Assembly: GCF_014200435.1 (NCBI RefSeq)
Contig: NZ_JACHBR010000001.1
Span: 2,232,001-2,296,000, forward strand
Direction of reading: 5' to 3'
Length of the DNA stretch: 64,000 bases
From: Sphaerisporangium krabiense
GTDB taxonomy: Bacteria; Actinomycetota; Actinomycetes; Streptosporangiales; Streptosporangiaceae
A program made the translations under genes and the position numbers. How positions within the stretch are numbered: position 1 is the stretch's first letter; each line of letters begins with the position of its first letter. Shown in pieces: positions 1 through 64,000 of this stretch. Below the pieces are notes generated by a model, which had not been told where the DNA came from, did not search any database, and saw only the letters and a program-made list of their open reading frames with translations.

Positions 1-369
1 GACACTTCGGACATCTTGCTCAATATCTTGACACCATCTGAAATGCAACGTTGGCCATTATTACGACCCGCCGGCCGGGCCGTCAAGGATTCAACTCTCC
101 ACGGGACCGTTCCAAATCCTGGCGACCGCGACGCCAACCCTATTCAACAAGTAGGTTTTGTGGAATTAACCATTCTTGCATCGCGTACAATGCTCGGCAT
201 CCCTTAGTCGACGGCGCGTGATAATCCACGGACACAGCGTTGCCATACCGCTTCCCGGGGATGAACGCTTGACAGTCCGATCAATGATGGGAGAGTGTCT
301 TTCCCGATCCCGATTACATCCGACATCCACCGCTATGCCCGGCGGAGCGGTCGCAAGGGACGGGTTAAA
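1..369. other. Upstream region without a convincing gene
   Basis: No open frame here has a ribosome binding site or family resemblance. The stretch is visibly less GC-rich than what follows and probably holds the promoter of the operon starting at 370. A TTGACA hexamer lies at 269-274, but I could not find an equally good -10 at 16-18 bases. AAGGGA at 355-360 is the ribosome binding site for the first gene. Confidence 0.4.
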
Positions 370-1416
370 TTGGACTTCAGTCTGTTCTATTTCTCCGCCG
401 ACAGCACCGGGAACGAGCGGAACCGCTACGAGCTCCTGATGGAGGGCGCGCGATTCGCCGACACCCACGACTTCCGCGCGGTGTGGACGCCCGAGCGCCA
501 CTTCCACCCCTTCGGGGGGCTGTACCCGAACCCCGCGGTGACCGGCGCCGCCGTCGCGGCCGTCACCGAGCGGGTCGGCATCCGCGCCGGCAGCGTCGTC
601 GCCCCGACCCACCACCCGGCGCGCGTCGCCGAGGAATGGGCCGTGGTCGACAACCTGTCCCGCGGCAGGGTCGGCGTCTCGTTCGCCTCCGGCTGGAGCG
701 CGATCGACTTCTCCTTCACCCCCGAGAACTACGCCCGGCGCCGCGAACTGCTCTTCGAGCACACCGAGGAGATACGCCGCCTCTGGCGTGGCGAGAGCCT
801 CGACGTCGTCGACGGCGCCGGCGCCCCCACCCGCGTCCGGATCTTTCCGCCGCCGGTGCAGGCCGAGCTGCCGGTCTGGATCACCAGCGGCGGCGACATC
901 GGAACGTTCCGCGGCGCCGGCCGCATCGGCGCCGGGCTGCTCACCCATCTGCTGGGGCAGGACATCGACGACCTCGGCAAGAAGATCGAGGAGTACCGCG
1001 CCGAGTACCGCGCGGCGACGAACGGGGGGCGCGGGCACGTCGCGCTGATGGTCCACACCTACCTCGGCGAGGACGACGACGAGATCCGCGAGATCGTCCG
1101 CGAGCCCCTCTACGAGTACCTGCGCAGCTCGATCAACCTGCTCGTGGGCTCGCGCAGCGTCGACGCCCGCAAGATCGACCCGGCGTCCCTGCGGCCCGCC
1201 GACGTCGACTTCCTCGTCCAGCGCTCCTTCGACCGGTACTTCGACGAGAGCGGCCTCCTCGGCGGCCTGGACAAGGGACGGCGGATCGTCGAGCGCCTGC
1301 GCGGCATCCAGGTCGACGAGATCGCGTGCCTGATCGACTTCGGGCTGCCCACCGCCGACGTGCTCAACGGCCTCAAGTATCTGGACCAGCTCCGCCAGTA
1401 CTGTCAGTCCCCATGA
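370..1416 (+). CDS. Luciferase-like (LLM class) flavin-dependent monooxygenase
   Basis: Predicted FMNH2-dependent monooxygenase of the bacterial luciferase superfamily, in the subgroup common in natural-product clusters. The 348-residue product opens with the family's first strand (LDFSLFYFSAD) and carries VWTPERHF near residue 40, THHPARVAEEWA near 80 and RVGVSFASGW near 100, all typical of the TIM-barrel flavin/substrate face; VWITSGGD near residue 170 is the usual mid-barrel segment. I start at TTG 370, nine bases after AAGGGA. A GTG at 295 would add 25 residues that look nothing like the family. Its TGA overlaps the next start (ATGA, 1413-1416), so the two are translationally coupled. The substrate cannot be told from sequence. 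The neighbours (PLP-like enzyme, dehydrogenase-like protein, TrpRS) suggest oxidation of an amino-acid-derived intermediate; that is inference. Confidence 0.85.
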   Translation: MDFSLFYFSADSTGNERNRYELLMEGARFADTHDFRAVWTPERHFHPFGGLYPNPAVTGAAVAAVTERVGIRAGSVVAPTHHPARVAEEWAVVDNLSRGRVGVSFASGWSAIDFSFTPENYARRRELLFEHTEEIRRLWRGESLDVVDGAGAPTRVRIFPPPVQAELPVWITSGGDIGTFRGAGRIGAGLLTHLLGQDIDDLGKKIEEYRAEYRAATNGGRGHVALMVHTYLGEDDDEIREIVREPLYEYLRSSINLLVGSRSVDARKIDPASLRPADVDFLVQRSFDRYFDESGLLGGLDKGRRIVERLRGIQVDEIACLIDFGLPTADVLNGLKYLDQLRQYCQSP

Positions 1417-2510
1417 CCACCCGAATGGCGATCGACGAGAACGACGGCCGGGCGACGCTGGCGGTCATCGGGACCGGCGGCCTCGCCCGCGCCGTCTGCT
1501 ACGCGCTCGCGGAGGGCGGGAGGCCCCTCCGGGTACTGGTGATCGGCAGGGATCCGCGCAGGACCGCCGAGGTGAGCTACATCGGCTCGGTGAAGACGCT
1601 CGGCACGCCTGTGACGTTCGAGCCGGTCACCGTGGACCTCGCCGCCGACGGCGCCCTTGCCGAGGTGCTCGCCGCGGCCCGGCCCACCGGCGTGCTGGTG
1701 CTCGCCTCGCCCCAGTCGCCGTGGGAACGTCTGAACGCCCCCTCGGACTGGACCCGCCTGGTCCAGCGCGCCGGATTCGGCCTCACCCTTCCCTTCCAGG
1801 CGCGCTTCGCCCGCCAGGCGGCCGAGGCGCTCGCCCGGTTCCGTCCCTCGGCCTGGCTCGTCAACGGCTGCCTTCCCGACGCGGTCAACCCGGTGCTGGC
1901 CGGCCTCGGCGTGCCCCCGCTGTGCGGGATCGGCAACGTCGCGCTGGTCGCCTCCGCCCTGCAGGCCGCGCTCGGCGTCCCCGAGCGTGCCCGACTGAAG
2001 GTGCTGGCCCACCACCTGCACCTGCACAGCCCGCCCCCGAACGCCGAGGAGGCCCTGGCCTGGGCCGACGGCAGGCCGGTCACCGGCGTGGGGGCACTGC
2101 TCGACGCCATGAGATCGGTGTCCAGACCCGAGCTCAACCTCCTCACCGGGCAGGCCGCCGCCCGCCTGGTCGGCGACGTGCTCGAGGGCCGGGACGCGCA
2201 CGCCAACCTCCCCGGCCCGCTCGGGCTCCCCGGCGGCTACCCCGTACGGATCTTCCGCCCGCACCCGGACGAGCCGGTGCGCGCGGAACTGAGCCTGCCG
2301 GACGGGGTGAGCGAGTCCGAGGCCGTCGCCTTCAACGAGCGGGCGGCGCGGCACGACGGCGTCGCCGTCGAGCACGGCCGCGTCGTCTTCACCCGGGTAC
2401 GGCCCGGTGACCTGCCCGCCGAGCTGGCCGACGGGTTCCCGGTGGGCGACCTGGACGAGGCCACCCGATGCCTGAGCCGATTCCGCGATCGCCTGCGCGG
2501 CGACACCTAG
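1413..2510 (+). CDS. NAD(P)-binding Rossmann-fold dehydrogenase-like protein
   Basis: 365 residues. The N-terminal part has a classical dinucleotide-binding turn, VIGTGGLARAVCYALA (about residues 14-29), followed by a second strand ending VLVIGRDPRR. This is the layout of saccharopine-dehydrogenase, TrkA and ornithine-cyclodeaminase-like Rossmann proteins. The rest has no motif I can assign; NGCLPDAVNPVLAGLG and GIGNVALVASALQAALG look like the catalytic/dimer half of an opine-type or aspartate-dehydrogenase-like reductase. The ATG overlaps the stop of the monooxygenase gene by four bases. The following gene begins 51 bases downstream after its own AGAGGAG. The likely role is an NAD(P)H-dependent reduction or dehydrogenation in the same pathway as its neighbours; this is inferred from context, and the exact family is not recognised. 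Confidence 0.7.
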   Translation: MTTRMAIDENDGRATLAVIGTGGLARAVCYALAEGGRPLRVLVIGRDPRRTAEVSYIGSVKTLGTPVTFEPVTVDLAADGALAEVLAAARPTGVLVLASPQSPWERLNAPSDWTRLVQRAGFGLTLPFQARFARQAAEALARFRPSAWLVNGCLPDAVNPVLAGLGVPPLCGIGNVALVASALQAALGVPERARLKVLAHHLHLHSPPPNAEEALAWADGRPVTGVGALLDAMRSVSRPELNLLTGQAAARLVGDVLEGRDAHANLPGPLGLPGGYPVRIFRPHPDEPVRAELSLPDGVSESEAVAFNERAARHDGVAVEHGRVVFTRVRPGDLPAELADGFPVGDLDEATRCLSRFRDRLRGDT

Positions 2511-2561
2511 CTCGCCACCACGTTCCCCCGCGAAGACCTCGCGAGACCCAGAGGAGCCAGC

Positions 2562-3944
2562 ATGCCGGAAACCGGCCTCGACGCGGCCACACCCGTACGG
2601 TCGGCCAATCTCCTGCTCGACTTCTTCGACCGGCTCGGCGAGGCGATCCCGGCGATCGCCGGGCACGTGGACCCGGTCCGCGACGGCGACGCGGCGTTCT
2701 CGCCAGGCTTCCTGCTCCCCGAGCCGGACGAGCCCCTGCGCCGCTTCTTATCCGCCGCCACCGTGCGGTGGCACCGGCTCGCCGGCTACGGCGGGCACCG
2801 CCTGCACCTCATGGACCTCACCGGCAACCCCGGCACGGGCACGACGAAGACCTTCGCGTCCCTGCTGATAGTGGCCCGCGCCGTCGCCTACATCCGCCGC
2901 TACGGCGAGAACGTGACGATCTTCTCCCCCACCTCGGCCAACAAGGGCACCGCCCTGCGCGACGCGGTGCTGCGCGCGATCGAGGCCGGGCTGGTCGAGC
3001 CGGAACAGTTGCGCGTCGTGATCGTCGCGCCGCGCTCGTGTCAGGCGAAGCTGCGGGCGAGCCGCCTGTCGGAGGACCCGGAGCTGCGCGCCCTGAACCC
3101 CGTGTTCCTCTACACCGGGCCCGAGCCGGAGCACGTCAAGGCGCTCGGGGCCGAGTTCGTCGAACGGTACGGCGCCGAGGCGGGCAAGCGGCTCGACACC
3201 CGGCTCTGGTACTCGCTGGAGCTGCGCAACTACATGGTCGCCGACGCCGCGCGGGCGTTCTTCGAACGGGAGGCCCTGCCCGACGCCACGGCCCGCCGCG
3301 TGCACGCCCACGCGGTGTCCAGCGCGTTCGGCCTGCTCGGGTACCACCAGGGCCGCGCGGCGCTGGAGCGCGCCGGACTGGCGCGCCCGGAGGACCGTCC
3401 CGCGAGCCTGCTCGTCCAGCACCTGGGCACGCCCGACATGGTGCTGAACCTCGTGCACGGCGACTTCGGCCGCGAGAACGTCCCCGCCTACACGACGGCG
3501 GCCGACGGGCTGTACCACCAGTCCGCGGACCCGCGCTTCCCGAGGGTCACCGCCGATCCGGGCGAGGTGCTGGACCCGACCTTCTACACGCACCGCCCCG
3601 CCACCTCCCCTGCCATGAACGAGCTGATCCGCCGGTACGGCGGCGACGGCATCGTGGTGTCCCTCGCCGAGTGCGTCGAGCGCTACCCGCTCCTGCGCCG
3701 GCTGCTCGACGGCACCGGATGCGCGCTGCCCGCCGACCTCCGCGAACTGCAGGAATGGTCGCTCGTCATGGCGCTGACCGGTGTGATGAACGCCGTCGAC
3801 CGGGGCCTGGTCGAGGGCGCGGGCCACGACATCGTCGTCCACGGCTCGGGCGCCTACGCCCGCGCGGACTACCGCCCCCTGAGATACTTCACGGAAGTGG
3901 AAGAACCAGGCGACATAGCGACCGCACTCTACGGCGACAGGTGA
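2562..3944 (+). CDS. Probable fold-type II PLP-dependent enzyme (uncharacterised family)
   Basis: 460 residues; the family is not named with certainty. The pattern around residues 85-150 resembles tryptophan-synthase-beta, threonine-synthase and cysteine-synthase enzymes: GTGTTKTFASLL supplies a candidate PLP-Schiff-base lysine. About 30 residues later SPTSANKGTALRDAV fits the SxN-G phosphate/substrate loop, and then comes VVIVAPRSCQAKLR, the usual strand-Lys element of these enzymes. The C-terminal third (LQEWSLVMALTGVMNAVD, HGSGAYARADY) could contain the Gly-rich turn and the residue facing the pyridine nitrogen. The length is close to threonine synthase. The start is well set by AGAGGAG five bases before ATG. 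The gene ends three bases before trpS. In context it could make or attach an unusual amino-acid side chain (beta-replacement chemistry). That is inference; biochemical function is unknown. Confidence 0.55.
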   Translation: MPETGLDAATPVRSANLLLDFFDRLGEAIPAIAGHVDPVRDGDAAFSPGFLLPEPDEPLRRFLSAATVRWHRLAGYGGHRLHLMDLTGNPGTGTTKTFASLLIVARAVAYIRRYGENVTIFSPTSANKGTALRDAVLRAIEAGLVEPEQLRVVIVAPRSCQAKLRASRLSEDPELRALNPVFLYTGPEPEHVKALGAEFVERYGAEAGKRLDTRLWYSLELRNYMVADAARAFFEREALPDATARRVHAHAVSSAFGLLGYHQGRAALERAGLARPEDRPASLLVQHLGTPDMVLNLVHGDFGRENVPAYTTAADGLYHQSADPRFPRVTADPGEVLDPTFYTHRPATSPAMNELIRRYGGDGIVVSLAECVERYPLLRRLLDGTGCALPADLRELQEWSLVMALTGVMNAVDRGLVEGAGHDIVVHGSGAYARADYRPLRYFTEVEEPGDIATALYGDR

Positions 3945-3947
3945 CCT

Positions 3948-4967
3948 ATGACCGATTCAGCGACCTCAGCCAACGTCAGCAAGCCGCGCGTCCTCTCCGG
4001 CATCACCGCGACCGGCAAGCTGACGATCGGCAACTACATCGGAGCGCTGAGCGTCTGGGCCGCCGAGCAGGACCGCTACGAGAACTTCTTCTTCATCGCC
4101 GACCTGCACGCGCTCACCATCCCCGAGAACATCAAGGCGGACGCGCTGCGCGAGCGCATCAAAGAGATCGTCGCGCTGTACCTGGCCTGCGGTCTGGACC
4201 CGGCCAAGTCCGTGCTGTTCCAGCAGTCCCGCGTGCCCGCGCACGCCTCCCTCGCCTGGATCTTCGACTGCGTGACGCCGGTCGGCTGGCTGGAGCGCAT
4301 GACGCAGTACAAGTCCAAGTCCCAGACGGCCACGCCGAGCGCCGGCCTCTTCACCTACCCGGCGCTGATGGCCGCCGACATCCTGCTGTACCAGGCGGCG
4401 TACGTCCCGGTCGGCGACGACCAGCGCCAGCACATCGAGATCACCCGCGACATCGCGCAGCGCTTCAACCACCTGTTCGGCGAGGCGTTCCGCGTGCCGG
4501 AGCCGCTGATCCGCGCCAGCGGCGCCCGCATCATGGGCCTGGACGACCCCACCGTGAAGATGAGCAAGAGCCTGGCCGAGACCCGCGACGGCCACGCGAT
4601 CGGCCTCCTCGACCCGCCGTCCAAGATCCGCAAGGCCGTGATGCGCGCGGTCACCGACTCGGGCTCGGAGGTACGCGGCGACGCGATCGGCCCCGGCGTG
4701 GACAACCTGCTCACGTTGTTCGAGGTCCTGTCCGGCACCGACCGCGCGAGCTCGCTGCGCCAGTTCGAGGGCCAGGGGTACGGCACCCTCAAGAAGGCCG
4801 TCGCCGAGGTCGCGATCGAACGGGTCGGCGCCATCCAGTCCCGCTACACCGAGATCCGCGCCGACGAGACCTACCTGGAGAAGACCCTCATCGAGGGCGC
4901 CGAGAAGGCCACCGCCGTCGCCGACCGCACCCTCTCCACCGCCATGCGCCTGACGGGCCTCCTCTGA
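3948..4967 (+). CDS. trpS: Tryptophanyl-tRNA synthetase with atypical Trp-pocket residues
   Basis: Class I aminoacyl-tRNA synthetase charging tRNA-Trp; 339 residues, normal length for the bacterial enzyme. Signature motifs are TIGN at residues 26-29 (HIGH equivalent), KMSKS at 204-208, DLHAL around 52-56, and VPVGDDQRQHIEITRD. The loop before TIGN reads SGITATG where most bacterial enzymes read SGIQPSG or similar. The residue matching Bacillus stearothermophilus Gln9, which lines the tryptophan/indolmycin pocket, is therefore Thr20, and the next residue is Ala instead of Pro. In the indolmycin-resistant TrpRS1 of Streptomyces coelicolor this Gln is Lys (published work). The gene sits inside an operon of catabolic/biosynthetic-type genes, starting three bases after the PLP-like gene and overlapping the next gene by one base (TGATG). 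It could be the housekeeping copy, but a second, resistance-type copy seems likelier. Confidence 0.93.
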   Translation: MTDSATSANVSKPRVLSGITATGKLTIGNYIGALSVWAAEQDRYENFFFIADLHALTIPENIKADALRERIKEIVALYLACGLDPAKSVLFQQSRVPAHASLAWIFDCVTPVGWLERMTQYKSKSQTATPSAGLFTYPALMAADILLYQAAYVPVGDDQRQHIEITRDIAQRFNHLFGEAFRVPEPLIRASGARIMGLDDPTVKMSKSLAETRDGHAIGLLDPPSKIRKAVMRAVTDSGSEVRGDAIGPGVDNLLTLFEVLSGTDRASSLRQFEGQGYGTLKKAVAEVAIERVGAIQSRYTEIRADETYLEKTLIEGAEKATAVADRTLSTAMRLTGLL

Positions 4968-6610
4968 TGCCGGACCTCGGCATGCGGGAGCGGCTCGACG
5001 CGCTCGCGGCGGAGTTCTGGACGTGGCGGGAGGCGACCGGCCCCGACTCCTCCGACGACCTTCCGCGCCTGGAGCGCCCGGCGGGCTGGCTTCCCGACTG
5101 GTCGGCGGACTCCGTCGCCGACCGCCGCCGGCGGCTGGGCGAGTTCGCCGCGCGGCACGCGAGCCTGGACACCACGGGCGAGCCGGTCGCCGTCCAGGTG
5201 AACGCCCGGCTGCTCGGCTGCGCCCTGGACCGCGCCCACTGGGAGCTGGACCTGCTGCGCGGCTGGCGCCGCAACCCCTGCTTCTACATCGACCAGAGCC
5301 TGGTCCCGGTCTACAACCTGCTGCTGGTCTCCACGCCCATCACCCCCGAGCGCGCCACCGCGATCATCCGCCTGCTGGACCACGTCCCCGTGGTGCTCGC
5401 CCAAGCGCGCGAGAACCTCGCGGGCGAGGCCGCGAAGCCGTTCGCGACCTCGGCGCTGCGCATCCTCGCCGACGCCGACACCCGGCTCGACACCGCGATG
5501 ACCGCGCTCGCCCCCTTCCTTCCCGAGGCGCGGGCGGCCGAGCTGCCTGCGGCGACGGCCAGGGCCGTCACCGCCGTGCGCGGCTACCGCGACTGGCTGC
5601 GCGAGTCGCTACCCACCTTCGCCCCGGACGGCGCGGCCGGGTCCCACGCCCTGCGGTTCCTGCTGCACCGCGTGGCCCTGCTGCCGTACTCGGTGGAGCA
5701 AATACGCGAGCTCGGCCGCCAGGAGTGGACGCGAGCGCTCGCGACGGAGGCGATGCTGGGCGCGCGGCACCGCGGCCACACGCCGCGGCCGGTGCCCGGC
5801 ACGGCCGAGCAGATCGCCCGGCAGCACGCCGCGGAGCAGGAGGTCCGCCGTTTCTACACCGGCCGCGACATCCTGACTCAGCCGCCCACGCTGCGCCACT
5901 ACCGCTTCGCGCCCTGCCCGCCCTACCTGGAGCCGCTGATCTGGCTCGGCGTCCCCGACGACCTGACCTCGCCCGCCCGCGCCGGCGAGGACGCCGTCAG
6001 GTACGTCGTCGCCACCGAGGCCGAGCCGCCGTACTTCGAACGCGCCGCGGCGATCGACCCGCGCACGATGATCGCCCACGAGGGCGTCCACGCCCAGCAG
6101 GTCGCCCTCTCCTGGCGCCACCCCGACCCCGCCCGCCGCCGCTTCTACGACTCCACCCCGAACGAGGGCATCGCGTTCTACAACGAGGAGCTCATGCTCC
6201 TGTCCGGCCTGTTCGACGACAGCCCCGAGGGCGCGGCGTTCGCCGCCAACGCGATGCGCCTGCGCGCCCTGCGCGTCGAGGTCGACATCGCCCTCGCCCT
6301 CGGCGAGCTCACCGTCGAGGCCGCGGCCGACCGCCTGCGCGACCTGGTCCCGATGGACGAGGAGACCGCATGGGACGAGGCCGTCTTCTTCCTGGGCAAC
6401 CCCGGCCAGGGCCTGAGCTACCAGATAGGCAAACTCCAGATCCTCGACCTCCTCGCCACCGCCACCCAACGCCCCGGCTTCACCCTCCGAACCTTCCACG
6501 ACGACCTCTGGCAGGAGGGCAACGTCCCCCTCTCCCTCCACCGCTGGCAATCCCTGAACCTCCCCGACCACCTCCACCGCTCCGCCCAGCTGGCCGCCGC
6601 CCTCTCCTGA
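4967..6610 (+). CDS. DUF885-family HExxH peptidase-like protein
   Basis: 547 residues and matching the DUF885 family, cytoplasmic zinc-peptidase-like proteins about 550-600 residues long. The diagnostic HExxH is at 371-375 (AHEGVHAQQ), and a downstream NEGIAFYNEEL supplies the candidate third metal ligand, Glu400. No signal peptide is visible. The N-terminal half is helical, as in the M3/M32-like members. Translation is coupled to trpS by a TGATG overlap, which makes a shared transcript very likely. In a biosynthetic operon such a protein could trim a peptide or amide precursor, or inactivate a product; in isolation it would simply be called a DUF885 hypothetical. No terminator-like hairpin of note follows, and the next gene starts 170 bases later behind its own strong ribosome binding site. 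Confidence 0.75.
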   Translation: MPDLGMRERLDALAAEFWTWREATGPDSSDDLPRLERPAGWLPDWSADSVADRRRRLGEFAARHASLDTTGEPVAVQVNARLLGCALDRAHWELDLLRGWRRNPCFYIDQSLVPVYNLLLVSTPITPERATAIIRLLDHVPVVLAQARENLAGEAAKPFATSALRILADADTRLDTAMTALAPFLPEARAAELPAATARAVTAVRGYRDWLRESLPTFAPDGAAGSHALRFLLHRVALLPYSVEQIRELGRQEWTRALATEAMLGARHRGHTPRPVPGTAEQIARQHAAEQEVRRFYTGRDILTQPPTLRHYRFAPCPPYLEPLIWLGVPDDLTSPARAGEDAVRYVVATEAEPPYFERAAAIDPRTMIAHEGVHAQQVALSWRHPDPARRRFYDSTPNEGIAFYNEELMLLSGLFDDSPEGAAFAANAMRLRALRVEVDIALALGELTVEAAADRLRDLVPMDEETAWDEAVFFLGNPGQGLSYQIGKLQILDLLATATQRPGFTLRTFHDDLWQEGNVPLSLHRWQSLNLPDHLHRSAQLAAALS

Positions 6611-6782
6611 CCCGGCCCGCCCCGTCTCCGCACCAGAATCGGCGTCGGCGCCTGCGCTGAAAGGGCATGCCCGTACCCCCCGAAGCGGGTCGGCGTTAAC
6701 CCAGGACCGTTTCTCGCAGGATGACCGAGGTGGCATTCTCACGCTGGCGGTGTGTCGTCTCCTAGCTTCAGGGGAGGCTTCC

Positions 6783-7499
6783 ATGCGGCGGCGTCCGGGG
6801 TGGCCATCGGAGACGTTTCTGGCGCGACTTCCCGAGGCGTCCCGGCAGGAGTTGCTGGGTCTCGGCCCGGTACACGCCCATCCCGCCGGCCGCGTACTGG
6901 TCCGCCAGGGAGACCCCGGCACCCTGCTGTACGTCATCGCGCACGGCCTGGTCAAGGTGACCGCGCGCACCGAGAACGGCAAGGAGTCGCTGCTCGCGGT
7001 GCGCGTGCGGGGCGATCTGGTCGGCGATATGGCTCTCGGCGGGTCGCCGCGCTCGGCGACCGTGACCACATGCGGCCCGACCACCACCTGCGTGATCAAG
7101 GGGGACGTCTTCCTCGCCTTCATATGCAGGCATCCGCCGGCCGCGCTGGCCTGGAACACCTTCACCGGGGAGCGGCTGCGCTGGGCCAACCAGCGGCGAC
7201 TGGAGTTCGCCGGGTACGACAGCGACGTCTGCCTCGCCCGGCTGCTACTGGCGCTGCTCGCACGGCACGGCCGTCCCACGAGGCACGGCATGGACCTCGG
7301 TGTCCCGCTGACCCAGCCGGAACTGGGCAGCCTCATCGGCGCCAAGGAGAGCACCGTGCAGAAGATCCTCCGGGATCTCTCCGTCCGGGGACTGGTCCGC
7401 ACCGGCCGTCGGCGCGTGGTCGTCACCGATGTGCCGGGCCTGACGGCCTTCGCCGAACTCCCCCCGTCCTCGGCAGAGAATCATCGGGCCAAGCCCTAA
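6783..7499 (+). CDS. Crp/Fnr-family transcriptional regulator
   Basis: 238 residues. An N-terminal cyclic-nucleotide-binding beta barrel spans about residues 10-130; GRVLVRQGDPGTLLYVIAHG and GDLVGDMALGGSPRSATVTT are its hallmark turns, and an FGE-type phosphate-binding cassette is not clearly kept (DLVGDMAL instead). The C-terminal Crp-type winged helix follows (LTQPELGSLIGAKESTVQKI as recognition region, then RGLVRTGRRRVVVTD). ATG 6783 is chosen because AGGGGAGG at 6770-6777 sits just ahead of it; a GTG at 6750 lacks this. The ligand cannot be predicted and may not be cAMP. It lies 73 bases upstream of the cyclase-homology gene, same strand, so a regulatory link (or nucleotide second-messenger link) with the next three genes is attractive but unproven. 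Confidence 0.9.
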   Translation: MRRRPGWPSETFLARLPEASRQELLGLGPVHAHPAGRVLVRQGDPGTLLYVIAHGLVKVTARTENGKESLLAVRVRGDLVGDMALGGSPRSATVTTCGPTTTCVIKGDVFLAFICRHPPAALAWNTFTGERLRWANQRRLEFAGYDSDVCLARLLLALLARHGRPTRHGMDLGVPLTQPELGSLIGAKESTVQKILRDLSVRGLVRTGRRRVVVTDVPGLTAFAELPPSSAENHRAKP

Positions 7500-7572
7500 T
7501 AATGCGGGTTCCCCTATTCCGGCCGTTCGCACAATCGAGGACGGCATGTGCCGGGCGAACGGGAGGAGCCCC

Positions 7573-8358
7573 ATGCGCGACGAACGCGAGTTCCGCTTGA
7601 TGATCACATCGGACATCGAGGATTACGGGGGGCGCAGCGACGGCGACCAGGTGGAGCTGCAACAGAGGCTGACGCGTGTCCTGGACCTGGCCGCCGGAGC
7701 GGCGGGTCTGGCGTGGCTGGAGTGGAAACAGCAGCCACAGGGGGACGGCTACTTCACCGTCCTGCCTCCAGGCACCGACGCCGCGACCGTTCTCGGGCCC
7801 TTCATGACGGCGCTCGCCCGGAACGTCGAGGCCGCGAACCGGGGACGGGACCGCATGCGCCTGCGGCTGTCCGTGCACGGCGGGCCGATCCATGTGCACG
7901 GCGCCGCGGGGTCGCCGGGGGGCCACGCCGTCCAGTCGGGAAGGCTGGTGGGAGCCGCCCCGCTGCGCGCCGCCATGGGCGCGCGCCCAGAGGCCGGCCT
8001 CGGGGTGATCATCTCGGACCGGGTCTATGAGGACTTCGTCGGTCAGGGGTACGGCGGTCCGTCCCGCGAGGAGTTCCGCCACGTGCACGTGACGGCGAAG
8101 TCACAGGAATATCAGGCTTACGTCCACCTCCCCGGGCACAACGTTCATCGGCTGTCCGAGCTGGACGAATACGACGTCGAGCCGGGGGTCCACGGCGACG
8201 ACGAGGTAGTCCGGGAGGCCGAGCGAGGCGGGGTGACCGCGGGCCGTGATTATTACGGCGGCGGCACCGCCACGGCCGGCGGCAACGGCGTCGCCTTCAC
8301 GGCCGGCAGAGACGCGTTCTTCGGCGACGATCCGCGCGACGGGAGGCGCCGCCGATGA
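7573..8358 (+). CDS. Class III nucleotidyl-cyclase-homology domain protein with Gly-rich tail
   Basis: 261 residues, hypothetical by name. Residues 8-180 follow the class III cyclase layout. ITSDIEDYGGR places Asp14 in the first metal position, GDGYFTVL places Asp58 in the second, RLRLSVHGGPI matches the next strand, and GVIISDRVYEDFV matches the late 'ilvS..v' strand. The Asn-x3-Arg transition-state motif is not recognisable (QSGRLVGAAP instead), so catalytic activity is uncertain. The tail (about 219-254) is glycine-rich and twice carries TAGRD followed by aromatic residues, a pattern shared with the next protein. ATG 7573 follows GGGAGGAG at 7561-7568 at a standard distance. The stop overlaps the next start (ATGA). 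It probably acts with the next two genes as one module; function unknown. Confidence 0.6.
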   Translation: MRDEREFRLMITSDIEDYGGRSDGDQVELQQRLTRVLDLAAGAAGLAWLEWKQQPQGDGYFTVLPPGTDAATVLGPFMTALARNVEAANRGRDRMRLRLSVHGGPIHVHGAAGSPGGHAVQSGRLVGAAPLRAAMGARPEAGLGVIISDRVYEDFVGQGYGGPSREEFRHVHVTAKSQEYQAYVHLPGHNVHRLSELDEYDVEPGVHGDDEVVREAERGGVTAGRDYYGGGTATAGGNGVAFTAGRDAFFGDDPRDGRRRR

Positions 8359-10547
8359 GTGATCCCTCCCCCGCCCCCGACCCGTCTGTGCCTCCCGAAG
8401 GGGAGCGACCGTTCTCGGCCGACGAGCCCCCTTCCGACGGACCCGGGCGGGATGACGGGCAGCGGCCGGACGACGGTCCTGACGACCGGGACGATCCCGA
8501 TGGCGATGACGAACAGGGCAGTTCGCAGGAACCCGGCGACGACCCCATGCTCGCGCGACGTGTCCACGAGGAGGAGCGCAACCTGTGGCTCCGGCTGAAC
8601 ATCCTGCGACGGCTGGCAGGGCTCGAGACAACGGCCGGGCGCGACGCGTTCGGCGGGCCGGTCAACCACGCGCGGGGCAACGGCCACGCTTACGGCGCCG
8701 GACGCGACTTCTTCTTGAACCATTTCGCCTCTGATGGCGGCCCGCACGTGCAGAGCGCGCCGATGACCGCAGAGCAACTCGGACGGCTCAAAGGGTGCCT
8801 GGTCACCACTCGCTCCCAGACCCGGCTGACGGCGATGCTGGCCACCGAGCCACTCGTGGTGCTGCGCGGGCTGCCCGGGATGGGGCGGGTCACGACGGCC
8901 ATGGCCGCGCTCCAGGATGTGACCGAGTCCTGTCACTGGATCATGCTCCGCGACCCGTTCCGCCTGACCACGGAGGACCTAAAGAAGCGCGCCGGGTACG
9001 TCGTGAACGCCGACGTACCCGAGTGGACGTCACGACCGGAGGAGTTCGCGGAGTTCCTGGCATCGATGGCACTGCGCAAGGACTGCCGCATCGTCCTCGT
9101 CAGCGCGGACTTCGACCTTCCCCACCGGGTGGTGGACCACGATCCACCGGCCGCCGTCGAGGTGTGCCGGGCCACGGTCGCCTACTTGCTCCGCGACCCG
9201 GACGCGTGGGAGAGGCACGGACTGGACGCTCTCGACATCGGCCAGCTGCTGTCCGGCCGCCGCCCGCGCGAGGCGGCGTTGTTGGCCGAAGGCCTGGCGG
9301 ACGGCGTGCGGCGTGGCCTGCCCGTCCAAGACGTGCTCGATGCCCAGCCGGTGTTCACACGGACACGGTTCCGTGAGCATCTGAACAAGGATCTGACCAG
9401 GTCCGGCCACTGCTTCCTCATCAGCAGCGCGGTGCTGCACGGCCTGCCGGAACCCGCGGTGTCATCGGCGGCGCTGGAGCTCGCCAGGCTGATCGCCGAC
9501 GGCACAGGCGTGGAGGAGGAGCCCGATGACGGCCCCGTATGGGAACGCCTGAGGAGCTGGCTCGGCTATTCGGACATCAGCGCGGTCGAGGGCGACCGCC
9601 CAGGTGAGGGACGGCGCGTGCGGTTGCGCGAGGATCTCGTTTCGCTGCTCCTGCCGATGCTGTGGGAGGAACTGCCGGGGGTGCGCCCGCACCTCTACGT
9701 CTGGCTGCGCCGGCTTGGGGACGGTCCGGACGAGCACGTGCGGATCAAGGTGGCGCACGCGGTGGGCCTTCTCGCGACCTGCGACTTCGACCTGGTCCAG
9801 CGGGAGTTCCTCGACGGGTGGAGCCGTGATCGCAAGCCGGCACGCAAGCAGCTCGCCGCCTGGGCCCTGGAAGCGGCGGCCGGAGCGCCCGGGCTGAGCG
9901 GCCGCGTGGACCGCCTGCTGCGCGAGTGGGCGGAGTACGGCCCGTACGAGCGCCTGGCGACGGCCGCGATCGCGTATGGCTCGCCGACCCGTGTTCGAGA
10001 CCTCGGCGACGCGCTCGACACGTTCGAGCGGATCACCAGGGTCACCCGGAGGTACTGGCTCTGCGACGCCGTCGCGCGGTCGGTCGCCGACATCTACGCG
10101 CCGGATACCGCGCGACCCGTCGTCGGCGCGCTGGCCCGGTGGGCGCGCGGCGAGGCGGCGGGCGGGCGGCTCGCGGCCGCGCTGGCGCTGGTGCGGCTCG
10201 GCGGGCCACGCCCCGGTGCCCGTCCCGTGCTGCTGGACCACGGCGACGACGAGGATCTGATCGCCCTATGGAGCCGGTCCCTTGAGCTGACGTTGTCGTC
10301 CGACCGGATGGCGGGGCGGGGGTCGAGCTTGTCGGGCCGCCTGTGGGAGCTGTTCACCGCATGGGTGGGGGCGTGGGAGGAGTGCCCGTCCTTACGGCCG
10401 GTGGTCGCGGGCGTCCTCCTGTCGGCCGGTCAGGGAGAGGTGCGGCTGCGCCGTACCTACCAGCTCTACCTGCTGCTGTGGCGGCGTACGGCGACCGTTT
10501 CCGGCGAGCTCTTCGACCATCTGAACCGCATCCTGAAGGACTGGTGA
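8355..10547 (+). CDS. Large P-loop-like NTPase protein with AGRD motifs and helical-repeat C-terminus
   Basis: 730 residues, no assigned family. Order of parts: an acidic, Pro/Asp-rich disordered head (about 1-65); a short helical stretch; TAGRDAFGG (from residue 93) and GAGRDFF (about 113), the same glycine-rich motif as in the preceding protein; a P-loop-like GLPGMGRVT at 172-180 where the invariant Lys is Arg and the following Ser/Thr is Val; and RIVLVSADFD, a plausible Walker B strand. A long alpha-helical C-terminal half follows (about 330-730) that looks like HEAT/ARM-type repeats. This resembles STAND/NLR-like architecture with a degenerate nucleotide site. It overlaps the cyclase-like gene by four bases and precedes the next gene by three bases. 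Role in sensing or immunity is inference. Confidence 0.55.
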   Translation: MSDPSPAPDPSVPPEGERPFSADEPPSDGPGRDDGQRPDDGPDDRDDPDGDDEQGSSQEPGDDPMLARRVHEEERNLWLRLNILRRLAGLETTAGRDAFGGPVNHARGNGHAYGAGRDFFLNHFASDGGPHVQSAPMTAEQLGRLKGCLVTTRSQTRLTAMLATEPLVVLRGLPGMGRVTTAMAALQDVTESCHWIMLRDPFRLTTEDLKKRAGYVVNADVPEWTSRPEEFAEFLASMALRKDCRIVLVSADFDLPHRVVDHDPPAAVEVCRATVAYLLRDPDAWERHGLDALDIGQLLSGRRPREAALLAEGLADGVRRGLPVQDVLDAQPVFTRTRFREHLNKDLTRSGHCFLISSAVLHGLPEPAVSSAALELARLIADGTGVEEEPDDGPVWERLRSWLGYSDISAVEGDRPGEGRRVRLREDLVSLLLPMLWEELPGVRPHLYVWLRRLGDGPDEHVRIKVAHAVGLLATCDFDLVQREFLDGWSRDRKPARKQLAAWALEAAAGAPGLSGRVDRLLREWAEYGPYERLATAAIAYGSPTRVRDLGDALDTFERITRVTRRYWLCDAVARSVADIYAPDTARPVVGALARWARGEAAGGRLAAALALVRLGGPRPGARPVLLDHGDDEDLIALWSRSLELTLSSDRMAGRGSSLSGRLWELFTAWVGAWEECPSLRPVVAGVLLSAGQGEVRLRRTYQLYLLLWRRTATVSGELFDHLNRILKDW

Positions 10548-10550
10548 GCG

Positions 10551-11324
10551 ATGTCGTTCCTTTTCAAGCACTACAGCTTCGCCCCCGAGCCGTCCCTGCC
10601 GAAGGGAGGCGAAGTGCTGTCGTTCCTCTCGCCCGCCGCCGGCGAGGCGTTCGACTTCGCCGTGTCCGTACGCCTGCGGCTGCTTGCCGGTGGACGGCGC
10701 AGGTCGTGGGCACCCGACCGCGAGGAGGTCGACCGGGTCGGCGAATTCGTGCGCCGGACGGTCCGGGGCACGACCCGCGGGCACTCCGTCTTCGACGTGG
10801 TCAATGCTGAGGCCGCGGTCAACCAAACCCTCGACCGTCGTCTGATGGGGGTCTCGCACGACGATCCAGCCATCATCTCGCGGTGGGGGGCGACCGCCGA
10901 GCTCGCGCTACCGGAGCGCGTCAAGGAGGTCAGGCGGGCCCACGAGATCGCCGTGTACGAGCTGGACGCCCAGGCGAAGGTCACCGAACGGCGCGTGGAC
11001 CGGCTCAGGGAGTCCAGCGGGATCTGGACGGCGCTGCTGGACGAGACCACGAGGAACCCGTACGCCCGCTACGCCGTGCGACTGACCCAGAACGACGCGT
11101 CCCCGGCCGAGATCGTCGAGCGGATGCTCGACACACGACGGGAGGACGCCGACCAGCTCCTCACCCTCGTCGCGAAGATCGTGAACGCGCAGCAGGCGGC
11201 GGGGGTGGTCGACCTCGTGCTCGCCAGCGACACCGCGCTACGGGCGGCCTTCCAGCGCCTCGGCGTGCCGCTGCCCCCGGCCGATCCCGACTCGCCGTTC
11301 GCGCCCCTTGATCCGGTGCCCTGA
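10551..11324 (+). CDS. Hypothetical third gene of the cyclase-like/P-loop module, SPFH-like
   Basis: 257 residues, not recognised with confidence. The beta-rich N-terminus (FDFAVSVRLRLL near residue 36) is followed by a helix-strand segment SVFDVVNAEAAVNQTLDRRL and ISRWGATAELALPERVKEVR, then a charged helix (AHEIAVYELDAQAKVTERRV). That order is reminiscent of SPFH/band-7/stomatin proteins, but there is no membrane anchor and no clear diagnostic motif. The C-terminal 70 residues are helical. It starts three bases after the stop of the P-loop protein, so it is the last gene of a three-gene operon. Only 16 bases separate its stop from the convergent Ppx/GppA gene, and no terminator hairpin is visible between them. 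Confidence 0.5.
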   Translation: MSFLFKHYSFAPEPSLPKGGEVLSFLSPAAGEAFDFAVSVRLRLLAGGRRRSWAPDREEVDRVGEFVRRTVRGTTRGHSVFDVVNAEAAVNQTLDRRLMGVSHDDPAIISRWGATAELALPERVKEVRRAHEIAVYELDAQAKVTERRVDRLRESSGIWTALLDETTRNPYARYAVRLTQNDASPAEIVERMLDTRREDADQLLTLVAKIVNAQQAAGVVDLVLASDTALRAAFQRLGVPLPPADPDSPFAPLDPVP

Positions 11325-11340
11325 TCTAAGAGCCCGGCGT

Positions 11341-12465
11341 TCAGCGGGAGGCGAGGCGTTCGAGGAGGAGGCCCTCGCGGGTGGACCAGGGGCAGATCTC
11401 GACGGTGGGGGTGGCGTAGGCGCGCATGAGGGCTTCGGCTATCAGGGCGCCGGCGAGGGATTGTTCGGCGCGGTGGGGGCTGATGCCGGGGAGGGTGCCG
11501 CGGGCGGGGACGGGCGTGCCGGACAGGAGGGCCAGGGAGGCGCGGACGCCGGGGAGGGTGAGGCGGCGGCGGGTGCCGTGTTCGCCGGGCTGGGCGGTGG
11601 CGAGGCGGGCCAGTTGGGAGAAGGTCTTGGAGCAGGCCAGCACGCGCAGCCCGGGGGCCGGGGCGGGCAGGTCGGGGAGGGCGCCGAGGCTCTTGCGGAG
11701 GTGACGCCGCACCTCGCGCAGCTGCCGGGGGGAGGAGGCGACGCCGCCGGGCAGCCACCGCCGGGTGACGGTCCTGGCGCCGAACGGCAGCGAGTGCACG
11801 ACGTCGGGCTCCTCGCCGGTGCCGTACGCCAGCTCGACGGTGCCCCCGCCGATGTCCAGCACGAGGATCGGCCCGGAGGGGGGTTCGTATACCAGGCCGG
11901 ACGGGGATCGGTATGCCGCGCCGGATGAAGGCTCGGACAACCGGTCCGGGGATTCGTACGCCGAGCCGGATGAGAGCACGGACAACCCGTCCGGGGATTG
12001 ACATGCCGCGCCGGATGAGGGCTCGTACGTCGCGGGGGAGGCCGCGTGGGGTGGTGGAGCCGAGAGGGAGCGGGGTGGCCGGGGGGAGGTGCGGGTCCAT
12101 TGGCGGGCGGCCACGTAGGCCAGGCGGGCCTCCTCCTGGCCTGGGAGGACGCGGAGGAGGGTGCCGGTGGCGCGGGCTACGCGGGCTATCACCTCCTCGC
12201 GGTTGGGGGCGTCGCGGATGACGGAGGTGGCGAAGGCGAACACGTCTCCGTCGCCGGGGCCCGCGCCGATGGCCTGGGCCACCGCTCGCTGGACGCTGCG
12301 CATGCCGCGCTCGCCGAGGCGGCCGTCCGGCTTCAGCATGGTGTGCAGGCCCAGCCGCACCTTGCGGGACGTCACCGTCTCCAGGGCGCCCTTCGTCCGG
12401 GGGCGCCGCACCACCGTCAGAAGGGCGCTGTGGCACCCGACGTCCAGAACCCCTGCCTGCCGCAT
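11341..12465 (-). CDS. Ppx/GppA phosphatase family protein with an inserted tandem repeat
   Basis: 374 residues. The two ASKHA halves of exopolyphosphatase/pppGpp phosphatases are visible: an N-terminal VLDVGCHSALLTVV strand-loop, then FAFATSVIRDAPN and GQEEARLAYVAAR, and in the second half ILVLDIGGGTVELAYG followed by SLPFGARTVT. Between them, about residues 145-195, lies a repeat of 15 residues (xSSGxAYxSPDxLSx) that the family normally lacks. The normal linker at this point is only a few residues before the second GGG strand. ATG 12465 follows GAGAGG with eight-base spacing; GTG 12471 is possible. The enzyme would hydrolyse polyphosphate or pppGpp and so act in stringent/phosphate signalling. 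Whether the insert affects activity is unknown. Confidence 0.85.
   Translation of the reverse strand: MRQAGVLDVGCHSALLTVVRRPRTKGALETVTSRKVRLGLHTMLKPDGRLGERGMRSVQRAVAQAIGAGPGDGDVFAFATSVIRDAPNREEVIARVARATGTLLRVLPGQEEARLAYVAARQWTRTSPRPPRSLSAPPPHAASPATYEPSSGAACQSPDGLSVLSSGSAYESPDRLSEPSSGAAYRSPSGLVYEPPSGPILVLDIGGGTVELAYGTGEEPDVVHSLPFGARTVTRRWLPGGVASSPRQLREVRRHLRKSLGALPDLPAPAPGLRVLACSKTFSQLARLATAQPGEHGTRRRLTLPGVRASLALLSGTPVPARGTLPGISPHRAEQSLAGALIAEALMRAYATPTVEICPWSTREGLLLERLASR
11882..12026. repeat. 45-bp in-frame tandem repeat inside the Ppx/GppA gene
   Basis: Two full 45-base units (11905-11949 and 11950-11994) are flanked by partial units on both sides (from about 11882 and to about 12026). The units share the core GCCGxGCCGGATGAxxGC and differ at only a few positions. 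Period 45 keeps the reading frame, giving 15-residue repeats in the protein. The similarity at DNA level implies recent expansion by slippage or unequal recombination. Confidence 0.85.
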
Positions 12466-12757
12466 CCCCACCGCCTCTCACGGGGCCCACTACCCGCGCA
12501 GTGGACCGGATTTCCCGTCGCGAGCCTGTTCTGGGGTGTGACCGCACGACGTTCAGGGGTGCCTCACCCCACCAGAATGGCCGGACTATAGCCTTTCATC
12601 ACATTCGACCGATTGAAGCCGATTTTCACGGCTTTCGAACGCCTCGCCGCGGCACCGCTATGGTGTTGTCCTGGAATCTCATGCCCGGAATGCATGGAAA
12701 TTCACGCACATGTCACGAATTGGACATAATTCCGTTCATTCACGGCTGCGGTCCCGG
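12466..12757. other. Intergenic region between convergent-facing transcripts' ends and ppx start
   Basis: This stretch lies upstream of the Ppx/GppA gene and downstream of the ECF sigma operon. Its right half is AT-richer. AAGCCG (12616-12621) and CGGCTT (12629-12634) form a short hairpin that could terminate the sigma-factor transcript, but it is weak. I see no gene. Confidence 0.35.
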
Positions 12758-13843
12758 TCAGTGCGCGGGCGCGGAGTGGTCCTCGATCTCGTGCTCGGTC
12801 CCCGGGCCGCGGACGCGGAACGTGCCGGGCATGATCTCCCTCGATCGTGCCCTGACCTGGCCGGCGATCCGGACCGGCCACACGGTGTCGAGCGTCCACA
12901 GCACCCCGGCCAGCGCGTCCACCTCCTGCAGGTCCAGGTGCCGCAGGTCCAGGCCCGAGGCGTCGACGTCGACCGTCCCGAGGTCGTGGATGAGGTCGTC
13001 GATCAGGTCGCCGATGAGGTCGCTCGTCAGGTCGCAGGGGTAGGCCCTGGCGAGGTCGTCCTCCAGGCGGTAGGCGCCGGCGAGCACGCGCTTCCAGTCG
13101 CGGACCAGGCTGATCGTGCCGACGACGTCCCCGGCCTGGGCGAGCACGGCGGCGACGTCGTGGTCGATCCTGCGGATCCTGTCGGCGGCGCGGCCGAGGT
13201 CGACGGCCCAGTTGAGCGGGCTGTTGAGGTCGCGCACGCCGTCGAGCATCCCGGCCAGTTCGTGGACACGCCCGCGCACCTGGAAGCGGGCGAAGACGTC
13301 GGCGTACTGCCCCGCGCCGAGCCCGAGCGCGTCCAGGATGGTGAGGGTGCGGGCCAGCGCGCGGGCCCGCACGAGAACGAGGTTCACATCGCGGTCCATC
13401 GTCAGCGCGCGCACGAGGTCGCCGGCGCGGTCCACGACGGCGCCGGGGGCGCCCGCGAGGTCGAGCGCGCCGACCAGGTCGCGGGCGTGGCCGAGCATGC
13501 CGTCGCGCAGGTCGTCGTGCACGAGGTCGCGCACCGGATCCCGGGGCCTTTCGAGCTGGCGGTCGTACTCGCGGCCGCGGTCGAGGCCGCGGAGCAGGGC
13601 CAGGTCCTGCCGCAGGCTGTGGACCTTCGCCCGGATCGCGATGATCGAGGCGGCCGCGTCGCCGCCGGGACGGCCCGCGGCCCGGGGCGGCTGGTCCTGC
13701 GCGACGACCATGAGCCGGAGCAGTGCCTGATCGAACCCGGCCGACGCGCGCAGGCGCTGGTCGAGCTCGGACGCCGCCGCGTCCAGCAGGGCGTCCAAGG
13801 CGGCGTCCTCGTCGCCCGCGGGTAGGTCGTGGTCGGCGCTCAT
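12758..13843 (-). CDS. Repetitive Asp/Leu-rich helical protein coupled to an ECF sigma factor
   Basis: 361 residues, no known family name. Nearly the whole protein is amphipathic helix with recurrent Asp-Leu/Ala patterns: HARDLVGALDLAG, DRAGDLVRALTMDRDVN, RARALARTLTILDALG. Near residue 285 there is a short four-residue periodic run, SDLIGDLIDDLIHDL. No transmembrane segment, signal peptide or zinc-binding anti-sigma motif (HxxxCxxC) is present, so it is not an ordinary ZAS anti-sigma factor. It overlaps the stop of the sigma-factor gene by four bases (ATGA, 13840-13843), so it is translated with it. Proteins with such RDL/DLD helical repeats next to sigma-like and NACHT genes occur in Streptomyces-like genomes (recollection). 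A role as partner or regulator of the sigma factor is inference. Confidence 0.5.
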   Translation of the reverse strand: MSADHDLPAGDEDAALDALLDAAASELDQRLRASAGFDQALLRLMVVAQDQPPRAAGRPGGDAAASIIAIRAKVHSLRQDLALLRGLDRGREYDRQLERPRDPVRDLVHDDLRDGMLGHARDLVGALDLAGAPGAVVDRAGDLVRALTMDRDVNLVLVRARALARTLTILDALGLGAGQYADVFARFQVRGRVHELAGMLDGVRDLNSPLNWAVDLGRAADRIRRIDHDVAAVLAQAGDVVGTISLVRDWKRVLAGAYRLEDDLARAYPCDLTSDLIGDLIDDLIHDLGTVDVDASGLDLRHLDLQEVDALAGVLWTLDTVWPVRIAGQVRARSREIMPGTFRVRGPGTEHEIEDHSAPAH

Positions 13844-14442
13844 CGGTCCCTCCCCTTTGCCATGATGACGTCCGCCTCGCGCGCGAGGATCTTGCGGCCC
13901 TTCTTCAGCAGGTCGCGCGCCTGCTGGTCGGTGACGCCGAGCTCGGCGGCGATGTCCACCGGCCGGAACCCGTCGATGTGGAAGGCCATGGCGGTCCGCA
14001 CGCCCTCCGGTAACCGGCGCAGGGCCTGCAGGACGTGCAGGGTCTGCGCGGTCAGCTCGCCGGGGTCCTGGCCGCTCCAGACGGTCTCGTCCGGGCCGCT
14101 CCGCAGGACGGTCGGCGGTTCGCGCCGCCGGTCGGGCGGCCGCCGGTAGGTGCGCAGCGCGATGGTGCGTATCCACGCGCGCGGGTCGCGCACGGCCTCC
14201 CACTGCTCGGGGCGGCGCTGGACGAGGAGCCACGCCTCGGCGAAGGCGGCCTGGGTGGCGTCCAGCGCCTGTTCCCTGTCGGCGCCGTTGACCATCACGA
14301 ACCGCACGACCTTGTGGTACTCGTCCTCGAAGAGGGCGAGGAAGCCCGCCCGCATCGCGGCCAGCGTGGCGTCGGGCGGCCGGCCGGCGTCCCTCGGCGT
14401 CCAGTCGACGGAGGGCCGCACGGAGGAGTCGTCGGAGGTCAT
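13840..14442 (-). CDS. ECF-type RNA polymerase sigma factor
   Basis: 200 residues. Region 2 is recognisable around residues 35-95 (FLALFEDEYHKVVRFVMVNG, ATQAAFAEAWLLV, PRAWIRTIALRTYRR), and region 4 around 135-190 (LRRLPEGVRTAMAFHIDGF followed by PVDIAAELGVTDQQARDLLKKG). The linker is Pro/Arg-rich. The ATG is preceded in transcript sense by a Pro/Arg-rich leader without homology, so the start at 14442 is the most plausible. It is the first gene of a two-gene unit with the Asp/Leu-repeat protein and is divergent from the NACHT gene, with a 250-base shared upstream region that contains a perfect CTCTTAGAAGAG palindrome (14540-14551). Confidence 0.85.
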   Translation of the reverse strand: MTSDDSSVRPSVDWTPRDAGRPPDATLAAMRAGFLALFEDEYHKVVRFVMVNGADREQALDATQAAFAEAWLLVQRRPEQWEAVRDPRAWIRTIALRTYRRPPDRRREPPTVLRSGPDETVWSGQDPGELTAQTLHVLQALRRLPEGVRTAMAFHIDGFRPVDIAAELGVTDQQARDLLKKGRKILAREADVIMAKGRDR

Positions 14443-14695
14443 CGAGACGACCACCGGCGATCCGATCTCCGGGCCCGGCCGCCACCTGTCGCGGGATCCC
14501 TCACACCGGCTCCTCTCTCCCTGCACTCGTGTACGCGCTCTCTTAGAAGAGGCGGCAGCGAGCATGATCGGGAAAGGAAATCCGAGAATTTCCCGTACGT
14601 AGCGCGTGCGGTGGGTCTCGGCTTCGGTGCGTGACGATTACAAGTGGGGCATACCATCCGGTAGCGCCGGGCGTGTGCCGGACGGTGGCCTCGGG

Positions 14696-17122
14696 ATGTC
14701 GGCGGATCGGCGCGCGCGGCCGCGGCCGCGACGGCGGGGGGCTGGGCGAGTGAAGCGCTGGGCGAGGGCGTCACTGCTGGTCGTCGCCATCTCGCTGTTC
14801 TCGGTGCTGTGCAGCGTCGCGGCGAACCAGGTCTTCGACGGCCGCGAGTGGAGCCGTCACTGGGGCGTGGTCGCGATGGCCTTCTCCCTGGCGGGCACCG
14901 CCCTCACCATGCTGGTCTTCCCCCGCTTCGACCCGGCGCGGCGCGGCGAGGAGGCGAGGGCTCCGGCGCACGTGAGGCTGGCCCGGCGGGTCCACCGGCA
15001 GGAGAAGGCGGCACGCGACGCGCTGCTCGGCCCCGTCGTCCCCGCCGCCGACGTCGCCTTCGACGCCCTCGACGGCGAACCGCCGGGAGGGCTCGCCGAC
15101 GGCCTGGCGCGGCGCACGTGGCAGACGGCCGTGCGGCTGCTGTCCTGGCGGGAGACCACGGACGAGGAGGGCGACGGCGCGGCGGGAACGCTGGAGGACA
15201 TCACCGGCTTCTACGACGGCCTGTCCGACGGCCGGCTCGTCATCGTGGGCGACAAGGGCTCGGGCAAGACGATTCTGGCGATCCACCTGGTGATGCGCCG
15301 GGCCAAGGCCATCATGGACGACCCGGACGCGAAGGATCCCGTGCCGGTGCGGCTGAGCGCCGCGTCCTGGACCACCGACCGGCCGTTATCGGACTGGCTC
15401 GCCGACCAGGTCAAGGCGTACGGCCTGTCCGCCGCGGACGCGACGCGGCTGGTCGAGGAGCGGCGGATCCTGCCCGTGCTGGACGGCCTGGACGAGATGG
15501 ACCCCGAGCCGTCCGCGCAGGACGCCAGGACCGCGCCGCGCCGGGCGGCGGCCCTGCTGGCCGCGCTGAACACCTTCTACGCCGCCGAGGAGCACACGTA
15601 CGCGCCCGTGGTCGTGACCACCCGGCCGGGCCGCCACGCCGACCTGGACCGGCACGAGGTGACGCTGGACCGTGCCCGCACGGTGGCCATCCGCCCGCTC
15701 ACCGTCCAGCAGATCACCGGCTACCTCACCGAGCGGTACCGGGGCCGGCTGCCGAAGGCACGGCGCGCCTGGGAGCCCCTGCTGGCGGCCTTGGAGAAGG
15801 ACGACGGCCTGAGGCGGCTGCTGGCCACGCCGTGGCGGATGATGCTGGCCGCCACCGCCATCGAGGCCGATCCCGCCGTCGCGGCCGGACTGCTCCGCGG
15901 CGGCGCCGGCCGCGCGGACGGCGCCACGCCGGAGCCCGCGCTGCTCGCCGCGTTCGTCCCCGCCGCGGTGCGCGCCGCGGGCGGACGCCACCGTCCCGAG
16001 CAGGTCGAACGCTGGCTGGCCCACCTCGCGCGCCACCTGGACTGGCAGGACGGGTACGCCGGCCGCCACCCGCCCGCCCCTGAGCCGCCTGAGCCGCGCC
16101 GCGCCGTCCCCATGGCGCCGTACGCGTTCGCCGGGGACATGAGCTTCATCGTGCCGGTCCCGTCCGAGAGCTCCGCGCCGGAGCCGGACCCGCGCCTGGC
16201 GCCCACCGAGATGTCGGCGGTGGACATCGTGCCGCACCTGCTGTGGCCGATGGGCGGCTCGCTCGCGCCGCGCCTGGTCCACGCGGGGCTGGCCGTCGCG
16301 GCCATGCTGGCGGCGGGCGCCACGGTGACAGGGCTGACGTCCTTCGGCGACGTCACGGCGTGGGTGTCCCACCTGGCGCACGGGCAGTGGATGCCCGCCG
16401 CCTGGCAGGCCGTCGGGCTCCTGCTGACCGGCTTCGCGGTCGCGGCCGTCGCGCCGGTCTTCGGCGTGTGGTGGAGGCCGCCGAGCGTGCGCACCCGGGC
16501 GAAGGTCTCCTTCCACGACCGCAGGCAGGGGATGGACGCGGGTCTCGGCCTCGGGCTCATGGGCGGGCTGATGTGCGCGCTGCCCATGGCGCTCACCACG
16601 GGGGCGGGCGGGATCGCGCGCAGCGACGGCCAGGCGGGCCTGTGGCTCCAGCCCGGGATCGGCACGGGGCTGAAGACGGCGCTGGCCGTGGTGGTGTCGA
16701 TCATGCTGTTCAGCGGGGCCGCGGGGTGGTTCTTCGTGGGCCTGGACGACAGGCGGCGGGCGTGGGAGTCGTGGGCCGACCTGGACTCGCCGCAGCGCGC
16801 CATCCGCGACGACCTGCGGGCGGGGGTGGCGGCGGGGCTGGCGTTCGGCGTCGTGCTCGGCGGCATCGCGGGTGTGATCGGCGGGCCCGCCCTCGGGCTG
16901 CGGACCGGACTGTTCGTCGGGATCGCCATCGGGCTGATGGCAGGAGGCACGGCGGCCAGGTACGCGATCGCCGTCCCCTTGGCCGCGCTGCGCGGACGGC
17001 TGCCGTGGCGGGTGGCGTCGTTCTGCCGGTGGGCGTGCGCGGCGGGCCTGCTACGCACCGCGGGCACGGCGTACCAGTTCCGCCACCGCGAGCTGCAGAG
17101 CTGGCTGGCGCGGAACAGGTGA
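14696..17122 (+). CDS. NACHT-domain NTPase with N- and C-terminal membrane segments
   Basis: 808 residues. Two hydrophobic helices near the N-terminus (about 24-44 and 55-75) are followed by a NACHT module: Walker A GDKGSGKT at 185-192, Walker B PVLDGLDEMD near 260, and the downstream VVVTTRPGRH sensor-type strand and IRPLTVQQITGYL helix. Residues from about 525 to 790 contain at least five further hydrophobic, glycine-rich helices, ending in a short RHRELQSWLARN tail as in other actinobacterial membrane NACHT proteins. It is divergent from the ECF sigma operon. ATG 14696 is used; a downstream GTG at MKRWARA is an alternative. NACHT proteins are NLR-like signalling or phage-defence ATPases. 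Here a membrane-linked effector or sensor role is inferred, and no enzymatic effector domain is visible. Confidence 0.85.
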   Translation: MSADRRARPRPRRRGAGRVKRWARASLLVVAISLFSVLCSVAANQVFDGREWSRHWGVVAMAFSLAGTALTMLVFPRFDPARRGEEARAPAHVRLARRVHRQEKAARDALLGPVVPAADVAFDALDGEPPGGLADGLARRTWQTAVRLLSWRETTDEEGDGAAGTLEDITGFYDGLSDGRLVIVGDKGSGKTILAIHLVMRRAKAIMDDPDAKDPVPVRLSAASWTTDRPLSDWLADQVKAYGLSAADATRLVEERRILPVLDGLDEMDPEPSAQDARTAPRRAAALLAALNTFYAAEEHTYAPVVVTTRPGRHADLDRHEVTLDRARTVAIRPLTVQQITGYLTERYRGRLPKARRAWEPLLAALEKDDGLRRLLATPWRMMLAATAIEADPAVAAGLLRGGAGRADGATPEPALLAAFVPAAVRAAGGRHRPEQVERWLAHLARHLDWQDGYAGRHPPAPEPPEPRRAVPMAPYAFAGDMSFIVPVPSESSAPEPDPRLAPTEMSAVDIVPHLLWPMGGSLAPRLVHAGLAVAAMLAAGATVTGLTSFGDVTAWVSHLAHGQWMPAAWQAVGLLLTGFAVAAVAPVFGVWWRPPSVRTRAKVSFHDRRQGMDAGLGLGLMGGLMCALPMALTTGAGGIARSDGQAGLWLQPGIGTGLKTALAVVVSIMLFSGAAGWFFVGLDDRRRAWESWADLDSPQRAIRDDLRAGVAAGLAFGVVLGGIAGVIGGPALGLRTGLFVGIAIGLMAGGTAARYAIAVPLAALRGRLPWRVASFCRWACAAGLLRTAGTAYQFRHRELQSWLARNR

Positions 17123-17258
17123 CCGCCCGCGGCGCGGGCCGAAACCGGGGCTCCCAGGGCCGTGCGGCTGTGGGAATGTAGAGCCCGGGACGTCCGGCCG
17201 GACCGGTCCGGACGGCCGTCGGACGGCTCATGGGCGAGATTCTCACAAGGAGAACGCG

Positions 17259-17897
17259 ATGACCGCTATCAAGGACGACTATCTTGCAACGGCCCGCGCG
17301 GCGGCGAACCTGCTGCGCGACCCCGCGGTGGCCGCCGCCTGGGAGAAGCCGAGCGCGTTGGCGGAGTTCCGCGTGAGCGGGCTCGCCGGCCACCTGGCCT
17401 ACCAGATCCTGATCATCTCCCGGATCCTGGACTCCCCTGTCCCGCAGGAGCCGACCATCTCCCTTCTGGACCACTACGGCCGCGCGGAGTGGGTCGGCAA
17501 GCCCGTTGACGACGACTTCAACGTCCGCATCCGGGAGGGCGCCGAGCAGGTCGCCGCCGACGGGCCGGAGGCGCTGGCGGCGCTCGTGGACGCCACCGTG
17601 GCGGAGCTGTCGGACGGGCTGCCGCGCGCGGAGAACCGGCCGGTCCGCGTCCCGCTGTGGGGGCCGTGGTCGCTGCTGCTGGACGACCTGCTGGTCACGC
17701 GCATGATGGAGCTGGCCGTCCACTCCGACGACCTGGCCGTCAGCGTGGGCGTGCCCACCCCGCCGATCCCGCAGACCGCCGTGGACACGGTGGTGGACCT
17801 GCTGTCGCGCCTGGCCGTGCGCCGCCACGGCCCGACGAACGTGCTGCGCGCCTTCAGCCGCGCCGAGCGCGCCCCCGCCACCATCGCCGCGTTCTGA
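17259..17897 (+). CDS. DinB/MDMPI-type maleylpyruvate isomerase family protein
   Basis: 212 residues, four-helix DinB-like fold: AARAAANLLRDPAVAAAW (first helix), LAGHLAYQILIISRILD with the histidine used for metal binding in the family, and LLLDDLLVTRMMELAVHSDDLAVSVG carrying the second His and acidic residue. The C-terminus is a short helical RRHGPTNVLRAFSRAERAP segment typical of the mycothiol-dependent-isomerase-N superfamily in actinobacteria. Substrate unknown; relatives are thiol-dependent (mycothiol) isomerases or transferases. AAGGAG precedes the ATG. RraA-like protein follows 34 bases later on the same strand, probably the same transcript. Confidence 0.75.
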   Translation: MTAIKDDYLATARAAANLLRDPAVAAAWEKPSALAEFRVSGLAGHLAYQILIISRILDSPVPQEPTISLLDHYGRAEWVGKPVDDDFNVRIREGAEQVAADGPEALAALVDATVAELSDGLPRAENRPVRVPLWGPWSLLLDDLLVTRMMELAVHSDDLAVSVGVPTPPIPQTAVDTVVDLLSRLAVRRHGPTNVLRAFSRAERAPATIAAF

Positions 17898-17931
17898 GCC
17901 GTCCAGGGACCACCGAGGAAGGGGACACATC

Positions 17932-18639
17932 ATGGATCATGCGGAGCTTCGCGGACGTTTCGCCACGCTGACCACGGCTCACCTCGCGGACGCGTGCATC
18001 CGCGCCGAGGTTCCGGTGCGCTGCGCCCCCGCGCCGGTGCGCCCGGTGCTGCCCGGGACGCGGCTGGCGGGACGGGTGGCGCCCGCGCGGCACGCCGGCA
18101 GCGTGGACGTCTTCCTGGAGGCGTTCCATGAGGCCGCGCCCGGGGACGTGCTGGTCGTCGACAACGGCGGGCGCGTGGACGAGGCGTGCGTCGGCGACCT
18201 GGTCGTGCTGGAGGCGCGGGCGGCCGGGCTGGACGGCATCGTGATCTGGGGCCTGCACCGCGACACGGCCGACATCCTGGCGATCGGCCTGCCGGTCTTC
18301 AGCATCGGCGCGACCTCGACGGGGCCGCTGAAGCTCGACGCGCGGCCGGAGGACGCGCTGGAGTCGGCGACCGTCGGCGAGTGGACGGTGGGCCGCGCGG
18401 ACGTGGCGCTCGGCGACGACGACGGCGTGCTGTTCGTCCCCGCGGACCGGGTCGGCGAGTTGCTCACGCTCGCGGAGGGGATCCGCGACACCGAGCGCCG
18501 TCAGGCCGAGCGGATCCGCGCCGGCTCCTCGCTGCGCGAGCAGGTGCGTTTCGATCTCTTCCTGGAACGGCGCAGGGAGAACCCGGCCCTGACCTTCCGC
18601 GAGCACCTGCGTGCCGTGGGCGGGGCCATCGAGGAGTGA
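17932..18639 (+). CDS. RraA-like / HMG aldolase family protein
   Basis: 235 residues, RraA fold. Key segments: the substrate-facing GDVLVVDNGG near residue 70, ACVGDLVVLEARAAGLDGIVIWG near 85-105, and HRDTADI immediately after, where Arg-Asp corresponds to the catalytic/metal pair of 4-hydroxy-4-methyl-2-oxoglutarate aldolases. VGRADVALGDDDGVLFVPADR completes the pattern. Members of the family are either divalent-metal aldolases/decarboxylases or regulators of RNase E; in an actinobacterium the former is likelier. The family is usually about 160-230 residues, so this is a long form with a charged C-terminal helix. GGAAGGGGA precedes the ATG. A strong terminator hairpin lies immediately after the stop. 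Confidence 0.85.
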   Translation: MDHAELRGRFATLTTAHLADACIRAEVPVRCAPAPVRPVLPGTRLAGRVAPARHAGSVDVFLEAFHEAAPGDVLVVDNGGRVDEACVGDLVVLEARAAGLDGIVIWGLHRDTADILAIGLPVFSIGATSTGPLKLDARPEDALESATVGEWTVGRADVALGDDDGVLFVPADRVGELLTLAEGIRDTERRQAERIRAGSSLREQVRFDLFLERRRENPALTFREHLRAVGGAIEE

Positions 18640-18642
18640 CGG

Positions 18643-18680
18643 ACGGCGGGGCGGTCCCGTACGGGGCCGCCCCGCCGTTT
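18643..18680 (+). terminator. Rho-independent terminator after the RraA-like gene
   Basis: Perfect GC stem ACGGCGGGGCGG (18643-18654) with CCGCCCCGCCGT (18667-18678) closed by a small internal CCCG/CGGG hairpin and followed by TTT. It begins four bases after the stop codon. It also abuts the 3' end of the opposing tRNA-Cys gene. Confidence 0.85.
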
Positions 18681-18754
18681 GGAGGCCGTGACCGGAATCG
18701 AACCGGCGTACACCGCTTTGCAGGCGGTTCCCTGAGCCACTCGGGCACACGGCC
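18680..18754 (-). tRNA. tRNA-Cys (anticodon GCA)
   Basis: Read on the minus strand: acceptor GGCCGTG pairs perfectly with CACGGCC, the discriminator is U, and CCA is encoded. The anticodon stem ACCGC/GCGGT encloses the loop CTGCAAA with anticodon GCA (Cys). The T arm is GCCGG-TTCGATT-CCGGT. The D arm contains GAGTGGCTCAGGGA. All features fit a bacterial tRNA-Cys. Confidence 0.95.
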
Positions 18755-19315
18755 ATGCTGGAAATCCTGCGCGAGACCTGAAATCGCAGGAATGCAGGAA
18801 AGCGTTTCCGGCGTAGTAATTCAGACCATTTCATGGACCGAATGAAAAAGGGGACACCTGGCGCCACGCCGCGCGGATAGACCGCCCGTGAGCACCGAAG
18901 GGTGAAGTGAGCTGGGAAGACGCGCGACTAGGCGCGACAACAACAGGACGAGAGGCTCGCGCCATGGGCGGCGTGCGGCTTCATGACCGCCGTCCTCGTA
19001 CCCATCATCTGGCTCCTGCCGTCTCATCCGGGGAGCGGGGCCGCGAACTCAGGCCCGGCCGCTCCATGCGAAATCAATACTAGGCACGGATATCAACGCA
19101 GTCAATCTCGACCACGAATTGACCCTTATCCCGATTGATTTCCTCCCGCCGCGCGCCGGCCCCGCCGCCCCGCCCGGCACACCGGCGACGGCCCGCGCCA
19201 CGCCCTCGGATCCACCGCGGCCTCCGAGGAGCCGAGGGCCCGCCCGGCCGCGGCATCCGACCACGATGTGAGGTCTTGTGACAAATCAGGGGTAAAGCTA
19301 CGATCAAAACAACTC
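18755..19315. other. Gene-poor region between tRNA-Cys and the DoxX-like gene
   Basis: About 560 bases in which no frame has a ribosome binding site or recognisable product. Its base composition varies, with AT-richer patches near 18780-18850 and 19060-19140. I saw no direct repeat of the tRNA 3' end that would mark an integration site. Confidence 0.4.
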
Positions 19316-19332
19316 TTAGGAAACTTTCCTAA
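19316..19332. promoter_or_regulatory. Perfect 17-bp palindromic operator-like site
   Basis: TTAGGAAA-C-TTTCCTAA: eight-base arms around one central base, embedded in an AT-rich patch 140 bases upstream of the DoxX-like start (41 bases before a possible ATG at 19368). Sites of this TTAGxAAA/TTTxCTAA shape are known for ROK/MarR-like and other repressors in actinobacteria (recollection). The binding protein here is unknown. Confidence 0.65.
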
Positions 19333-19472
19333 AAGAAAGTTGAGCGTCGTCGAGGGGACCAGGCGCGATGAGGCCTCTTCCGATCGCGGCGCCCACCTCG
19401 ACCCACCTCCCGCTCATGCTCGCCACGGCGGGACACGGGCACGTGCGGGCGCGACACGCGAAGGAGACCGCG

Positions 19473-19970
19473 ATGTCAACCGTGAACCGTCGGCGCAGAC
19501 CGCCCCAGCAGCCAATGGCCGGTATCGAGGCCGCCCTCGTCGCCCTGCTGCGCAGGCGCGCCCCCGACCTGATGCGATGGGCCCTCGGCCTGGTGTTCCT
19601 CTGGTTCGGCGCGCTGAAGGTCGCGAACGCCACCCCCGTGGGCGCCCTGGTCGCCGACACGCTGTCCTTCGTCCCCATCCCGGCGTCGATCCTGGTGCCC
19701 GCGCTCGGCGCCTTCGAGATCGCCGTCGGCGTCCTGTTGATTCTCAACAGGTGGCTGCGCCCGGTCCTGATCGCGCTCTTATGCCACCTGGCCGGGACGT
19801 TCCTCGTCCTGGTGGTCCGCCCCGACACCGCGTTCAAGGGCGGCAACATCCTCATGCTCACCATGGAGGGGGAGTTCGTCGTCAAGAACGTGGTCCTGAT
19901 CGCCGCCACCCTCCTCGTGGCCGCCACCCTCCCCTCCCGGACCGGCGCCGGCGACCCCATCGAGCCCTGA
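19473..19970 (+). CDS. DoxX-like small integral membrane protein
   Basis: 165 residues with four hydrophobic helices: MRWALGLVFLWFGALKVA (about 38-55, the usual DoxX/DUF417 first helix with its FGxLK motif), IPASILVPALGAFEIAVGVLLIL, LRPVLIALLCHLAGTFLVLV and VKNVVLIAATLLVAATL. Proteins of this kind act in quinone/thiol redox contexts or are of unknown role. I use ATG 19473 because AAGGAG at 19461-19466 precedes it; an in-frame ATG at 19368 would add 35 non-hydrophobic residues. The gene probably responds to the repressor of the palindrome at 19316. It is monocistronic and is followed by the convergent truncated hydrolase. Confidence 0.8.
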   Translation: MSTVNRRRRPPQQPMAGIEAALVALLRRRAPDLMRWALGLVFLWFGALKVANATPVGALVADTLSFVPIPASILVPALGAFEIAVGVLLILNRWLRPVLIALLCHLAGTFLVLVVRPDTAFKGGNILMLTMEGEFVVKNVVLIAATLLVAATLPSRTGAGDPIEP

Positions 19971-20039
19971 CCTCCGCCTTCCCATCGGACCCGCCGCCGC
20001 GCGGCATCGCGCACGTCGTCCCGCGCGGCGGCCTGACGA

Positions 20040-20657
20040 TCACAGGTCGTGGCCGAGGAGCCGGCGGACCCGGCCGGCGACGAGGTCCGGCCGTTCGGCC
20101 TGGAGCAGGTGCCCCGAGTCGACCTCCTCGTGGCGCCCGTCGGGCAGGCTCTCGGCGTAGCGGCGCTGGTGCTCGCGAATGGCGGCGTGCTGACGCTCCC
20201 GTCCCCGGGCGGCGCGGGTCACCGACAGCACGATCGCCGGGCATTTCGGGAGCGCGGGCGGCTGGGCGCGGAACCGCGGGACGGCGGCGGCGACCGCCCG
20301 GATCTCCTCGCGGGTCTGCGCGATCCCGGCGGGGGTGAAGTCCTCGGCGAGCATGGTCCGGTAGGTGCCGGCGGAGAACAGGCGCCGGACGTTGCCGCTG
20401 AACAGCCGGGCCAGGGGCGGGAAACGGCTGAGCGTCTGCGTCACGGCCAGCATGCGGTCGATCTTCTTGGTGGTCTCGTCCCAGGTGTCGTACACCGGTG
20501 CGGTCTCCGGCAGGGCGTCGGCCAGCAGCAATCCCCGCAGCCGGGGCCCCAGGCGCTCCGCGGCGCGGCGGGCCACCAGCCCGCCCATGCTGTGCGCGAC
20601 GAGCACGAAGTCGCCCGGGACGACGGCCTGCGCCCCGCTGCGAAGGCGAGGAGCCAC
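20040..20657 (-). pseudogene. Alpha/beta hydrolase lacking its N-terminal part
   Basis: 205 residues starting almost at the nucleophile elbow: VLVAHSMGGLVARRAAE (Ser nucleophile near residue 24) is normally at residue 90-110 of such hydrolases. The catalytic His is retained in DSGHLLQAERPDLV near the C-terminus. The strand with the oxyanion hole (HG) and about 80 residues upstream are missing, and no other frame on this strand encodes them. Only 53 bases separate the start from the divergent SDR gene. Either a deletion removed the 5' end or the protein is an unusual short form; I favour a decayed gene. No ribosome binding site stands out before ATG 20657. Confidence 0.6.
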
Positions 20658-20710
20658 GCCACGCGCGTCCGATGCCGTTGATCAGGGGAGATGGCCGTTA
20701 GCCTGCGGTC

Positions 20711-21448
20711 ATGAGGGTGGCCGGGGCGCGGGTGCTGATCACGGGGGGATCGTCCGGGGTCGGCGCGGCGGTCGCGCAGGCGATGGCCGGGGCCGGGGCC
20801 AAGGTGGTGGTCGCCGGGCGGGATCGGGGGCGGCTGGAGGCCGTGGCCGCGCGGACCGGGGGGCTGGCCGTCGTCTCCGACGTCACGGCGGACGGCGAGC
20901 TGCTCGCCGGGTGTGCCGGGAATGTGGACGTGCTCGTCAACAACGCCGGGGCGGGATGGGCGGGGGCCTTGGTGGAGATGCCGCCGGATCGGGTGGACGA
21001 GCTGGTGGCGGTCAACCTGGCGGCGCCCATCCATCTGACGCGGCTCCTGCTGCCCCGGATGGTCGAGGCCGGGCGGGGACACGTCGTCTTCATCGCGTCG
21101 ATCGCGGGCGCGGTCGGGGTCGGGCGCGAGGCGGTGTACTCGGCGGCGAAGGCCGGGCTCCTGGTGTTCGCGGAGGCGCTGCGGCAGGAGCTGCGCGCGG
21201 TGCCGGGCGTCGGGGTGTCGGTGATCGTTCCCGGCGTGGTGGACACCCCGTTCTTCCTGCGGCGCGGCGCCCCCTACGACCGCCGGTGGCCGCCGCCGAT
21301 CCCCCCGGAACGCGTGGCGCGCTGCGTCCTGAGGGCCGTCGAACGCGGGCGCGCCGAGTCGTACGTCCCCGCCTGGCTCAGGGTCCCGGCGCGGCTGCGG
21401 GGCTCCCTGCCCGGCCTGTACCGGGGGCTCGCCGGACGCCTCGGGTGA
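20711..21448 (+). CDS. Short-chain dehydrogenase/reductase (SDR)
   Basis: 245 residues, classical SDR: cofactor motif TGGSSGVGAAVAQA (residues 10-23), NNAG near residue 76, catalytic Ser in VFIASIAG and YSAAK (Tyr-x3-Lys) around residues 138-142. The Arg after the second strand (AGRDR) suggests NADP(H) preference. Residues 180-200 (VVDTPFFLRRG) form the substrate loop. The C-terminus is Arg-rich. Substrate unknown. It is divergent from the truncated hydrolase and converges on hpnH, so it is not part of the hopanoid operon. Confidence 0.9.
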   Translation: MRVAGARVLITGGSSGVGAAVAQAMAGAGAKVVVAGRDRGRLEAVAARTGGLAVVSDVTADGELLAGCAGNVDVLVNNAGAGWAGALVEMPPDRVDELVAVNLAAPIHLTRLLLPRMVEAGRGHVVFIASIAGAVGVGREAVYSAAKAGLLVFAEALRQELRAVPGVGVSVIVPGVVDTPFFLRRGAPYDRRWPPPIPPERVARCVLRAVERGRAESYVPAWLRVPARLRGSLPGLYRGLAGRLG

Positions 21449-21549
21449 CCAGGCGGCGGGTCCGGCCCACCAAGACCAGCACGAGGATCCGGCGGCGAGA
21501 CCGGCAGGAAAGACCGGCCCGCCACGACGTGCCCGCCACGACCTGCCAT

Positions 21550-22554
21550 TCAGCGGGCGTGGATGGCGCGGAGTGATTCCTTCAGGGAGCCGAGGGTGGC
21601 GAAGATGGCGGTGGGCTCGTAGCCGCAGTGGGCCATGCAGTTGGCGCAGCGCGGGTCGCGGCCCCGGCCGTAGGCGTCCCAGTCGGTCTCCTCCAGCAGC
21701 TCCCGGTACGTGCGGGCGTAGCCGTCCGACATCAGGTAGCACGGGCGCTGCCAGCCGAACAGCGAGTACGACGGTATGGCCCAGGCGGTGCAGGGGAAGT
21801 CGACCTTCCCTTCGAGGAAGTCCAGGAACAGCGGCGAGTGGTTGAAACGCCACCTGCGGCGGTTGCCGCCCGCGAACGCCTTCCTGAACAGGGCGCGGAT
21901 CTCCGTCACGCCGAGGAAGTGCTCCTGGTCCGGGGCCTTCTCGTAGGCGTAGGCCGGGGAGATCATCATCTGGTCCACGGCCAGGTCGTCGTTGAGGTAG
22001 TTGAGCACGTCGATGACGGTCTGCGGGGAGTCGCCGCTGTAGAAGGTGGTGTTCGTCGTGACCCGGAAGCCGCGGCGCCGGCATTCGCGGACGGCGGCCA
22101 CCGCCTCGTCGAAGACGCCCTGCTTGCACACCGACGCGTCGTGGCGCTCGCGCAGGCCGTCGATGTGGACGGTCCAGGCGAAGTACCGCGACGGCGTGAA
22201 CTGGTCGATCTTCCTCGGGATCAGCACGGCGTTGGTGCACAGGTAGACGTACTTCTTGCGCTCGACGAGCCGGCGCACCATCTCCCCGATCTGGGGGTGC
22301 ATGAGCGGTTCGCCGCCCGCGATGGAGACCATGGGCGCGCCGCTCTCCTCGACGGCCGCGACGGCCTGCTCGACGGGCATGCGCCGCTTCAGCACGTCGG
22401 CGGGATGCTGGATCTTGCCGCAGCCCGCGCACGCCAGGTTGCAGGCGAACAGCGGCTCCAGCTCGACCAGGAGCGGGAACTTGCCGCGCCGCCGCAACTT
22501 CTGACGAAGTATGTAGCCGCCGACGGCCAGGCTCTGGCGAAGTGGGATCGTCAT
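21550..22554 (-). CDS. hpnH: Adenosyl-hopane synthase, radical SAM protein HpnH
   Basis: 334 residues. The radical SAM cluster cysteines are Cys38, Cys42 and Cys45 (CNLACAGC), followed by SIAGGEPLMHP, the SAM-binding GGE motif. The C-terminal half has a further cysteine group (CANCMAHCGYEP) characteristic of HpnH. The enzyme attaches the 5'-deoxyadenosyl radical of SAM to diploptene, giving adenosylhopane, the first step of side-chain extension. It is the last gene of the hopanoid operon, and its ATG overlaps the hpnG stop by four bases. The length agrees with the family. Confidence 0.95.
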   Translation of the reverse strand: MTIPLRQSLAVGGYILRQKLRRRGKFPLLVELEPLFACNLACAGCGKIQHPADVLKRRMPVEQAVAAVEESGAPMVSIAGGEPLMHPQIGEMVRRLVERKKYVYLCTNAVLIPRKIDQFTPSRYFAWTVHIDGLRERHDASVCKQGVFDEAVAAVRECRRRGFRVTTNTTFYSGDSPQTVIDVLNYLNDDLAVDQMMISPAYAYEKAPDQEHFLGVTEIRALFRKAFAGGNRRRWRFNHSPLFLDFLEGKVDFPCTAWAIPSYSLFGWQRPCYLMSDGYARTYRELLEETDWDAYGRGRDPRCANCMAHCGYEPTAIFATLGSLKESLRAIHAR

Positions 22555-23261
22555 GACAGCACCTCCCCGGGAGGCGGGATCCGGATGTCGTCCTCGGTCC
22601 TGCCGGGCCGAGGCCCCGTCTGTTCCACGGCGCGCGCCCAACGGGTGAGGGCGGGGCCGGCGAGGCGGAGCGCGCGGCGCGCGGTGAGGCCCGCGCGGAG
22701 GGTGGCGAGGCCGAGCAGCGGCGTCCCCGGGCCGTCCACGACGACGCGCACCGCGGCCACCGGGCGTCCCCCGGCCGCCTCGGTGAGGGGCCCGGACTCC
22801 ATGTCCACGGCGAGGGCCACGTCCCGGCCGGGTGAGGAGGCCCCGCGGGGGCCGGGCACGGGGCCCGGGCGGCGGGTCGCGGCGAGGCGGCGGCGTTCGG
22901 TCTCGCGCACCACGTGGCCGATGGTCAGCAACGGCCCGACGCGGACGCGCAGCCCGGCCCGCGTGAGTTCCCCGGCCAGCAGGGACGCGGACGCGCAGGG
23001 GTGGGCGCGCGCGCCGAACCGCACCTCGTCGGCCACCACCACGTCCCCGGGCCGCAGCGCCGCGTCGAGCGCGCCGCCGAAACCGGCCACGGCCAGCGCG
23101 TCGTACGGCGGCAGCAGGCACCCGGCGCGTGCGGCGCGCCGCGGGCCCATGCCGGTCCTGATCACGCGCGCCTCCACGCCCGCCGGGGGCGCGGCGGCGA
23201 GACCGTGGCGCAGGGCCCTGGCTTCGAGGGCGAGCGCGGCACAGATCAGGAGACGGGTCAT
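22551..23261 (-). CDS. hpnG: Hopanoid-associated adenosylhopane nucleosidase HpnG
   Basis: 236 residues, purine phosphorylase/nucleosidase fold. LLICAALALEARALR opens as in HpnG, GMGPRRAARAG near residue 38 is the phosphate/ribose loop, VAGFGGALDAALRPGDVVVADE corresponds to the G-G-L substrate strand, and VDMESGPLTEAA carries the ribose-binding MEsg signature. HpnG removes adenine from adenosylhopane to give ribosylhopane. The gene overlaps both neighbours by four bases, so expression is coupled to shc and hpnH. There is a low-complexity Arg/Pro stretch in the middle (about residues 125-145), not expected to be structured. Confidence 0.9.
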   Translation of the reverse strand: MTRLLICAALALEARALRHGLAAAPPAGVEARVIRTGMGPRRAARAGCLLPPYDALAVAGFGGALDAALRPGDVVVADEVRFGARAHPCASASLLAGELTRAGLRVRVGPLLTIGHVVRETERRRLAATRRPGPVPGPRGASSPGRDVALAVDMESGPLTEAAGGRPVAAVRVVVDGPGTPLLGLATLRAGLTARRALRLAGPALTRWARAVEQTGPRPGRTEDDIRIPPPGEVLS

Positions 23262-25222
23262 GGAGCGCCGTCCCCCTCACGGGCGGCCAGGACGCCGTCC
23301 CCCTCGCGCGCGGCGAGGTGGTCGTCCCCGCCGGCGGCGGCCAGGGCGCCGTCCCGTTCGCGGGCGGACAGGTAGCGGCCGAGCGCGGTGATCGGGAAGA
23401 CGAGCCGGTAGAGGTGGTAGTTGATGTAGAAGTCGCCGGGGAACCCGGTTCCGGTGAAGTACGGCTCGTCCCAGGTGCCGTCCGGCCGCTGGGTCTCCAC
23501 GAGCCACCGCACGCCCCGGTCCACGGCCTCGGAGCGGTCTCCCGCGGCGAGCAGGGCGAGCAGCGCCCAGGCGGTCTGCGACGCGGTGGAGGCGCCGCGC
23601 CCGATCCAGGCCGGGTCGTCGTAGGAGCGCAGGTCCTCCCCCCAGCCACCGTCCTCGTTCTGGTGGTCGCGCAGCCAGGCGACCGCGCGCCGCACGCAGG
23701 CGCTCTCCGGGCGCACACCGGCCGCGACCAGCGCCGGGACCACGGCGCCCGTGCCGTACACGTGGTTGGCGCCCCAGCGTCCGAACCAGGAGCCGTCCGC
23801 CTCCTGCGCCTTGAGCAGCCAGACGACCGCGCGCCGCATCAGCCGGGTCCGCGTGTACCCCTCGTGGGCGAGCGCCTCGACGACGTGCGCGGTGACGTCG
23901 GCGGACGGCGGGTCGATGACCGCGCCGAAGTCGCAGAACGGCAGCCGCCTGATGAGCTCGCGGGTGTTGTCGGCGTCGAAGGCCGCGAAGCCGCCGTCCC
24001 GGGACACCATGCCCGCCATCCACCGCACCCCGCGGTCGACGGCCTCGCGCCCGCCGGGACGCCGGGTGCGGCGCAGGGCGAGGACGACCTCGGCGGTGTC
24101 GTCGGTGTCGGGGTAGCCGTCGTTGTCGAACTCGAAGGCCCACCCGCCGGGTGGCAGTCCCGGCCGCCGCACGGCCCAGTCGCCCGGCCCTTTGACCTCT
24201 TCACCGATCAGCCAGTCCGCGGCCTGGACGATGACCGGGTCGTCGGCGGGGACGCCGGCGTCCAGCAGCGCGTTGACCGCGAGCGCGGTGTCCCAGACCG
24301 GGGACTGGCACGCCTCCAGCCTGCGCCCCTTGCCGTCCCTGATCGTGAACCGGTCCAGCCCCTGGATGCCCCTTCGCATGACGGGGTGGTCGACGTCGTA
24401 TCCGGACAGGTTGAGCGCGATCAGCGAGTACACCCACGGCGGCTGGATGCCACCCCAGGAGCCGTCCGGCTCCTGCCGGGCCACGATCCACTCGGCGGCG
24501 CGCCGCAGCGCCGCCCGGCGCGCGCCCTTGAAAGGCGCCCGCTCGTACCGGCGCAGCACGTGGTCCAGCGCGGCGAACGCGGCGGCCCGGCCCGTGCGCG
24601 CCTTCCGCCGCACGGGCCGTCCGGCACGCAGCTCGTCCAGGCCGAACGGGAGGGGGCGCACGGGCCGGTGCGCGCGGACGATGGTGAGCGGGACGATGGT
24701 CTGCCGGGCCCAGCACCCCCAGTCGTACACGTTGAGCGGGAACCACGGCGGCAGGTACACGAGCTCCGGCGGCAGCGCGGGCAGGTCCTCCCACCGCCAC
24801 AGCCCGAACAGGGCCAGCCAGACGCGGGTGAACACGCGGGTCGCCTCGATGCCGCCCGAGCGCAGGACGTAGGCGGCGGCGGCGCGCATGTGCGGGGCCT
24901 CGGGCGGGTCGCCCGCGAGGCGCAGCGCGGCGTACGCCTCGACCGTGGTGGACAGGTCGGGCGGGGCGCCGTGGAAGTTGGCCCAGGTGCCGTCGGCGCG
25001 CTGCTCGGCGCGGATCCACCGCGCCGCCTCCGCGGTGTCCTGCTCGCCGCGGATGCCGAGGAACTCCCGCAGCAGCAGGTCCTCGGCGTCCATGGTCACG
25101 TTGGTCTGCAACTCGCCCTTCCACCATCCCTGCGGCGAGCGCAGGCCGATCAGGTGGTCGCAGGCCGCGCCGAGGGCGAGCCCGGCGCTGGAAGCGGGCA
25201 GGTCGACGTCGACGGTGGTCAT
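23258..25222 (-). CDS. shc: Squalene-hopene cyclase
   Basis: 654 residues, terpenoid cyclase of the squalene-hopene type. Several QW repeats are visible (for example QEPDGSWGGIQ, QEADGSWFGRWG, QNEDGGWGEDL, QRPDGTWDEP). The catalytic acid DTDD lies near residue 372 within the strand WAFEFDNDGYPDTDD. PPWFPLNVYDWGCWAR is another conserved segment. It cyclises squalene to hop-22(29)-ene/hopanol at the membrane surface. The C-terminal 33 residues (after YLSA) are extra: about four copies of a nine-residue unit (REGDGVLAA-like). The start overlaps the stop of the polyprenyl synthase gene by one base, and the stop overlaps hpnG by four. Confidence 0.97.
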   Translation of the reverse strand: MTTVDVDLPASSAGLALGAACDHLIGLRSPQGWWKGELQTNVTMDAEDLLLREFLGIRGEQDTAEAARWIRAEQRADGTWANFHGAPPDLSTTVEAYAALRLAGDPPEAPHMRAAAAYVLRSGGIEATRVFTRVWLALFGLWRWEDLPALPPELVYLPPWFPLNVYDWGCWARQTIVPLTIVRAHRPVRPLPFGLDELRAGRPVRRKARTGRAAAFAALDHVLRRYERAPFKGARRAALRRAAEWIVARQEPDGSWGGIQPPWVYSLIALNLSGYDVDHPVMRRGIQGLDRFTIRDGKGRRLEACQSPVWDTALAVNALLDAGVPADDPVIVQAADWLIGEEVKGPGDWAVRRPGLPPGGWAFEFDNDGYPDTDDTAEVVLALRRTRRPGGREAVDRGVRWMAGMVSRDGGFAAFDADNTRELIRRLPFCDFGAVIDPPSADVTAHVVEALAHEGYTRTRLMRRAVVWLLKAQEADGSWFGRWGANHVYGTGAVVPALVAAGVRPESACVRRAVAWLRDHQNEDGGWGEDLRSYDDPAWIGRGASTASQTAWALLALLAAGDRSEAVDRGVRWLVETQRPDGTWDEPYFTGTGFPGDFYINYHLYRLVFPITALGRYLSARERDGALAAAGGDDHLAAREGDGVLAAREGDGAP

Positions 25223-26235
25223 CAGCGGTCCCTGCCGGTGAGGAACAGGACGATGTCCAGGAAGTCGGCGCGGACGTCGGAGGGCATGCCCGCGTCGGCG
25301 AGGTGGCGTCCGGCGGCGTCGAGCCGGTGTTTGGCCTCGGTCTCGGCCCAGTCCCTGCCGCCCGCCTCCTCGACCAGGCGCGCCGCGGTCCGCAGGTCCT
25401 CCTCGGAGAGGGGGCCGGGCCGGGCGAACAGGCGGGCCAGGTGGGCGGCCGCCGGGGCGCCGCCGGTAAGGGCGGCGACGATGGGCAGGCTCTTCTTGCG
25501 GGCCCGCAGGTCCGACAGCACCGGCTTGCCGGTCGCCGCGGGGCTGCCCCAGATGCCGAGCAGGTCGTCGGCGAGCTGGAAGGCCAGGCCCGCCTCCGCG
25601 CCGAACGCGGCCAGCGCCGACACCAGCGGCGCCGGGCCCCCCACGGCGGTGGCGCCGACGGCGCAGGCGCACGCCAGCAGGTCGCCGGTCTTGCGCGCCG
25701 ACATCTCCAGGCACTCCTCCAGGGACACGTCGTCGCGCCGCTCGAACGCCAGGTCCAGCCCCTGCCCGGCGATGAGACCGCGGGTGGCGCGGCCGAGCAC
25801 GCGGGCCGCGCCCACGAAGCCCGGGGCGTCCTGTTCGACCAGCACCTCCCCGGCCAGCGCGAGCAGGGCGTCGCCCGCGAGGATCGCCTCGGCCTCGCCG
25901 AACACCGTCCACGCGGCGGGGCGGTGCCTGCGGGTGCGGTCGCCGTCCATGATGTCGTCGTGGAGCAGCGAGAACGCGTGCACGAGCTCCACCGCGGCCC
26001 CGGCCACGGCCCCCCGCGCGGCGTCGCCGCCCGCGGCCCTGGCCGACAGGACGGCGAGCGCGGGCCGCAGCGCCTTCCCGCCGTGGGAGGCCGCGCGCCC
26101 GGAGGCGTCCGCCCAGCCCAGGTGGTAGGCGGCGACCCGGGCCGTGATCGGGTCCAGCCGCGCGACCGCCTCCCGCAGCACCGGCTCGACCAGCCCGCGC
26201 GCGGCCTCCACCGCCGCCGGGACCACCGGGGTCAC
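25222..26235 (-). CDS. Hopanoid-operon polyprenyl (farnesyl) diphosphate synthase
   Basis: 337 residues, trans-isoprenyl diphosphate synthase. First aspartate-rich motif LLHDDIMDGD (DDxxD) near residue 90, the KALRP basic motif before it, and second acidic motif FQLADDLLGIWG, typical of actinobacterial family members in hopanoid operons. It condenses IPP with DMAPP/GPP, most probably to farnesyl diphosphate to feed HpnD. The start is GTG 26235, which overlaps the hpnE stop by four bases (GTGA); no upstream start gives homologous sequence. The stop touches the shc start. Confidence 0.9.
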   Translation of the reverse strand: MTPVVPAAVEAARGLVEPVLREAVARLDPITARVAAYHLGWADASGRAASHGGKALRPALAVLSARAAGGDAARGAVAGAAVELVHAFSLLHDDIMDGDRTRRHRPAAWTVFGEAEAILAGDALLALAGEVLVEQDAPGFVGAARVLGRATRGLIAGQGLDLAFERRDDVSLEECLEMSARKTGDLLACACAVGATAVGGPAPLVSALAAFGAEAGLAFQLADDLLGIWGSPAATGKPVLSDLRARKKSLPIVAALTGGAPAAAHLARLFARPGPLSEEDLRTAARLVEEAGGRDWAETEAKHRLDAAGRHLADAGMPSDVRADFLDIVLFLTGRDR

Positions 26236-27554
26236 GAGGGGACCCACTGCCGTAGATGCCGCCTGACGAGGCGGGCCGCGTCGAGTCCGCTGCGCACGGC
26301 GCCCTCCATGGTGTCGGGCCAGCCCGTGTTCGTCCACGCGCCGGCGAGGTAGAGGCCGGGCCACCGGGTGGCGGCCCGCGGGCGGAGAGATCCGCTGCCA
26401 GGGCTCTGGCGGAAGGTGGCGCGGCGCTCGCGGGTGACGAAGAAGTCGACGAGCCGCGCGTCGCGCCGTGCGGGGAAGAGCTGTTCGAGGGCGGGGACGA
26501 ACTCGGCCTGGAGCTTGGCGACCGGCGCGTCGATCCAGCGGGCGGCGGCGGAGACCGAGACGGCGAGGTACTGGCCGCGGGTCAGCCCGGCGGCGCGGGT
26601 CTTGTCGAAGATCCACTGCACCGGGGAGTCGACGACGGCGGCGAACGGCAGGTCGGTGATCCGCCGGTCGAAGACGGCGTGCACGTTGACGATGGGGCTG
26701 GCGCCGAGGCCGTGCCAGTCGTCCCGGTCGGGCGCGGCCTCGTGCGGGGTCAGCTTGGCGGCCTGCTCGTGCGGCGTGGCGACGATGACGGCGGACGCGG
26801 CGACCCTCTCGCCGCCCACGACGAGCGCGAGGCCGGGCTCGACGGCCGTGACCTTGGCCGACAGGCGCACCTCGCCGCCGCGCGCGGCGATGGCGGCCAT
26901 GGCGCGCGTGCCGTGCAGCTCGCCGAGAGGGACGGCGGGCACGCCGATGTCGGCCGCGCCGGCCCGGCCGAGCAGGGCGGTCCTGAACACCTTGACCGCC
27001 GGGGCCAGCGACGCCTCCTCGCTCGGGACGTTCAGCGCCGCCACCGTGAACAGGTCCCAGAGCGCCTCCCGGGCGCGGGCGCGCTGGCCGTGGCCGGCGA
27101 GCCAGGCGCCGAGGGTGACCCTGTCCAGCGCCGGGTCGGACGGGTCCAGGCGGGTCAGCGCGACGGACGCGCGCAGGGCGCGCAGCCGGTCGGCCGGCCG
27201 CAGGATCCCGTACGCCGCGATCGCGGGGGCCAGGTGGAAGGGGCCGGGAAGCACGGCGCGGCGCAGCCGTCCCGCGCGCCCGGACGGGGTGAGGACGCGG
27301 ACGTCGAAGCGGTCCTGCAGGTGGACGTCGCCGGGGGCGGCGATGCGGCCGAGCAGGCCCCGGTAGGCGGTGCAGCAGCGCAGGAACACGTGCTGGCCGT
27401 TGTCCACGGTGAGCCCGTCGCGCGGGAAGGAGTGGGTGGCGCCGCCCAGCCGGGGACGCGCCTCGTACAGCGTCACGGGAAGCCCCGCCTCGCCGAGGGC
27501 CACGGCGGCGGCGATGCCCGCCAGGCCGCCGCCGACGATCGCGACCGGCCTCAT
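26232..27554 (-). CDS. hpnE: Hydroxysqualene dehydroxylase HpnE (FAD-dependent)
   Basis: 440 residues, amine-oxidase/phytoene-desaturase-like flavoprotein. FAD-binding GGGLAGIAAAVALGEAG at residues 8-24 is followed by LYEARPRLGGATHSF. The C-terminal FAD-contact region is GLYLAGAWTNTGWPDTMEGAVRSG. It reduces hydroxysqualene to squalene, the third step of the HpnC/D/E route from farnesyl diphosphate. It overlaps hpnD and the polyprenyl synthase by four bases each. Confidence 0.95.
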   Translation of the reverse strand: MRPVAIVGGGLAGIAAAVALGEAGLPVTLYEARPRLGGATHSFPRDGLTVDNGQHVFLRCCTAYRGLLGRIAAPGDVHLQDRFDVRVLTPSGRAGRLRRAVLPGPFHLAPAIAAYGILRPADRLRALRASVALTRLDPSDPALDRVTLGAWLAGHGQRARAREALWDLFTVAALNVPSEEASLAPAVKVFRTALLGRAGAADIGVPAVPLGELHGTRAMAAIAARGGEVRLSAKVTAVEPGLALVVGGERVAASAVIVATPHEQAAKLTPHEAAPDRDDWHGLGASPIVNVHAVFDRRITDLPFAAVVDSPVQWIFDKTRAAGLTRGQYLAVSVSAAARWIDAPVAKLQAEFVPALEQLFPARRDARLVDFFVTRERRATFRQSPGSGSLRPRAATRWPGLYLAGAWTNTGWPDTMEGAVRSGLDAARLVRRHLRQWVPS

Positions 27555-28408
27555 CGGCCGGCTCCGGCGAGCGCCCGCGCCGCCACCATCGCCTTCTCCC
27601 AGGCCGGCAGCGAGGACCTGCTCGCCACCGCCTGCGTGGGATGGGCCGCGATGCGTTCGAGCAGGGTGCGGTAGATGCCGGCCATGGCGGCGGTGCAGGC
27701 GGCGCTGCGCCGGTCGAGCAGGGGCAGCAGCCGCATGCCGCGGTGGTACCAGTCGCGGGCCCGGCCCGCCTCGAAGCGGATCAGCGCGGCCAGGCGGTGC
27801 GGCGGGTCGGTGAACGCGCCGGAGGAGTCCAGGGCGAGCGTGCAGCCGAAGCGTTCGAGGTCCTCGGCGGGCAGGTACACGCGCCCGGCCAGCCGGTCCT
27901 CGCGGACGTCCCGCAGGATGTTGGTGATCTGCAACGCCACGCCGAGCGCGTCCGCGAGCGGCGTGGCCGCCTCCTGGTCCTCGGCGCCGAAGACGCCGAG
28001 CGACAGCCGCCCGACGGACCCGGCGACGCACCGGCAGTAGGTGAGCAGGTCGTCGAAGCCCTCGTAGGTCGTGCCGCGCACGTCGGCGGCGCAGCCGTCG
28101 ATCAGCTCCTCGAACGCCCGCAGCGGGATCGGGAAGCGCCGGGCCGCGTCCAGCAGCGCCACCAGCACCAGATCCTCCTGGCCGGGGTGTGCCGCCCGGA
28201 TCGCGGCGCGCGCCTCGGACAGGCGGGCCAGGCGCTCGGCGGCGGGGCCGTCGGCGTCGCCGATGTCGTCGATGCGGCGGGCGAAGGCGTACACGGCGCT
28301 GAGCGCCCGGCGCTTGGGGGCGGGCAGCAGGCGGATGCCGTAGGAGAAGTTCCTGGCCTGCACGCGGACGATCCGCTCGCAGCGGCGGTACGCGAGGGCG
28401 ACGCTCAC
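27551..28408 (-). CDS. hpnD: Presqualene diphosphate synthase HpnD
   Basis: 285 residues, squalene/phytoene synthase family. The two Mg-binding aspartate motifs are DDIGD (near residue 47) and NILRDVRED (near 165), with the YCRCVAGSVG segment between them. It joins two farnesyl diphosphates into presqualene diphosphate. GTG 28408 is the start. It lies three bases after the hpnC stop, so the pair is co-translated, and its stop overlaps hpnE by four bases. Confidence 0.95.
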   Translation of the reverse strand: MSVALAYRRCERIVRVQARNFSYGIRLLPAPKRRALSAVYAFARRIDDIGDADGPAAERLARLSEARAAIRAAHPGQEDLVLVALLDAARRFPIPLRAFEELIDGCAADVRGTTYEGFDDLLTYCRCVAGSVGRLSLGVFGAEDQEAATPLADALGVALQITNILRDVREDRLAGRVYLPAEDLERFGCTLALDSSGAFTDPPHRLAALIRFEAGRARDWYHRGMRLLPLLDRRSAACTAAMAGIYRTLLERIAAHPTQAVASRSSLPAWEKAMVAARALAGAGR

Positions 28409-28411
28409 CCC

Positions 28412-29335
28412 TCACCTCTCCTTCGCTAGTAGTCGGAGCCAGGACGCCAGCCATCGGGCGCGGCGCGGGCGCACGGCGTGGCCGAGCACGTCGTGGTCGG
28501 CGCGGCGCAGCGCCGCGATCGTGGCGAGGCCGCCCGCGATGTAGCCGGCCACGGCGGGGCGCGCGTGCCCGGTGAGCGCGGCGACCAGCGGACGGCCTTC
28601 GTCCAGCAGCCGCGCGGCCCGGGACGTCTGCACGGCGAGGACCCGGCGCAGCGCCCGCGGGGTGGTGGGCCCGGCCAGGTCCGCCTCGGCGCAGCCGTGC
28701 TCGTGCAGGTCCTTGGCGGGCAGGTAGACGCGCCCGCGCCCGAAGTCCTCGCCGACGTCCTGGCAGTGCTCGACGACCTGCAGCGCCGAGCACACCCGGT
28801 CCGCCAGCGCCATGCGCTCCGGCGTGGCCTGGCCGAAGACGTGCAGCACGAGGTGCCCGACGGGGTTGGCCGACAGTTCGCAGTAGCCGAGCAGCTCCTC
28901 GAAGGTGTCGTAGCGGGTGACGACCTGGTCGCGCCGGTTGGCCCGCACCAGCTTCCTGAGCGGCTCGGCGGGGATCGCGCACGCCGTCACGGTGGGCGCG
29001 AGGGCGCGGACGGCCTGAAGGCAGGGGGTCGCGCCCGTGTAGAGGCGGTCCAGGTCGGAATCGACGAGGTCGAGCAGCCACATCCGATCGCCGGGCTTTG
29101 CCTCGTCGCCCGCGTCATCGACGAAACGTGCGAATCCGTAAACCGCGAGAAGGTGCCCGCGACACGCGCGCGGCAGTAACCGTAAGGCCACCGGAAAATT
29201 TTCACCGGTGACCCCCGATACGACGTCGAGTTTGCCGTCCTGCCGCGCTGACACCGCTACGGAATTTCCGCCCGCAGACGTCATCAAACGAGGAAATGCC
29301 TGCTCACGGGCAGCCATTGCCTCTCGCTGCGACAT
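28412..29335 (-). CDS. hpnC: Hydroxysqualene synthase HpnC
   Basis: 307 residues, squalene/phytoene synthase family like HpnD but with the HpnC variants FVDDAGDEA and EHCQDVGEDFGRGRVYLP. ENFPVALRLLPRACRGH is the conserved N-terminal element; about 45 residues ahead of it are poorly conserved and the true start may be internal. It converts presqualene diphosphate to hydroxysqualene. It is the first gene of the seven-gene hopanoid operon, whose promoter must lie in the AT-richer 29336-29465 interval. No ribosome binding site is obvious before ATG 29335. Confidence 0.93.
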   Translation of the reverse strand: MSQREAMAAREQAFPRLMTSAGGNSVAVSARQDGKLDVVSGVTGENFPVALRLLPRACRGHLLAVYGFARFVDDAGDEAKPGDRMWLLDLVDSDLDRLYTGATPCLQAVRALAPTVTACAIPAEPLRKLVRANRRDQVVTRYDTFEELLGYCELSANPVGHLVLHVFGQATPERMALADRVCSALQVVEHCQDVGEDFGRGRVYLPAKDLHEHGCAEADLAGPTTPRALRRVLAVQTSRAARLLDEGRPLVAALTGHARPAVAGYIAGGLATIAALRRADHDVLGHAVRPRRARWLASWLRLLAKER

Positions 29336-29465
29336 ATTTTACGGGCCGCAGAAATGGGGCCGGGGCGCCGGTAAAGGGGCGGCGCGGCCTGTCGTTCCCA
29401 GGGGGAGCGTTGGCACGATCACGCCTTTAGGGAAACGGGGACCTGGAGAGGAGTGACGGCAACGG

Positions 29466-30248
29466 TCACCGTGGAGCACGGCCGTGACGGCGTACGACGC
29501 CGTGGTCGCGCAGCGGCCCGGGGCGAAGCCCCAGGGAGCGGCAGCGGCCCACCAGCTCGGGCAGCGCGCCGAGCGCCGCCCGCCAGGACCCGGGGGCCGA
29601 GGTGTGATCGGAGTCGTGCAGCAGCAGGGTGGCGCCGCCCCGCAGGCCGGGGGTCAGCGCGGCCAGCACCGAGTCCGGGCTCGCCGTGGCCGTCCAGTCC
29701 CGGCCCCATGCCGTCCACAGCACCGGGCGCAGCCCGCACGCCCGCGCCGCGGCCAGCGTCTCGGCGCTGAGCACGCCGTACGGCGGCCGGTACCAGGCCG
29801 GACGGGCGCCGGTGACCGCGCGGACCAGCGCGCACGCGTCGGCGATCTCACGCGCGGCGCGGCCCGGCCGCGTGACGAGGGCGTTGTGGTGACGCCAGCC
29901 GTGCACGGCGATCTCGTGCCCCTCGGCGACGGCGCGCCGCCCCAGCTCGGGGTGGCGTTCGAGCATCTCGCCGAGCACGAAGAACGTGGCCAGGCAGCCG
30001 AGCCGCCGCAACTCGTCGAGGAAGCGCGGCGTGGAGGCGGGGTCGGGGCCGTCGTCGAAGGTCAGCGCGACGCGCCCGGCCGCGCCGACCCCCGCGAGCC
30101 CGGGCAGCAGCCGGCGGACGCCGGGCAGCCACGTCGCCGCGGGCGCGGCGTACACGGCGACCGCCCCGCCCAGCGCCAGCACGGCCCGGACGGCGGCCGG
30201 TCCCGTCCCGCCGGGGAGCGCCGGGTCAGGCGGGGTGCGCCGTGACAC
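29466..30248 (-). CDS. Polysaccharide deacetylase (NodB homology)
   Basis: 260 residues. An N-terminal hydrophobic segment (ALGGAVAVYAAPAATWLPG) serves as anchor or signal. NodB domain motifs are MT1 TFDDGPDP (catalytic Asp and metal Asp), MT2 HGWRHHN (two metal His), MT3 RPPYG, and the terminal LLLHDSDHTSAPGSW. All catalytic residues are present, so it should be an active carbohydrate esterase family 4 enzyme acting on an extracytoplasmic N-acetylated glycan or glycolipid. The start as drawn (GTG 30248) overlaps the divergent glycosyltransferase start by seven bases. It lies upstream of hpnC on the same strand, 130 bases away, and could be transcribed ahead of the hopanoid operon. Confidence 0.88.
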   Translation of the reverse strand: MSRRTPPDPALPGGTGPAAVRAVLALGGAVAVYAAPAATWLPGVRRLLPGLAGVGAAGRVALTFDDGPDPASTPRFLDELRRLGCLATFFVLGEMLERHPELGRRAVAEGHEIAVHGWRHHNALVTRPGRAAREIADACALVRAVTGARPAWYRPPYGVLSAETLAAARACGLRPVLWTAWGRDWTATASPDSVLAALTPGLRGGATLLLHDSDHTSAPGSWRAALGALPELVGRCRSLGLRPGPLRDHGVVRRHGRAPR

Positions 30249-31378
30249 GGCGGGTGGTGATCCTGAGCGCGGGCATGGGCGCGGGCCATGACGGGGTCGC
30301 CGTGGAGCTGGCCGGGCGGCTCGCCGCGCGCGGGGCCGAGGTCGAGGTCATCGATGTCCTCCAGGTGCTGCCGTTCCGGCTCGGGCCGCTGCTGCGCGGC
30401 TGGTACCAGTGGGCGATCAGGCGGGCTCCCTGGCTCTACGAGGTCATCTACCAGGTCTTCTTCGCCGGCAAACAGGGCCCCTCGTCCTCGCCGCTCGCCG
30501 GCCTCGGCGCGGCGCGGCTGCTGCGCCTGCCGGGTATGCGCGGCTGCGACGAGGTCGTCTCGACCTTCCACCTGGCCGCCCAGATGGCGGGGCTGCTGCG
30601 CGAGCGGGGCCTGCTGCGGGCGCGCAGCACGGTGCTGCTCACCGACTTCGCCGTACACCGGATGTGGCTGCACCCGGGCAACGACCGGTACCTGTGCCCG
30701 GACCCCGCCGCGGCCGGACCCGTCACGGCCGCGACCGGCAGGCCCGCGTACCCCTGCGCCCCGGTCGTGCGCCCGAGGTTCCGGCACGTGGCCACGGGGG
30801 GTGCGGAGCCGGATGGGGTGTGGGGGCGGATCGGCGCCCGGGAAGGGGATCGGCTGGTGCTGGTCTCCAGTGGTTCGTGGGGGGTCGGCCGGGTGGAGCG
30901 GACGGCGCGGCTGCTGGCGCGTTCGGGGAGGTACACGCCGGTGGTCCTGTGCGGGGGCAACGCCGCCCTGCGCCGGCGGCTGGCGGCGGGCGGCGCGGGC
31001 ATCGCGCTCGGCTGGCGCGACGACCTGCCCGCGCTCATGGCGGCCGCGTACGCGCTCGTCGACAACGCGGCCGGGCTGACGTGCCAGGAGGCGTTCGCGG
31101 CCGGGCTGCCCGTGGTCTCGTACCTGCCGATCGCCGGGCACGGCCGCGCCAGCGCGCTGACGGCGGCGCGGGCGGGGGTGAGCGCTCACGCCCGCCGCGG
31201 CGCGGACCTCCTGCGCGCCCTCGACGACCTCGGGGACCGGCGGGAGCGCGCGCTGGCCCTGTTCGGCTCGCCGTCCGCGGAGTCCCTGATCATGCCCCTT
31301 CCCGCGCCTGCCGTCTCGCCGCCTGCGCCTGCGCCCGGATGGGGGGCGACTTGGACAGAAGGTAGCTCCCGTAGATGA
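30242..31378 (+). CDS. Glycosyltransferase of the MGDG-synthase/MurG-like (GT28) type
   Basis: 378 residues. The N-terminal domain starts RVVILSAGMGAGHDGVAVELA, the glycine loop of monogalactosyl-diacylglycerol synthase-like enzymes, then VEVIDVLQVLPF. The C-terminal domain has LVLVSSGSWGVGRVERTARL, PVVLCGGNAALRRRL, GWRDDLPALMAAAYALVDNAAGLTCQEAFAAGLPVV, the nucleotide-sugar-binding segment. It probably glycosylates a membrane lipid. The context beside a deacetylase and hopanoid genes suggests lipid or hopanoid glycoside formation, which is inference. The final 30 residues are low-complexity Pro/Ala. Its last 89 bases overlap the 3' end of the opposing transporter gene. Confidence 0.8.
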   Translation: MTRRVVILSAGMGAGHDGVAVELAGRLAARGAEVEVIDVLQVLPFRLGPLLRGWYQWAIRRAPWLYEVIYQVFFAGKQGPSSSPLAGLGAARLLRLPGMRGCDEVVSTFHLAAQMAGLLRERGLLRARSTVLLTDFAVHRMWLHPGNDRYLCPDPAAAGPVTAATGRPAYPCAPVVRPRFRHVATGGAEPDGVWGRIGAREGDRLVLVSSGSWGVGRVERTARLLARSGRYTPVVLCGGNAALRRRLAAGGAGIALGWRDDLPALMAAAYALVDNAAGLTCQEAFAAGLPVVSYLPIAGHGRASALTAARAGVSAHARRGADLLRALDDLGDRRERALALFGSPSAESLIMPLPAPAVSPPAPAPGWGATWTEGSSRR

Positions 31379-32168
31379 TCAGGGCGATGCCGGCCGCCTC
31401 CAGGAGAATCCACGCCCCGGTCCTGACGTACTCGCCGAACAGCAGGGTGCCGTACAGGATGCTCGACACCGGGTCGCTGATGGTGAGCGCCGGCTGGGCG
31501 GCGACCAGCGGCCCGCTCTGCAGCGTGTTCTGCAGCAGGAACAGGCTGCAGAGCCCCGTGAACACCATCGCGTACAGCTCCCAGGAGCGGAACAGGACCC
31601 CGGCGTCGGTGTCGAAGATGGTGGTGCTCTCCTTCATGAACGTGGCCGTGAACGCGAACCCGATGCCGGTGGCGATGCCGAGCGCGACGGCCCGTCCGAC
31701 GCCGGGCATGAGCCGCGCCACCATGACGAGCCCGATGACGGCGCCCACGGTGATGAAGGTCGTCGTCAGCCAGCGCGCCGAGTCCGGCGCGTGATGGCCC
31801 GGGCCCGGCGCGGCGCTCGCCAGGAACGTCACCAGGCCGACGGTCATCAGGGCCACCGCCAGCCACGAGCGCGTGTCCAGGTTGATGCCGAACATCCAGG
31901 CGATGAGGAGCATCGTGAACGGCAGCTCGACCACGAGCGTGGGCTGGACCAGCGCGAGCGCGCCCCTCGACAGGGCGGCGGCCTGGAAGACGAACCCGGA
32001 GATCAGCGCGACGATGCCGAGGAGCCACACCGGGCGGCGGATCAGGTCGAGGACCAGGGCGAGGCGGAACGCCTTCTGCTCGGGCACCTCGCGCGCCGCG
32101 CGGCGCTGCAGCACCGAGGCGAACGCGTTGCTCGCCGCCGCGATGACGGCGAAGATCACCGCGATCAT
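31290..32168 (-). CDS. EamA/DMT-type ten-helix membrane protein, second of a pair
   Basis: 292 residues with about nine to ten hydrophobic helices. VIFAVIAAASNAFASVLQRRAAREVP opens like DMT proteins with an early basic turn; ALSRGALALVQPTLVVELPFTMLL and LTISDPVSSILYGTLLFGEYV are the two half-repeats' characteristic Pro-containing helices. It is likely a metabolite exporter or a flippase-like protein of the drug/metabolite superfamily. It overlaps the preceding DMT gene by four bases (ATGA) and so is probably its heteromeric partner. The 3' end overlaps the convergent glycosyltransferase by 89 bases. Confidence 0.8.
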   Translation of the reverse strand: MIAVIFAVIAAASNAFASVLQRRAAREVPEQKAFRLALVLDLIRRPVWLLGIVALISGFVFQAAALSRGALALVQPTLVVELPFTMLLIAWMFGINLDTRSWLAVALMTVGLVTFLASAAPGPGHHAPDSARWLTTTFITVGAVIGLVMVARLMPGVGRAVALGIATGIGFAFTATFMKESTTIFDTDAGVLFRSWELYAMVFTGLCSLFLLQNTLQSGPLVAAQPALTISDPVSSILYGTLLFGEYVRTGAWILLEAAGIALIIYGSYLLSKSPPIRAQAQAARRQAREGA

Positions 32169-33058
32169 GAGTGTCGCCGCCGGGCGTGCCGCGGGTGCCC
32201 CGCTTCCCCCGGTTTGGCGAGGAACGGCGACCGGCCGAGGAGCAGGATGCCCGTGACCATCGCGATCAATCCCACCACCTCCGCCGCGAGCGCGGCGGCC
32301 GACACCTGCAAGCGCTCGGAGAAGACCACGATGCCGAGGACGATCCCGGTGACCGGCTCGGCGGCGGTGGTGGCCGGCAGCGAGACGCGCAGCGGAGCGG
32401 CGTCGAACGCGCTCTGGTTGAGGAACAGCCCGACCACCGCGACGCCGGGTACGGCGTACGGCTGCCAGGTCCGCAGCAGCGCGCCGAACCCGCCGCCGAA
32501 CACGGCGAGCGCGCTGTGCGTGAGCACGTCCTGCATGCCGTAGAGAACCCCCGCGGCGGCGGCGAGCAGCATGGCCTTGACCTGCAGGGACGCCCGGACC
32601 GCGATCACGACGAGCAGGGCGGACAGCGCGGCGGCGGGGATCATCGCGAGCCAGCGCCAGGACAGGGGGTCGGCGGGGTCGGCGACCTTGGCCTCCTGCG
32701 GCCGGCCGAAGAAGAGGAACAGGGCCACCCCGCCGCACACCAGCACCGCGCCGAGCCATTCGGCGAGGTTGAAGTGCTGCTTGTAGACCACGTGCGCGGC
32801 GATGAGCGCGAACAGCAGGTTCGTGGCCAGGAGCGGCTCCACCCACGAGACGCTGGCCCGGCCGAGCGCGATCGCGCCGAGGACCTGGCCGCAGAACATC
32901 AGGCCGATGCCCGCGAGCCACAGGGGCTTGTGCAGCAGGTCGAGGATCAGGCGCGGGTGCAGCACTTCGCTCAACGGCTCGGTGTAGGCGGCGTGCTGCT
33001 GCGCGACGAAGCCGAGGCCGATCAGGCAGGCCGCGGCCAGGGAAAGCCAGACGATCAC
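32165..33058 (-). CDS. EamA/DMT-type ten-helix membrane protein, first of a pair
   Basis: 297 residues, about ten transmembrane helices in the two-repeat DMT layout: IVWLSLAAACLIGLGFVAQQ (helix 1), IALGRASVSWVEPLLATNLLFALI and TTAAEPVTGIVLGIVVFSERL as the paired EamA-type helices. GTG 33058 is preceded by GGAGGGAGG at the right distance and the earlier in-frame start is not. It forms a two-gene unit with the following, similar protein, consistent with a heterodimer. The substrate is unknown. Confidence 0.82.
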   Translation of the reverse strand: MIVWLSLAAACLIGLGFVAQQHAAYTEPLSEVLHPRLILDLLHKPLWLAGIGLMFCGQVLGAIALGRASVSWVEPLLATNLLFALIAAHVVYKQHFNLAEWLGAVLVCGGVALFLFFGRPQEAKVADPADPLSWRWLAMIPAAALSALLVVIAVRASLQVKAMLLAAAAGVLYGMQDVLTHSALAVFGGGFGALLRTWQPYAVPGVAVVGLFLNQSAFDAAPLRVSLPATTAAEPVTGIVLGIVVFSERLQVSAAALAAEVVGLIAMVTGILLLGRSPFLAKPGEAGHPRHARRRHS

Positions 33059-33411
33059 GTGAGCCTCCCTCCGATACACGCTCCCAGCGGTATCCGCCCT
33101 GGTCAGAGTATGCGATGCACCCGGCGTGACCTTGTCAGGCCGGGCCGGTCACCACGGGCGAGGGTGTCGCGGACCGTGCCGTGCGGCCCGCGCCGGCCGG
33201 CGGACCCGCCCGCCGAGGCGGCCGTTCCGTAATTCGGCCCGTGGAAGGCCCGCTTCCGAAGGTTCATGACCGGTATCGGCAGACATTCCTCACGCACATA
33301 CCGGACATTTCCTGAGATCGATATCAGGAACGCGCAGGACATGCCGGGAAGCGCCCGCACGGCCTTGATCCACTCCCCGCGACACACGGCCTTATTCCCA
33401 GATCACCGGCG
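33059..33411. other. Intergenic region upstream of the DMT pair and the methyltransferase
   Basis: Divergent promoter region of about 350 bases, partly AT-richer. No frame here has a ribosome binding site or recognisable product. Its right end holds the TTGACA promoter described separately. Confidence 0.4.
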
Positions 33412-33441
33412 TTGACACGTCACTCGACAGGCTGATAGGAA
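33412..33441 (+). promoter_or_regulatory. Sigma-A-type promoter for the methyltransferase gene
   Basis: TTGACA at 33412-33417 and TAGGAA at 33436-33441 with an 18-base spacer, giving a predicted transcript start about 30 bases before GTG 33480. The -35 is a consensus match; the -10 is a moderate actinobacterial match. Confidence 0.55.
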
Positions 33442-33479
33442 GTGTTCGTCATATCGGGCTTGAATAACAGGGAAAGCTC

Positions 33480-34409
33480 GTGACCACCAAGGCGTTACGG
33501 CGACGGCCCTATCTTCCCGGTCTCTCCCTCGGAGATTATCTCGATTTCATCGAGGACCGCTTTCCCGCCTTCGCCCGCGTGCTCTGGTTCGACAGGACGG
33601 GCGGCGCCGACGCGCTCGGATCCCTGCCGCGGCCGGCCCGCGGCGGCGCGAACGCCAGGGCGGACCTCCAGCGCCACGCCCGGCGCGACCCGATGGCCGG
33701 GGCCCGCGGAATGCGCGCGCTGTTCACGCTCGCCGCGGGCGTCACGTCCCCCGAGCGCGTCCCGCGCGGCTGGAACGTCCTCGACCCGCTCGGCGGGGAC
33801 GGCGTGCTCGCCCAGGTCTTCGCGACCATGGCTCCCCAGGCCGGGCACGCCGTGATCACCAGCGACGTGGCGGGCGAGATGGTGATCGAGGCGCTGCGCG
33901 CGGGCCTTCCGGCCGTGCGCCAGCGGGCGCGGTTCCTGTTCATCCGGGACGAGGCCGTCGACGCGGTGCTCCTGGCGTACGGCACGCGCCGGATCCCCGA
34001 GGCGGACCGGTTGCTCGTCTGCCAGGAGGCCGCCCGGGTCCTGCGCCCCGGCGGCAGGCTGGTCATCCACGATTTCGAGGAGGGCGCCCCCCTCACGCCG
34101 TCCGGGGGCGCGCGCCGCCCGGTCGCGGCGGGCCACCCGCGTTTCACCGCCGCCGACATGGAGCGGTGCCTCGCGCTCAGCGGCCTTCACGCGATCAGGG
34201 TGCACCGCGTCCACGACCCGCTCGTCCTGCGCAAGGGCTCGGCCGCCGAGGCGCGCGCCCTGTTGTCCGGTCACCTGCTGGACACGGTGGGGCCGGCCGT
34301 CTTCCGGGACGGCTCGGACTGGGTGGCGGAGGTTCCCCGGGTGGCGCTGGTGGCCGTCGGCGAGAAACGGCCGGCGGCGGGGTGCGGAACGCCCGGCCTC
34401 GCGCGTTGA
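33480..34409 (+). CDS. Class I SAM-dependent methyltransferase-like protein
   Basis: 309 residues. The centre shows the Rossmann methyltransferase order: VLDPLGGDGVLAQVFA (motif I, here DPLGGDG rather than DxGxGxG), VITSDVAGEMVIEALRAG (motif II acidic loop), DAVLLAYGTRRIPEADRLLVCQEAARVLRPGGRLVIHDF (motifs IV-V with the LRPGG post-I element). The N-terminal 75 residues (starting LPGLSLGDYLDFIEDRFP) and the C-terminal helices would form the substrate lid. The substrate is unknown. Start GTG 33480 follows AGGGAAAG. It converges on the next small gene, and a hairpin terminator separates them. Confidence 0.8.
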   Translation: MTTKALRRRPYLPGLSLGDYLDFIEDRFPAFARVLWFDRTGGADALGSLPRPARGGANARADLQRHARRDPMAGARGMRALFTLAAGVTSPERVPRGWNVLDPLGGDGVLAQVFATMAPQAGHAVITSDVAGEMVIEALRAGLPAVRQRARFLFIRDEAVDAVLLAYGTRRIPEADRLLVCQEAARVLRPGGRLVIHDFEEGAPLTPSGGARRPVAAGHPRFTAADMERCLALSGLHAIRVHRVHDPLVLRKGSAAEARALLSGHLLDTVGPAVFRDGSDWVAEVPRVALVAVGEKRPAAGCGTPGLAR

Positions 34410-34421
34410 CCTCGGGAAACA

Positions 34422-34453
34422 GCCGGAATTGCTCAGGTAGTCGCAATTCCGGC
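34422..34453. terminator. Bidirectional hairpin terminator
   Basis: GCCGGAATTGC (34422-34432) pairs perfectly with GCAATTCCGGC (34443-34453) around a ten-base loop. It sits 13 bases after the methyltransferase stop and before the stop of the convergent hypothetical gene. No U-run follows. Confidence 0.7.
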
Positions 34454-34530
34454 GGGGCGGTGCGCACGCCGCCGCGCCGCGCCGGGCCGTGTATCCGGGC
34501 GTCGCCGCGACGTGCGTTCCGCCGTTCCCG

Positions 34531-34965
34531 CTAGGCCGGCTCGCCGTCGTCCTGCGGAAGGGAACTGATCTCACCGGGAATCGCCGCGCGGATCGCCTCG
34601 GCGACGTTGGGACCGTCGATCACGGATATGGATGGTGGTGTTTCCTCCTCGGGGGGCGGCTCCAGGACCATGAGGGTGTAGCCGAGTTCCAGAAGGATTT
34701 CGGCTATCGTCCGGTGCATCGAAACGACGACATGACGCTCCAGCGAGTTAATCGACTGGCTCCCGTTCTGGAAACGGGTCGTCAACGCGCCGAGCGCCGT
34801 TTTCGCGCAGTCGTTCACACGCCAGATCACCCGGACCACGTCGTGGTCGAGGTGAGCATCGAATCCACTGGAACATCCAGTGGTATAACGCGGAAGTCCG
34901 ACCAGTCGTAAAATGAGGTAGACGTCCTCCGCCAACGCCTGCCCCATCGGTGACAGATCGCTCAT
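34531..34965 (-). CDS. Small hypothetical protein
   Basis: 144 residues, no recognised family. It is mixed alpha/beta, with a charged Glu/Pro-rich stretch (EPPPEEETPP around residue 101) before the C-terminal helix. Codon use is less extreme than its neighbours (several A/T-ending codons) and the surrounding intergenic DNA is AT-richer, which could mean recent acquisition. The start ATG 34965 follows a weak AGCG sequence only. It is divergent from the DUF2809 gene. Confidence 0.45.
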   Translation of the reverse strand: MSDLSPMGQALAEDVYLILRLVGLPRYTTGCSSGFDAHLDHDVVRVIWRVNDCAKTALGALTTRFQNGSQSINSLERHVVVSMHRTIAEILLELGYTLMVLEPPPEEETPPSISVIDGPNVAEAIRAAIPGEISSLPQDDGEPA

Positions 34966-35184
34966 AGATGAAACGCTAAGTGCTGCATCCGCCGATTACC
35001 AGACTCGTGTTGCCTTGACTCAGTTGATGATGTCAACATACCCGGTCAATCCATGACATCTTCACGATCCAGCCATGAACCATGACAAGGCCATCTCGGC
35101 CTCACACCGTACCGCCCTCAGGTCCGGCGAGGCGCGGTGGTTTCTCCGAGTTTCTTCAAGGTCCCCATCTCCGGCGCGCGGTCG

Positions 35185-35190
35185 TAGAAT
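35185..35190 (+). promoter_or_regulatory. -10 element for a probably leaderless transcript
   Basis: TAGAAT at 35185-35190 is a near-consensus actinobacterial -10, ending seven bases before GTG 35198. That is the distance expected if transcription starts at the GTG itself. No good -35 is visible upstream. Confidence 0.5.
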
Positions 35191-35197
35191 GCGCGGC

Positions 35198-35599
35198 GTG
35201 ACGGGGGCCGGACGACGTGAGGGCGCGCGGGCGCGTCTGGTGGCGGCCGGCGCCGTGGCGGCGACGGTCGCGGCGGGGCTGGCGGTCCGGGCCGTCGCCG
35301 CGGGAGACGTGGCGAAGTACGCCGGGGACGCCCTCTACACGGTGCTGATCTACGGGCTGGTCGTCCTCGTGGCGCCGCGGGTGAGACCGGTGACGGCGGG
35401 CGCGCTCGCGCTGGCCGTGAGCTGGGCGATCGAGTTCGCGCAGATGACCGGCCTTCCGGCGGAGCTGTCCCGGCACAGCGCCCTGGCGCGGCTGGTCCTG
35501 GGGTCGACCTTCAACCCGCCCGACCTGTTCTGGTACGCGGTGGGGGCGTCCGCCGCGCTCCTGGCCCATCTGGCCGCACGGGCGCGCCGCCGCGGGTGA
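35198..35599 (+). CDS. DUF2809 family membrane protein
   Basis: 133 residues, about four transmembrane helices and the DUF2809 signatures: GDALYTVLIYGLVVL near residue 45, ALALAVSWAIEFAQ (Glu-Phe-Gln in a helix) near 75, and GSTFNPPDLFWYAVG near 105. Function unknown. I start at GTG 35198 because the TAGAAT -10 ends seven bases before it (leaderless); an ATG at 35189 overlaps that hexamer. A rho-independent terminator follows 18 bases after the stop. Confidence 0.8.
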   Translation: MTGAGRREGARARLVAAGAVAATVAAGLAVRAVAAGDVAKYAGDALYTVLIYGLVVLVAPRVRPVTAGALALAVSWAIEFAQMTGLPAELSRHSALARLVLGSTFNPPDLFWYAVGASAALLAHLAARARRRG

Positions 35600-35617
35600 C
35601 GCGCCGCCGCACGCGAA

Positions 35618-35645
35618 AGGCCCCGGTCTGCGGAAACCGGGGCCT
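35618..35645 (+). terminator. Rho-independent terminator after the DUF2809 gene
   Basis: AGGCCCCGGT (35618-35627) pairs with ACCGGGGCCT (35636-35645); eight-base loop. It lies just after the stop codon. Confidence 0.8.
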
Positions 35646-35769
35646 GCGAATCGAACGCTGCGAGATCACCGGCGGATGCCGGGAGATCCCAGGAGATACG
35701 GCACGGCCACCGTGTGATCCTCGGGGGTGTCCACACAACACTGCCGATCACGCGGTGGCCGTGCTCTGA

Positions 35770-35795
35770 CCAGTGAGATCAGGGATTCTCACTGG
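35770..35795 (-). terminator. Hairpin terminator of the intradiol dioxygenase gene
   Basis: CCAGTGAGA (35770-35778) pairs with TCTCACTGG (35787-35795) with an eight-base loop, 11 bases downstream of the dioxygenase stop on the minus strand. Confidence 0.65.
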
Positions 35796-35805
35796 GGCCT
35801 TGGGT

Positions 35806-36660
35806 TCAGCCCACGCGCTGCCACAGGGACGGCACGTTCGGCGGCTCCCAGCCCGGCAGGGCGGTGTGCGACTGGAGGCACCGGTAGGTGGAGCCGTTGT
35901 ACTGCACCGTGTCGCCGGCGTTGTAGTTCTTCCACGCCTGCCAGGTGGTGGTCCCACCCGTGGGGGTGGTGGTGGGCGTGTTCGACGGGGTCGGCGTGGG
36001 GGTCACCGTCCGGGTCGGCGTCGGGGTCGGGCCCTGCACGTTGAGCACGAAGTCGTACGACGCCTGCTTGGGGTTGCTGCCGCTGACGGTCATCAGCAAC
36101 CGGGGGTCGTAGATCGTGTCCGTGCTGTTGCGCGGCTCGCCGGGGAAGTAGGTCTGCGTGGTCAGGATCGGCCGGTTGGGGGCCTGCAGCTTGACGTGGA
36201 GGTGCCGCGTACGGCCCGGGTAGAGGCCCGGCACGATCGTGGTCAGCTTGTAGGCGCCGTTGGCGTCGGTGTAGAAGTGACCGCGCTGGTTGTAGGTGAC
36301 GTTGTCGTAGTTGCCCTGGGAGTCCGCCTGCCACCAGTCCATCAGCACGTTGGCGAGCGGCTGGCAGTTGATCCCGAAGACGAAGCCGCTGACCACCAAG
36401 GGGGTGCCGCTGCCCGGGATCGTGCTGCGCTGCGGCGAGCCCGGCTTGAAGTACGGGCCCTCGGTCTGGGCGATGGTGGGGGCGTCGCCCGGGTCGCAGT
36501 TGTACGGCGTGGGGCTCAGGGTGGTGCCACCGGCCGCCACGACGTCACGGGCGAGAGAGGCGTGCGCGACCTTGCCCACGATGAGCGGGACAGGGGCGCC
36601 GATGAGCGCCGCCTTCAACAAGGTCTTGCGGGTGATCCCGCGCGGCTTTTCCTCTTCCAT
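35806..36660 (-). CDS. Secreted intradiol ring-cleavage dioxygenase fused to a CBM5/12 module
   Basis: 284 residues. The N-terminus (RGITRKTLLKAALIGAP) is an Arg-Lys twin-arginine-type signal for folded export. The catalytic part is an intradiol dioxygenase: TEGPYFKPGSP, GHFYTDANGAYKLTTIVPG and TRHLHVKLQAP, the last with metal-ligand histidines. After a Thr/Pro linker (residues 211-237) a C-terminal CBM5/12 carbohydrate-binding module begins (TTWQAWKNYNAGDTV, YRCLQSHTALPGWEPP). A Streptomyces enzyme with this fusion (SACTE_2871) is described as cleaving catechols while binding lignin/chitin. Such a protein would act extracellularly on aromatic polymers or their phenols. The module is nearly identical to that of the M4 peptidase upstream. 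Confidence 0.92.
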   Translation of the reverse strand: MEEEKPRGITRKTLLKAALIGAPVPLIVGKVAHASLARDVVAAGGTTLSPTPYNCDPGDAPTIAQTEGPYFKPGSPQRSTIPGSGTPLVVSGFVFGINCQPLANVLMDWWQADSQGNYDNVTYNQRGHFYTDANGAYKLTTIVPGLYPGRTRHLHVKLQAPNRPILTTQTYFPGEPRNSTDTIYDPRLLMTVSGSNPKQASYDFVLNVQGPTPTPTRTVTPTPTPSNTPTTTPTGGTTTWQAWKNYNAGDTVQYNGSTYRCLQSHTALPGWEPPNVPSLWQRVG

Positions 36661-36856
36661 GGGGGGTCCCTCCTTGTAGGTGCTGCTACCAAATTGACAG
36701 CGAGTGTTACCGCGGAGAACCCCTCAGGTTTGCATAAGACCGTCGTATACCATCTCGGATATTTTGCCGGATGTGACGGTGATGCGGCAGGTCTGGGTGG
36801 TTATCGCGGGGTCGAGGGGTTCACCGGAGGCCACCGAATCGCTCCGGGCAGCCGTG
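36661..36856. other. Dioxygenase promoter region
   Basis: Region upstream of the dioxygenase. It contains GGAGGGA before the ATG (36660) and an AT-rich patch (about 36680-36780) in which I could not fix a promoter. Together with the next three hairpins it separates the dioxygenase from the M4 peptidase. Confidence 0.35.
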
Positions 36857-37074
36857 CGCCCGGCCGCTAGGCGGCCGGGCGAGGGATTCGCTGTCAGTGG
36901 AGGAGTCAAGGCGGCGGCCCCCCCGCGAGGTACGCCGCCCTGACTCCTCCCCGGGCGGACACGGCTCCGCCCGGTTCGGCGGCGCCGCCCTGCTCCTGCG
37001 GAGTTGGAGCCCGGGCGACGTCATGTGGTCAGAGTGTCCGCGGGCGGGCGGCCGAGCGAGGAGGCCGCCCGCCC
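36857..37074 (-). terminator. Cluster of three strong hairpins downstream of the M4 peptidase gene
   Basis: Three near-perfect stems follow the peptidase stop on the minus strand. GGGCGGGCGGCC (37042-37053) with GGCCGCCCGCCC (37063-37074) is 12 bp, 9-base loop. GGAGGAGTCAAGGCGGCG (36899-36916) with its complement at 36933-36950 is 18 bp with one wobble. CGCCCGGCCGC (36857-36867) with GCGGCCGGGCG (36871-36881) is 11 bp, 3-base loop. Confidence 0.75.
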
Positions 37075-37081
37075 CCGGAGA

Positions 37082-39436
37082 TCAGACTCGAGCCCAGAGA
37101 GCCGGGACGTTCGGCGGCTCCCAGCCGGGCAGCGAGGTGTGCGACTGGAGGCACCGGTAGGAGACGCCCTGGTAGGTCACCGTCTGGCCGGCGGTGTAGT
37201 TGGTCCACTCCTTCCAGGTGGTCTCACCCGGGCCGGTGCCGCCGACGGTGAGGTTGAAGCTCGCCGTGCGGTCGACGGTGGCGCCGTCCAGGTTGATCGT
37301 GATCGGGTAGGTGTCGGCCTCGGTGGCGGAGGTGGTGCTGATCGTCACCGTGGACGTACCGCCCGCCGTGATCGACTGCGGCGAGAAGCTGACCGACACG
37401 CCGGCCGGGAGCTTGGAGGCCGACAGGGTGATCGACTGGGCGCTGCCCTGCGTGACCTGGGTCCTCAGCGTCGTGGTGGCCGACTGGCCGGCCTCTACGT
37501 TCGCCGAGGCCGGGTCGAGCGTGGCGCTGTAGTCGTTGTCACCGGGGTTCACGGTGCCGACGGTCAGGCTGAAGTTCGCCGTCTTGTCGACGTCCGCGCC
37601 GTCGGCGGTCACCGTGATCTGGTAGGTGCCGGACGGGGTGCTGGCGGAGGTCGCCAGCCGCAGCGACGAGGTCTGCCCGGACTGGATGGTCGCCGGGGTG
37701 AACGTCGCGGTGGTGCCGGCGGGCAGGCCGCTCGCCCGCAGGGTGATCGACTGGGCGTTGCCCGAGGTGACCGTCGTGCTGAGGTTGGTGGTGACCGCCT
37801 GGCCGGCCTCGGTGGTGGCCGAGGTCGGGTTCAGCGAGAAGCTGAAGTCGTTGATCGGCGTGGTGATCGTGCAGGTCGGCTCACCGGACTGCGCGGGAAC
37901 CTGGACGGCGGTCCACGCGGCCTTGGCCGCGTTGAACTCGACACAGCTGTTGGGGAACAGCTGCTTGGCGGCCGTCAGCGAGTGCAGACGGAACCGGGCG
38001 TAGGTCCGCGCGCCGCTCTTGAGGTTCATGCCGCTCATGAAGATCTGGCCGGCCTTCTGGATGCCGATGCCGGTCAGCGAGGACGGGCCGGTGCAGACCG
38101 GGCTGGTCGGCTTGCCGCCGCCGGGGTTAGTGCCCTCGGCGAGCAGGTAGAACCAGTGGTTCTGCGGACCGGCGGCCTTGTGGACCTCGGTGTTCGGGAT
38201 CGCGCTGGTCCAGCAGTTGGGGTCGCCGTTGGTCTGGGGGTTGTACATGTACCGGATCGGGCCGCTGCCGACCAGGTTGACCTTCTCGCCGACCGTGTAG
38301 TCCCCGGGGTCGTTCGGGTTGTTGGCGTAGTACTCGGTCAGCGCGCCGAAGATGTCACCGGTCGACTCGCCGAGACCGCCGCCCTCGCCACCGCTGCCCG
38401 TGCTGCCCGTGTACTGGTCGATCGCGTGGCCGTACTCGTGGGCGACGACGTCCATCGACGTGGCCTGGCGCTGGTTGTCCTGGCTGTGGCCGAAGTTGGT
38501 GTAGCTGCCGTTCCAGTAGGCGTTGACGTCGGCGAGGCCCACGCGGGCGGGCGGGGCGCCGCCGCTGCCGTTGATGCCGTTACGGCCGAGCCAGTCCTTG
38601 AGCATGTCCGACTCTTTTTGCGCGGCGTACATCGTGTCCACGCAGGCGGTTTCCAGGTTGGTGCCCTGGCCGTTGCCCCAGGAGTCGGTGCTCTTGGTGT
38701 AGGCCGTGCCACCCTGGCCGCCACACCGCAGGCCGGGGCGGGTGTTGTCGGTCATCGAGTACGAGCCGGCGGAGCCGCTCGTCGCGATGTTGACCTGGCC
38801 GACGTAGTAACCGTTGCCGGTGCCGTGCTTGACGTCGTCGTAGGAGTCGACGACCTTGCCCGTGGCCGCGTCGACGAATACGTGCAGGACGCTCGGGGCG
38901 TTGTCCTTCTTCGCGCCGGTGACGACGGTCTCCCACGTCAGGGTGGGCTTGGCCAGAAGGGCGTGGACGACGAGCTTCGGCGTGCTGACGGACTCGACCT
39001 TGGCCAGCTGCGCGCGCGCCGTGGCGGCGGCCTTGGCGGCGGTCAGCTTGGGCACGTTGGCGACCTGCAGCTCGGACTCGATGCCGTTGCTGACCGCCTC
39101 CACCGCCTGCCCGCTGGCGTCCGTGGAGATGACGACGTCTCCGCCGTGCACGGGGATGCCCGCGTAGGTGCGGTTGTAGGTCAGGTACTGGATGCCGCGC
39201 AGCCCGGTGATGCTCTTGGACAGCGCGAACTTGTCCTGCGGCGTCGCGTGCAGCTGCGCCGCGTACGTCGTGAGCGCGCTCGCCGCGCTGGCGAGTGCGC
39301 GCGCCTGGGGGCTCGGTGAAGCCGGGGCGCTGGCCGCGGAAGCCGACGTTGTGGTCACTCCCGCGAGTGCTGACGAGGCCAGGGCCGCTGCTGCCAGTAC
39401 GGCTAGCGAGGCCGACCTCTTAAGTGGGGATTTCAC
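37082..39436 (-). CDS. Secreted M4-family zinc metallopeptidase with two Ig-like repeats and CBM5/12
   Basis: 784 residues. Signal peptide KRSASLAVLAAAALASSALAG. A propeptide (about 45-200) with FTP-like YAGIPVHGGDVVISTD and TWETVVTGAKKD. The catalytic domain has zinc ligands HEYGH (333-337), VVAHEYGHAIDQ, then GGLGESTGDIFGALTEYY with the third-ligand Glu, and NHWFYLLAEGTN. Two tandem ~97-residue beta-sandwich repeats follow (each starts with a SFSLNPTSATTEAGQ-like strand), then a CBM5/12 module (TTWKEWTNYTAGQTV, YRCLQSHTSLPGWEPP). GTG 39436 is chosen: AGGAG precedes it and the signal peptide starts there; an in-frame start at 39532 is upstream of it. It degrades extracellular protein, targeted to chitin/lignocellulose by the CBM. 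The LysR gene lies 100 bases upstream on the same strand. Confidence 0.95.
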   Translation of the reverse strand: MKSPLKRSASLAVLAAAALASSALAGVTTTSASAASAPASPSPQARALASAASALTTYAAQLHATPQDKFALSKSITGLRGIQYLTYNRTYAGIPVHGGDVVISTDASGQAVEAVSNGIESELQVANVPKLTAAKAAATARAQLAKVESVSTPKLVVHALLAKPTLTWETVVTGAKKDNAPSVLHVFVDAATGKVVDSYDDVKHGTGNGYYVGQVNIATSGSAGSYSMTDNTRPGLRCGGQGGTAYTKSTDSWGNGQGTNLETACVDTMYAAQKESDMLKDWLGRNGINGSGGAPPARVGLADVNAYWNGSYTNFGHSQDNQRQATSMDVVAHEYGHAIDQYTGSTGSGGEGGGLGESTGDIFGALTEYYANNPNDPGDYTVGEKVNLVGSGPIRYMYNPQTNGDPNCWTSAIPNTEVHKAAGPQNHWFYLLAEGTNPGGGKPTSPVCTGPSSLTGIGIQKAGQIFMSGMNLKSGARTYARFRLHSLTAAKQLFPNSCVEFNAAKAAWTAVQVPAQSGEPTCTITTPINDFSFSLNPTSATTEAGQAVTTNLSTTVTSGNAQSITLRASGLPAGTTATFTPATIQSGQTSSLRLATSASTPSGTYQITVTADGADVDKTANFSLTVGTVNPGDNDYSATLDPASANVEAGQSATTTLRTQVTQGSAQSITLSASKLPAGVSVSFSPQSITAGGTSTVTISTTSATEADTYPITINLDGATVDRTASFNLTVGGTGPGETTWKEWTNYTAGQTVTYQGVSYRCLQSHTSLPGWEPPNVPALWARV

Positions 39437-39538
39437 TCCTTGTGACTCCTGTCCCTTGGGGGGTTGAGGGGAGGAGCCCGGCCGGGGCTGAAGCACACCG
39501 TGACATTCACGGTGCGAGGGGGGTAACCCCACAGCTTC

Positions 39539-40516
39539 CTATACGATCGCGCTATAGGGGTCCTGGGCCTGGGGCTGAGGAAGGGGTCCGTGTCGCTTGA
39601 GCCAGTCTTGATACACGGGTGCCTTCTCGGCGTCCGCCCAGTACGCGCGCCGTACCGCCGTCACGAGCTCAGAGATCTGCGGGTCCACGGGGCCCGCCTC
39701 CGTCCACCCGATCAGGTGGCGGAAGCTGAGCGGTGTACCCGCCAGTGGCCGGATGGCGATGCCGGGGTAGCCTCTGCTGGTCGCCTGGAACATCCCGACG
39801 CACCGCGAGGCGGCGATCAGGTCCACGGCGACGCTGAGGGTGGCCTCGCAGCCGATCTTCGGGACGAATCCCGCCTTGGCGCAGGCATCGGAGAAATGCT
39901 CTCGATGTCCGACCTCGATCATGACCGGCAGCGACCACTCCTCGCCGGCCAGGTCGGCCAGCTCGATCTCCTGGTGCGCGGCCAGCGGATGGTTCTCGGC
40001 CACGGCGACGAAGATCGGCTCCCACGCGACCGGGGCGTATCCGACGCCGGCGGGCGGTGTGAGAGGGAGACCGGGGTAGTCGGCGAGGGTCGCCAGTTCG
40101 AGCCGCTGCGAACGCAGGAGGCTCGGCAGGACGTCCATCGCCTCCTCCGTCCGCATGCTCACTTCGGCGTCGGGCAGAAGTTCCCGGAGGGTGCCGATGA
40201 TGTGCAGGGCGAGGTGACTGGACATGCACCCCACCCGCACGACCCTCCGGCCGGCGAACCTCATTCCGTCGCGCCGCAGTTCCTCGAACGCGGGCAGCAG
40301 GGAGCGAGACCGGGCCAGCACCCACTCGCCGAGTGGCGTGGCCGTGGCTCCCTCGCGCCCGCGCTCGAAGAGCGGGCTGCCGAACATCGACTCGATGCGC
40401 CGAAGCTGAGCCGCCAGGGACGGCTGGGAGGTCTTCAGCGCGGCAGCGGCCTTGGAGATGCTCCCGTGGTCCGCGATGGCGCAGACCGCACGCAGATGAC
40501 GCACTTCTAGATCCAC
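39539..40516 (-). CDS. LysR-family transcriptional regulator
   Basis: 325 residues. The N-terminal winged helix (RHLRAVCAIADHGSISKAAAAL and QPSLAAQLRRIESMFGSPLFERG) is canonical; the substrate-binding domain spans residues 90-300 (RVGCMSSHLALHI, YAPVAWEPIFVAVAENHPLA). It starts with GTG 40516 in an AT-rich stretch lacking a clear ribosome binding site. The downstream M4 peptidase gene is on the same strand, about 100 bases away. LysR activators next to secreted metalloproteases are known from Streptomyces (SnpR), so it may control it, although SnpR-type genes are usually divergent. Confidence 0.9.
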   Translation of the reverse strand: MDLEVRHLRAVCAIADHGSISKAAAALKTSQPSLAAQLRRIESMFGSPLFERGREGATATPLGEWVLARSRSLLPAFEELRRDGMRFAGRRVVRVGCMSSHLALHIIGTLRELLPDAEVSMRTEEAMDVLPSLLRSQRLELATLADYPGLPLTPPAGVGYAPVAWEPIFVAVAENHPLAAHQEIELADLAGEEWSLPVMIEVGHREHFSDACAKAGFVPKIGCEATLSVAVDLIAASRCVGMFQATSRGYPGIAIRPLAGTPLSFRHLIGWTEAGPVDPQISELVTAVRRAYWADAEKAPVYQDWLKRHGPLPQPQAQDPYSAIV

Positions 40517-40860
40517 GAAATGAGCTTAATAAGTAAAGAAACTTTAGAGTAGACCCAATAATGGCTCGTCAGCCGTAGTGGTCCCCGAGCGGAGCGGGGA
40601 CGGCGGCTCACCGAGGGGCGACGCGACGAGGCGCGCCGCGCCCCTCACACGCACGTCCGCGAACGCCCCGCCAAAGCCGGACAAGGGGCTCATGCCGTCA
40701 CGCGGGCCCCAAGAGCACCCGGGTGGCTCCCGGCCCGAACTTCCGCACCGCGAGGTGCCGCCCCGAACTTTCGGGGCCGAAGAACTTTCGGGGCGGCCCG
40801 GCCGCAGGATCGGGGGCGGCGCGGGGCGAACCGGTCGCGGCACGGGTACGTTTCAGGGCC
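40517..40860. other. Intergenic region between the LysR and TIMP-like genes
   Basis: Divergent promoter region, about 340 bases; AT-rich near 40520-40560, then GC-rich. GCCGCCCCGAA (40757-40767) pairs with TTCGGGGCGGC (40787-40797), and a competing smaller hairpin CCCCGA/TCGGGG lies inside, about 65 bases before the ATG at 40861. The direct repeat GAACTTTCGGGGC occurs twice. This could be an attenuator-like leader, but there is no direct evidence. Confidence 0.35.
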
Positions 40861-41523
40861 ATGGGACATCGAGTGCTGGCCGTACTGCTCCTGGTGGCGG
40901 GCTTCGTCGTGCTGGCCCCCGGCACCGCGTGCGCCTGTAGTTGCGCCACCCTGAAGCCGGCCGACCAGATGCGGCTCTCCGCCGCCGTCTTCACCGGGAC
41001 GGTCGTGGCCTCACGGCAGGTCAAGGGGGACCCGGCCGGCCCCACACCGCCGATCGTCTACACGTTCCGCCCCGACCAGGTCTACAAGGGGGAGCCGGTC
41101 ACCGAGGTGCAGGTGGCGTCCAACGCCGAGAGCCCCGCGTGCGGCTACCAGTTCACCACCGGGGGCCGGTACCTCGTCTTCGCCTCCGCGGAGAAGACGG
41201 GCATGCTGCAGCCCGACCCCGGCGTGCCCCTGCACACCGGGCTGTGCCTGGGCAACCGCCAGGTCGGCCTGGGCGCCGCTCCGGTGCGCGCCGGGGAGCC
41301 CGTCGTGAACGGCGAACCGATCGACGCCGAGCTGATCGACGCCCTCGGCGCGCCCGAGCCACCCTCCGTCGCCCCCTCGGCGCCGCCGAACGCCGCCCCC
41401 GCCTCGCCCGCCGCCTCCACCGGCGCGAGCGCGCCCACATGGATCATCGTCGCCGCGGCCGTCGCGGGCGCCGCAGTGGTCGTCGCCGGCTGGCGCCTGC
41501 TGACCCGGCGCAGGGGCGACTGA
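40861..41523 (+). CDS. TIMP/NTR-like secreted, C-terminally anchored protein
   Basis: 220 residues. Signal peptide LAVLLLVAGFVVLAPGTA ends at CACSCATL; the Cys-x-Cys right after cleavage, followed by KPADQMRLSAAVFTGTVVA, is the start of an NTR/TIMP-like OB fold (bacterial TIMP-like proteins begin with this CxC). The later cysteines (SPACGYQF and TGLCLGNRQ) fit its disulfides. A Pro/Ala-rich linker (about 162-182) precedes a transmembrane helix WIIVAAAVAGAAVVVAGWRLL and an RRRGD tail, so it is cell-surface. It is beside the M4 peptidase and its LysR. Animal TIMPs inhibit metalloproteinases; whether bacterial ones do is open. Confidence 0.65.
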   Translation: MGHRVLAVLLLVAGFVVLAPGTACACSCATLKPADQMRLSAAVFTGTVVASRQVKGDPAGPTPPIVYTFRPDQVYKGEPVTEVQVASNAESPACGYQFTTGGRYLVFASAEKTGMLQPDPGVPLHTGLCLGNRQVGLGAAPVRAGEPVVNGEPIDAELIDALGAPEPPSVAPSAPPNAAPASPAASTGASAPTWIIVAAAVAGAAVVVAGWRLLTRRRGD

Positions 41524-41535
41524 CCCGGAGACGCG

Positions 41536-41567
41536 AACGCCTGCCCCCGCGCGCGAGGGCAGGCGTT
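41536..41567. terminator. Bidirectional rho-independent terminator
   Basis: AACGCCTGCCC (41536-41546) pairs with GGGCAGGCGTT (41557-41567); 11 bp stem. It lies between the TIMP-like gene and the oppositely oriented 37-residue membrane peptide gene. Confidence 0.8.
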
Positions 41568-41578
41568 CTTCGTCCGCG

Positions 41579-41692
41579 TCAGCGGCGCTTGGTCTTGCCC
41601 CGGGAGGGCGACTCCCGAAAGCCGGACACGAGACCAAAGGTGATCAGCGCTACGACGGCGAGCGCCAAGGCGACGAGAATGGTCTTGATCAT
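41579..41692 (-). CDS. 37-residue single-pass membrane peptide
   Basis: ATG 41692 is preceded by GGAG at seven-base spacing. The product has one hydrophobic helix (ILVALALAVVALITFGLV) and a basic tail ending GKTKRR. It follows kdpD by 33 bases on the same strand and ends at the terminator 41536-41567. Function unknown; too short for family assignment. It may be a co-expressed regulator of the Kdp system (speculation). Confidence 0.55.
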   Translation of the reverse strand: MIKTILVALALAVVALITFGLVSGFRESPSRGKTKRR

Positions 41693-41725
41693 TAGCAGGC
41701 TCCGCGATTCAGTGACATAGCGTAG

Positions 41726-44323
41726 TCACAGGTGACTATTCGCATTGTCTCCGGTGGTGTCTCCGATAAACGCGCCTTCCTCCACCGGCGTCACCGCCCG
41801 CCGTGCGATCGGCAGGCCGATCACCATCGTGAGCCCGCCGCCGGGCGTCTCCTCGGGCACGAGAGAGCCGCCCATCGCCTCGGCCAGCCCCCGGGACAGC
41901 GCGAGGCCGAGCCCCACCCCCGTGTGGTTGTCGCGGTCGCCCATGCGCTGGAAGGGCATGAAGACCCGGTCATGGTCCTCGGCGGGAATCCCCGGGCCCC
42001 GGTCGATGACGCGGACCTCCACCTGGCCGCCGTGCGCGCTCGCGGTGACGAGCACCTTGGCGTCCGGGGGGCTGTAGCGGACGGCGTTGCCCATGACGTT
42101 GACCAGGATCCGCTCCAGCAGCGCCGGGTCGGCGTCCACCTCGGGCAGGCCGGCCGGGATGTCCCGCGCCACGCGGTCCCCGGCCGGGCCGAGGTCGTCG
42201 ATCGCCAGGGGCACGATCTCGGACATCGCGGTCGGCTCGGCACTGAGCCCGAGCACCCCCGCCTGCAGGCGGCTCATGTCGAGCAGGTTGGCCACCAGCC
42301 GGTCGAGCTTGGCCAGCGACTCGTCCGCCGTGGCGAGCAGCTCGCCCCGGTCCTCCTCGCTCCAGGCGACGTCCGTGCTGCGCAGGCTCTCGACGGCCGC
42401 CTTGGCCGAGGCCAGCGGTGTGCGCAGGTCGTGGCTGACGGCGGCGAGCAGGGCCGTGCGCATCTTGTCCGCCTCGGCCAGCGGCCTGGCCAGCTCGGCC
42501 GCCTCGCGCAGCCGCTCCTGGCGCAGCGCGATGGCCGCCTCGGCGGCGAACGCCTCGAGGACCCTGCGGTCGGAGGCGTCCAGCAGCCGTCCGTTCACCG
42601 CGAGCACGAGGTTCTCGTCGATGGTCACGTCGGTGTCCGCGGCCGAAGGGGCCGGGCACGGCGCGGCGCCTGCTATGCCGACGATGCGCCACGCCTCCGG
42701 CTCGGAGTAGTCGTCCGGGCTGGGATCGCCCACGCGCTCCAGCAGCGTCACCGACGACAGGCCGAACGTCTCGCGCAGCCGGGCGAGCAGGGACGGCAGC
42801 GCCGCCTCGCCGCGCAGCACGTGCCCGGCCAGGGTGGACAACACCTCGGCGTCCGCGCTCGCCCGCGCCGACTCCCGGGTGCGCCGCGCCGCCAGGTCCA
42901 CGACGGCGCTGACCATCACCGCCACGAGGACGTACACGCCGAGCGCGAGCAGGTTCTCCGGCTGGGAGATCGTGAATCGGTTCACCGGCGGGGTGAAGAA
43001 GTAGTTGAGCAGCAGGAACCCGGCCACGGCCGCGGTCACCGCGGGCCACATGCCGCCCACCAGCGCGACGCAGACGACCGTGAACAGGAACAGCAGGATC
43101 TCGCTCGGCAGCGCCAGTTCGCCCCGGAACGGCAGCAGCGCGACGGTGAGCAGGGGCGGGATCACCACGGCCATGGCCCAGCCCGCGATCCTGCGGGTGC
43201 CGGTCAGCGCCGCCCTGCGCATCGGGCGCCGTCCCTTGCTGACCTCCGGGTGGGTGACCATGTGGACGTCGATGGCCCCGGACAGGACGGTGGTCGTGGC
43301 GCCGACCCCGCGCGCGAACAGCGAGGCGATCCGCCCCCGGCGTGAGGCGCCGAGCACGAGCTGGGTGGCGTTGACCCCGCGCGCGAAGTCCACCAGCGCC
43401 TGCGGGATGTCGTCCCCGATGACCTGGTGGTAGGTGCCGCCGAGGCTCTCCACGAGCGTGCGCTGCCGCAGCAGGTTCGCCGGGTCGGCCCCGTTCAGCC
43501 CGTCGGAGCGGGTGACGTGGACGGCCAGCAGGTCGGCGCCCTTCGTCCTGGCCGCGATCCTGGCCGCGCGCCGGATCAGCGTGTCGCCCTCGGGCCCGCC
43601 GGTCACCGCGACGACGACGCGCTCGCGGGCCTCCCAGGTGCCCGAGATGCCGTGGGCGGCGCGGTAGCTGTCGAGCTGCTCGTCGACCTTCCCCGCCACC
43701 CACAGCAGCGCCAGCTCGCGCAGCGCGGTCAGGTTGCCGACCCGGAAGTAGTTCGACAGCGCGGCGTCGATCTTCTCCGGGGGATAGATGTTGCCGTGGG
43801 CCATGCGGCGGCGCAGCGCCTCGGGCGCCATGTCCACGACCTCCACCTGGTCCGCCCTCCGCACGACCTCGTCCGGTACGGTCTCGCGCTGCTGCACCCC
43901 GGTGATCTGCTGGACGACGTCGTTCAGCGACTCCAGGTGCTGGATGTTGACGGTGGAGACCACGTCGATCCCGGCGTCGAGGATCTCCTCGATGTCCTGC
44001 CACCGCTTGGCGTTGCGCGAGCCCGGCACGTTGGTGTGCGCCAGCTCGTCGATCAGCGCCAGCTTCGGGGCCCGGGCGATCACCGCGTCGGTGTCGAGCT
44101 CGGTGAAGCTCGCCCCCCGGTAGACGACGGTCCTGCGGGGGACGGTCTCCAGCCCTTCCAGGAGGTCGGCGGTGCGGCGCCGGCCGTAGGTCTCGGCGAA
44201 TCCGACCACGACGTCGGTTCCCCGCTCGCGGCGGCGATGGCCCTCGCCGAGCATGGCGAAGGTCTTGCCGACGCCGGGCGCCGCGCCGAGATAGATCCGC
44301 AGCCGGCCGCGGACCGGGTTCAT
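41726..44323 (-). CDS. kdpD: Osmosensitive K+ channel histidine kinase KdpD
   Basis: 865 residues, full KdpD layout: N-terminal cytoplasmic KdpD domain with Walker A GAAPGVGKT (residues 13-21) and a USP-like region (ERVVVAVTGGPEGDTLI, LVLGASRRGRIASLF), four transmembrane helices around 385-485 (VVIPPLLTVALLPF, EILLFLFTVVCVALVGG, YVLVAVMVSAVVDLA), a GAF-like part, then HisKA with the phosphorylated His in AAVSHDLRTPLA and HATPase_c motifs NVMGNAVRYSPP, DRGPGIPAED and GVGLGLALSRG. It senses K+ limitation or turgor and phosphorylates KdpE. No response-regulator gene lies next to it in this window. It starts 53 bases after kdpC. Confidence 0.97.
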   Translation of the reverse strand: MNPVRGRLRIYLGAAPGVGKTFAMLGEGHRRRERGTDVVVGFAETYGRRRTADLLEGLETVPRRTVVYRGASFTELDTDAVIARAPKLALIDELAHTNVPGSRNAKRWQDIEEILDAGIDVVSTVNIQHLESLNDVVQQITGVQQRETVPDEVVRRADQVEVVDMAPEALRRRMAHGNIYPPEKIDAALSNYFRVGNLTALRELALLWVAGKVDEQLDSYRAAHGISGTWEARERVVVAVTGGPEGDTLIRRAARIAARTKGADLLAVHVTRSDGLNGADPANLLRQRTLVESLGGTYHQVIGDDIPQALVDFARGVNATQLVLGASRRGRIASLFARGVGATTTVLSGAIDVHMVTHPEVSKGRRPMRRAALTGTRRIAGWAMAVVIPPLLTVALLPFRGELALPSEILLFLFTVVCVALVGGMWPAVTAAVAGFLLLNYFFTPPVNRFTISQPENLLALGVYVLVAVMVSAVVDLAARRTRESARASADAEVLSTLAGHVLRGEAALPSLLARLRETFGLSSVTLLERVGDPSPDDYSEPEAWRIVGIAGAAPCPAPSAADTDVTIDENLVLAVNGRLLDASDRRVLEAFAAEAAIALRQERLREAAELARPLAEADKMRTALLAAVSHDLRTPLASAKAAVESLRSTDVAWSEEDRGELLATADESLAKLDRLVANLLDMSRLQAGVLGLSAEPTAMSEIVPLAIDDLGPAGDRVARDIPAGLPEVDADPALLERILVNVMGNAVRYSPPDAKVLVTASAHGGQVEVRVIDRGPGIPAEDHDRVFMPFQRMGDRDNHTGVGLGLALSRGLAEAMGGSLVPEETPGGGLTMVIGLPIARRAVTPVEEGAFIGDTTGDNANSHL

Positions 44324-44376
44324 CGGCCCATCCCTTCCTTTTCTTTATGCGCCTCTATCCGGTCTACCCCCTGGGC

Positions 44377-45255
44377 TCACCCCTTCGCCCGGTCGAGGGC
44401 CAGGTTGAGCCGGAGGACGTTCACCGCCGGCTCGCCCATGAAGCCGAGCGCGCGGCCCGTGGTGTTCTCTCTGATCAGCGCCTTCACCGCGTCCGGCGTC
44501 ATGCCGCGCTCCCGCGCGACCCTCGGCGCCTGGAGGTCGGCGTAGGCCACCGAGATGTGCGGGTCCAGGCCGGACCCGCTCGCGGTGACCGCGTCCGGGG
44601 GCACCACCGCCCTCGCCGTGCCCCGGACCGCGATCGTGCGCCCGGCGGCGTAGTCCTCGCCGGGCTTGCCGCACTCGACCTTCACTCCCCGGTACTCGGC
44701 GGCGAAGGGGGCGGCGGGGCACGCCTGGTTGACGCTGACCGCGCGGGTGGGCGTCCCGACGGCCGGGAAGACCTTCAGCACCGCGCCCACCCCGTCGGGC
44801 GTGCAGTACGGCCGGGCGCCGCTGACGCCCTCCAGCGCGCCGACCGCCGCGCTACGGGCGCACACCTGGGTGAGCAGGCTCTGCTTGCCCGTGTCGGGGT
44901 TCCCCTCGGCGTCCTTGGCCCCGGGCACCGGCAGGGTGTCCACGATGTTCTCGGGCCCAAGATTACTGGCACCGCTGGAGGTCGGGTCGTAGCCGGCGCC
45001 GGCCGCCGAAGGACGGCTCTGGAAGTACTTCTTGACGGGGCCGCCGTCCGCGTCGGTGAAGTACTGCCCGATGACGCCGCTGCCGACGTCCTTGCCGTCC
45101 TTCTGGACCATCGAGCCGTTGGCCCTGCCGGTGAACAGCCCCTGGGCCACCCCGGTTACGACCAGCGGGTAGATCACGCCGGTGACCAGGGTGAGGACGA
45201 GCAGCGCGCGCAGCGCGGCGAGGTGCTGACGGATCCAGCTTGGCAGACGTTCCAT
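44377..45255 (-). CDS. kdpC: Potassium-transporting ATPase subunit KdpC
   Basis: 292 residues, somewhat longer than typical KdpC (about 190-210) because of an insertion in the middle. One N-terminal transmembrane helix (LRALLVLTLVTGVIYPLVVTG), then the conserved GSGVIGQYFTDADGG and SRPSAAGAGYDPTSSGASNLG; the C-terminal ASGSGLDPHISVAYADLQAPRVA is diagnostic. The insert between about residues 105 and 210 contains four cysteines (VCARS, PYCTP, QACPA, VECGKP) that could be disulfides outside the membrane. KdpC stabilises the KdpFABC complex. The start overlaps the kdpB stop by one base. Confidence 0.95.
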   Translation of the reverse strand: MERLPSWIRQHLAALRALLVLTLVTGVIYPLVVTGVAQGLFTGRANGSMVQKDGKDVGSGVIGQYFTDADGGPVKKYFQSRPSAAGAGYDPTSSGASNLGPENIVDTLPVPGAKDAEGNPDTGKQSLLTQVCARSAAVGALEGVSGARPYCTPDGVGAVLKVFPAVGTPTRAVSVNQACPAAPFAAEYRGVKVECGKPGEDYAAGRTIAVRGTARAVVPPDAVTASGSGLDPHISVAYADLQAPRVARERGMTPDAVKALIRENTTGRALGFMGEPAVNVLRLNLALDRAKG

Positions 45256-47402
45256 TACGACATCCCCGGAAGGAGGTGGACGAACAGGTCGATGACCTTG
45301 ATCCCGACGAACGGGACGACGATGCCGCCCAGGCCGTACAGATAGATGTTGCGGCTGAGCAGCTTGGCGGCCGTGGACGGCCGGTACCGCACGCCGCGCA
45401 GCGCCAAGGGGATCAGCGCGACGATGACGACGGCGTTGAAGACGACCGCGGAGAGGATCGCCGACTGCGGGCTCGCCAGGCGCATGACGTTGAGCGCGTC
45501 CAGGCCCGGATAGACCGCGGCGAACATCGCCGGGATGATCGCGAAGTACTTGGCGATGTCGTTGGCGATCGAGAACGTGGTCAGCGCGCCGCGCGTGATC
45601 AGGAGCTGCTTGCCGATCTCCACGATCTCGATGAGCTTGGTCGGGTTGGAGTCCAGGTCCACCATGTTCCCGGCCTCCTTGGCGGCGGTGGTGCCCGTGT
45701 TCATCGCCACGCCGACGTCCGCCTGCGCGAGCGCCGGGGCGTCGTTGGTGCCGTCGCCGGTCATCGCGACCAGCCGTCCGCCCTCCTGCTCCCGCCGGAT
45801 CAGCGCCAGCTTGTCCTCGGGCGTGGCCTCGGCGAGGAAGTCGTCCACGCCGGCCTCCTCGGCGATGGCGCGCGCCGTCAGCGGGTTGTCCCCGGTGATC
45901 ATCACGGTGCGGATGCCCATGCGGCGCATCTCGTCGAACCGCTCGCGCATGCCCTGCTTGACGACGTCCTTCAGGTGGATGACGCCGAGCACGCGCGCCT
46001 TGCCGTCCACGACCTCCCCCACGACCAGCGGGGTGCCGCCGGAGGCCGAGATGCCGTCCACCAGGTGGCCGACCTCGTCGGTGGGGTGGCCCCCGTTGTC
46101 GCGCACCCACTTCATGACCGCCGTGGCCGCGCCCTTGCGCACCTGGCGGCCGTCCACGTCGACGCCCGACATGCGGGTCTGGGCGGTGAAGGGGATCCAC
46201 GCCGCGTGGAGCAGCTCTCCGGGCTCGCGTTCCCGCAGGCCGTACGCCTGCTTGGCGAAGACCACGATCGAACGGCCCTCGGGGGTCTCGTCGGCGAGGC
46301 TGGCGAGCTGGGCGGCGGCGGCGAGGTCCGCGGCCGGGACGCCCGGGGCGGGCGCGAAGTCCGACGCCTGCCGGTTGCCGAGCGTGATCGTGCCGGTCTT
46401 GTCCAGCAGCAGGGTGCCGACGTCGCCCGCCGCCTCCACCGCGCGCCCGCTCATCGCCAGCACGTTGCGCTGCACCAGGCGGTCCATGCCGGCGATGCCG
46501 ATCGCCGACAGCAGCGCGCCGATCGTCGTCGGGATCAGGCACACCAGCAGCGAGACCAGCACGATGCCCGTGACGCCGTCGCCGGTCAGCGCGAGGGAGT
46601 CGGGGATGCCGGGGTTCACGGCCTTGGAGTAGACGGCCAGCGGCTGCATGGTGGCGGTGGCGACCAGGAAGATGATCGTCAGCGCGGCCAGCAGGATGTT
46701 GAGCGCGATCTCGTTGGGGGTCTTCTGCCGGTTCGCGCCCTCGACCAGCGCGATCATGCGGTCGATGAAGCTCTCGCCGGGCTTCTGCGTGATCTGGACG
46801 ACGATGCGGTCCGACAGCACCTTCGTGCCGCCGGTGACGGCCGAGCGGTCGCCGCCGGACTCGCGGATCACCGGCGCGGACTCGCCCGTGATGGCCGACT
46901 CGTCCACGCTGGCGATGCCCTCGACGACGTCGCCGTCCCCGGGGATGACCTGCCCGGCCTCGACGACCACGTGGTCGCCCTGCCGCAGTTCGGTGGCGCC
47001 CACGCTCTCCTCGGCCGGTGCGGTCTGGCCGGGGCTCCAGCCGGCGAGCCTGCGCGCCGTCGTGTCGCGCTTGGCGGCGCGCAGCGTGGCGGCCTGCGCC
47101 TTGCCGCGGCCCTCGGCCACGGCCTCGGCCAGGTTGGCGAAGACGACGGTGAGCCACAGCCAGACGACGATCGCCCAGGCGAAGAGGGACGGATCGGTGA
47201 TCGCGAGCGCGGTGGTGAACGCCGCGCCGATCTCGACGATGAACATGACCGGATTGCGCCACAGCGTGGCCGGGTTGAGCTTGCGCAGCGCGTCCGGCAG
47301 CGAGGTGAGGAGCTGCTTGGGGTCGAGCAGCCCGCCTCCCACCTTGGCGTTCTTGGCGGGCACGGGAGGACGGCCCGGCGCCTGGACCACAGGGGTAGCC
47401 AT
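45255..47402 (-). CDS. kdpB: K+-transporting ATPase subunit KdpB (P-type ATPase)
   Basis: 715 residues, normal for KdpB. The phosphorylation motif DKTGT is at Asp334. Also present are the actuator [20 protein letters not shown], and the K+ P-type transmembrane pattern. It powers high-affinity potassium import by ATP hydrolysis. It sits directly next to kdpA (no gap) and overlaps kdpC by one base. Regulation is expected by KdpD/KdpE. Confidence 0.98.
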
Positions 47403-49064
47403 TTACTTGATTCCTTCTGCGAGCGGCCCGAGCGCCAGGGCGGGGAGGAAGGTCAGCGCGACGAGGACGACCGTCACGCCGACGACCATGCCGACGAACT
47501 GCGGGCGGTGCGTGGGCAGCGTGCCCACCGACGCCGGCGCCGGGGCCTGCCTGGCCAGCGAGCCCGCCAGGGCCAGCACGAAGATGATCGGCAGGAAGCG
47601 GCCGAACGCCATGCACAGGCCGAGCGCGACGTCGTACCACGGCGTGTTGACGGTGAGGCCGCCGAAGGCCGAGCCGTTGTTGTTGGAGGCGCTGGTGAAG
47701 GCGTAGAGCACCTCCGACAGGCCGTGCGGGCCGCCGTTCAGCATGCTCGCGCGCTGCTCGGGCGAGCCCATCGCCAGAGCCGTGCCGATGAGCACGAGCA
47801 CCGGCGTGGTGAGGAAGTACAGCGAGGCCAGCTTGATCTCGCGCGCGCCGATCTTCTTGCCGACGTACTCGGGCGTGCGGCCGACCATGAGGCCCGCGAC
47901 GAAGACGGTGATCACCGCGAGCATCAGCATGCCGTACAGGCCCGCTCCGACGCCGCCGGGCGCGACCTCGCCCAGCATCATGTTGACCATCGTCATCATG
48001 CCGCCGAGCGCGGTGTAGGAGTCGTGGAAGGAGTTCACCGCGCCGGTCGAGGTCAGCGTCGTCGCGGCGCCGAAGGTGGCCGAGTTCGGGACGCCGAACC
48101 TGACCTCCTTGCCCTCCAGGGCGGCGCCCACCGCCTGCGGGACGGTCCCGTTGTGGGCGATCTCCAGGCCGGTCAGCAGCGCGACACTGGCGCAGGCGAG
48201 CACGGCCATGACGGCGACGATCGCGTAGCCCTGCCGCTTGTCCCCGACCATCCGGCCGAACGTGCGCGGCAGCGCGAACGGGAGCACGAGGATCGCGAAG
48301 ATCTCGATCCAGTTCGTCCAGGCGGTGGCGTTCTCGAAGGGGTGGGCGGAGTTGGCGTTGTAGAAGCCGCCGCCGTTGTTGCCGAGCTCCTTGATGATCT
48401 CCTGGCTCGCCACCGGGCCGCCGGTGAGCGTCTGCCTCGCACCGGTCAGGGTGGTGACGGCGTGCGGCTCGGCGAAGTTCTGGATCACGCCGCCGATCAC
48501 CAGCACGACCGCGCCGGCGAACGCGAGCGGCACCAGGACGCGGAGCGTGCCGCGGGTCAGGTCCACCCAGAAGTTGCCGAGGTTCTCGGTCCGCCGGCGC
48601 GCGAACCCGCGCACGAGCGCGATCGCGACGGACATGCCGACCGCGGCGGACACGAAGTTCTGCACGGCGAGGCCGGCCATCTGCACCAGGTGGCCCATCG
48701 TGGATTCACCCGAGTACGCCTGCCAGTTGGTGTTGGTGACGAAGCTGACCGCCGTGTTCCAGGCGACGTGGCCGGTCACCGGCGGGAAGCCCAGGCTCAG
48801 GAACAGCTTGTCCTGGAGGCGCTGGAAGCCGTACAGGAACAGGATCGACACGGCCGAGAACGCGAGCACCGAGCGGGCGTACACGCTCCACCGCTGCTCG
48901 GTGCCGGGGCTGACCCCGACGAGGCGGTAGATCAGGCGCTCCACCGCCAGGTGCCGCGTCCCGCTGTAGACGCGGTACATATAGTCGCCGAGCGGCCTGT
49001 GCGTCACGGCCAGGGCGACGATCAGGGATCCGACGAAGAGGATCCCCGCGGTCGTCGACGACAT
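47403..49064 (-). CDS. kdpA: K+-transporting ATPase subunit KdpA
   Basis: 553 residues with ten or more transmembrane helices and the Trk/Ktr-like pore repeats, for example [39 protein letters not shown] and [14 protein letters not shown], which carry the selectivity-filter Gly residues. It binds K+ and passes it through the complex. The start overlaps the kdpF stop by three bases (49062-49064). Confidence 0.98.
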
Positions 49065-49153
49065 CAGAAGCGCTCCGGGAACAGCAGGGCCGCGATCATG
49101 AAGATCACGAGGGCGGTGATGACCACCAGCCCCGCGGCGTTGACAGCGCTCAC
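49064..49153 (-). CDS. kdpF: KdpF, single-helix subunit of the K+ ATPase
   Basis: 29 residues from GTG 49153; the hydrophobic stretch [17 protein letters not shown] and end PERF are typical of KdpF. The ATGA overlap with kdpA and the position in the operon confirm it. It stabilises the KdpABC complex in the membrane. Confidence 0.9.
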
Positions 49154-49233
49154 AGGCGCTCCACCGCCTTGACGACGAGCCCGAGGACCACGAAGATCGC
49201 GATCGTCAGGGCGACGAAGATGACGTCTGCCAT
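49150..49233 (-). CDS. 27-residue membrane peptide preceding kdpF
   Basis: ATG 49233 is preceded by GAGGAGTAAGGGG. The product is one hydrophobic helix ([18 protein letters not shown]) with a KAVERL end; its TGA overlaps the kdpF GTG by four bases. It resembles KdpF but is distinct. It is probably co-translated with kdpF as an extra small subunit or regulator. Small peptides at this position are known in other actinobacterial kdp operons (recollection, not verified). Confidence 0.7.
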
Positions 49234-49452
49234 CCCCTTACTCCTCAAATCCAGACGAACATGCTCCTGGCCCTCCATGACGAAGGGCCTCAAAGCAAGC
49301 AAATCGCTGGATTTCCGAGGTTCTACGAGTCTTGACGGCCTCTCTACGCCGCCCACCGCATTCTTGATGCCATCTTTACGGCGGCGGGCCGGGACGGCCT
49401 CGGTCACGCGCGGCCGGCGAAGCCCGGTGCTTCTCGCCGCTCTCCTCGACGC

Positions 49453-50127
49453 TCAGTTCTCCTCGCCGGTCTCCTGGTGCGGCGCCCCGACCGGCTTCGA
49501 CTCAGGTGACCCGCGCTGCCGCAGGTAGATGGACAGCACCACCATCGACAGCACGGCGAGGAACTCCGACTGCCAGTTCTGCAGCGTGCGGTTCCAGAAG
49601 TCCGGCGAGCCCAGGTAGCCGAGCGCGGACACCGGGTCCTGGAGCCGGGCGAGCCGCTCGGCGTTGTGGCTCGCCGTCCCCGCCACCCACTGGGCCAGCC
49701 ACGACAGCGCGAAGACCGCGCCCATCACCATGCCCAGCGACCTGCCGTACAGCCACGGCCGCAGCCCGGTTCCCTTGGCCCACGACGGGGCCCGCTCAGG
49801 CGCGTACCGCCCCACCTGCTGGTCGGCGTCGCTTCCCGCGCCCTCCTCGCCCATCTGCTTGGACTCCGGCGACCCGCGCTGCACCAGCCAGACCGTCACC
49901 AGGATGAACAGAAGGAACTGCAGGTACTCCGACTGCCAGTTCTCGGCCACGTCCACGGCGAAGTCCGACGAGGTCACGTAGGACGCCCACGAGACCGGCG
50001 CGCCGCCGTCCACCACCTGCTGCTCGTTGTACGCCGCGTTCCCGGCCAGCGACTGCCCCGCCAGCGCCACCACGAAGATCACCAGAAAGAACAGACTGAG
50101 CGCGTTGTCCCGGACGAACCGCCGCAT
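49453..50127 (-). CDS. DUF6766-like membrane protein with internal duplication
   Basis: 224 residues, four hydrophobic helices in two similar halves. NWQSEYLQFLLFILVTVWL-QRGSPES in the first half and NWQSEFLAVLSMVVLSIYL-QRGSPES in the second share long identical blocks. Each half also has an N-terminal helix (LFFLVIFVVALAGQSLAG, VMGAVFALSWLAQWVAG). ATG 50127 is used, behind GGAGGAGGGG. Function unknown. It lies 219 bases upstream of the kdp unit, same direction; these bases contain no gene. Confidence 0.7.
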   Translation of the reverse strand: MRRFVRDNALSLFFLVIFVVALAGQSLAGNAAYNEQQVVDGGAPVSWASYVTSSDFAVDVAENWQSEYLQFLLFILVTVWLVQRGSPESKQMGEEGAGSDADQQVGRYAPERAPSWAKGTGLRPWLYGRSLGMVMGAVFALSWLAQWVAGTASHNAERLARLQDPVSALGYLGSPDFWNRTLQNWQSEFLAVLSMVVLSIYLRQRGSPESKPVGAPHQETGEEN

Positions 50128-50194
50128 CACCCCTCCTCCCTCCGGCCGCGCCGACCGTCGCCCGCTGACCGCCGCCGCGTGGAGTCCACCGTTC

Positions 50195-50278
50195 TCACCT
50201 GCGCAGCAGCCCGATGACCAGGAAGTACGCGAGCCCGATGACGATGACCGCGATCGTGAAGGTGAAGAGCGTCCGCAT
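50195..50278 (-). CDS. 27-residue membrane peptide
   Basis: ATG 50278 is immediately downstream (three bases) of the lipoprotein stop on the same strand. The product (TLFTFTIAVIVIGLAYFLVIGLL then RR) is one transmembrane helix. No Shine-Dalgarno is separate from the upstream gene's end (GGGCTGAGCG only), so coupling to the lipoprotein is expected. Function unknown. Confidence 0.5.
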   Translation of the reverse strand: MRTLFTFTIAVIVIGLAYFLVIGLLRR

Positions 50279-50281
50279 CGC

Positions 50282-50737
50282 TCAGCCCTCCACCTTGCAC
50301 CGGTACGGCTTCTCCCCCTGCGACGTGCACCCGGCCGCCCGCACGAGCCATCCCTTCGAGAACCGGTGCAGGAAGAGCGTGTCCCCCGCCACCCGCACCT
50401 GCGCCTCCCGCCCCCACACCTGTGCCGCTCCGTCGGCCCCCGCCGACGGCGCCCCCTCGGACGGCTCCGCGCTCCCCCCGGACGAGCCCGCCTTCCCCTC
50501 CGGCAGGTCGGCCTTGAGGATCGCCGCGGCGCAGCCCGTCTCCTCGTCCGAGGCGACCGCCTCCGCGGTGTCCGGCGCGAGAAGCGCGCACGCGGCCTCC
50601 CCCTGCCCGCCCCGCACCGCCGCGACGAACCGATCCGCCGCCGACGCCACCCCCGCCTCCTGCCCCGAGGCGCATCCGGTCAGGGCGGCGACCAACCCCA
50701 TACCGACCACCCCCACGACCAGCACCGCTCTTCGCAT
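50282..50737 (-). CDS. Putative lipoprotein
   Basis: 151 residues. A lipoprotein signal peptide ends in LTGC (Cys21). The mature part contains a VASAADRFVAAVRGGQGEAACALL segment often seen in actinobacterial DUF4878/NTF2-like lipoproteins, a Gly/Ser/Glu-rich disordered linker (about 80-105) and a C-terminal FLHRFSKGWLVRAAGC strand. Four Cys after the lipid Cys may form disulfides. Function unknown. Confidence 0.7.
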   Translation of the reverse strand: MRRAVLVVGVVGMGLVAALTGCASGQEAGVASAADRFVAAVRGGQGEAACALLAPDTAEAVASDEETGCAAAILKADLPEGKAGSSGGSAEPSEGAPSAGADGAAQVWGREAQVRVAGDTLFLHRFSKGWLVRAAGCTSQGEKPYRCKVEG

Positions 50738-50876
50738 GAACCCCCGCTACCCCCGCGCCTTCCCTTGTCACCTCGCCTTTCCTCGGCGAGGCGGGAGGGA
50801 TGAGGACGGCGCGGGCACGCGAGATCCCCGGGCGGACGAGGCCGCGCCGGGGACCCGCGTGGACGCTCGCGGGCGG

Positions 50877-51293
50877 TCAGTCGGTGGTGATGGCGTCGAC
50901 GAGGTCGCCGACGGGGGCGTCGGGGAGGGAGCGGGCGACGTCGGCGAGGGCGACGATGCCCACCAGCGAGTGGCCGTCGATGACGGGGAGCCGGCGGACC
51001 TTGTGGTGCGCCATGGTCTTGAGGACTTCCTTGGCGTCGTCGTCGGCGCCGATGGTGACGGCCTCGGCCTGGGCCAGCGAACCCGCCAGGCAGGACTTGG
51101 GGTCCTTGCCCTTGGCCAGCACCTTGATCACGATGTCGCGGTCGGTGACCATGCCCTTGAGCCTGTTGTCGGGTCCGCAGATCGGCAGCGAGCCGACGTC
51201 GAGCCGCGCCATCTTCTCCGCGGCGTCGAAGACGGTCTCGTCCGTCTCCACGCATTCGACGTTCGGCGTCATGATCTCTCGTGCGGTCGGCAT
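50877..51293 (-). CDS. CBS-domain pair protein
   Basis: 138 residues, entirely two CBS repeats: AREIMTPNVECVETDETVFDAAEKM then GSLPICGPDNRLKGMVTDRDIV in the first; TIGADDDAKEVLKTMAHHKV then RRLPVIDGHSLVGIVALADV in the second. It binds an adenine nucleotide and is typically up-regulated under stress or hypoxia in actinobacteria. AAAGGAG precedes the ATG. Partner unknown. Confidence 0.92.
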   Translation of the reverse strand: MPTAREIMTPNVECVETDETVFDAAEKMARLDVGSLPICGPDNRLKGMVTDRDIVIKVLAKGKDPKSCLAGSLAQAEAVTIGADDDAKEVLKTMAHHKVRRLPVIDGHSLVGIVALADVARSLPDAPVGDLVDAITTD

Positions 51294-51593
51294 CCGCGCT
51301 CCTTTCCTTGGATCGGCCGGGGACTCTTTACGGTTGCCCCTGCCGCAGGGCCTGAAACGGCATTTCCATGTCCCGCCGAAGGCCCGTCCGATCCTCCGGC
51401 CTTGGCAAACGGCTCCACCCCTGGTGGAGGGCCGGTAGGGCGGCGCGCCGCGAGGGGAGAACGCCAGAAATCCGAAATAGTGATTACGGACATGAAGAAA
51501 AGGTGTTCGGATGGCCGACGCACCGATCTCCTTCGTCTCCTCCCATGACCGCGTCGCCGTGATCACCGGCGCCGGCTCGGGCGATGCGGCGGA

Positions 51594-51926
51594 TCACTTC
51601 AGCGGGTCGTGGCCCCAGTTCATCAACGAGTACCGCCACGGTGTGTCCCGGACGTCCCCCTTCGGCCGCTGGGCCATGTGCCGGTGGACGTACCCGGTGA
51701 CCTTGCGCATGTGGGCGTAGTCGTCGTCGCTCAGCTCCCCCTTCTTCTTGCGGAGGATGTCGACGATGTGCCGCCCCGAGGCGTGCCCCGTGGACTCGCC
51801 GCCGCTCGACTTGTCCCCTACGGCGCCGGACTCGGAGGTGCCGAGCCACCGTTCCAGCTCCGCGGCGGTCATGTTGACGGCCTCGCCGAACTCGTCCGCG
51901 ACGCGCCGCCGCTCGTCCTCGGCCAT
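51594..51926 (-). CDS. DUF3140 family protein
   Basis: 110 residues, conserved actinobacterial DUF3140: RVADEFGEAVNMTAAELERWL at the start, GRHIVDILRKKKGELSDDDY in the middle, KVTGYVHRHMAQRPKGDV at the end. These are small DNA-binding-like proteins of unknown function. It lies one base from the DUF2945 gene, and both are common neighbours. Confidence 0.85.
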   Translation of the reverse strand: MAEDERRRVADEFGEAVNMTAAELERWLGTSESGAVGDKSSGGESTGHASGRHIVDILRKKKGELSDDDYAHMRKVTGYVHRHMAQRPKGDVRDTPWRYSLMNWGHDPLK

Positions 51927-51927
51927 C

Positions 51928-52155
51928 TCAGGGCCTCTTCCGCAGGGCCGAGGGCTTGTGGACGGCGCTCCGGCCGCTCTTGTCGCTCTTGACGAGGTAC
52001 TGCGGGTCGTCCGGCGAGGCGTCCACCACCCGGCCGGCCCGCTCGGTCCTCTTGGTGATCTTCTGCTCGACCGTTCCCGTCGCGGTGCCGCCGTGGCTCT
52101 TCCACGTGACCTTGTCTCCAACGGAGATTTCATCACCTTTGTCGCTTTTACCCAT
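51928..52155 (-). CDS. DUF2945 (HVA1-like) family protein
   Basis: 75 residues: SVGDKVTWKSHGGTATGTVEQKITK is the signature of DUF2945, a small SH3-like protein associated with stress or virulence in other phyla. It probably forms an operon with the DUF3140 gene, which follows immediately. No other annotation is supportable. Confidence 0.88.
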   Translation of the reverse strand: MGKSDKGDEISVGDKVTWKSHGGTATGTVEQKITKRTERAGRVVDASPDDPQYLVKSDKSGRSAVHKPSALRKRP

Positions 52156-52205
52156 ACGGTCGGTGTGCCCGGCCACCGGGCCGGGCATTCCGCCCCTCCG
52201 AGCCG

Positions 52206-52667
52206 TCAGGCCCAGGTCATGCCGGCCGGCTGCTTGGTGGTGGCGCTGAGCCGGTTGAAGAGGTTGGTCACGCCGATCATGAGGAGGAGGGCCGAGAGCT
52301 GCCGCTCGTCGTAATGGTCCGCGGCGGCGTCCCAGACGTCCTCCGGGACCGCGTCCCCCGACCGATCGGCGATCCGGGTGCCGTGCTCGGCCAGCGCCAG
52401 CGCCGCACGCTCGGCGTCGTCGAAGAACGGCGCCTCCCGCCAGGCCGCCAGCGCGTGCAGCCGCTCGTCCGTCTCCCCTGCCTTCTTGGCGCTGTCCACC
52501 CCTCCGTACAGGCACACGCCGCACCCGTTGATCTGGCTCACCCGCAGGTGGACCAGCTCCAGCGTCGGCTGGGGCACCCCGCCCCGCCCCACCGCCTTGA
52601 TGAGGGCCTGGATACCCTGCATGGCGTCGGGCAGGACCATCACCGGGTTGTTCATCCGAGCGTCCAC
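52206..52667 (-). CDS. AhpD-like carboxymuconolactone decarboxylase family protein
   Basis: 153 residues, CMD/AhpD fold. The redox-type NGCGVCLYGG (Cys-x2-Cys near residues 49-52) followed by KKAGETDERLHALAAW is the alkylhydroperoxidase core. GTG 52667 follows AAGGAGAAGATC with good spacing. It is divergent from an ECF41 sigma factor and preceded by an ECF41 promoter, the standard partner arrangement for ECF41. Confidence 0.92.
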   Translation of the reverse strand: MDARMNNPVMVLPDAMQGIQALIKAVGRGGVPQPTLELVHLRVSQINGCGVCLYGGVDSAKKAGETDERLHALAAWREAPFFDDAERAALALAEHGTRIADRSGDAVPEDVWDAAADHYDERQLSALLLMIGVTNLFNRLSATTKQPAGMTWA

Positions 52668-52698
52668 GATCTTCTCCTTCTCATCCGCCGGCGGTGCT

Positions 52699-52725
52699 CG
52701 TCACATCGGCCGGTCGTCGTCCGTC
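52699..52725 (+). promoter_or_regulatory. ECF41-type promoter of the sigma factor gene
   Basis: CGTCACA (52699-52705) and CGTC (52722-52725) with a 16-base spacer, one mismatch to the published ECF41 consensus TGTCACA-N16-CGTC. It would give a leader of about 30 bases before ATG 52762. It overlaps the opposite promoter's downstream region. Confidence 0.75.
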
Positions 52726-52733
52726 ATCGCATT

Positions 52734-52760
52734 GACGGACGGCACCGGAGGGATGTGACA
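52734..52760 (-). promoter_or_regulatory. ECF41-type promoter of the AhpD-like gene
   Basis: On the minus strand, TGTCACA (complement of 52754-52760) and CGTC (complement of 52734-52737) are separated by 16 bases, an exact ECF41 consensus. The expected transcript reaches GTG 52667 after about 60 bases. Confidence 0.85.
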
Positions 52761-52761
52761 G

Positions 52762-53661
52762 ATGACCGGGAACGAATTCCTGGCGGAGCGCTTCGAGGAG
52801 CGCCGCCCCCAGTTGCGCGCGGTCGCCTACCGCATGCTCGGCTCGCTCAGCGAGGCCGACGACGCCGTCCAGGAGGCGTGGCTGCGGCTCAGCCGGTCCG
52901 ACTCCGCCGCGATCGAGAACCTCGGCGGCTGGCTGACCACGGTGGTGGGGCGGGTGTGCCTGGACATGCTGCGGTCCAGGACCGCCCGGCGCGAGGAGCC
53001 GCTGGAGGAGCCCGGCGGGCAGGTGCGCATCCCCGACCCGATCATCAGCGGGCCCGGCGGCCCCGACCCCGAGCAGCAGGTCCTGCTCGCGGACTCGGTC
53101 GGCCTGGCCCTGCTCGTGGTCCTGGAGACCCTGGGACCTGCCGAGCGGCTGGCCTTCGTCCTGCACGACCTGTTCGCGGTGCCCTTCGACGACATCGCCC
53201 CCGTCATCGGCCGCACCCCCGCCGCGGCCCGGCAGCTCGCCAGCCGCGCCCGGCGCCGCGTCCAGGCGACGGCCCCCACCCCCGGCGCCGACCCGGCCCG
53301 CCACCGTCAGATCGTGGACGCCTTCCTCGCCGCCGCACGCGACGGCGACCTCGACGGGCTGGTGGTCCTGCTGGACCCGGACGTCGTGGTGCGTTCGGAC
53401 GGCGGCGCCCTGCGCCCGAGCGCCGTCCACCGGGGCGCGACCAAGGTCGCCTCCCAGGCGATCATGTTCACCCGCTTCGCACAGGCGCTGGCGCCCCTCC
53501 CCGTTCTCGTCAACGGCGCCCCAGGCGTCATCGCGCTGGCGAACGGCCGGATCGCCGCGATCCTGTCCTTCACGATCGCCCACGACAAGATCACCGCTCT
53601 GGACATCCTCACCGACCCCGAGCGGCTCGCCCGCATCGACGCCACCGGCCTGGACGGCTGA
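52762..53661 (+). CDS. ECF41-family RNA polymerase sigma factor (SigJ-like)
   Basis: 299 residues. Sigma regions 2 (FEERRPQLRAVAYRMLGSL, SEADDAVQEAWLRLSR) and 4 (ERLAFVLHDLFAVPFDDIAPVIGRT, AAARQLASRARRRVQ) are followed by a long SnoaL/NTF2-like C-terminal domain (IVDAFLAAARDGDLDGLVVLL, VVRSDGG). This extension, in place of an anti-sigma gene, is the defining feature of ECF41, where it regulates sigma activity. It is divergent from the AhpD-like gene with an autoregulatory promoter in between. Confidence 0.95.
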   Translation: MTGNEFLAERFEERRPQLRAVAYRMLGSLSEADDAVQEAWLRLSRSDSAAIENLGGWLTTVVGRVCLDMLRSRTARREEPLEEPGGQVRIPDPIISGPGGPDPEQQVLLADSVGLALLVVLETLGPAERLAFVLHDLFAVPFDDIAPVIGRTPAAARQLASRARRRVQATAPTPGADPARHRQIVDAFLAAARDGDLDGLVVLLDPDVVVRSDGGALRPSAVHRGATKVASQAIMFTRFAQALAPLPVLVNGAPGVIALANGRIAAILSFTIAHDKITALDILTDPERLARIDATGLDG

Positions 53662-53949
53662 CGCTCCCGCAGGTCAGGACGGCCGCGGCGTCGGTCGCGG
53701 CCCGGCCGCCCTCGTTCCACGCTTCGTTCATCCGGGCCGTTCCCCCGATGCCGGACACCGTCGACGGCTATACATGACATCGAGCGAAGGGCGCGGCAGC
53801 GCCGTCCGCTCACGGGCCGCACCGGGAAGCGGGACGGGCCCACGAGCACCACTCGGAGGGCCGGCCCGGTACCGCCCTTCACCTATCTCGCATCTGTTCC
53901 ATTGCTCTGCGCGACCACGGAAAGCGCCCTGACAAGGACCGGAGGCACC

Positions 53950-54396
53950 ATGCCACGCATCTTCTCCAAGATCGGCATTTCCACCGCCGCGGCGATGCTC
54001 GGCGTCGTCGCGGCGACGTCCCCCGCCGCGGCCACCGGCCGCACCGCGACGGACCCCGCCTACTTCGCGTTCACCGACGCGTCCGACCAGTACTTCGTCT
54101 TCCAGCTCACCGACCCGGCGAAGATCCAGCACGCGAGAGACCTGATCAACGGCGTGACCACCGACCAGCGGCACGTCATCGGCACGATCATCCCCTCCCC
54201 GGCCTCCTACAACCAGGGCTGGAGCTACCACTACGACCCCGCGACGATCAACTTCTTCGACGCCGCCACCGAGGTCTGCGACGCCTCGATCGACTACGTC
54301 GAAGAACACCTGGACGAAGCCGGCGGCGCCTTCCTGCCGAACTACACCTGGTGCCCGTGGAGCTCCCAACTCGTGGAGGAAGTCCCCGCCCCGTGA
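53950..54396 (+). CDS. Secreted BP74-N-like protein
   Basis: 148 residues. Signal peptide [23 protein letters not shown]. The mature sequence [19 protein letters not shown] followed by [14 protein letters not shown] is the N-terminal domain known from Dictyostelium BP74/calmodulin-binding-like proteins, which are also present as secreted actinobacterial proteins. Two cysteines (VCDAS, WCPW) may pair. Role unknown. GGAGG precedes the ATG, and a strong terminator follows. Confidence 0.7.
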
Positions 54397-54464
54397 CCCG
54401 GGAGCGACCACGCCGCCAGAACCCAAGTGATCACGATGTGAGCTGAAGGGACCACACCGTGAGG

Positions 54465-54494
54465 TTCAGGGGGACGCGAAGGCGTCCCCCTGAA
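54465..54494. terminator. Bidirectional rho-independent terminator
   Basis: TTCAGGGGGACGC (54465-54477) pairs with GCGTCCCCCTGAA (54482-54494): 13 bp perfect stem, four-base loop GAAG. It lies between the BP74-like gene and the convergent methyltransferase. Confidence 0.9.
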
Positions 54495-54539
54495 ATGACT
54501 CCGCCATCCATCCTGAACCGGCGGTGCGCCCGTCCTCCG

Positions 54540-55211
54540 TCATCCACCGGTGCCGGCGGGCTTGACCGCCAGCAGGTACGCCTGCTGGAACCGCTCGTTC
54601 GCGGCGGGCTCCCGAACAAGGCTCGCGTTCATCGCGAAACCGGCCTGCCGCAGCAGTCCGGCCATGTGATCGGGCGACCAGCGATAGGCGAGCGACACCT
54701 TGTGGTCGAACGGCTCCACGACGAACCCGGACCGGTCCTCGGCGAAGAAGCCGAGCAGCAGGTGGCCGCCCGGCGCCAGCACCCGATGGAACTCGGCCAG
54801 GAACGCCGGGACATGCTCGGGCGGCGCATGGATGATCGAGTAATAGGCGAGGACACCCCCGAGGCTGCCGTCCGGAACGTCCAGCGCGTCCATCGACCCG
54901 ACCTCGAACCGCAGTTCCGGGTGCGTCCGGCGCGCGATCTCGATCATCACAGGCGACAGGTCGACCCCGAACGCGTCCACCCCCAGCGAGGCCAGATGCG
55001 CCGTCAGCCGCCCCGGCCCGCACCCGAGATCACCGACCGCCCCCAGCCCCGCGTCCCGCACCAGCTCGGCGAACACCCCGAACATCGCCCGATCGAACGG
55101 CATGACATCGAGCAACGCCCGCGCATACTCGGCATAGACCTCGGCCATGGCGTCGTAGTCCGCCCGAACCCCCTGCAAAAACCCCGGTTCCCCCAAAGAC
55201 GCTCCACTCAT
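54540..55211 (-). CDS. Class I SAM-dependent methyltransferase
   Basis: 223 residues. Motif I VGDLGCGPGRLTAHLASLG near residue 60, GVDLSPVMIEIARR, LAYYSIIHAPPEHVPAFLAEFHRVLAPGGHLLLGFF (motifs IV-V). The family is Methyltransf_11/25-like; substrate unknown. ATG 55211 was chosen because the preceding sequence has no resemblance to the family. Only 137 bases separate it from the following minus-strand gene. Confidence 0.9.
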   Translation of the reverse strand: MSGASLGEPGFLQGVRADYDAMAEVYAEYARALLDVMPFDRAMFGVFAELVRDAGLGAVGDLGCGPGRLTAHLASLGVDAFGVDLSPVMIEIARRTHPELRFEVGSMDALDVPDGSLGGVLAYYSIIHAPPEHVPAFLAEFHRVLAPGGHLLLGFFAEDRSGFVVEPFDHKVSLAYRWSPDHMAGLLRQAGFAMNASLVREPAANERFQQAYLLAVKPAGTGG

Positions 55212-55348
55212 GACCAAGCACCCTACCCACCCCCACCGACACTCCCGCCCCACCGACCACCGGACCGCAGCCCCTCGCGCCGCCCCTGAAATGGTCCTCA
55301 ACTCCGCGCCTGGAGGCCCTGGGGTTCGCAGTTACATTGATGGCCCAC

Positions 55349-55642
55349 CTATAAGGCGTCTTCAACGCGATCTGGGCCGTGCCGCCGGAACATACATGTG
55401 AGGACGCGCACACCGTTTCCGTACATGCTTTCAAGCATGCGTTCCAAGCGCCAACCCTCTTGCTCGATGCGATTGATCGCCTCTGTCGCTCCCCATGAGG
55501 TGTGAACCTGCTTGTACTTCCTAGGGACTTCTTCTGGGATGTAGGCGACATAGACCTGATAACCGCGCTCAATGGCAGTACGCGCATCCTGCGAGAGCTG
55601 CTCCTGGGCCTCGCCTTCCCCATCCCCACCCAAGCGCGCCAT
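55349..55642 (-). CDS. Small hypothetical protein, DUF4177-like
   Basis: 97 residues. The C-terminal two thirds (SWGATEAINRIEQEGWRLER and VLTCMFRR) match the beta-alpha-beta layout of DUF4177-type small proteins. ATG 55642 is favoured over an upstream GTG 55651 because GAAGGTG is spaced for it. Codon use is less GC-biased than its neighbours, suggesting horizontal acquisition. Function unknown. Confidence 0.6.
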   Translation of the reverse strand: MARLGGDGEGEAQEQLSQDARTAIERGYQVYVAYIPEEVPRKYKQVHTSWGATEAINRIEQEGWRLERMLESMYGNGVRVLTCMFRRHGPDRVEDAL

Positions 55643-55807
55643 ACCAGTCACCTTCGCGTGTATGCCTGCAGAAGCACACGATCAAACGACGATGGCGCGC
55701 ACATGGTTCCACGTAATGCCATCGCAAGGGGACAAGCCGCGCGGGACTGAGCGCGGGGAGTTCGAGGGGCGGCAGCGTCCGGAGCCGAGGTCCGTAACAG
55801 GGCGAGA

Positions 55808-56701
55808 TCAGGCGTCTATGGGGGTTTCGGCGTGGTGGTGGCGGGGGCGGCGGTTGGTGGGGAGGCGGACTTCTTTCAGGAAGGCGGGGAGGAGCCAGGG
55901 GCGGCGGCCCCAGGCGGCCAGGTTGCCGGTGAGGACGGCGCGGGTGCGGCTGATGCGGCCGAAGAGCATCAGGTTCAGGGTCGCGGGGTTGAAGGCGACG
56001 TGGGCGTCGACGCGGGGGCCTGGGTCCTCGACGGAGACGCGGCCGTCGTGGAGGACCAGGCTCGCGGGCGTGGTGTGGCGGGAGTGGAAGCGGACGGCGA
56101 TGCGGCCGGCGCGGCGGGACTGGGAGGTGTCCATGAGCCGTCCATAGTCCTCGCGGATCATGCCGATGAGGAAGAGGTCGAAGAACAGGGCCGCCTCGCG
56201 CGGGGGGATGGTCCAGGGGGCCCGCAGGCTGCGGGCGATGTCCCAGCCGTGGATGTGCAGCTCGTTGACGAGGTGGGCGAGGACGCCGGCGAGGGGGACG
56301 CGGGCCTCGCCGAGCCAGGGGATGAACGAGCCGGGGTCCAGGTGCTCGGTGACGCGCAGGATCTCGTCGATGTGGGCGCGCAGGCAGCGGGCCAGCTCGT
56401 ACGGGTCGCGCTCGGGGTAGGACCGCAGGGCCAGGTCGTTGACGTCGGCGACGGTGTCGATGTTGGTCTGGGCGATGGGCCCCGCCAGCTCCGGCATGGG
56501 GTGCGGGGCGCCGTCGTCGCGCACGATCGCCGTGTAGAGCAGCGCGATGGCGGCGACGTGGGCGCCGGTCTCGGCGACGGTCCAGTCGCGGGTCGCCATC
56601 GCCTGCGGCGGGACGGAGGTGAGGAGGTGGGCGAACCGGTCGCCCGCGCGCCTCAGCGTGGTGCGGACGGTTCTCCACTGGAAATCGTTCACGCGGGACA
56701 C
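55808..56701 (-). CDS. Maleylpyruvate isomerase (MDMPI_N) family protein
   Basis: 297 residues. DinB-like N-terminal four-helix domain (ATRDWTVAETGAHVAAIALL, with the metal His; VLAHLVNELHIHGWDIARSL with the second and third His). The C-terminal SCP2-like domain spans about residues 200-285 (RIAVRFHSRHTTPASLVLHDGRV, VDAHVAFNPATLNLMLFGRI). This is the two-domain mycothiol-dependent maleylpyruvate-isomerase architecture; the physiological substrate is unknown. GTG 56701 follows GAGGAGGGGG. Confidence 0.85.
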   Translation of the reverse strand: MSRVNDFQWRTVRTTLRRAGDRFAHLLTSVPPQAMATRDWTVAETGAHVAAIALLYTAIVRDDGAPHPMPELAGPIAQTNIDTVADVNDLALRSYPERDPYELARCLRAHIDEILRVTEHLDPGSFIPWLGEARVPLAGVLAHLVNELHIHGWDIARSLRAPWTIPPREAALFFDLFLIGMIREDYGRLMDTSQSRRAGRIAVRFHSRHTTPASLVLHDGRVSVEDPGPRVDAHVAFNPATLNLMLFGRISRTRAVLTGNLAAWGRRPWLLPAFLKEVRLPTNRRPRHHHAETPIDA

Positions 56702-56966
56702 GGCCTGGCCCCCTCCTCGTCGAAGTCACGATCACCGTAACAGCGGCCTGACCTGGGCGGTTCTTCTCACGTGCGCTGTACGGCCGGGGGCGGGCGGCAC
56801 GGACGTACGCTGATCACACGGCCGGGCGGGCGAGGTTTCTGACAATCCCCTTAACTACTGCCTCTTTACCCTCTCTTATCGGCAGATGTCCGTGTTCCGG
56901 GGCCTTACGGGGAAAGCTTCAATTGCCCGGCACCACCGCCGGGTCGGCGGCACCACTGGGGGATCC

Positions 56967-57191
56967 ATGGTAGTGAACGCGGATTTGGCCAAGATTCTCG
57001 ACAAGGAGTTCGAGGACAAGAGCCTTCCTGAGCTCATCAAGGCGCCTGTTTCGGCCCTGGCCGGAGTCAGCGAAGGCGACGCCAAGCTCCTCAAGGAAGC
57101 CTTCAAAATCAACACGGTCGGAGACCTCGGGCGTAACAAATACTTTCGCACCGCCGTGGCGCTCACCGAGCTGGCGGACAGCACCAAGTAG
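56967..57191 (+). CDS. 74-residue HhH-like hypothetical protein
   Basis: ATG 56967 follows GGGGGATCC. The sequence LIKAPVSALAGVSEGDAKLLKEAF then INTVGDLGRNKYFRTA has the helix-hairpin-helix-like pattern of many actinobacterial small proteins (resembling RuvA/DNA-pol-beta HhH turns). It could bind DNA; function unknown. The hemerythrin gene follows 86 bases later in the same direction, probably co-expressed. Confidence 0.65.
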   Translation: MVVNADLAKILDKEFEDKSLPELIKAPVSALAGVSEGDAKLLKEAFKINTVGDLGRNKYFRTAVALTELADSTK

Positions 57192-57277
57192 GGCCCAACG
57201 ATCGTGCCGGGTGACGGCCGGCGGCCACGGAGGGCGGCTGCCGGCCGTTCCATGACCAACGAAAGCCGGGGGACCTG

Positions 57278-57868
57278 ATGTCAGAAGGCAGGACTGTTCC
57301 GGAGTTGATGGACGAGAACGACGTGGTCGCGCTGCTCGTCCACCAGCACCAGATGATCAAGGATTTGTTCGGCGAGGTGGAGCGGGCCACCGGCGGGGCG
57401 AGGGCCGAGGCCTTCGAACGCCTGGTGCGGCTCCTCTCGGTGCACGAGACCGCCGAGGAGGAGGTCGTCCACCCGTACGCCAGGCGTGCGCTCGCCGACG
57501 GGGACGCCGTCGTCGAGGCGCGGCTGCGGGAGGAGAACGAGGCCAAGCGGCTGCTCGCGCTCATGGAGCAGCGCGGCACGGACGACCCGCAGTTCGACTC
57601 CCGCCTGCGGGAGCTGCGCGCCGGCGTCATCGCGCACGCCGAGGCCGAGGAGCGGGACGAGTTCCCGCAGCTGGTCAGGGAGACCAGCGAGAACGAGCGC
57701 CGGGCGCTCGCGCTCGGGGTCAAGGCGGCCGAGTCGCTCGCCCCGACGCACCCGCACCCGGGAGTCGAGTCGGCGACGAAGAACATCGTGCTCGGCACGC
57801 CGACCGCGATCTTCGACCGCCTCCGGGACGTCGTCCGCAGGATGACGGGGAAAAGGGGCGTCCGCTGA
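57278..57868 (+). CDS. Hemerythrin (HHE cation-binding) domain protein
   Basis: 196 residues. HQHQMIKDLFGEVERAT, LVRLLSVHETAEEEVVHP and AGVIAHAEAEERDEFPQL carry the His/Glu ligands of the di-iron HHE domain. The C-terminal 60 residues are an unrelated hinge and amphipathic region (IFDRLRDVVRRMTGK). It probably binds O2/NO or iron; similar proteins respond to stress. Start ATG 57278. Confidence 0.9.
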   Translation: MSEGRTVPELMDENDVVALLVHQHQMIKDLFGEVERATGGARAEAFERLVRLLSVHETAEEEVVHPYARRALADGDAVVEARLREENEAKRLLALMEQRGTDDPQFDSRLRELRAGVIAHAEAEERDEFPQLVRETSENERRALALGVKAAESLAPTHPHPGVESATKNIVLGTPTAIFDRLRDVVRRMTGKRGVR

Positions 57869-58119
57869 CGGGTTCGTGCGCGGCCCTTTCGAGGTCGCGC
57901 ACGAATTCCCCTGTAGCGGGTCATCAGGAATGCCGCACTCTCGCCGGAACGGCACGGGATCTTCTCGCCGGAACGCCGATCGGAGGCGCGGCGAGTCCGC
58001 GTTCCAGGACGATTTCCGCGATGGCGGCGAGGAACGCCGGCCCCGCTTTCCCGTATCTCGGCGCTCATGACTTCACGAGTCATTCACCTTCTGTAAATCT
58101 CTCGTTCATCTGAACAACG

Positions 58120-58677
58120 TCACCGAGCGCGACCACGACAGGACAGAAAGCGACGAACGATGAGCTCACCGGCACGTCCGGCGGCGCAGCGTCCCGCGCG
58201 TGCCGGTGGGGTCATCATGCGGAAGGCGTACGCGGTCACCAGCCCGTACGTGAAGTGGGGGATCACGTCGGACAGCCACCCCACGGCGCCCCACGAGCGA
58301 GGGTCGGTGAGGCCCAGCGCGATCATCGGCGTGTTCGCCCCGGCCGTCACGGCCAGGCCGAGGCCCACGCCCGCGACCGGTTCCGGGACCTCCCGCACAC
58401 CGGTGCGCAGCAGCCCGTACGCCGCGCCGAGCCCGACCCCCGTCAGGATGCCGAGCAGCGCGCCGACGGCCTCCTCGCGGTTCGGGGCCCGCTCCTCGTC
58501 CCCGAAGCCGATCCCGGCCTTCCCCGCGAGCTTCTCCGCGGTCCGCGCGGGCAGCCGGCTGGGCGATCGGCCGCGCGCCGCCTGGTCCAGGTAGGTCACG
58601 ATGTAGAGGGCGGTGGTGCCCGCGGCGCCCGCCAGGGCCCCGGCCGCCAGGTGCCGCCAGACGGTCGAATCCCCCAT
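58120..58677 (-). CDS. Small membrane protein, DUF1440-like (family uncertain)
   Basis: 185 residues with about four hydrophobic helices (LAAGALAGAAGTTALYIVTYL, ALLGILTGVGLGAAYGLL, GVGLGLAVTAGANTPMIALGL, IPHFTYGLVTAYAFRMM). The pattern resembles DUF1440-type YagU-like proteins. ATG 58677 follows GGGAGAGGGGC. Function unknown. Confidence 0.65.
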   Translation of the reverse strand: MGDSTVWRHLAAGALAGAAGTTALYIVTYLDQAARGRSPSRLPARTAEKLAGKAGIGFGDEERAPNREEAVGALLGILTGVGLGAAYGLLRTGVREVPEPVAGVGLGLAVTAGANTPMIALGLTDPRSWGAVGWLSDVIPHFTYGLVTAYAFRMMTPPARAGRCAAGRAGELIVRRFLSCRGRAR

Positions 58678-58764
58678 GAGCGCCCCTCTCCCGTCGCGGC
58701 GGCGTCACGCGCCCGCTCGTTGACTGCCTACCCGGCGGCGGCGACGTTCACGGCAAACGGCACG

Positions 58765-59853
58765 TCAAGGCGCCGCCGGGGAGAAGCGGACGTCCTGGTC
58801 GCTCTTACCCGGGGCGGCGAAGGCGAGCAGGTTCATGCCCTCCTCGGCGAGCGCGTCGCGCGTCGCCGGAGTGAGGGCGGAGAACGGCGTGATCTCCAGG
58901 GCCGCGGTGTCGCCGCGTTCGACGATCTTCCAGGTGCCGGCGACGAAACCGTCCACGAGGATCGTCGCCCGGATGATCCCGTTGACGGTGAAGACGGCTT
59001 TGCGGTGCTCCTCGGTCATGACGCGCGCGCGGTCGGCGTGGGAGAGCAGGAGGTTGTCGAACTCGCCGACGAACCGCGCCGGAACCTCCGTGTCGGGGTC
59101 GGGCAGCGGGCCGTCCGGCACGTCGAACAGCTCGACGCCCGCCTCGTCCCGGTCGGTGCGCAGACCGGGCAGCCCGCGGACGACCTCGCGCAGTCCGGTG
59201 AGCCCGGACCACGCCTGCATGTCCCTGATCGAGGCGGGGCCGAAGGCGGCGAGGTAGCGCAGGACCATGGTCTCGATCGCCGAGCCGTCGCCGAGGGGGC
59301 GTTCCAGCCAGGACTCGGCGGTGGTGTGCCGCGCCTGCGAGACGGCGCCCCAGATGCCGCGGGGAGGCACCTGGACGAGGGGGAGCTTGGCGCGGAGCAG
59401 TTGGGACAGCGCCTGGCCGTCCTCCCACCGCTCCCCGAGAAGGGCGGCGAGTTCGTGGAAGGTGAGCGGGCCGTCCTCGACCAGCTTGCGGCCGAACGCG
59501 AGCACCTCCTCCTGGTCGACGCCGGCGACACGCCTGCCGTAGCCCGTCCGGAACAGCCGGTCGAGCAGTGGCTGGACGACCGGGCGCAGCTCCAGGCAGT
59601 CGCGGGCGCTGACCAGGTGGATCGTGCTGCGCATGAGCGCGAGGCGGACCGCCGATCTGTCGTTCAGGAGCCTGGCCAGATCGTCCTTCTCGAAGTCCTG
59701 GAGCCGTGTCCACAGGCCGACGTACGGCGAGGTGGGCGCCTGGGACTGCATTCCGACCAGGTGCTCGATGGCCTCCAGCGCCGTCTTGCCGTGACGGCGG
59801 AGAAGCAGTTGACGTTCCAGTAGGGCGCGGTTGAGCGCGCGGCGGGACAGCAT
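58765..59853 (-). CDS. HTH_42-type winged helix DNA-binding protein (AlkZ/YcaQ-like)
   Basis: 362 residues of the winged-helix DNA-binding domain-containing family (HTH_42): RALNRALLERQLLLRR, HLVGMQSQAPTSPYVGLWTRL (the characteristic MQSQ), LMRSTIHLVSARDCLELRP near residue 80, TTAESWLERPLGDG. Relatives include DNA glycosylases AlkZ/YcaQ, whose catalytic QxD/QxQ is in the QSQ segment here. ATG 59853 is used; a TTG six bases upstream is possible. Function in DNA repair is plausible but not shown. Confidence 0.85.
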   Translation of the reverse strand: MLSRRALNRALLERQLLLRRHGKTALEAIEHLVGMQSQAPTSPYVGLWTRLQDFEKDDLARLLNDRSAVRLALMRSTIHLVSARDCLELRPVVQPLLDRLFRTGYGRRVAGVDQEEVLAFGRKLVEDGPLTFHELAALLGERWEDGQALSQLLRAKLPLVQVPPRGIWGAVSQARHTTAESWLERPLGDGSAIETMVLRYLAAFGPASIRDMQAWSGLTGLREVVRGLPGLRTDRDEAGVELFDVPDGPLPDPDTEVPARFVGEFDNLLLSHADRARVMTEEHRKAVFTVNGIIRATILVDGFVAGTWKIVERGDTAALEITPFSALTPATRDALAEEGMNLLAFAAPGKSDQDVRFSPAAP

Positions 59854-59902
59854 ATCCAAATTATGGAGAATGTATGGGTCTGCACCGCTCTGTAACCATG
59901 CG

Positions 59903-60256
59903 CTACAGCGACTCGGCCGCCTTCCCGACGCCCTTCAGCGCGCGGAAGAGGTTCTGCTCGGCGAGGAAGTGCCCGACGGCGATGATCAGCGCCAGCGGCC
60001 AGTCGATGAGGTTGAAGGCCACGAGGACGGCGAGCGCCGCGTAGTAGGTGAGCCTCTCCGGCGGGGGGATGCCGATCGTCACCCCGATGAACGGCACCCT
60101 CACCTCGTACATGCACCCTCCCGGAAGGCGGTGGCCGAGGCGGTGGACGAGGCCCTCGAAGACGGAGCGGACGCCCGACGGCCGGGCCGGACGGGACGGG
60201 GCGGCGCCCATCGGCCGGACCGGGCGGGGCGGGGCGGCGATCGTCTGTGGCGCCAT
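59903..60256 (-). CDS. Small hypothetical membrane protein
   Basis: 117 residues. Pro/Arg-rich first 35 residues, then YEVRVPFIGVTIGIPPPERL, two hydrophobic segments (YAALAVLVAFNLIDWPLALIIAVGHFLA) and an amphipathic helix. ATG 60256 is set by GGAGG at six bases; some similar proteins begin instead at MYEVRVP. No known domain. Confidence 0.6.
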   Translation of the reverse strand: MAPQTIAAPPRPVRPMGAAPSRPARPSGVRSVFEGLVHRLGHRLPGGCMYEVRVPFIGVTIGIPPPERLTYYAALAVLVAFNLIDWPLALIIAVGHFLAEQNLFRALKGVGKAAESL

Positions 60257-60364
60257 GGCGGGCCTCCAGGAGTCGGGACGGTTAGGGCATCCCCGCCGAG
60301 ACTCGCCCGGTAACCGCCTTTGACTGGGAGTTTGTCCGCTTCCCAGGGAAAGAACGGCCGCGGT

Positions 60365-60532
60365 TCACCGCTCCGGCGAGGTGGAGGCGGGGCGCGCCAG
60401 CACGGTCGCGCCGCCCGCGGGCCCGGTGAGGACCCGCCAGGCCCCGCAGTGGCACGACTGGTAGCGGACCAGGCCCTCGCTGGTGAAGTGGTGTGATCGC
60501 GTCCGCCAGGTGTGGCCGTCATGGTCGGTCAT
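60365..60532 (-). CDS. Small Cys/His protein, hypothetical
   Basis: 55 residues: TDHDGHTWRTRSHHFTSEG followed by YQSCHCGAWRV. The His and Cys-x-Cys residues could hold a metal. No ribosome binding site; the start is set by similarity of the beginning with other actinobacterial small proteins (recollection). It is divergent from the CGNR gene, only 25 bases away, so the promoters overlap. Confidence 0.5.
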   Translation of the reverse strand: MTDHDGHTWRTRSHHFTSEGLVRYQSCHCGAWRVLTGPAGGATVLARPASTSPER

Positions 60533-60557
60533 GTTTCGAGTGTGCTGTAATGCCATT

Positions 60558-61079
60558 GTGCATCTCAACCCTTACGGGGAGGATCCGGTGCAGCTCATCG
60601 CCGACCTCGCCAACACCCCTCCCAGCTCGCTGGACGACCTGGTGGACCGCTGCCAGGCCGCCGGGCTGCGACTGGACGGGCCGTCACCCCGCCCGGAGGA
60701 TCTGGCGACGGCGCGCGCGCTCATCGGCGAGTGGTGCGCGGTGGTCGACGCCGAGGACGACCGCCGGCGCGCGGCCCTGCTGAACGAGCTGCTGGCCTCC
60801 GCCGCCGCGCACCCGCGCCTGAGCGACCACGCGGGCACGGGCTGGCACCTGCACTACCGCGACGAGGCGCTGCCGCTCGGCGAGGTGCTGCGGGCGCTGG
60901 TCGCGGTGGGCACGGCGCTCCACCTCACCGGACGGGGCATGTCGCGGCTCGGCCGCTGCGCCGCCCCGGAGTGCTCCCGGGTGTACGCGGACGTGTCGCG
61001 CGGCGGCCGCCAGCGCTACTGCTCGCCCCGCTGCGCCAACCGCGACGCCGTGCGCCGGCACCGCGCCCGGCGCCCGTGA
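60558..61079 (+). CDS. CGNR zinc-finger domain protein
   Basis: 173 residues. Starts HLNPYGEDPVQLIADLANTPP, the family's N-terminal domain; ends in the zinc ribbon RCAAPECSRVYADVSRGGRQ plus RYCSPRCANRDAVRRH (four Cys, with CANR in place of CGNR). Predicted transcriptional regulator. GTG 60558 follows TGTAAT (60546-60551) and no ribosome binding site, suggesting leaderless translation. An upstream start at 60483 is not homologous. Confidence 0.9.
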   Translation: MHLNPYGEDPVQLIADLANTPPSSLDDLVDRCQAAGLRLDGPSPRPEDLATARALIGEWCAVVDAEDDRRRAALLNELLASAAAHPRLSDHAGTGWHLHYRDEALPLGEVLRALVAVGTALHLTGRGMSRLGRCAAPECSRVYADVSRGGRQRYCSPRCANRDAVRRHRARRP

Positions 61080-61115
61080 GCGCTCGCGCGCCCGTCATGA
61101 CGTACGGTCCATGGC

Positions 61116-61346
61116 ATGTGCCGGAGTATCAAGACCTTGCGCGAGCCCTACACCAGTGACGTCACCGACGATGACGTGCGGGCCGCGGCCCTGCAGTACG
61201 TCCGCAAGATCTCGGGGTTCCGCGCCCCCTCGGCCCGCAACGCGGAGGCGTTCGAGCGCGCCGTGGCGGCGGTCACGGCGGCGACCCGGGCCTTGCTGGA
61301 CGACCTGGAGCTGAGGCGTACGGGACGGGACGCGGCGGCGTCCTGA
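61116..61346 (+). CDS. DUF2277 family protein
   Basis: 76 residues: MCRSIKTLREPYTSDVTDDD and ALQYVRKISGFRAPSARNAEAF are the conserved DUF2277 signatures. Function unknown. TACGGT, a -10-like hexamer, ends seven bases before ATG 61116 and there is no Shine-Dalgarno, so it may be leaderless. Confidence 0.92.
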   Translation: MCRSIKTLREPYTSDVTDDDVRAAALQYVRKISGFRAPSARNAEAFERAVAAVTAATRALLDDLELRRTGRDAAAS

Positions 61347-61923
61347 ATGACCGCCCATAAGTTGCCGCTCAATCCGCATATTTCGGCCTATCACGTTATC
61401 GCGGAGCTTTAACCGGCGGCCGTGGCGCGGAAACCACAAGACCTATATCGAATCAGTCCCAGTTGGCTGATCCGAGAGTAAGGTTCGATTCATGAGCCCT
61501 TCAGAGACCTCCCGGCGCGAATCGCGCTCGGGCAGGCTCGGTGCGGCTTTCGGACGCCCCCGGGCGTCCGGTTCGTTGGTCCTGTGAGGTCGTCGAGTGC
61601 TTGGTCACGTAGGCGCGAAATGTTGAGAATCATCCCTGGGTCATCACGTTCACACTCCGCATATGCGGACGGCGCCCCCGGCCCCGCCGCGCCCTATATC
61701 GGGCTCCCGCGGCGTCTCTCCGGACGTCGTAACGGGGCCCGTGTCACTCATACCTGTGACCCTCACGTAAGGTCGCCACGCTGTTCGCCGATTCCCGGTC
61801 TTGTTACAGTGGCCGCGGAGCACCGGGAAGTCTGGTCGAAAATCGACAGAAATGACCAATCCCGCGGAGGCATCCTGTGACGAGCGACGTCAGCCCCCGG
61901 AGCGTCACGGCCGCGGAGTGCCG
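61347..61923. other. Long intergenic region before the SpoIIE-type phosphatase
   Basis: About 580 bases, AT-richer than average at its left end. Structures seen are CGGACGCCC-CC-GGGCGTCCG (61551-61570, nine-base arms) and the 12-base palindrome CCGCATATGCGG (61657-61668). A 31-codon frame (61492-61587) has no support. Probably the promoter region for the phosphatase. Confidence 0.4.
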
Positions 61924-62982
61924 ATGACCCGGGAGAACCGCAGAACGCAGACGCTCATGGCCGCCCTGCCCTTCGCGTCCCTGGGCATCGTCGCCGCGGT
62001 CGACGTCCTGACCGGGCCCGACCTCGGCTACCTCTCGCTGCTCGCCGTCGGCCCGGCGTTCGCGAGCCTCGTGGGCGGCGTGCGGCGCACCGTGCTGATC
62101 GGCGTCATCGCCCTGGTCACCTCGCTGCTGCTCGCCGTCTACAACGACCTGCTCGGCGACCGGCAGAGCACCATGAGCCTGGTCTCCATCACCGGCGTGA
62201 CCGCCGCGAGCATCCTGGCCACGGTCGGGCGCCAGCGGCGCGAACGCGAGCTCGCCACCGTGCGCTCGGTCGCCGAGGTCGCCCAGCGGGTGCTGCTCAG
62301 GCCCGTCCCGCGCCGGGCAGGCCACTTACGCGCGGCGGTGTCGTACACCTCGGCCAACGCCGAGGCCCGCATCGGCGGCGACCTGTACGAGGTCGTGACC
62401 GGCCCCGGCGGGGTGCGCGCCATCGTCGGCGACGTCCAGGGCAAGGGCCTGGAGGCGGTCGAGACCGCCGCGCTCGTGCTCGGCGCGTTCCGCGAGGCCG
62501 CGCACGACGAGCCCGACCTGCGCGGCGTCAGCGGGCGGCTGGAGAAGGCGCTCAACCGGCGCCTGTCCGGCGAGGAGTTCGTCACCGCGATCCTCGTGGA
62601 CGCCGACCCGGCCGGGAAGCTGACCCTGCTCAACTACGGGCACCCGCCGCCGTTGATCATCCACGCGGACGGGGAGATCACGCTGGCCGAGCCCGCGGAC
62701 AGCGCGCCGCCGCTGGGCCTCGCCGTCCTGGAGGTCGAGGGGCCGAACCCGCACCAGGTCGCGTTCGGTCCGGGAGACCAGGTCCTGCTCTACACCGACG
62801 GGGTGATCGAGGCACGCGACCGCGCGGGCCGGTTCTATCCCCTGGCCGAGCGGGCGTTCCTGCTGAAGGACGACGACCCCGAGGCCGCGCTCGAAGCGCT
62901 CAGGCTCGACCTGGTCCACCACGTCGACGCGCCCCTGCACGACGACGCGGCGATGCTGCTGTTGCGCTTCCGCGACGGGTGA
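61924..62982 (+). CDS. PP2C-type SpoIIE serine phosphatase with membrane domain
   Basis: 352 residues. Four to five N-terminal transmembrane helices (TLMAALPFASLGIVAAVDVL, YLSLLAVGPAFASLVGG, VLIGVIALVTSLLLAVYNDL, LVSITGVTAASILATV), then a SpoIIE domain: IGGDLYEVV, VGDVQGKGLEAVETAA, LLYTDGVIEARDRAG, and DDAAMLLLRF. These contain the metal Asp residues. It probably dephosphorylates an anti-sigma-factor antagonist (STAS) or related regulator. ATG 61924 is preceded by CGGAG at five bases; an in-frame start at 61801 is less plausible. Confidence 0.92.
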   Translation: MTRENRRTQTLMAALPFASLGIVAAVDVLTGPDLGYLSLLAVGPAFASLVGGVRRTVLIGVIALVTSLLLAVYNDLLGDRQSTMSLVSITGVTAASILATVGRQRRERELATVRSVAEVAQRVLLRPVPRRAGHLRAAVSYTSANAEARIGGDLYEVVTGPGGVRAIVGDVQGKGLEAVETAALVLGAFREAAHDEPDLRGVSGRLEKALNRRLSGEEFVTAILVDADPAGKLTLLNYGHPPPLIIHADGEITLAEPADSAPPLGLAVLEVEGPNPHQVAFGPGDQVLLYTDGVIEARDRAGRFYPLAERAFLLKDDDPEAALEALRLDLVHHVDAPLHDDAAMLLLRFRDG

Positions 62983-62997
62983 CGCCCCGGCCGCGCC

Positions 62998-64000
62998 TCA
63001 GCCGCCGGGACCGTCGCGCAGGGCCTGGCCCGGCTGGTCGGGCCGCGGGCCGGTCCCCGCGGGGGCGCGCAGGGCGGCCTGCTGCAGCGCCCGGCCGAGG
63101 TCGGCGGTGGTGACGATGCCGACGACGCGCCCTCCCTCGACGACCACGGCCACCAGCTCCCCCGCGACCCGCGACGCCGACGGCTCCAGGATGCGCGTGG
63201 CGTCGTCGTCGGGAGAGAGCAGGTGGCCGGCGCTCAGGGGACGGGCCAGCGCGGAGACGCGCGTGTCGCGGCGCCGCCCGGCCGGGACCGCCGTCAGGGC
63301 CTGGAGCGGCAGCGCCCCGGTGACCGCGCCGCCGAAATCGACGACGGGGAAGACGCTCTGGCGGGAGCGCAGCGCGGTGGAGTCCACGAAGCTCTCCACG
63401 TCCTGCCAGGCGGGGGCGACGTCCGGCGCGGGGGTCATCACGTCGCGGATCCGCCAGCCGCCGAGGCCCTCGTGCGCGGCCCTGATCATGCCCTCGCCAC
63501 GGGCGGCGGTGATCAGGAACCAGCCGATCAGCATCATCCAGAGCCCGCCGGTCCAGCCCATGAGGATGAGCTCCAGCGCCCCGAGCCCGATGAGGCCGGC
63601 GCCGAGGCCCTGCCCGGCCCGTGAGGCGGCCAGGTCGGCGCGGGCACGGTCGCGGCCGCGGTGCCACAGGAAGGCGTGCAGCACCCGCCCGCCGTCCAAG
63701 GGCGCGCCCGGCAGCATGTTGAAGACCGCGAGCACGGCGTTCATGAGCGCCAGCCAGCGCACCGCCGCCACGATCAGCGGAGGGCCGCTCACCGGCAGGA
63801 CGCAGAGGTAGAACACGACGGCGAGGATCAGGCTGACGAGCGGCCCGGCGACGGCGATCCTGAACTCGTCCTTCGGCGTCTTGGACTCCCCGGCGAACTC
63901 GGTGACCCCGCCGAGCAGCCACAGGGTGATCGAGGTGACCGGCACGCCCCTGCGCCGGGCGACGAGGGCGTGGGCCAGCTCGTGCGCGAGCAGCGAGACC
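62998..64000 (-). CDS. M50 site-2 protease family protein with CBS domains (5' end outside window)
   Basis: At least 334 residues seen; the start lies beyond base 64000. The zinc-site HELAH, right at the window's edge (SLLAHELAHALVARRRGVPV), begins the visible part. FNMLPGAPLDGGRVLHAF supplies the second zinc-ligand Asp. Four or more transmembrane helices follow, then two CBS-like domains (DVMTPAPDVAPAWQDVESF, FPVVDFGGAVTGALPLQAL, and VAVVVEGGRVVGIVTTADLG). Rv2625c-type actinobacterial S2P with CBS pair is the closest layout I know. It probably releases membrane-bound regulators. Confidence 0.9.
   Translation of the reverse strand, partial: VSLLAHELAHALVARRRGVPVTSITLWLLGGVTEFAGESKTPKDEFRIAVAGPLVSLILAVVFYLCVLPVSGPPLIVAAVRWLALMNAVLAVFNMLPGAPLDGGRVLHAFLWHRGRDRARADLAASRAGQGLGAGLIGLGALELILMGWTGGLWMMLIGWFLITAARGEGMIRAAHEGLGGWRIRDVMTPAPDVAPAWQDVESFVDSTALRSRQSVFPVVDFGGAVTGALPLQALTAVPAGRRRDTRVSALARPLSAGHLLSPDDDATRILEPSASRVAGELVAVVVEGGRVVGIVTTADLGRALQQAALRAPAGTGPRPDQPGQALRDGPGG

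Follow-up and report, generated by a model that had tools for sequence, protein, structure and literature searches.

A five-gene operon of Sphaerisporangium krabiense, at positions 370–6610 on the + strand of the 64,000-nucleotide stretch of DNA that we analysed (the window), contains a second tryptophanyl-tRNA synthetase (TrpRS) and makes up the right-hand arm of a non-ribosomal peptide synthetase (NRPS) cluster rather than a self-contained pathway. We lean towards the view that this TrpRS is a self-resistant copy of the target, carried inside a cryptic NRPS cluster whose product, or a processed form of it, would inhibit TrpRS.

Results

The TrpRS operon and its divergent NRPS arm

The original prediction of a compact, same-strand operon was confirmed for all five open reading frames and all four junctions, which are, in order, an ATGA overlap (1413–1416), gaps of 51 and 3 bases and a TGATG overlap (Table 1). 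Profile matches likewise bore out the families proposed for the luciferase-like monooxygenase, the TrpRS and the DUF885 HExxH gene. The monooxygenase scores 462 bits against TIGR04020 (cut-off 244) and has a TTG start, its residue 3 aligning with TIGR04020 position 1, while the DUF885 protein carries an HEGVH motif and has a relative (48%) that adjoins AsnB and NRPS genes in a related cluster, L123. The single promoter-like match in window 1–7600, on the − strand at 57–86, is weak (one found, against a mean of 0.3 in shuffles).

Table 1 Operon genes and adjoining intergenic region, in window coordinates
Feature	Position	Strand	Evidence
Intergenic region between the divergent arms, window part	1–369	.	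Gene calls
FMN-dependent luciferase-like monooxygenase, MupA/Atu3671 family	370–1416	+	TIGR04020 ‘seco_metab_LLM’ 1e-138; PF00296 3e-45
Rossmann-fold dehydrogenase-like protein, frequent DUF6002 partner	1413–2510	+	Profile match; locus co-occurrence
DUF6002 protein, predicted fold-type II PLP enzyme, threonine-synthase-like	2562–3944	+	PF19465 4.3e-186
Second TrpRS; one pocket position has Thr where comparison enzymes have Gln	3948–4967	+	PF00579 2.6e-67; TIGR00233 9e-98
DUF885 HExxH protein, predicted zinc peptidase/hydrolase	4967–6610	+	PF05960 4.8e-44

The NRPS arm lies on the opposite strand just upstream of window base 1, divergent from the operon, with its first called start codon (the gene caller’s choice) 117 bases upstream of that base. 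That gene was called in a stretch, L076, that begins at C1:2213001, and the whole cluster spans ~28.5 kb (contig C1, about 2210120–2238610, ends set by judgement). Read in order, the arm encodes first a methyltransferase-containing protein, MbtH and a PaaK-like adenylating enzyme (named by eye), then a class-V (SufS-like) PLP enzyme and three proteins with A-T, C-A-T-C and A-T-C-A-T domains. Next come a PanD-type aspartate decarboxylase, a FemX-like aminoacyl transferase and an AsnB-like amidotransferase, and beyond these an MFS exporter (likewise named by eye), a methyltransferase and a type II thioesterase. Condensation, adenylation and carrier domains, MbtH (PF00668, PF00501, PF00550, PF03621) and thioesterase (PF00975) were all matched.

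With an NRPS arm in the upstream region, we rejected a stand-alone five-gene pathway, and with it the earlier suggestion of an undescribed small pathway. Nothing was found that points to the tryptophan-like product also suggested. As to the tryptophan transamination that feeds short pathways of the indolmycin/chuangxinmycin type, a general family scan of the NRPS arm found the class-V enzyme as the only PLP enzyme there, and a tRNA scan of the window and stretches L076 and L078 found no tRNA-Trp. Adenylation-domain codes, read tentatively and by eye at what we take to be the GrsA positions, included one glycine-like and one cationic code; that none looked Trp-specific is a point against self-resistance.

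A predicted aminoacyl-tRNA-dependent transferase

The FemX-like protein was modelled with a GNAT fold (pLDDT 89.2). Aminoacyl-tRNA-dependent transferases, some of them putative, filled Foldseek ranks 1–24, where several entries are the same protein, and CoA-type acetyltransferases appeared only from rank 25. Lys273 and Lys279 are kept in all ten sequences compared. From this we infer that the protein may use aminoacyl-tRNA as its donor; such use is itself a prediction because the TM-scores of ranks 1–24 are modest (0.34–0.40 of the query, rmsd about 9–12 Å). A PDB sequence search from the transferase profile gave no real match.

The operon TrpRS is a second copy of separate lineage

The genome has two TrpRS genes, one in the window and one at C1:613397–614374, whose products are 46% identical; a third PF00579 match, on contig C2, was not retrieved by the TrpRS protein search and was taken as TyrRS. 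A misplaced sole housekeeping trpS was thereby rejected. The other genomic TrpRS groups with those of the order, in keeping with the expectation that the operon held a divergent extra copy. The operon enzyme is full length, scores 327 bits against the trpS equivalog TIGR00233 (cut-off 177) and retains KMSKS as well as Gln150, the pocket His and the Asp binding the indole nitrogen. Its gene is co-directional with the biosynthetic genes on both sides.

Close relatives are rare. An order-wide search (297 genomes) found a next match of 73%, in genome G001, and then at most 50% among the matches listed; class-wide (394 genomes), only two others passed E 1e-105, both at 58% and in surroundings that looked housekeeping by eye; and all 153 matching records of a plasmid search fell below 60% identity. 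In the tree, the window and G001 enzymes group together in a separate clade (100/99) whose sister is the TrpRS of another actinobacterial family (f19); a clade of seven second copies from Streptomyces-side genomes lies apart from it. We rejected membership of that Streptomyces auxiliary (TrpRS1-type) clade on the tree position and on Thr, not Lys, at the position equivalent to Escherichia coli Gln11.

The G001 gene adjoins PhyH, CMD, SnoaL, AAT and amidohydrolase genes, an unrelated set, and G001 is outside the DUF6002-positive genomes; a search there for the FemX-like transferase, run without a positive control, gave no match. The occurrence of this TrpRS clade in G001 without DUF6002 or a FemX-like match is what a portable resistance gene would be expected to show. 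The neighbouring genes do not obviously form a TrpRS-inhibitor cluster, an observation that speaks against self-resistance.

An altered position in the tryptophan pocket

At the Gln11-equivalent position, all 32 comparison TrpRS have Gln, the operon TrpRS has Thr and the G001 relative has Ala, whereas at the other nine of the ten pocket positions inspected the operon residue also occurs in comparison enzymes. The operon TrpRS thus departs, by alignment, at an inhibitor- or substrate-binding residue that is conserved in enzymes assumed to be sensitive. Each of nine control genomes carries two TrpRS; the better-matching one has Gln in 9/9, and among the second copies Lys occurs six times, Arg twice and Gln once.

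Work by Kitabatake et al. in 2002 reportedly tied indolmycin resistance of Streptomyces coelicolor TrpRS1 to Lys at this pocket position. The altered site of the operon enzyme is presumably the same one, which agrees with the original prediction of a resistance-type TrpRS. Thr is a smaller residue and not the Lys of S. coelicolor, and one of the nine control second copies keeps Gln; both tell against self-resistance.

DUF6002 and related loci

The DUF6002 protein matches PALP only below threshold (0.024). Its AlphaFold2 model (pLDDT 91.9) has threonine synthases as best Foldseek matches (E 2.4e-12, TM-score about 0.5, 15–19% identity), and the candidate PLP lysine, K96, assigned by motif position, is present in 33 of 34 aligned sequences (Trp in L127). 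The model thus resembles fold-type II PLP enzymes, as had been guessed in calling the gene PLP-like, and we predict a threonine-synthase-like enzyme of that type. PDB sequence searches gave no real match. The adjoining Rossmann protein reached no family cut-off; its profile matched 5-ketofructose reductase and shikimate/saccharopine dehydrogenases N-terminally at E 0.0025–0.06.

DUF6002 recurs in actinomycete NRPS, phosphonate-type and possibly hydrazine-forming clusters. We counted 54 loci, leaving out G254 (L130), where the caller did not call the DUF6002 gene, and the sub-cut-off matches in G035 and G240. The Rossmann gene is present in 43 of them; some clusters have a FemX-like or a LanB-like protein, never both in the 54. 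In G184, seen with short flanks only (L011), the Rossmann gene is likewise present. TrpRS was found at none of the 54 and at none of four further FemX-like loci (at most about 10 kb per side, several cut by contig ends), so a TrpRS is not a general requirement of the core chemistry; its absence from these 58 related loci also weighs against self-resistance. Two observations had been named as telling against the original prediction: a sole trpS proved false, with two found, and a lack of conservation of the other four genes beside trpS held as far as tested, given these loci and the unrelated gene set around the 73% relative.

Literature searches found no paper on DUF6002 (open-licence literature) or on the aspartate decarboxylase/AsnB/luciferase combination, and nothing fitting among the matches listed for amidinotransferase/dihydroxyphenylglycine with PanD, threonine synthase with LanB, or streptothrisamine/FemABX.

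Discussion

A fold-type II PLP enzyme is paired with an NAD enzyme in the SbnA/SbnB diaminopropionate pathway. The operon resembles it in that the DUF6002 gene adjoins a Rossmann dehydrogenase-like gene, and differs in that DUF6002 is nearest threonine synthase by predicted fold and the Rossmann protein reaches the cut-off of no known family.

Resistant second aminoacyl-tRNA synthetase copies are established in producers (PMC9437257, PMC7916415, PMC6804068), and the chuangxinmycin cluster was discovered via its trpRS gene (PMC12087186). As in the chuangxinmycin and indolmycin producers, a second TrpRS accompanies the cluster (for indolmycin, in the same genome); unlike their short tryptophan-modifying pathways, the genes here form an NRPS cluster. 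In ascamycin biosynthesis, the extra AlaRS AcmD provides Ala-tRNA and is itself resistant to the product, and the aminoacyl-tRNA-dependent AcmF belongs to the same cluster (PMC12945691). Our cluster likewise joins an extra synthetase to a putative aminoacyl-tRNA-using enzyme; AcmF is AlaRS-like whereas ours is FemX-like, and an NRPS is present here. The FemABX-like transferases named in that source include VlmA, PacB, DhpH-C/DhpK and Orf11, to which our protein is likened by kind; the closest structures to its model are Sba18/Sbb17 and FemX. It differs from FemABX-like transferases in its pairing with DUF6002, PanD and AsnB and in lying beyond the reach of a profile search of PDB.

The pocket of the operon TrpRS is changed at the position that reportedly gives S. 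coelicolor TrpRS1 its resistance; in lineage and residue the enzyme differs from the Streptomyces-side second copies, on which the comparison was made. We infer the chemistry, product, target and resistance of the cluster as follows. DUF6002 and the Rossmann protein would probably produce an unusual building block, either an amino acid or an amine, and PanD a decarboxylated, beta-alanine-like unit; the NRPS would assemble a peptide chain, to which the FemX-like enzyme may add a residue from aminoacyl-tRNA; the luciferase-like monooxygenase would oxidise an intermediate, and DUF885 would most likely trim or inactivate the peptide. TrpRS would most likely be inhibited by the product, either as made or once processed, and the operon copy, because its pocket is altered from Gln to Thr, would most likely keep translation running and guard the bacterium against its own product.

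A rather doubtful possibility is that the operon TrpRS is a dedicated supplier, charging tRNA-Trp (perhaps with a tryptophan analogue) for the FemX-like transferase, which would put the residue on the product, with resistance maybe a second role. The GNAT-fold protein with its Foldseek ranking and conserved lysines, the AcmD precedent and the retained KMSKS, indole-binding Asp and ordinary pocket outside the Gln11 site would fit this, but the DNA fetched for the other 13 transferase loci (nine counted in the DUF6002 set and four further) has no TrpRS, the other genomic TrpRS should already give Trp-tRNA, G001 lacks a transferase match in the search described, and tRNA use is itself predicted from modest scores. 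An unlikely elaboration is a hybrid peptide, whose NRPS chain would receive tryptophan or an analogue, chosen by the altered pocket, through the dedicated TrpRS and the FemX-like transferase, the finished molecule inhibiting TrpRS so that one enzyme would combine supply and immunity.

That the operon enzyme is an auxiliary copy inserted by chance, serving general indolmycin-type resistance or stress like Streptomyces TrpRS1, seems quite improbable. Actinomycetes commonly carry a second trpS, as the controls illustrate, the clade occurs in an unrelated context in G001, and the operon combination was seen once only; its tight placing between DUF6002 and DUF885 genes that recur in this cluster type, and a lineage that is not the Streptomyces auxiliary one, argue otherwise. 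MetRS-like proteins act as biosynthetic ligases in hydrazine-forming cassettes, and one occurs next to cupin and lysine N-hydroxylase genes in a DUF6002–PanD–Rossmann cluster (L128). Repurposing of the operon TrpRS as a ligase that charges no tRNA is nevertheless highly improbable, as it is full length, passes the trpS equivalog cut-off and keeps KMSKS, the indole-binding Asp, the pocket His and Gln150.

TrpRS is considered attractive as an antibacterial target, and its two natural inhibitors, indolmycin and chuangxinmycin, are analogues of tryptophan (PMC10201369, PMC7916415). A cluster that combines its own altered TrpRS with an NRPS-built peptide and a predicted tRNA-dependent transferase would suggest a new class of inhibitor, and this is directly testable. 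The cluster also gives a setting to DUF6002, threonine-synthase-like by predicted fold. If the hybrid-peptide reading were true, it would be an NRPS pathway fed by Trp-tRNA, within a broader and little-explored group of DUF6002 clusters.

The operon is one arm of an NRPS cluster

Gene calls bore out a compact operon of five plus-strand genes, with all four junctions as originally predicted, and placed it within a larger cluster. The window starts in mid-cluster. A second arm lies upstream on the minus strand and, as called, starts 117 bases before window base 1; the whole cluster, whose ends were set by judgement, spans about 28.5 kb.

Coordinates and assignments of the cluster genes and of other features
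Feature	Location	Strand	Basis
Five-gene operon	window 370-6610	+	gene calls
Luciferase-like monooxygenase	operon	+	MupA/Atu3671 family, TIGR04020, 1e-138
Rossmann protein	operon	+	no family above cut-off
DUF6002 protein	operon	+	PF19465, 4.3e-186
TrpRS	operon	+	above trpS equivalog cut-off
DUF885 protein	operon	+	HEGVH motif
Second arm	upstream of window: L076 (G000:C1:2213001-2232600), L078	-	
Methyltransferase-containing protein, MbtH	upstream arm	-	gene calls, Pfam
PaaK-like protein	upstream arm	-	by eye; nothing from Pfam
Class-V PLP enzyme	upstream arm	-	gene calls, Pfam
NRPS proteins A-T, C-A-T-C, A-T-C-A-T	upstream arm	-	gene calls, Pfam
PanD-type aspartate decarboxylase	upstream arm	-	gene calls, Pfam
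GNAT-fold (FemX-like) protein	upstream arm	-	PF13480
AsnB-like amidotransferase	upstream arm	-	gene calls, Pfam
MFS-like transporter	upstream arm	-	by eye
Methyltransferase, type II thioesterase	upstream arm	-	gene calls, Pfam
Second trpS	C1:613397-614374		
CRP-family regulator, then three co-directional genes (7573-8358, 8355-10547, 10551-11324)	window 6750-11324		
Hopanoid set: HpnH-like radical SAM protein, squalene-hopene cyclase, squalene synthase-like genes	window 21550-29254		by eye
Kdp potassium-uptake operon with KdpD-like sensor kinase	window 41726-49064		by eye
LanB-N-like protein among NRPS and ketosynthase genes (example)	L036:11347-21341		PF04738
DUF6002, PanD and Rossmann protein adjoining MetRS-like protein, cupin, saccharopine-dehydrogenase C-terminal-domain protein, lysine/ornithine N-hydroxylase	L128:7711-15761		

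The AlphaFold2 model of the DUF6002 protein (pLDDT 91.9) had threonine synthases as its best Foldseek matches (E 2.4e-12, TM-score about 0.5, 15-19% identity), with CapA2, tryptophan synthase beta, threonine deaminase and O-phosphoserine sulfhydrylase among further ones; together with Lys96, conserved in 33 of 34 sequences, these matches lead to a predicted fold-type II PLP enzyme. The GNAT-fold protein (model pLDDT 89.2) matched aminoacyl-tRNA-dependent peptide synthases Sba18/Sbb17, FemX, MprF and related proteins at Foldseek ranks 1-24 and CoA-type acetyltransferases from rank 25 on, at modest TM-scores (0.34-0.40 of the query). Profile matches of the first 50-90 residues of the Rossmann protein were to 5-ketofructose reductase and to shikimate and saccharopine dehydrogenases (E 0.0025-0.06).

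DUF885 relatives have mixed surroundings, with neighbours named by eye: one (48%) lies in a related cluster, L123, with DUF6002, GNAT-fold, luciferase-like, AsnB and NRPS genes, those in L121 (58%) and L131 (50%) adjoin apparent peptide ABC transporters, and that in L122 (58%) does not. As the family as such is common, with matches in 132 of the 297 genomes scanned from the order, and the neighbours are mixed, we only infer that the operon protein is a peptidase. DUF6002 was matched in 24 of the 297 genomes, the source genome included (22 over the cut-off), while the nine remaining members of the source genus in the scan gave no match, so that, judged by these matches, the cluster looks patchily distributed.

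The operon TrpRS belongs to a separate lineage

A second trpS elsewhere in the genome, which the original prediction had called for, is present, at 46% to the operon TrpRS, and its product groups with the TrpRS of the order. Across 297 genomes of the order, the closest relative of the operon enzyme (73%) came from G001, a genome of a different family whose other TrpRS stands at 49%; the other matches listed were at 50% or below. A class-level scan of 394 genomes, cut at E <= 1e-105, added just two further TrpRS, both at 58%, from another actinobacterial family (f19) and among genes that look housekeeping by eye; G001 is absent from the class-level match list and so was apparently outside this draw. 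In a tree of 52 TrpRS, the window and G001 enzymes formed a clade (100/99) with the two 58% enzymes as sister (100/99), separate from the order's TrpRS and from Streptomyces-side second copies. Two deep-branching second TrpRS of other genomes (L154 and L155, in G656 and G658), only about 36% to the window enzyme, have Arg at the position of E. coli Gln11 and Gln at that of the pocket His.

The pocket is altered at the position of E. coli Gln11

The position of E. coli Gln11, which we take to be a pocket position, was Thr in the window TrpRS and Ala in G001, against Gln throughout a comparison set of 32 enzymes: the E. coli enzyme, the second copy of the source genome, the f19 pair, and the 28 TrpRS that scored best within the order, which are top matches and not a random draw. 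Ten positions were inspected, this Gln included: eight came from PMC10201369, and a His (Bs H43), placed on the alignment by eye, from PMC4899734. At the remaining nine, the window residue was found among comparison enzymes too.

Nine control genomes reached via DUF6002 loci (seven Streptomyces, one Kitasatospora and one Actinacidiphila) each encode two TrpRS. The better-matching copy has Gln at the Gln11 position in all nine, and the second has Lys (six), Arg (two) or Gln (one). Lys at this position reportedly confers indolmycin resistance on S. coelicolor TrpRS1 (Kitabatake et al. 2002). With second copies mostly Lys or Arg here, the site altered in the window TrpRS is one where natural second copies tend to change.

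Related loci, and resistance versus supply

We compared 54 DUF6002 loci (46 from one set and eight of nine stretches from another; L130, with its DUF6002 gene uncalled, was excluded), viewed to at most about 10 kb each side, some ending at contig ends. The Rossmann protein occurs in 43, a LanB-like protein in 29, PanD in 15, the GNAT-fold protein in nine, AsnB in six and a DUF885 relative in one. LanB-like and GNAT-fold proteins never share one of these loci, and 16 loci lack both. According to PMC12945691, each of the two kinds of family has members that use aminoacyl-tRNA.

The 29 LanB-N-like proteins (L030-L074), assigned by homology to the 764-residue L036 member, the one Pfam-tested, sit among NRPS and ketosynthase genes, an unexpected setting for a tRNA-type dehydratase domain. 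Phosphonate-type clusters also house DUF6002 and the Rossmann protein: L067 with PEP mutase and TPP decarboxylase (Pfam), L068 with the same pair by homology, and L126 with decarboxylase halves only. The L128 gene set resembles a hydrazine-forming cassette. The FemX-like proteins of L161 and L163 adjoin type III PKS and enoyl-CoA hydratase genes (Pfam for L161 only), which look dihydroxyphenylglycine-like by eye, as well as genes that were judged amidinotransferase-like by eye and drew no Pfam match.

That producers carry resistant aminoacyl-tRNA synthetase copies is already known, as PMC9437257, PMC7916415, PMC6804068 and PMC12087186 describe. The open-licence literature matches listed held no TrpRS of the operon lineage, with Thr at the Gln11 position, joined to an NRPS, a FemX-like transferase and DUF6002. 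That the operon TrpRS serves as a resistant copy of the target, encoded within an NRPS cluster, is the best-supported reading, and we hold it slightly more probable than otherwise. The main rival, that it supplies Trp-tRNA, or Trp-analogue-tRNA, to the FemX-like transferase, we regard as rather unlikely. Against both stands the failure of an expectation in the original prediction, that TrpRS would accompany the same genes elsewhere: BLAST with just the operon TrpRS and one MetRS-like protein as queries found TrpRS in none of the 54 DUF6002 loci and none of four further FemX-like loci (L161-L164, three also with DUF6002), so DUF6002 and FemX-like chemistry occur there without it. G001, which carries the sister TrpRS, is not among the DUF6002-positive genomes, this TrpRS lies there amid a gene set unlike the operon (PhyH, CMD, SnoaL, AAT, amidohydrolase), and a search gave no GNAT-fold homologue, an empty answer that, lacking a positive control, shows little. 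Resistance, the preferred reading, and supply may also go together, by analogy with AcmD of ascamycin, for which PMC12945691 describes both functions in one enzyme.
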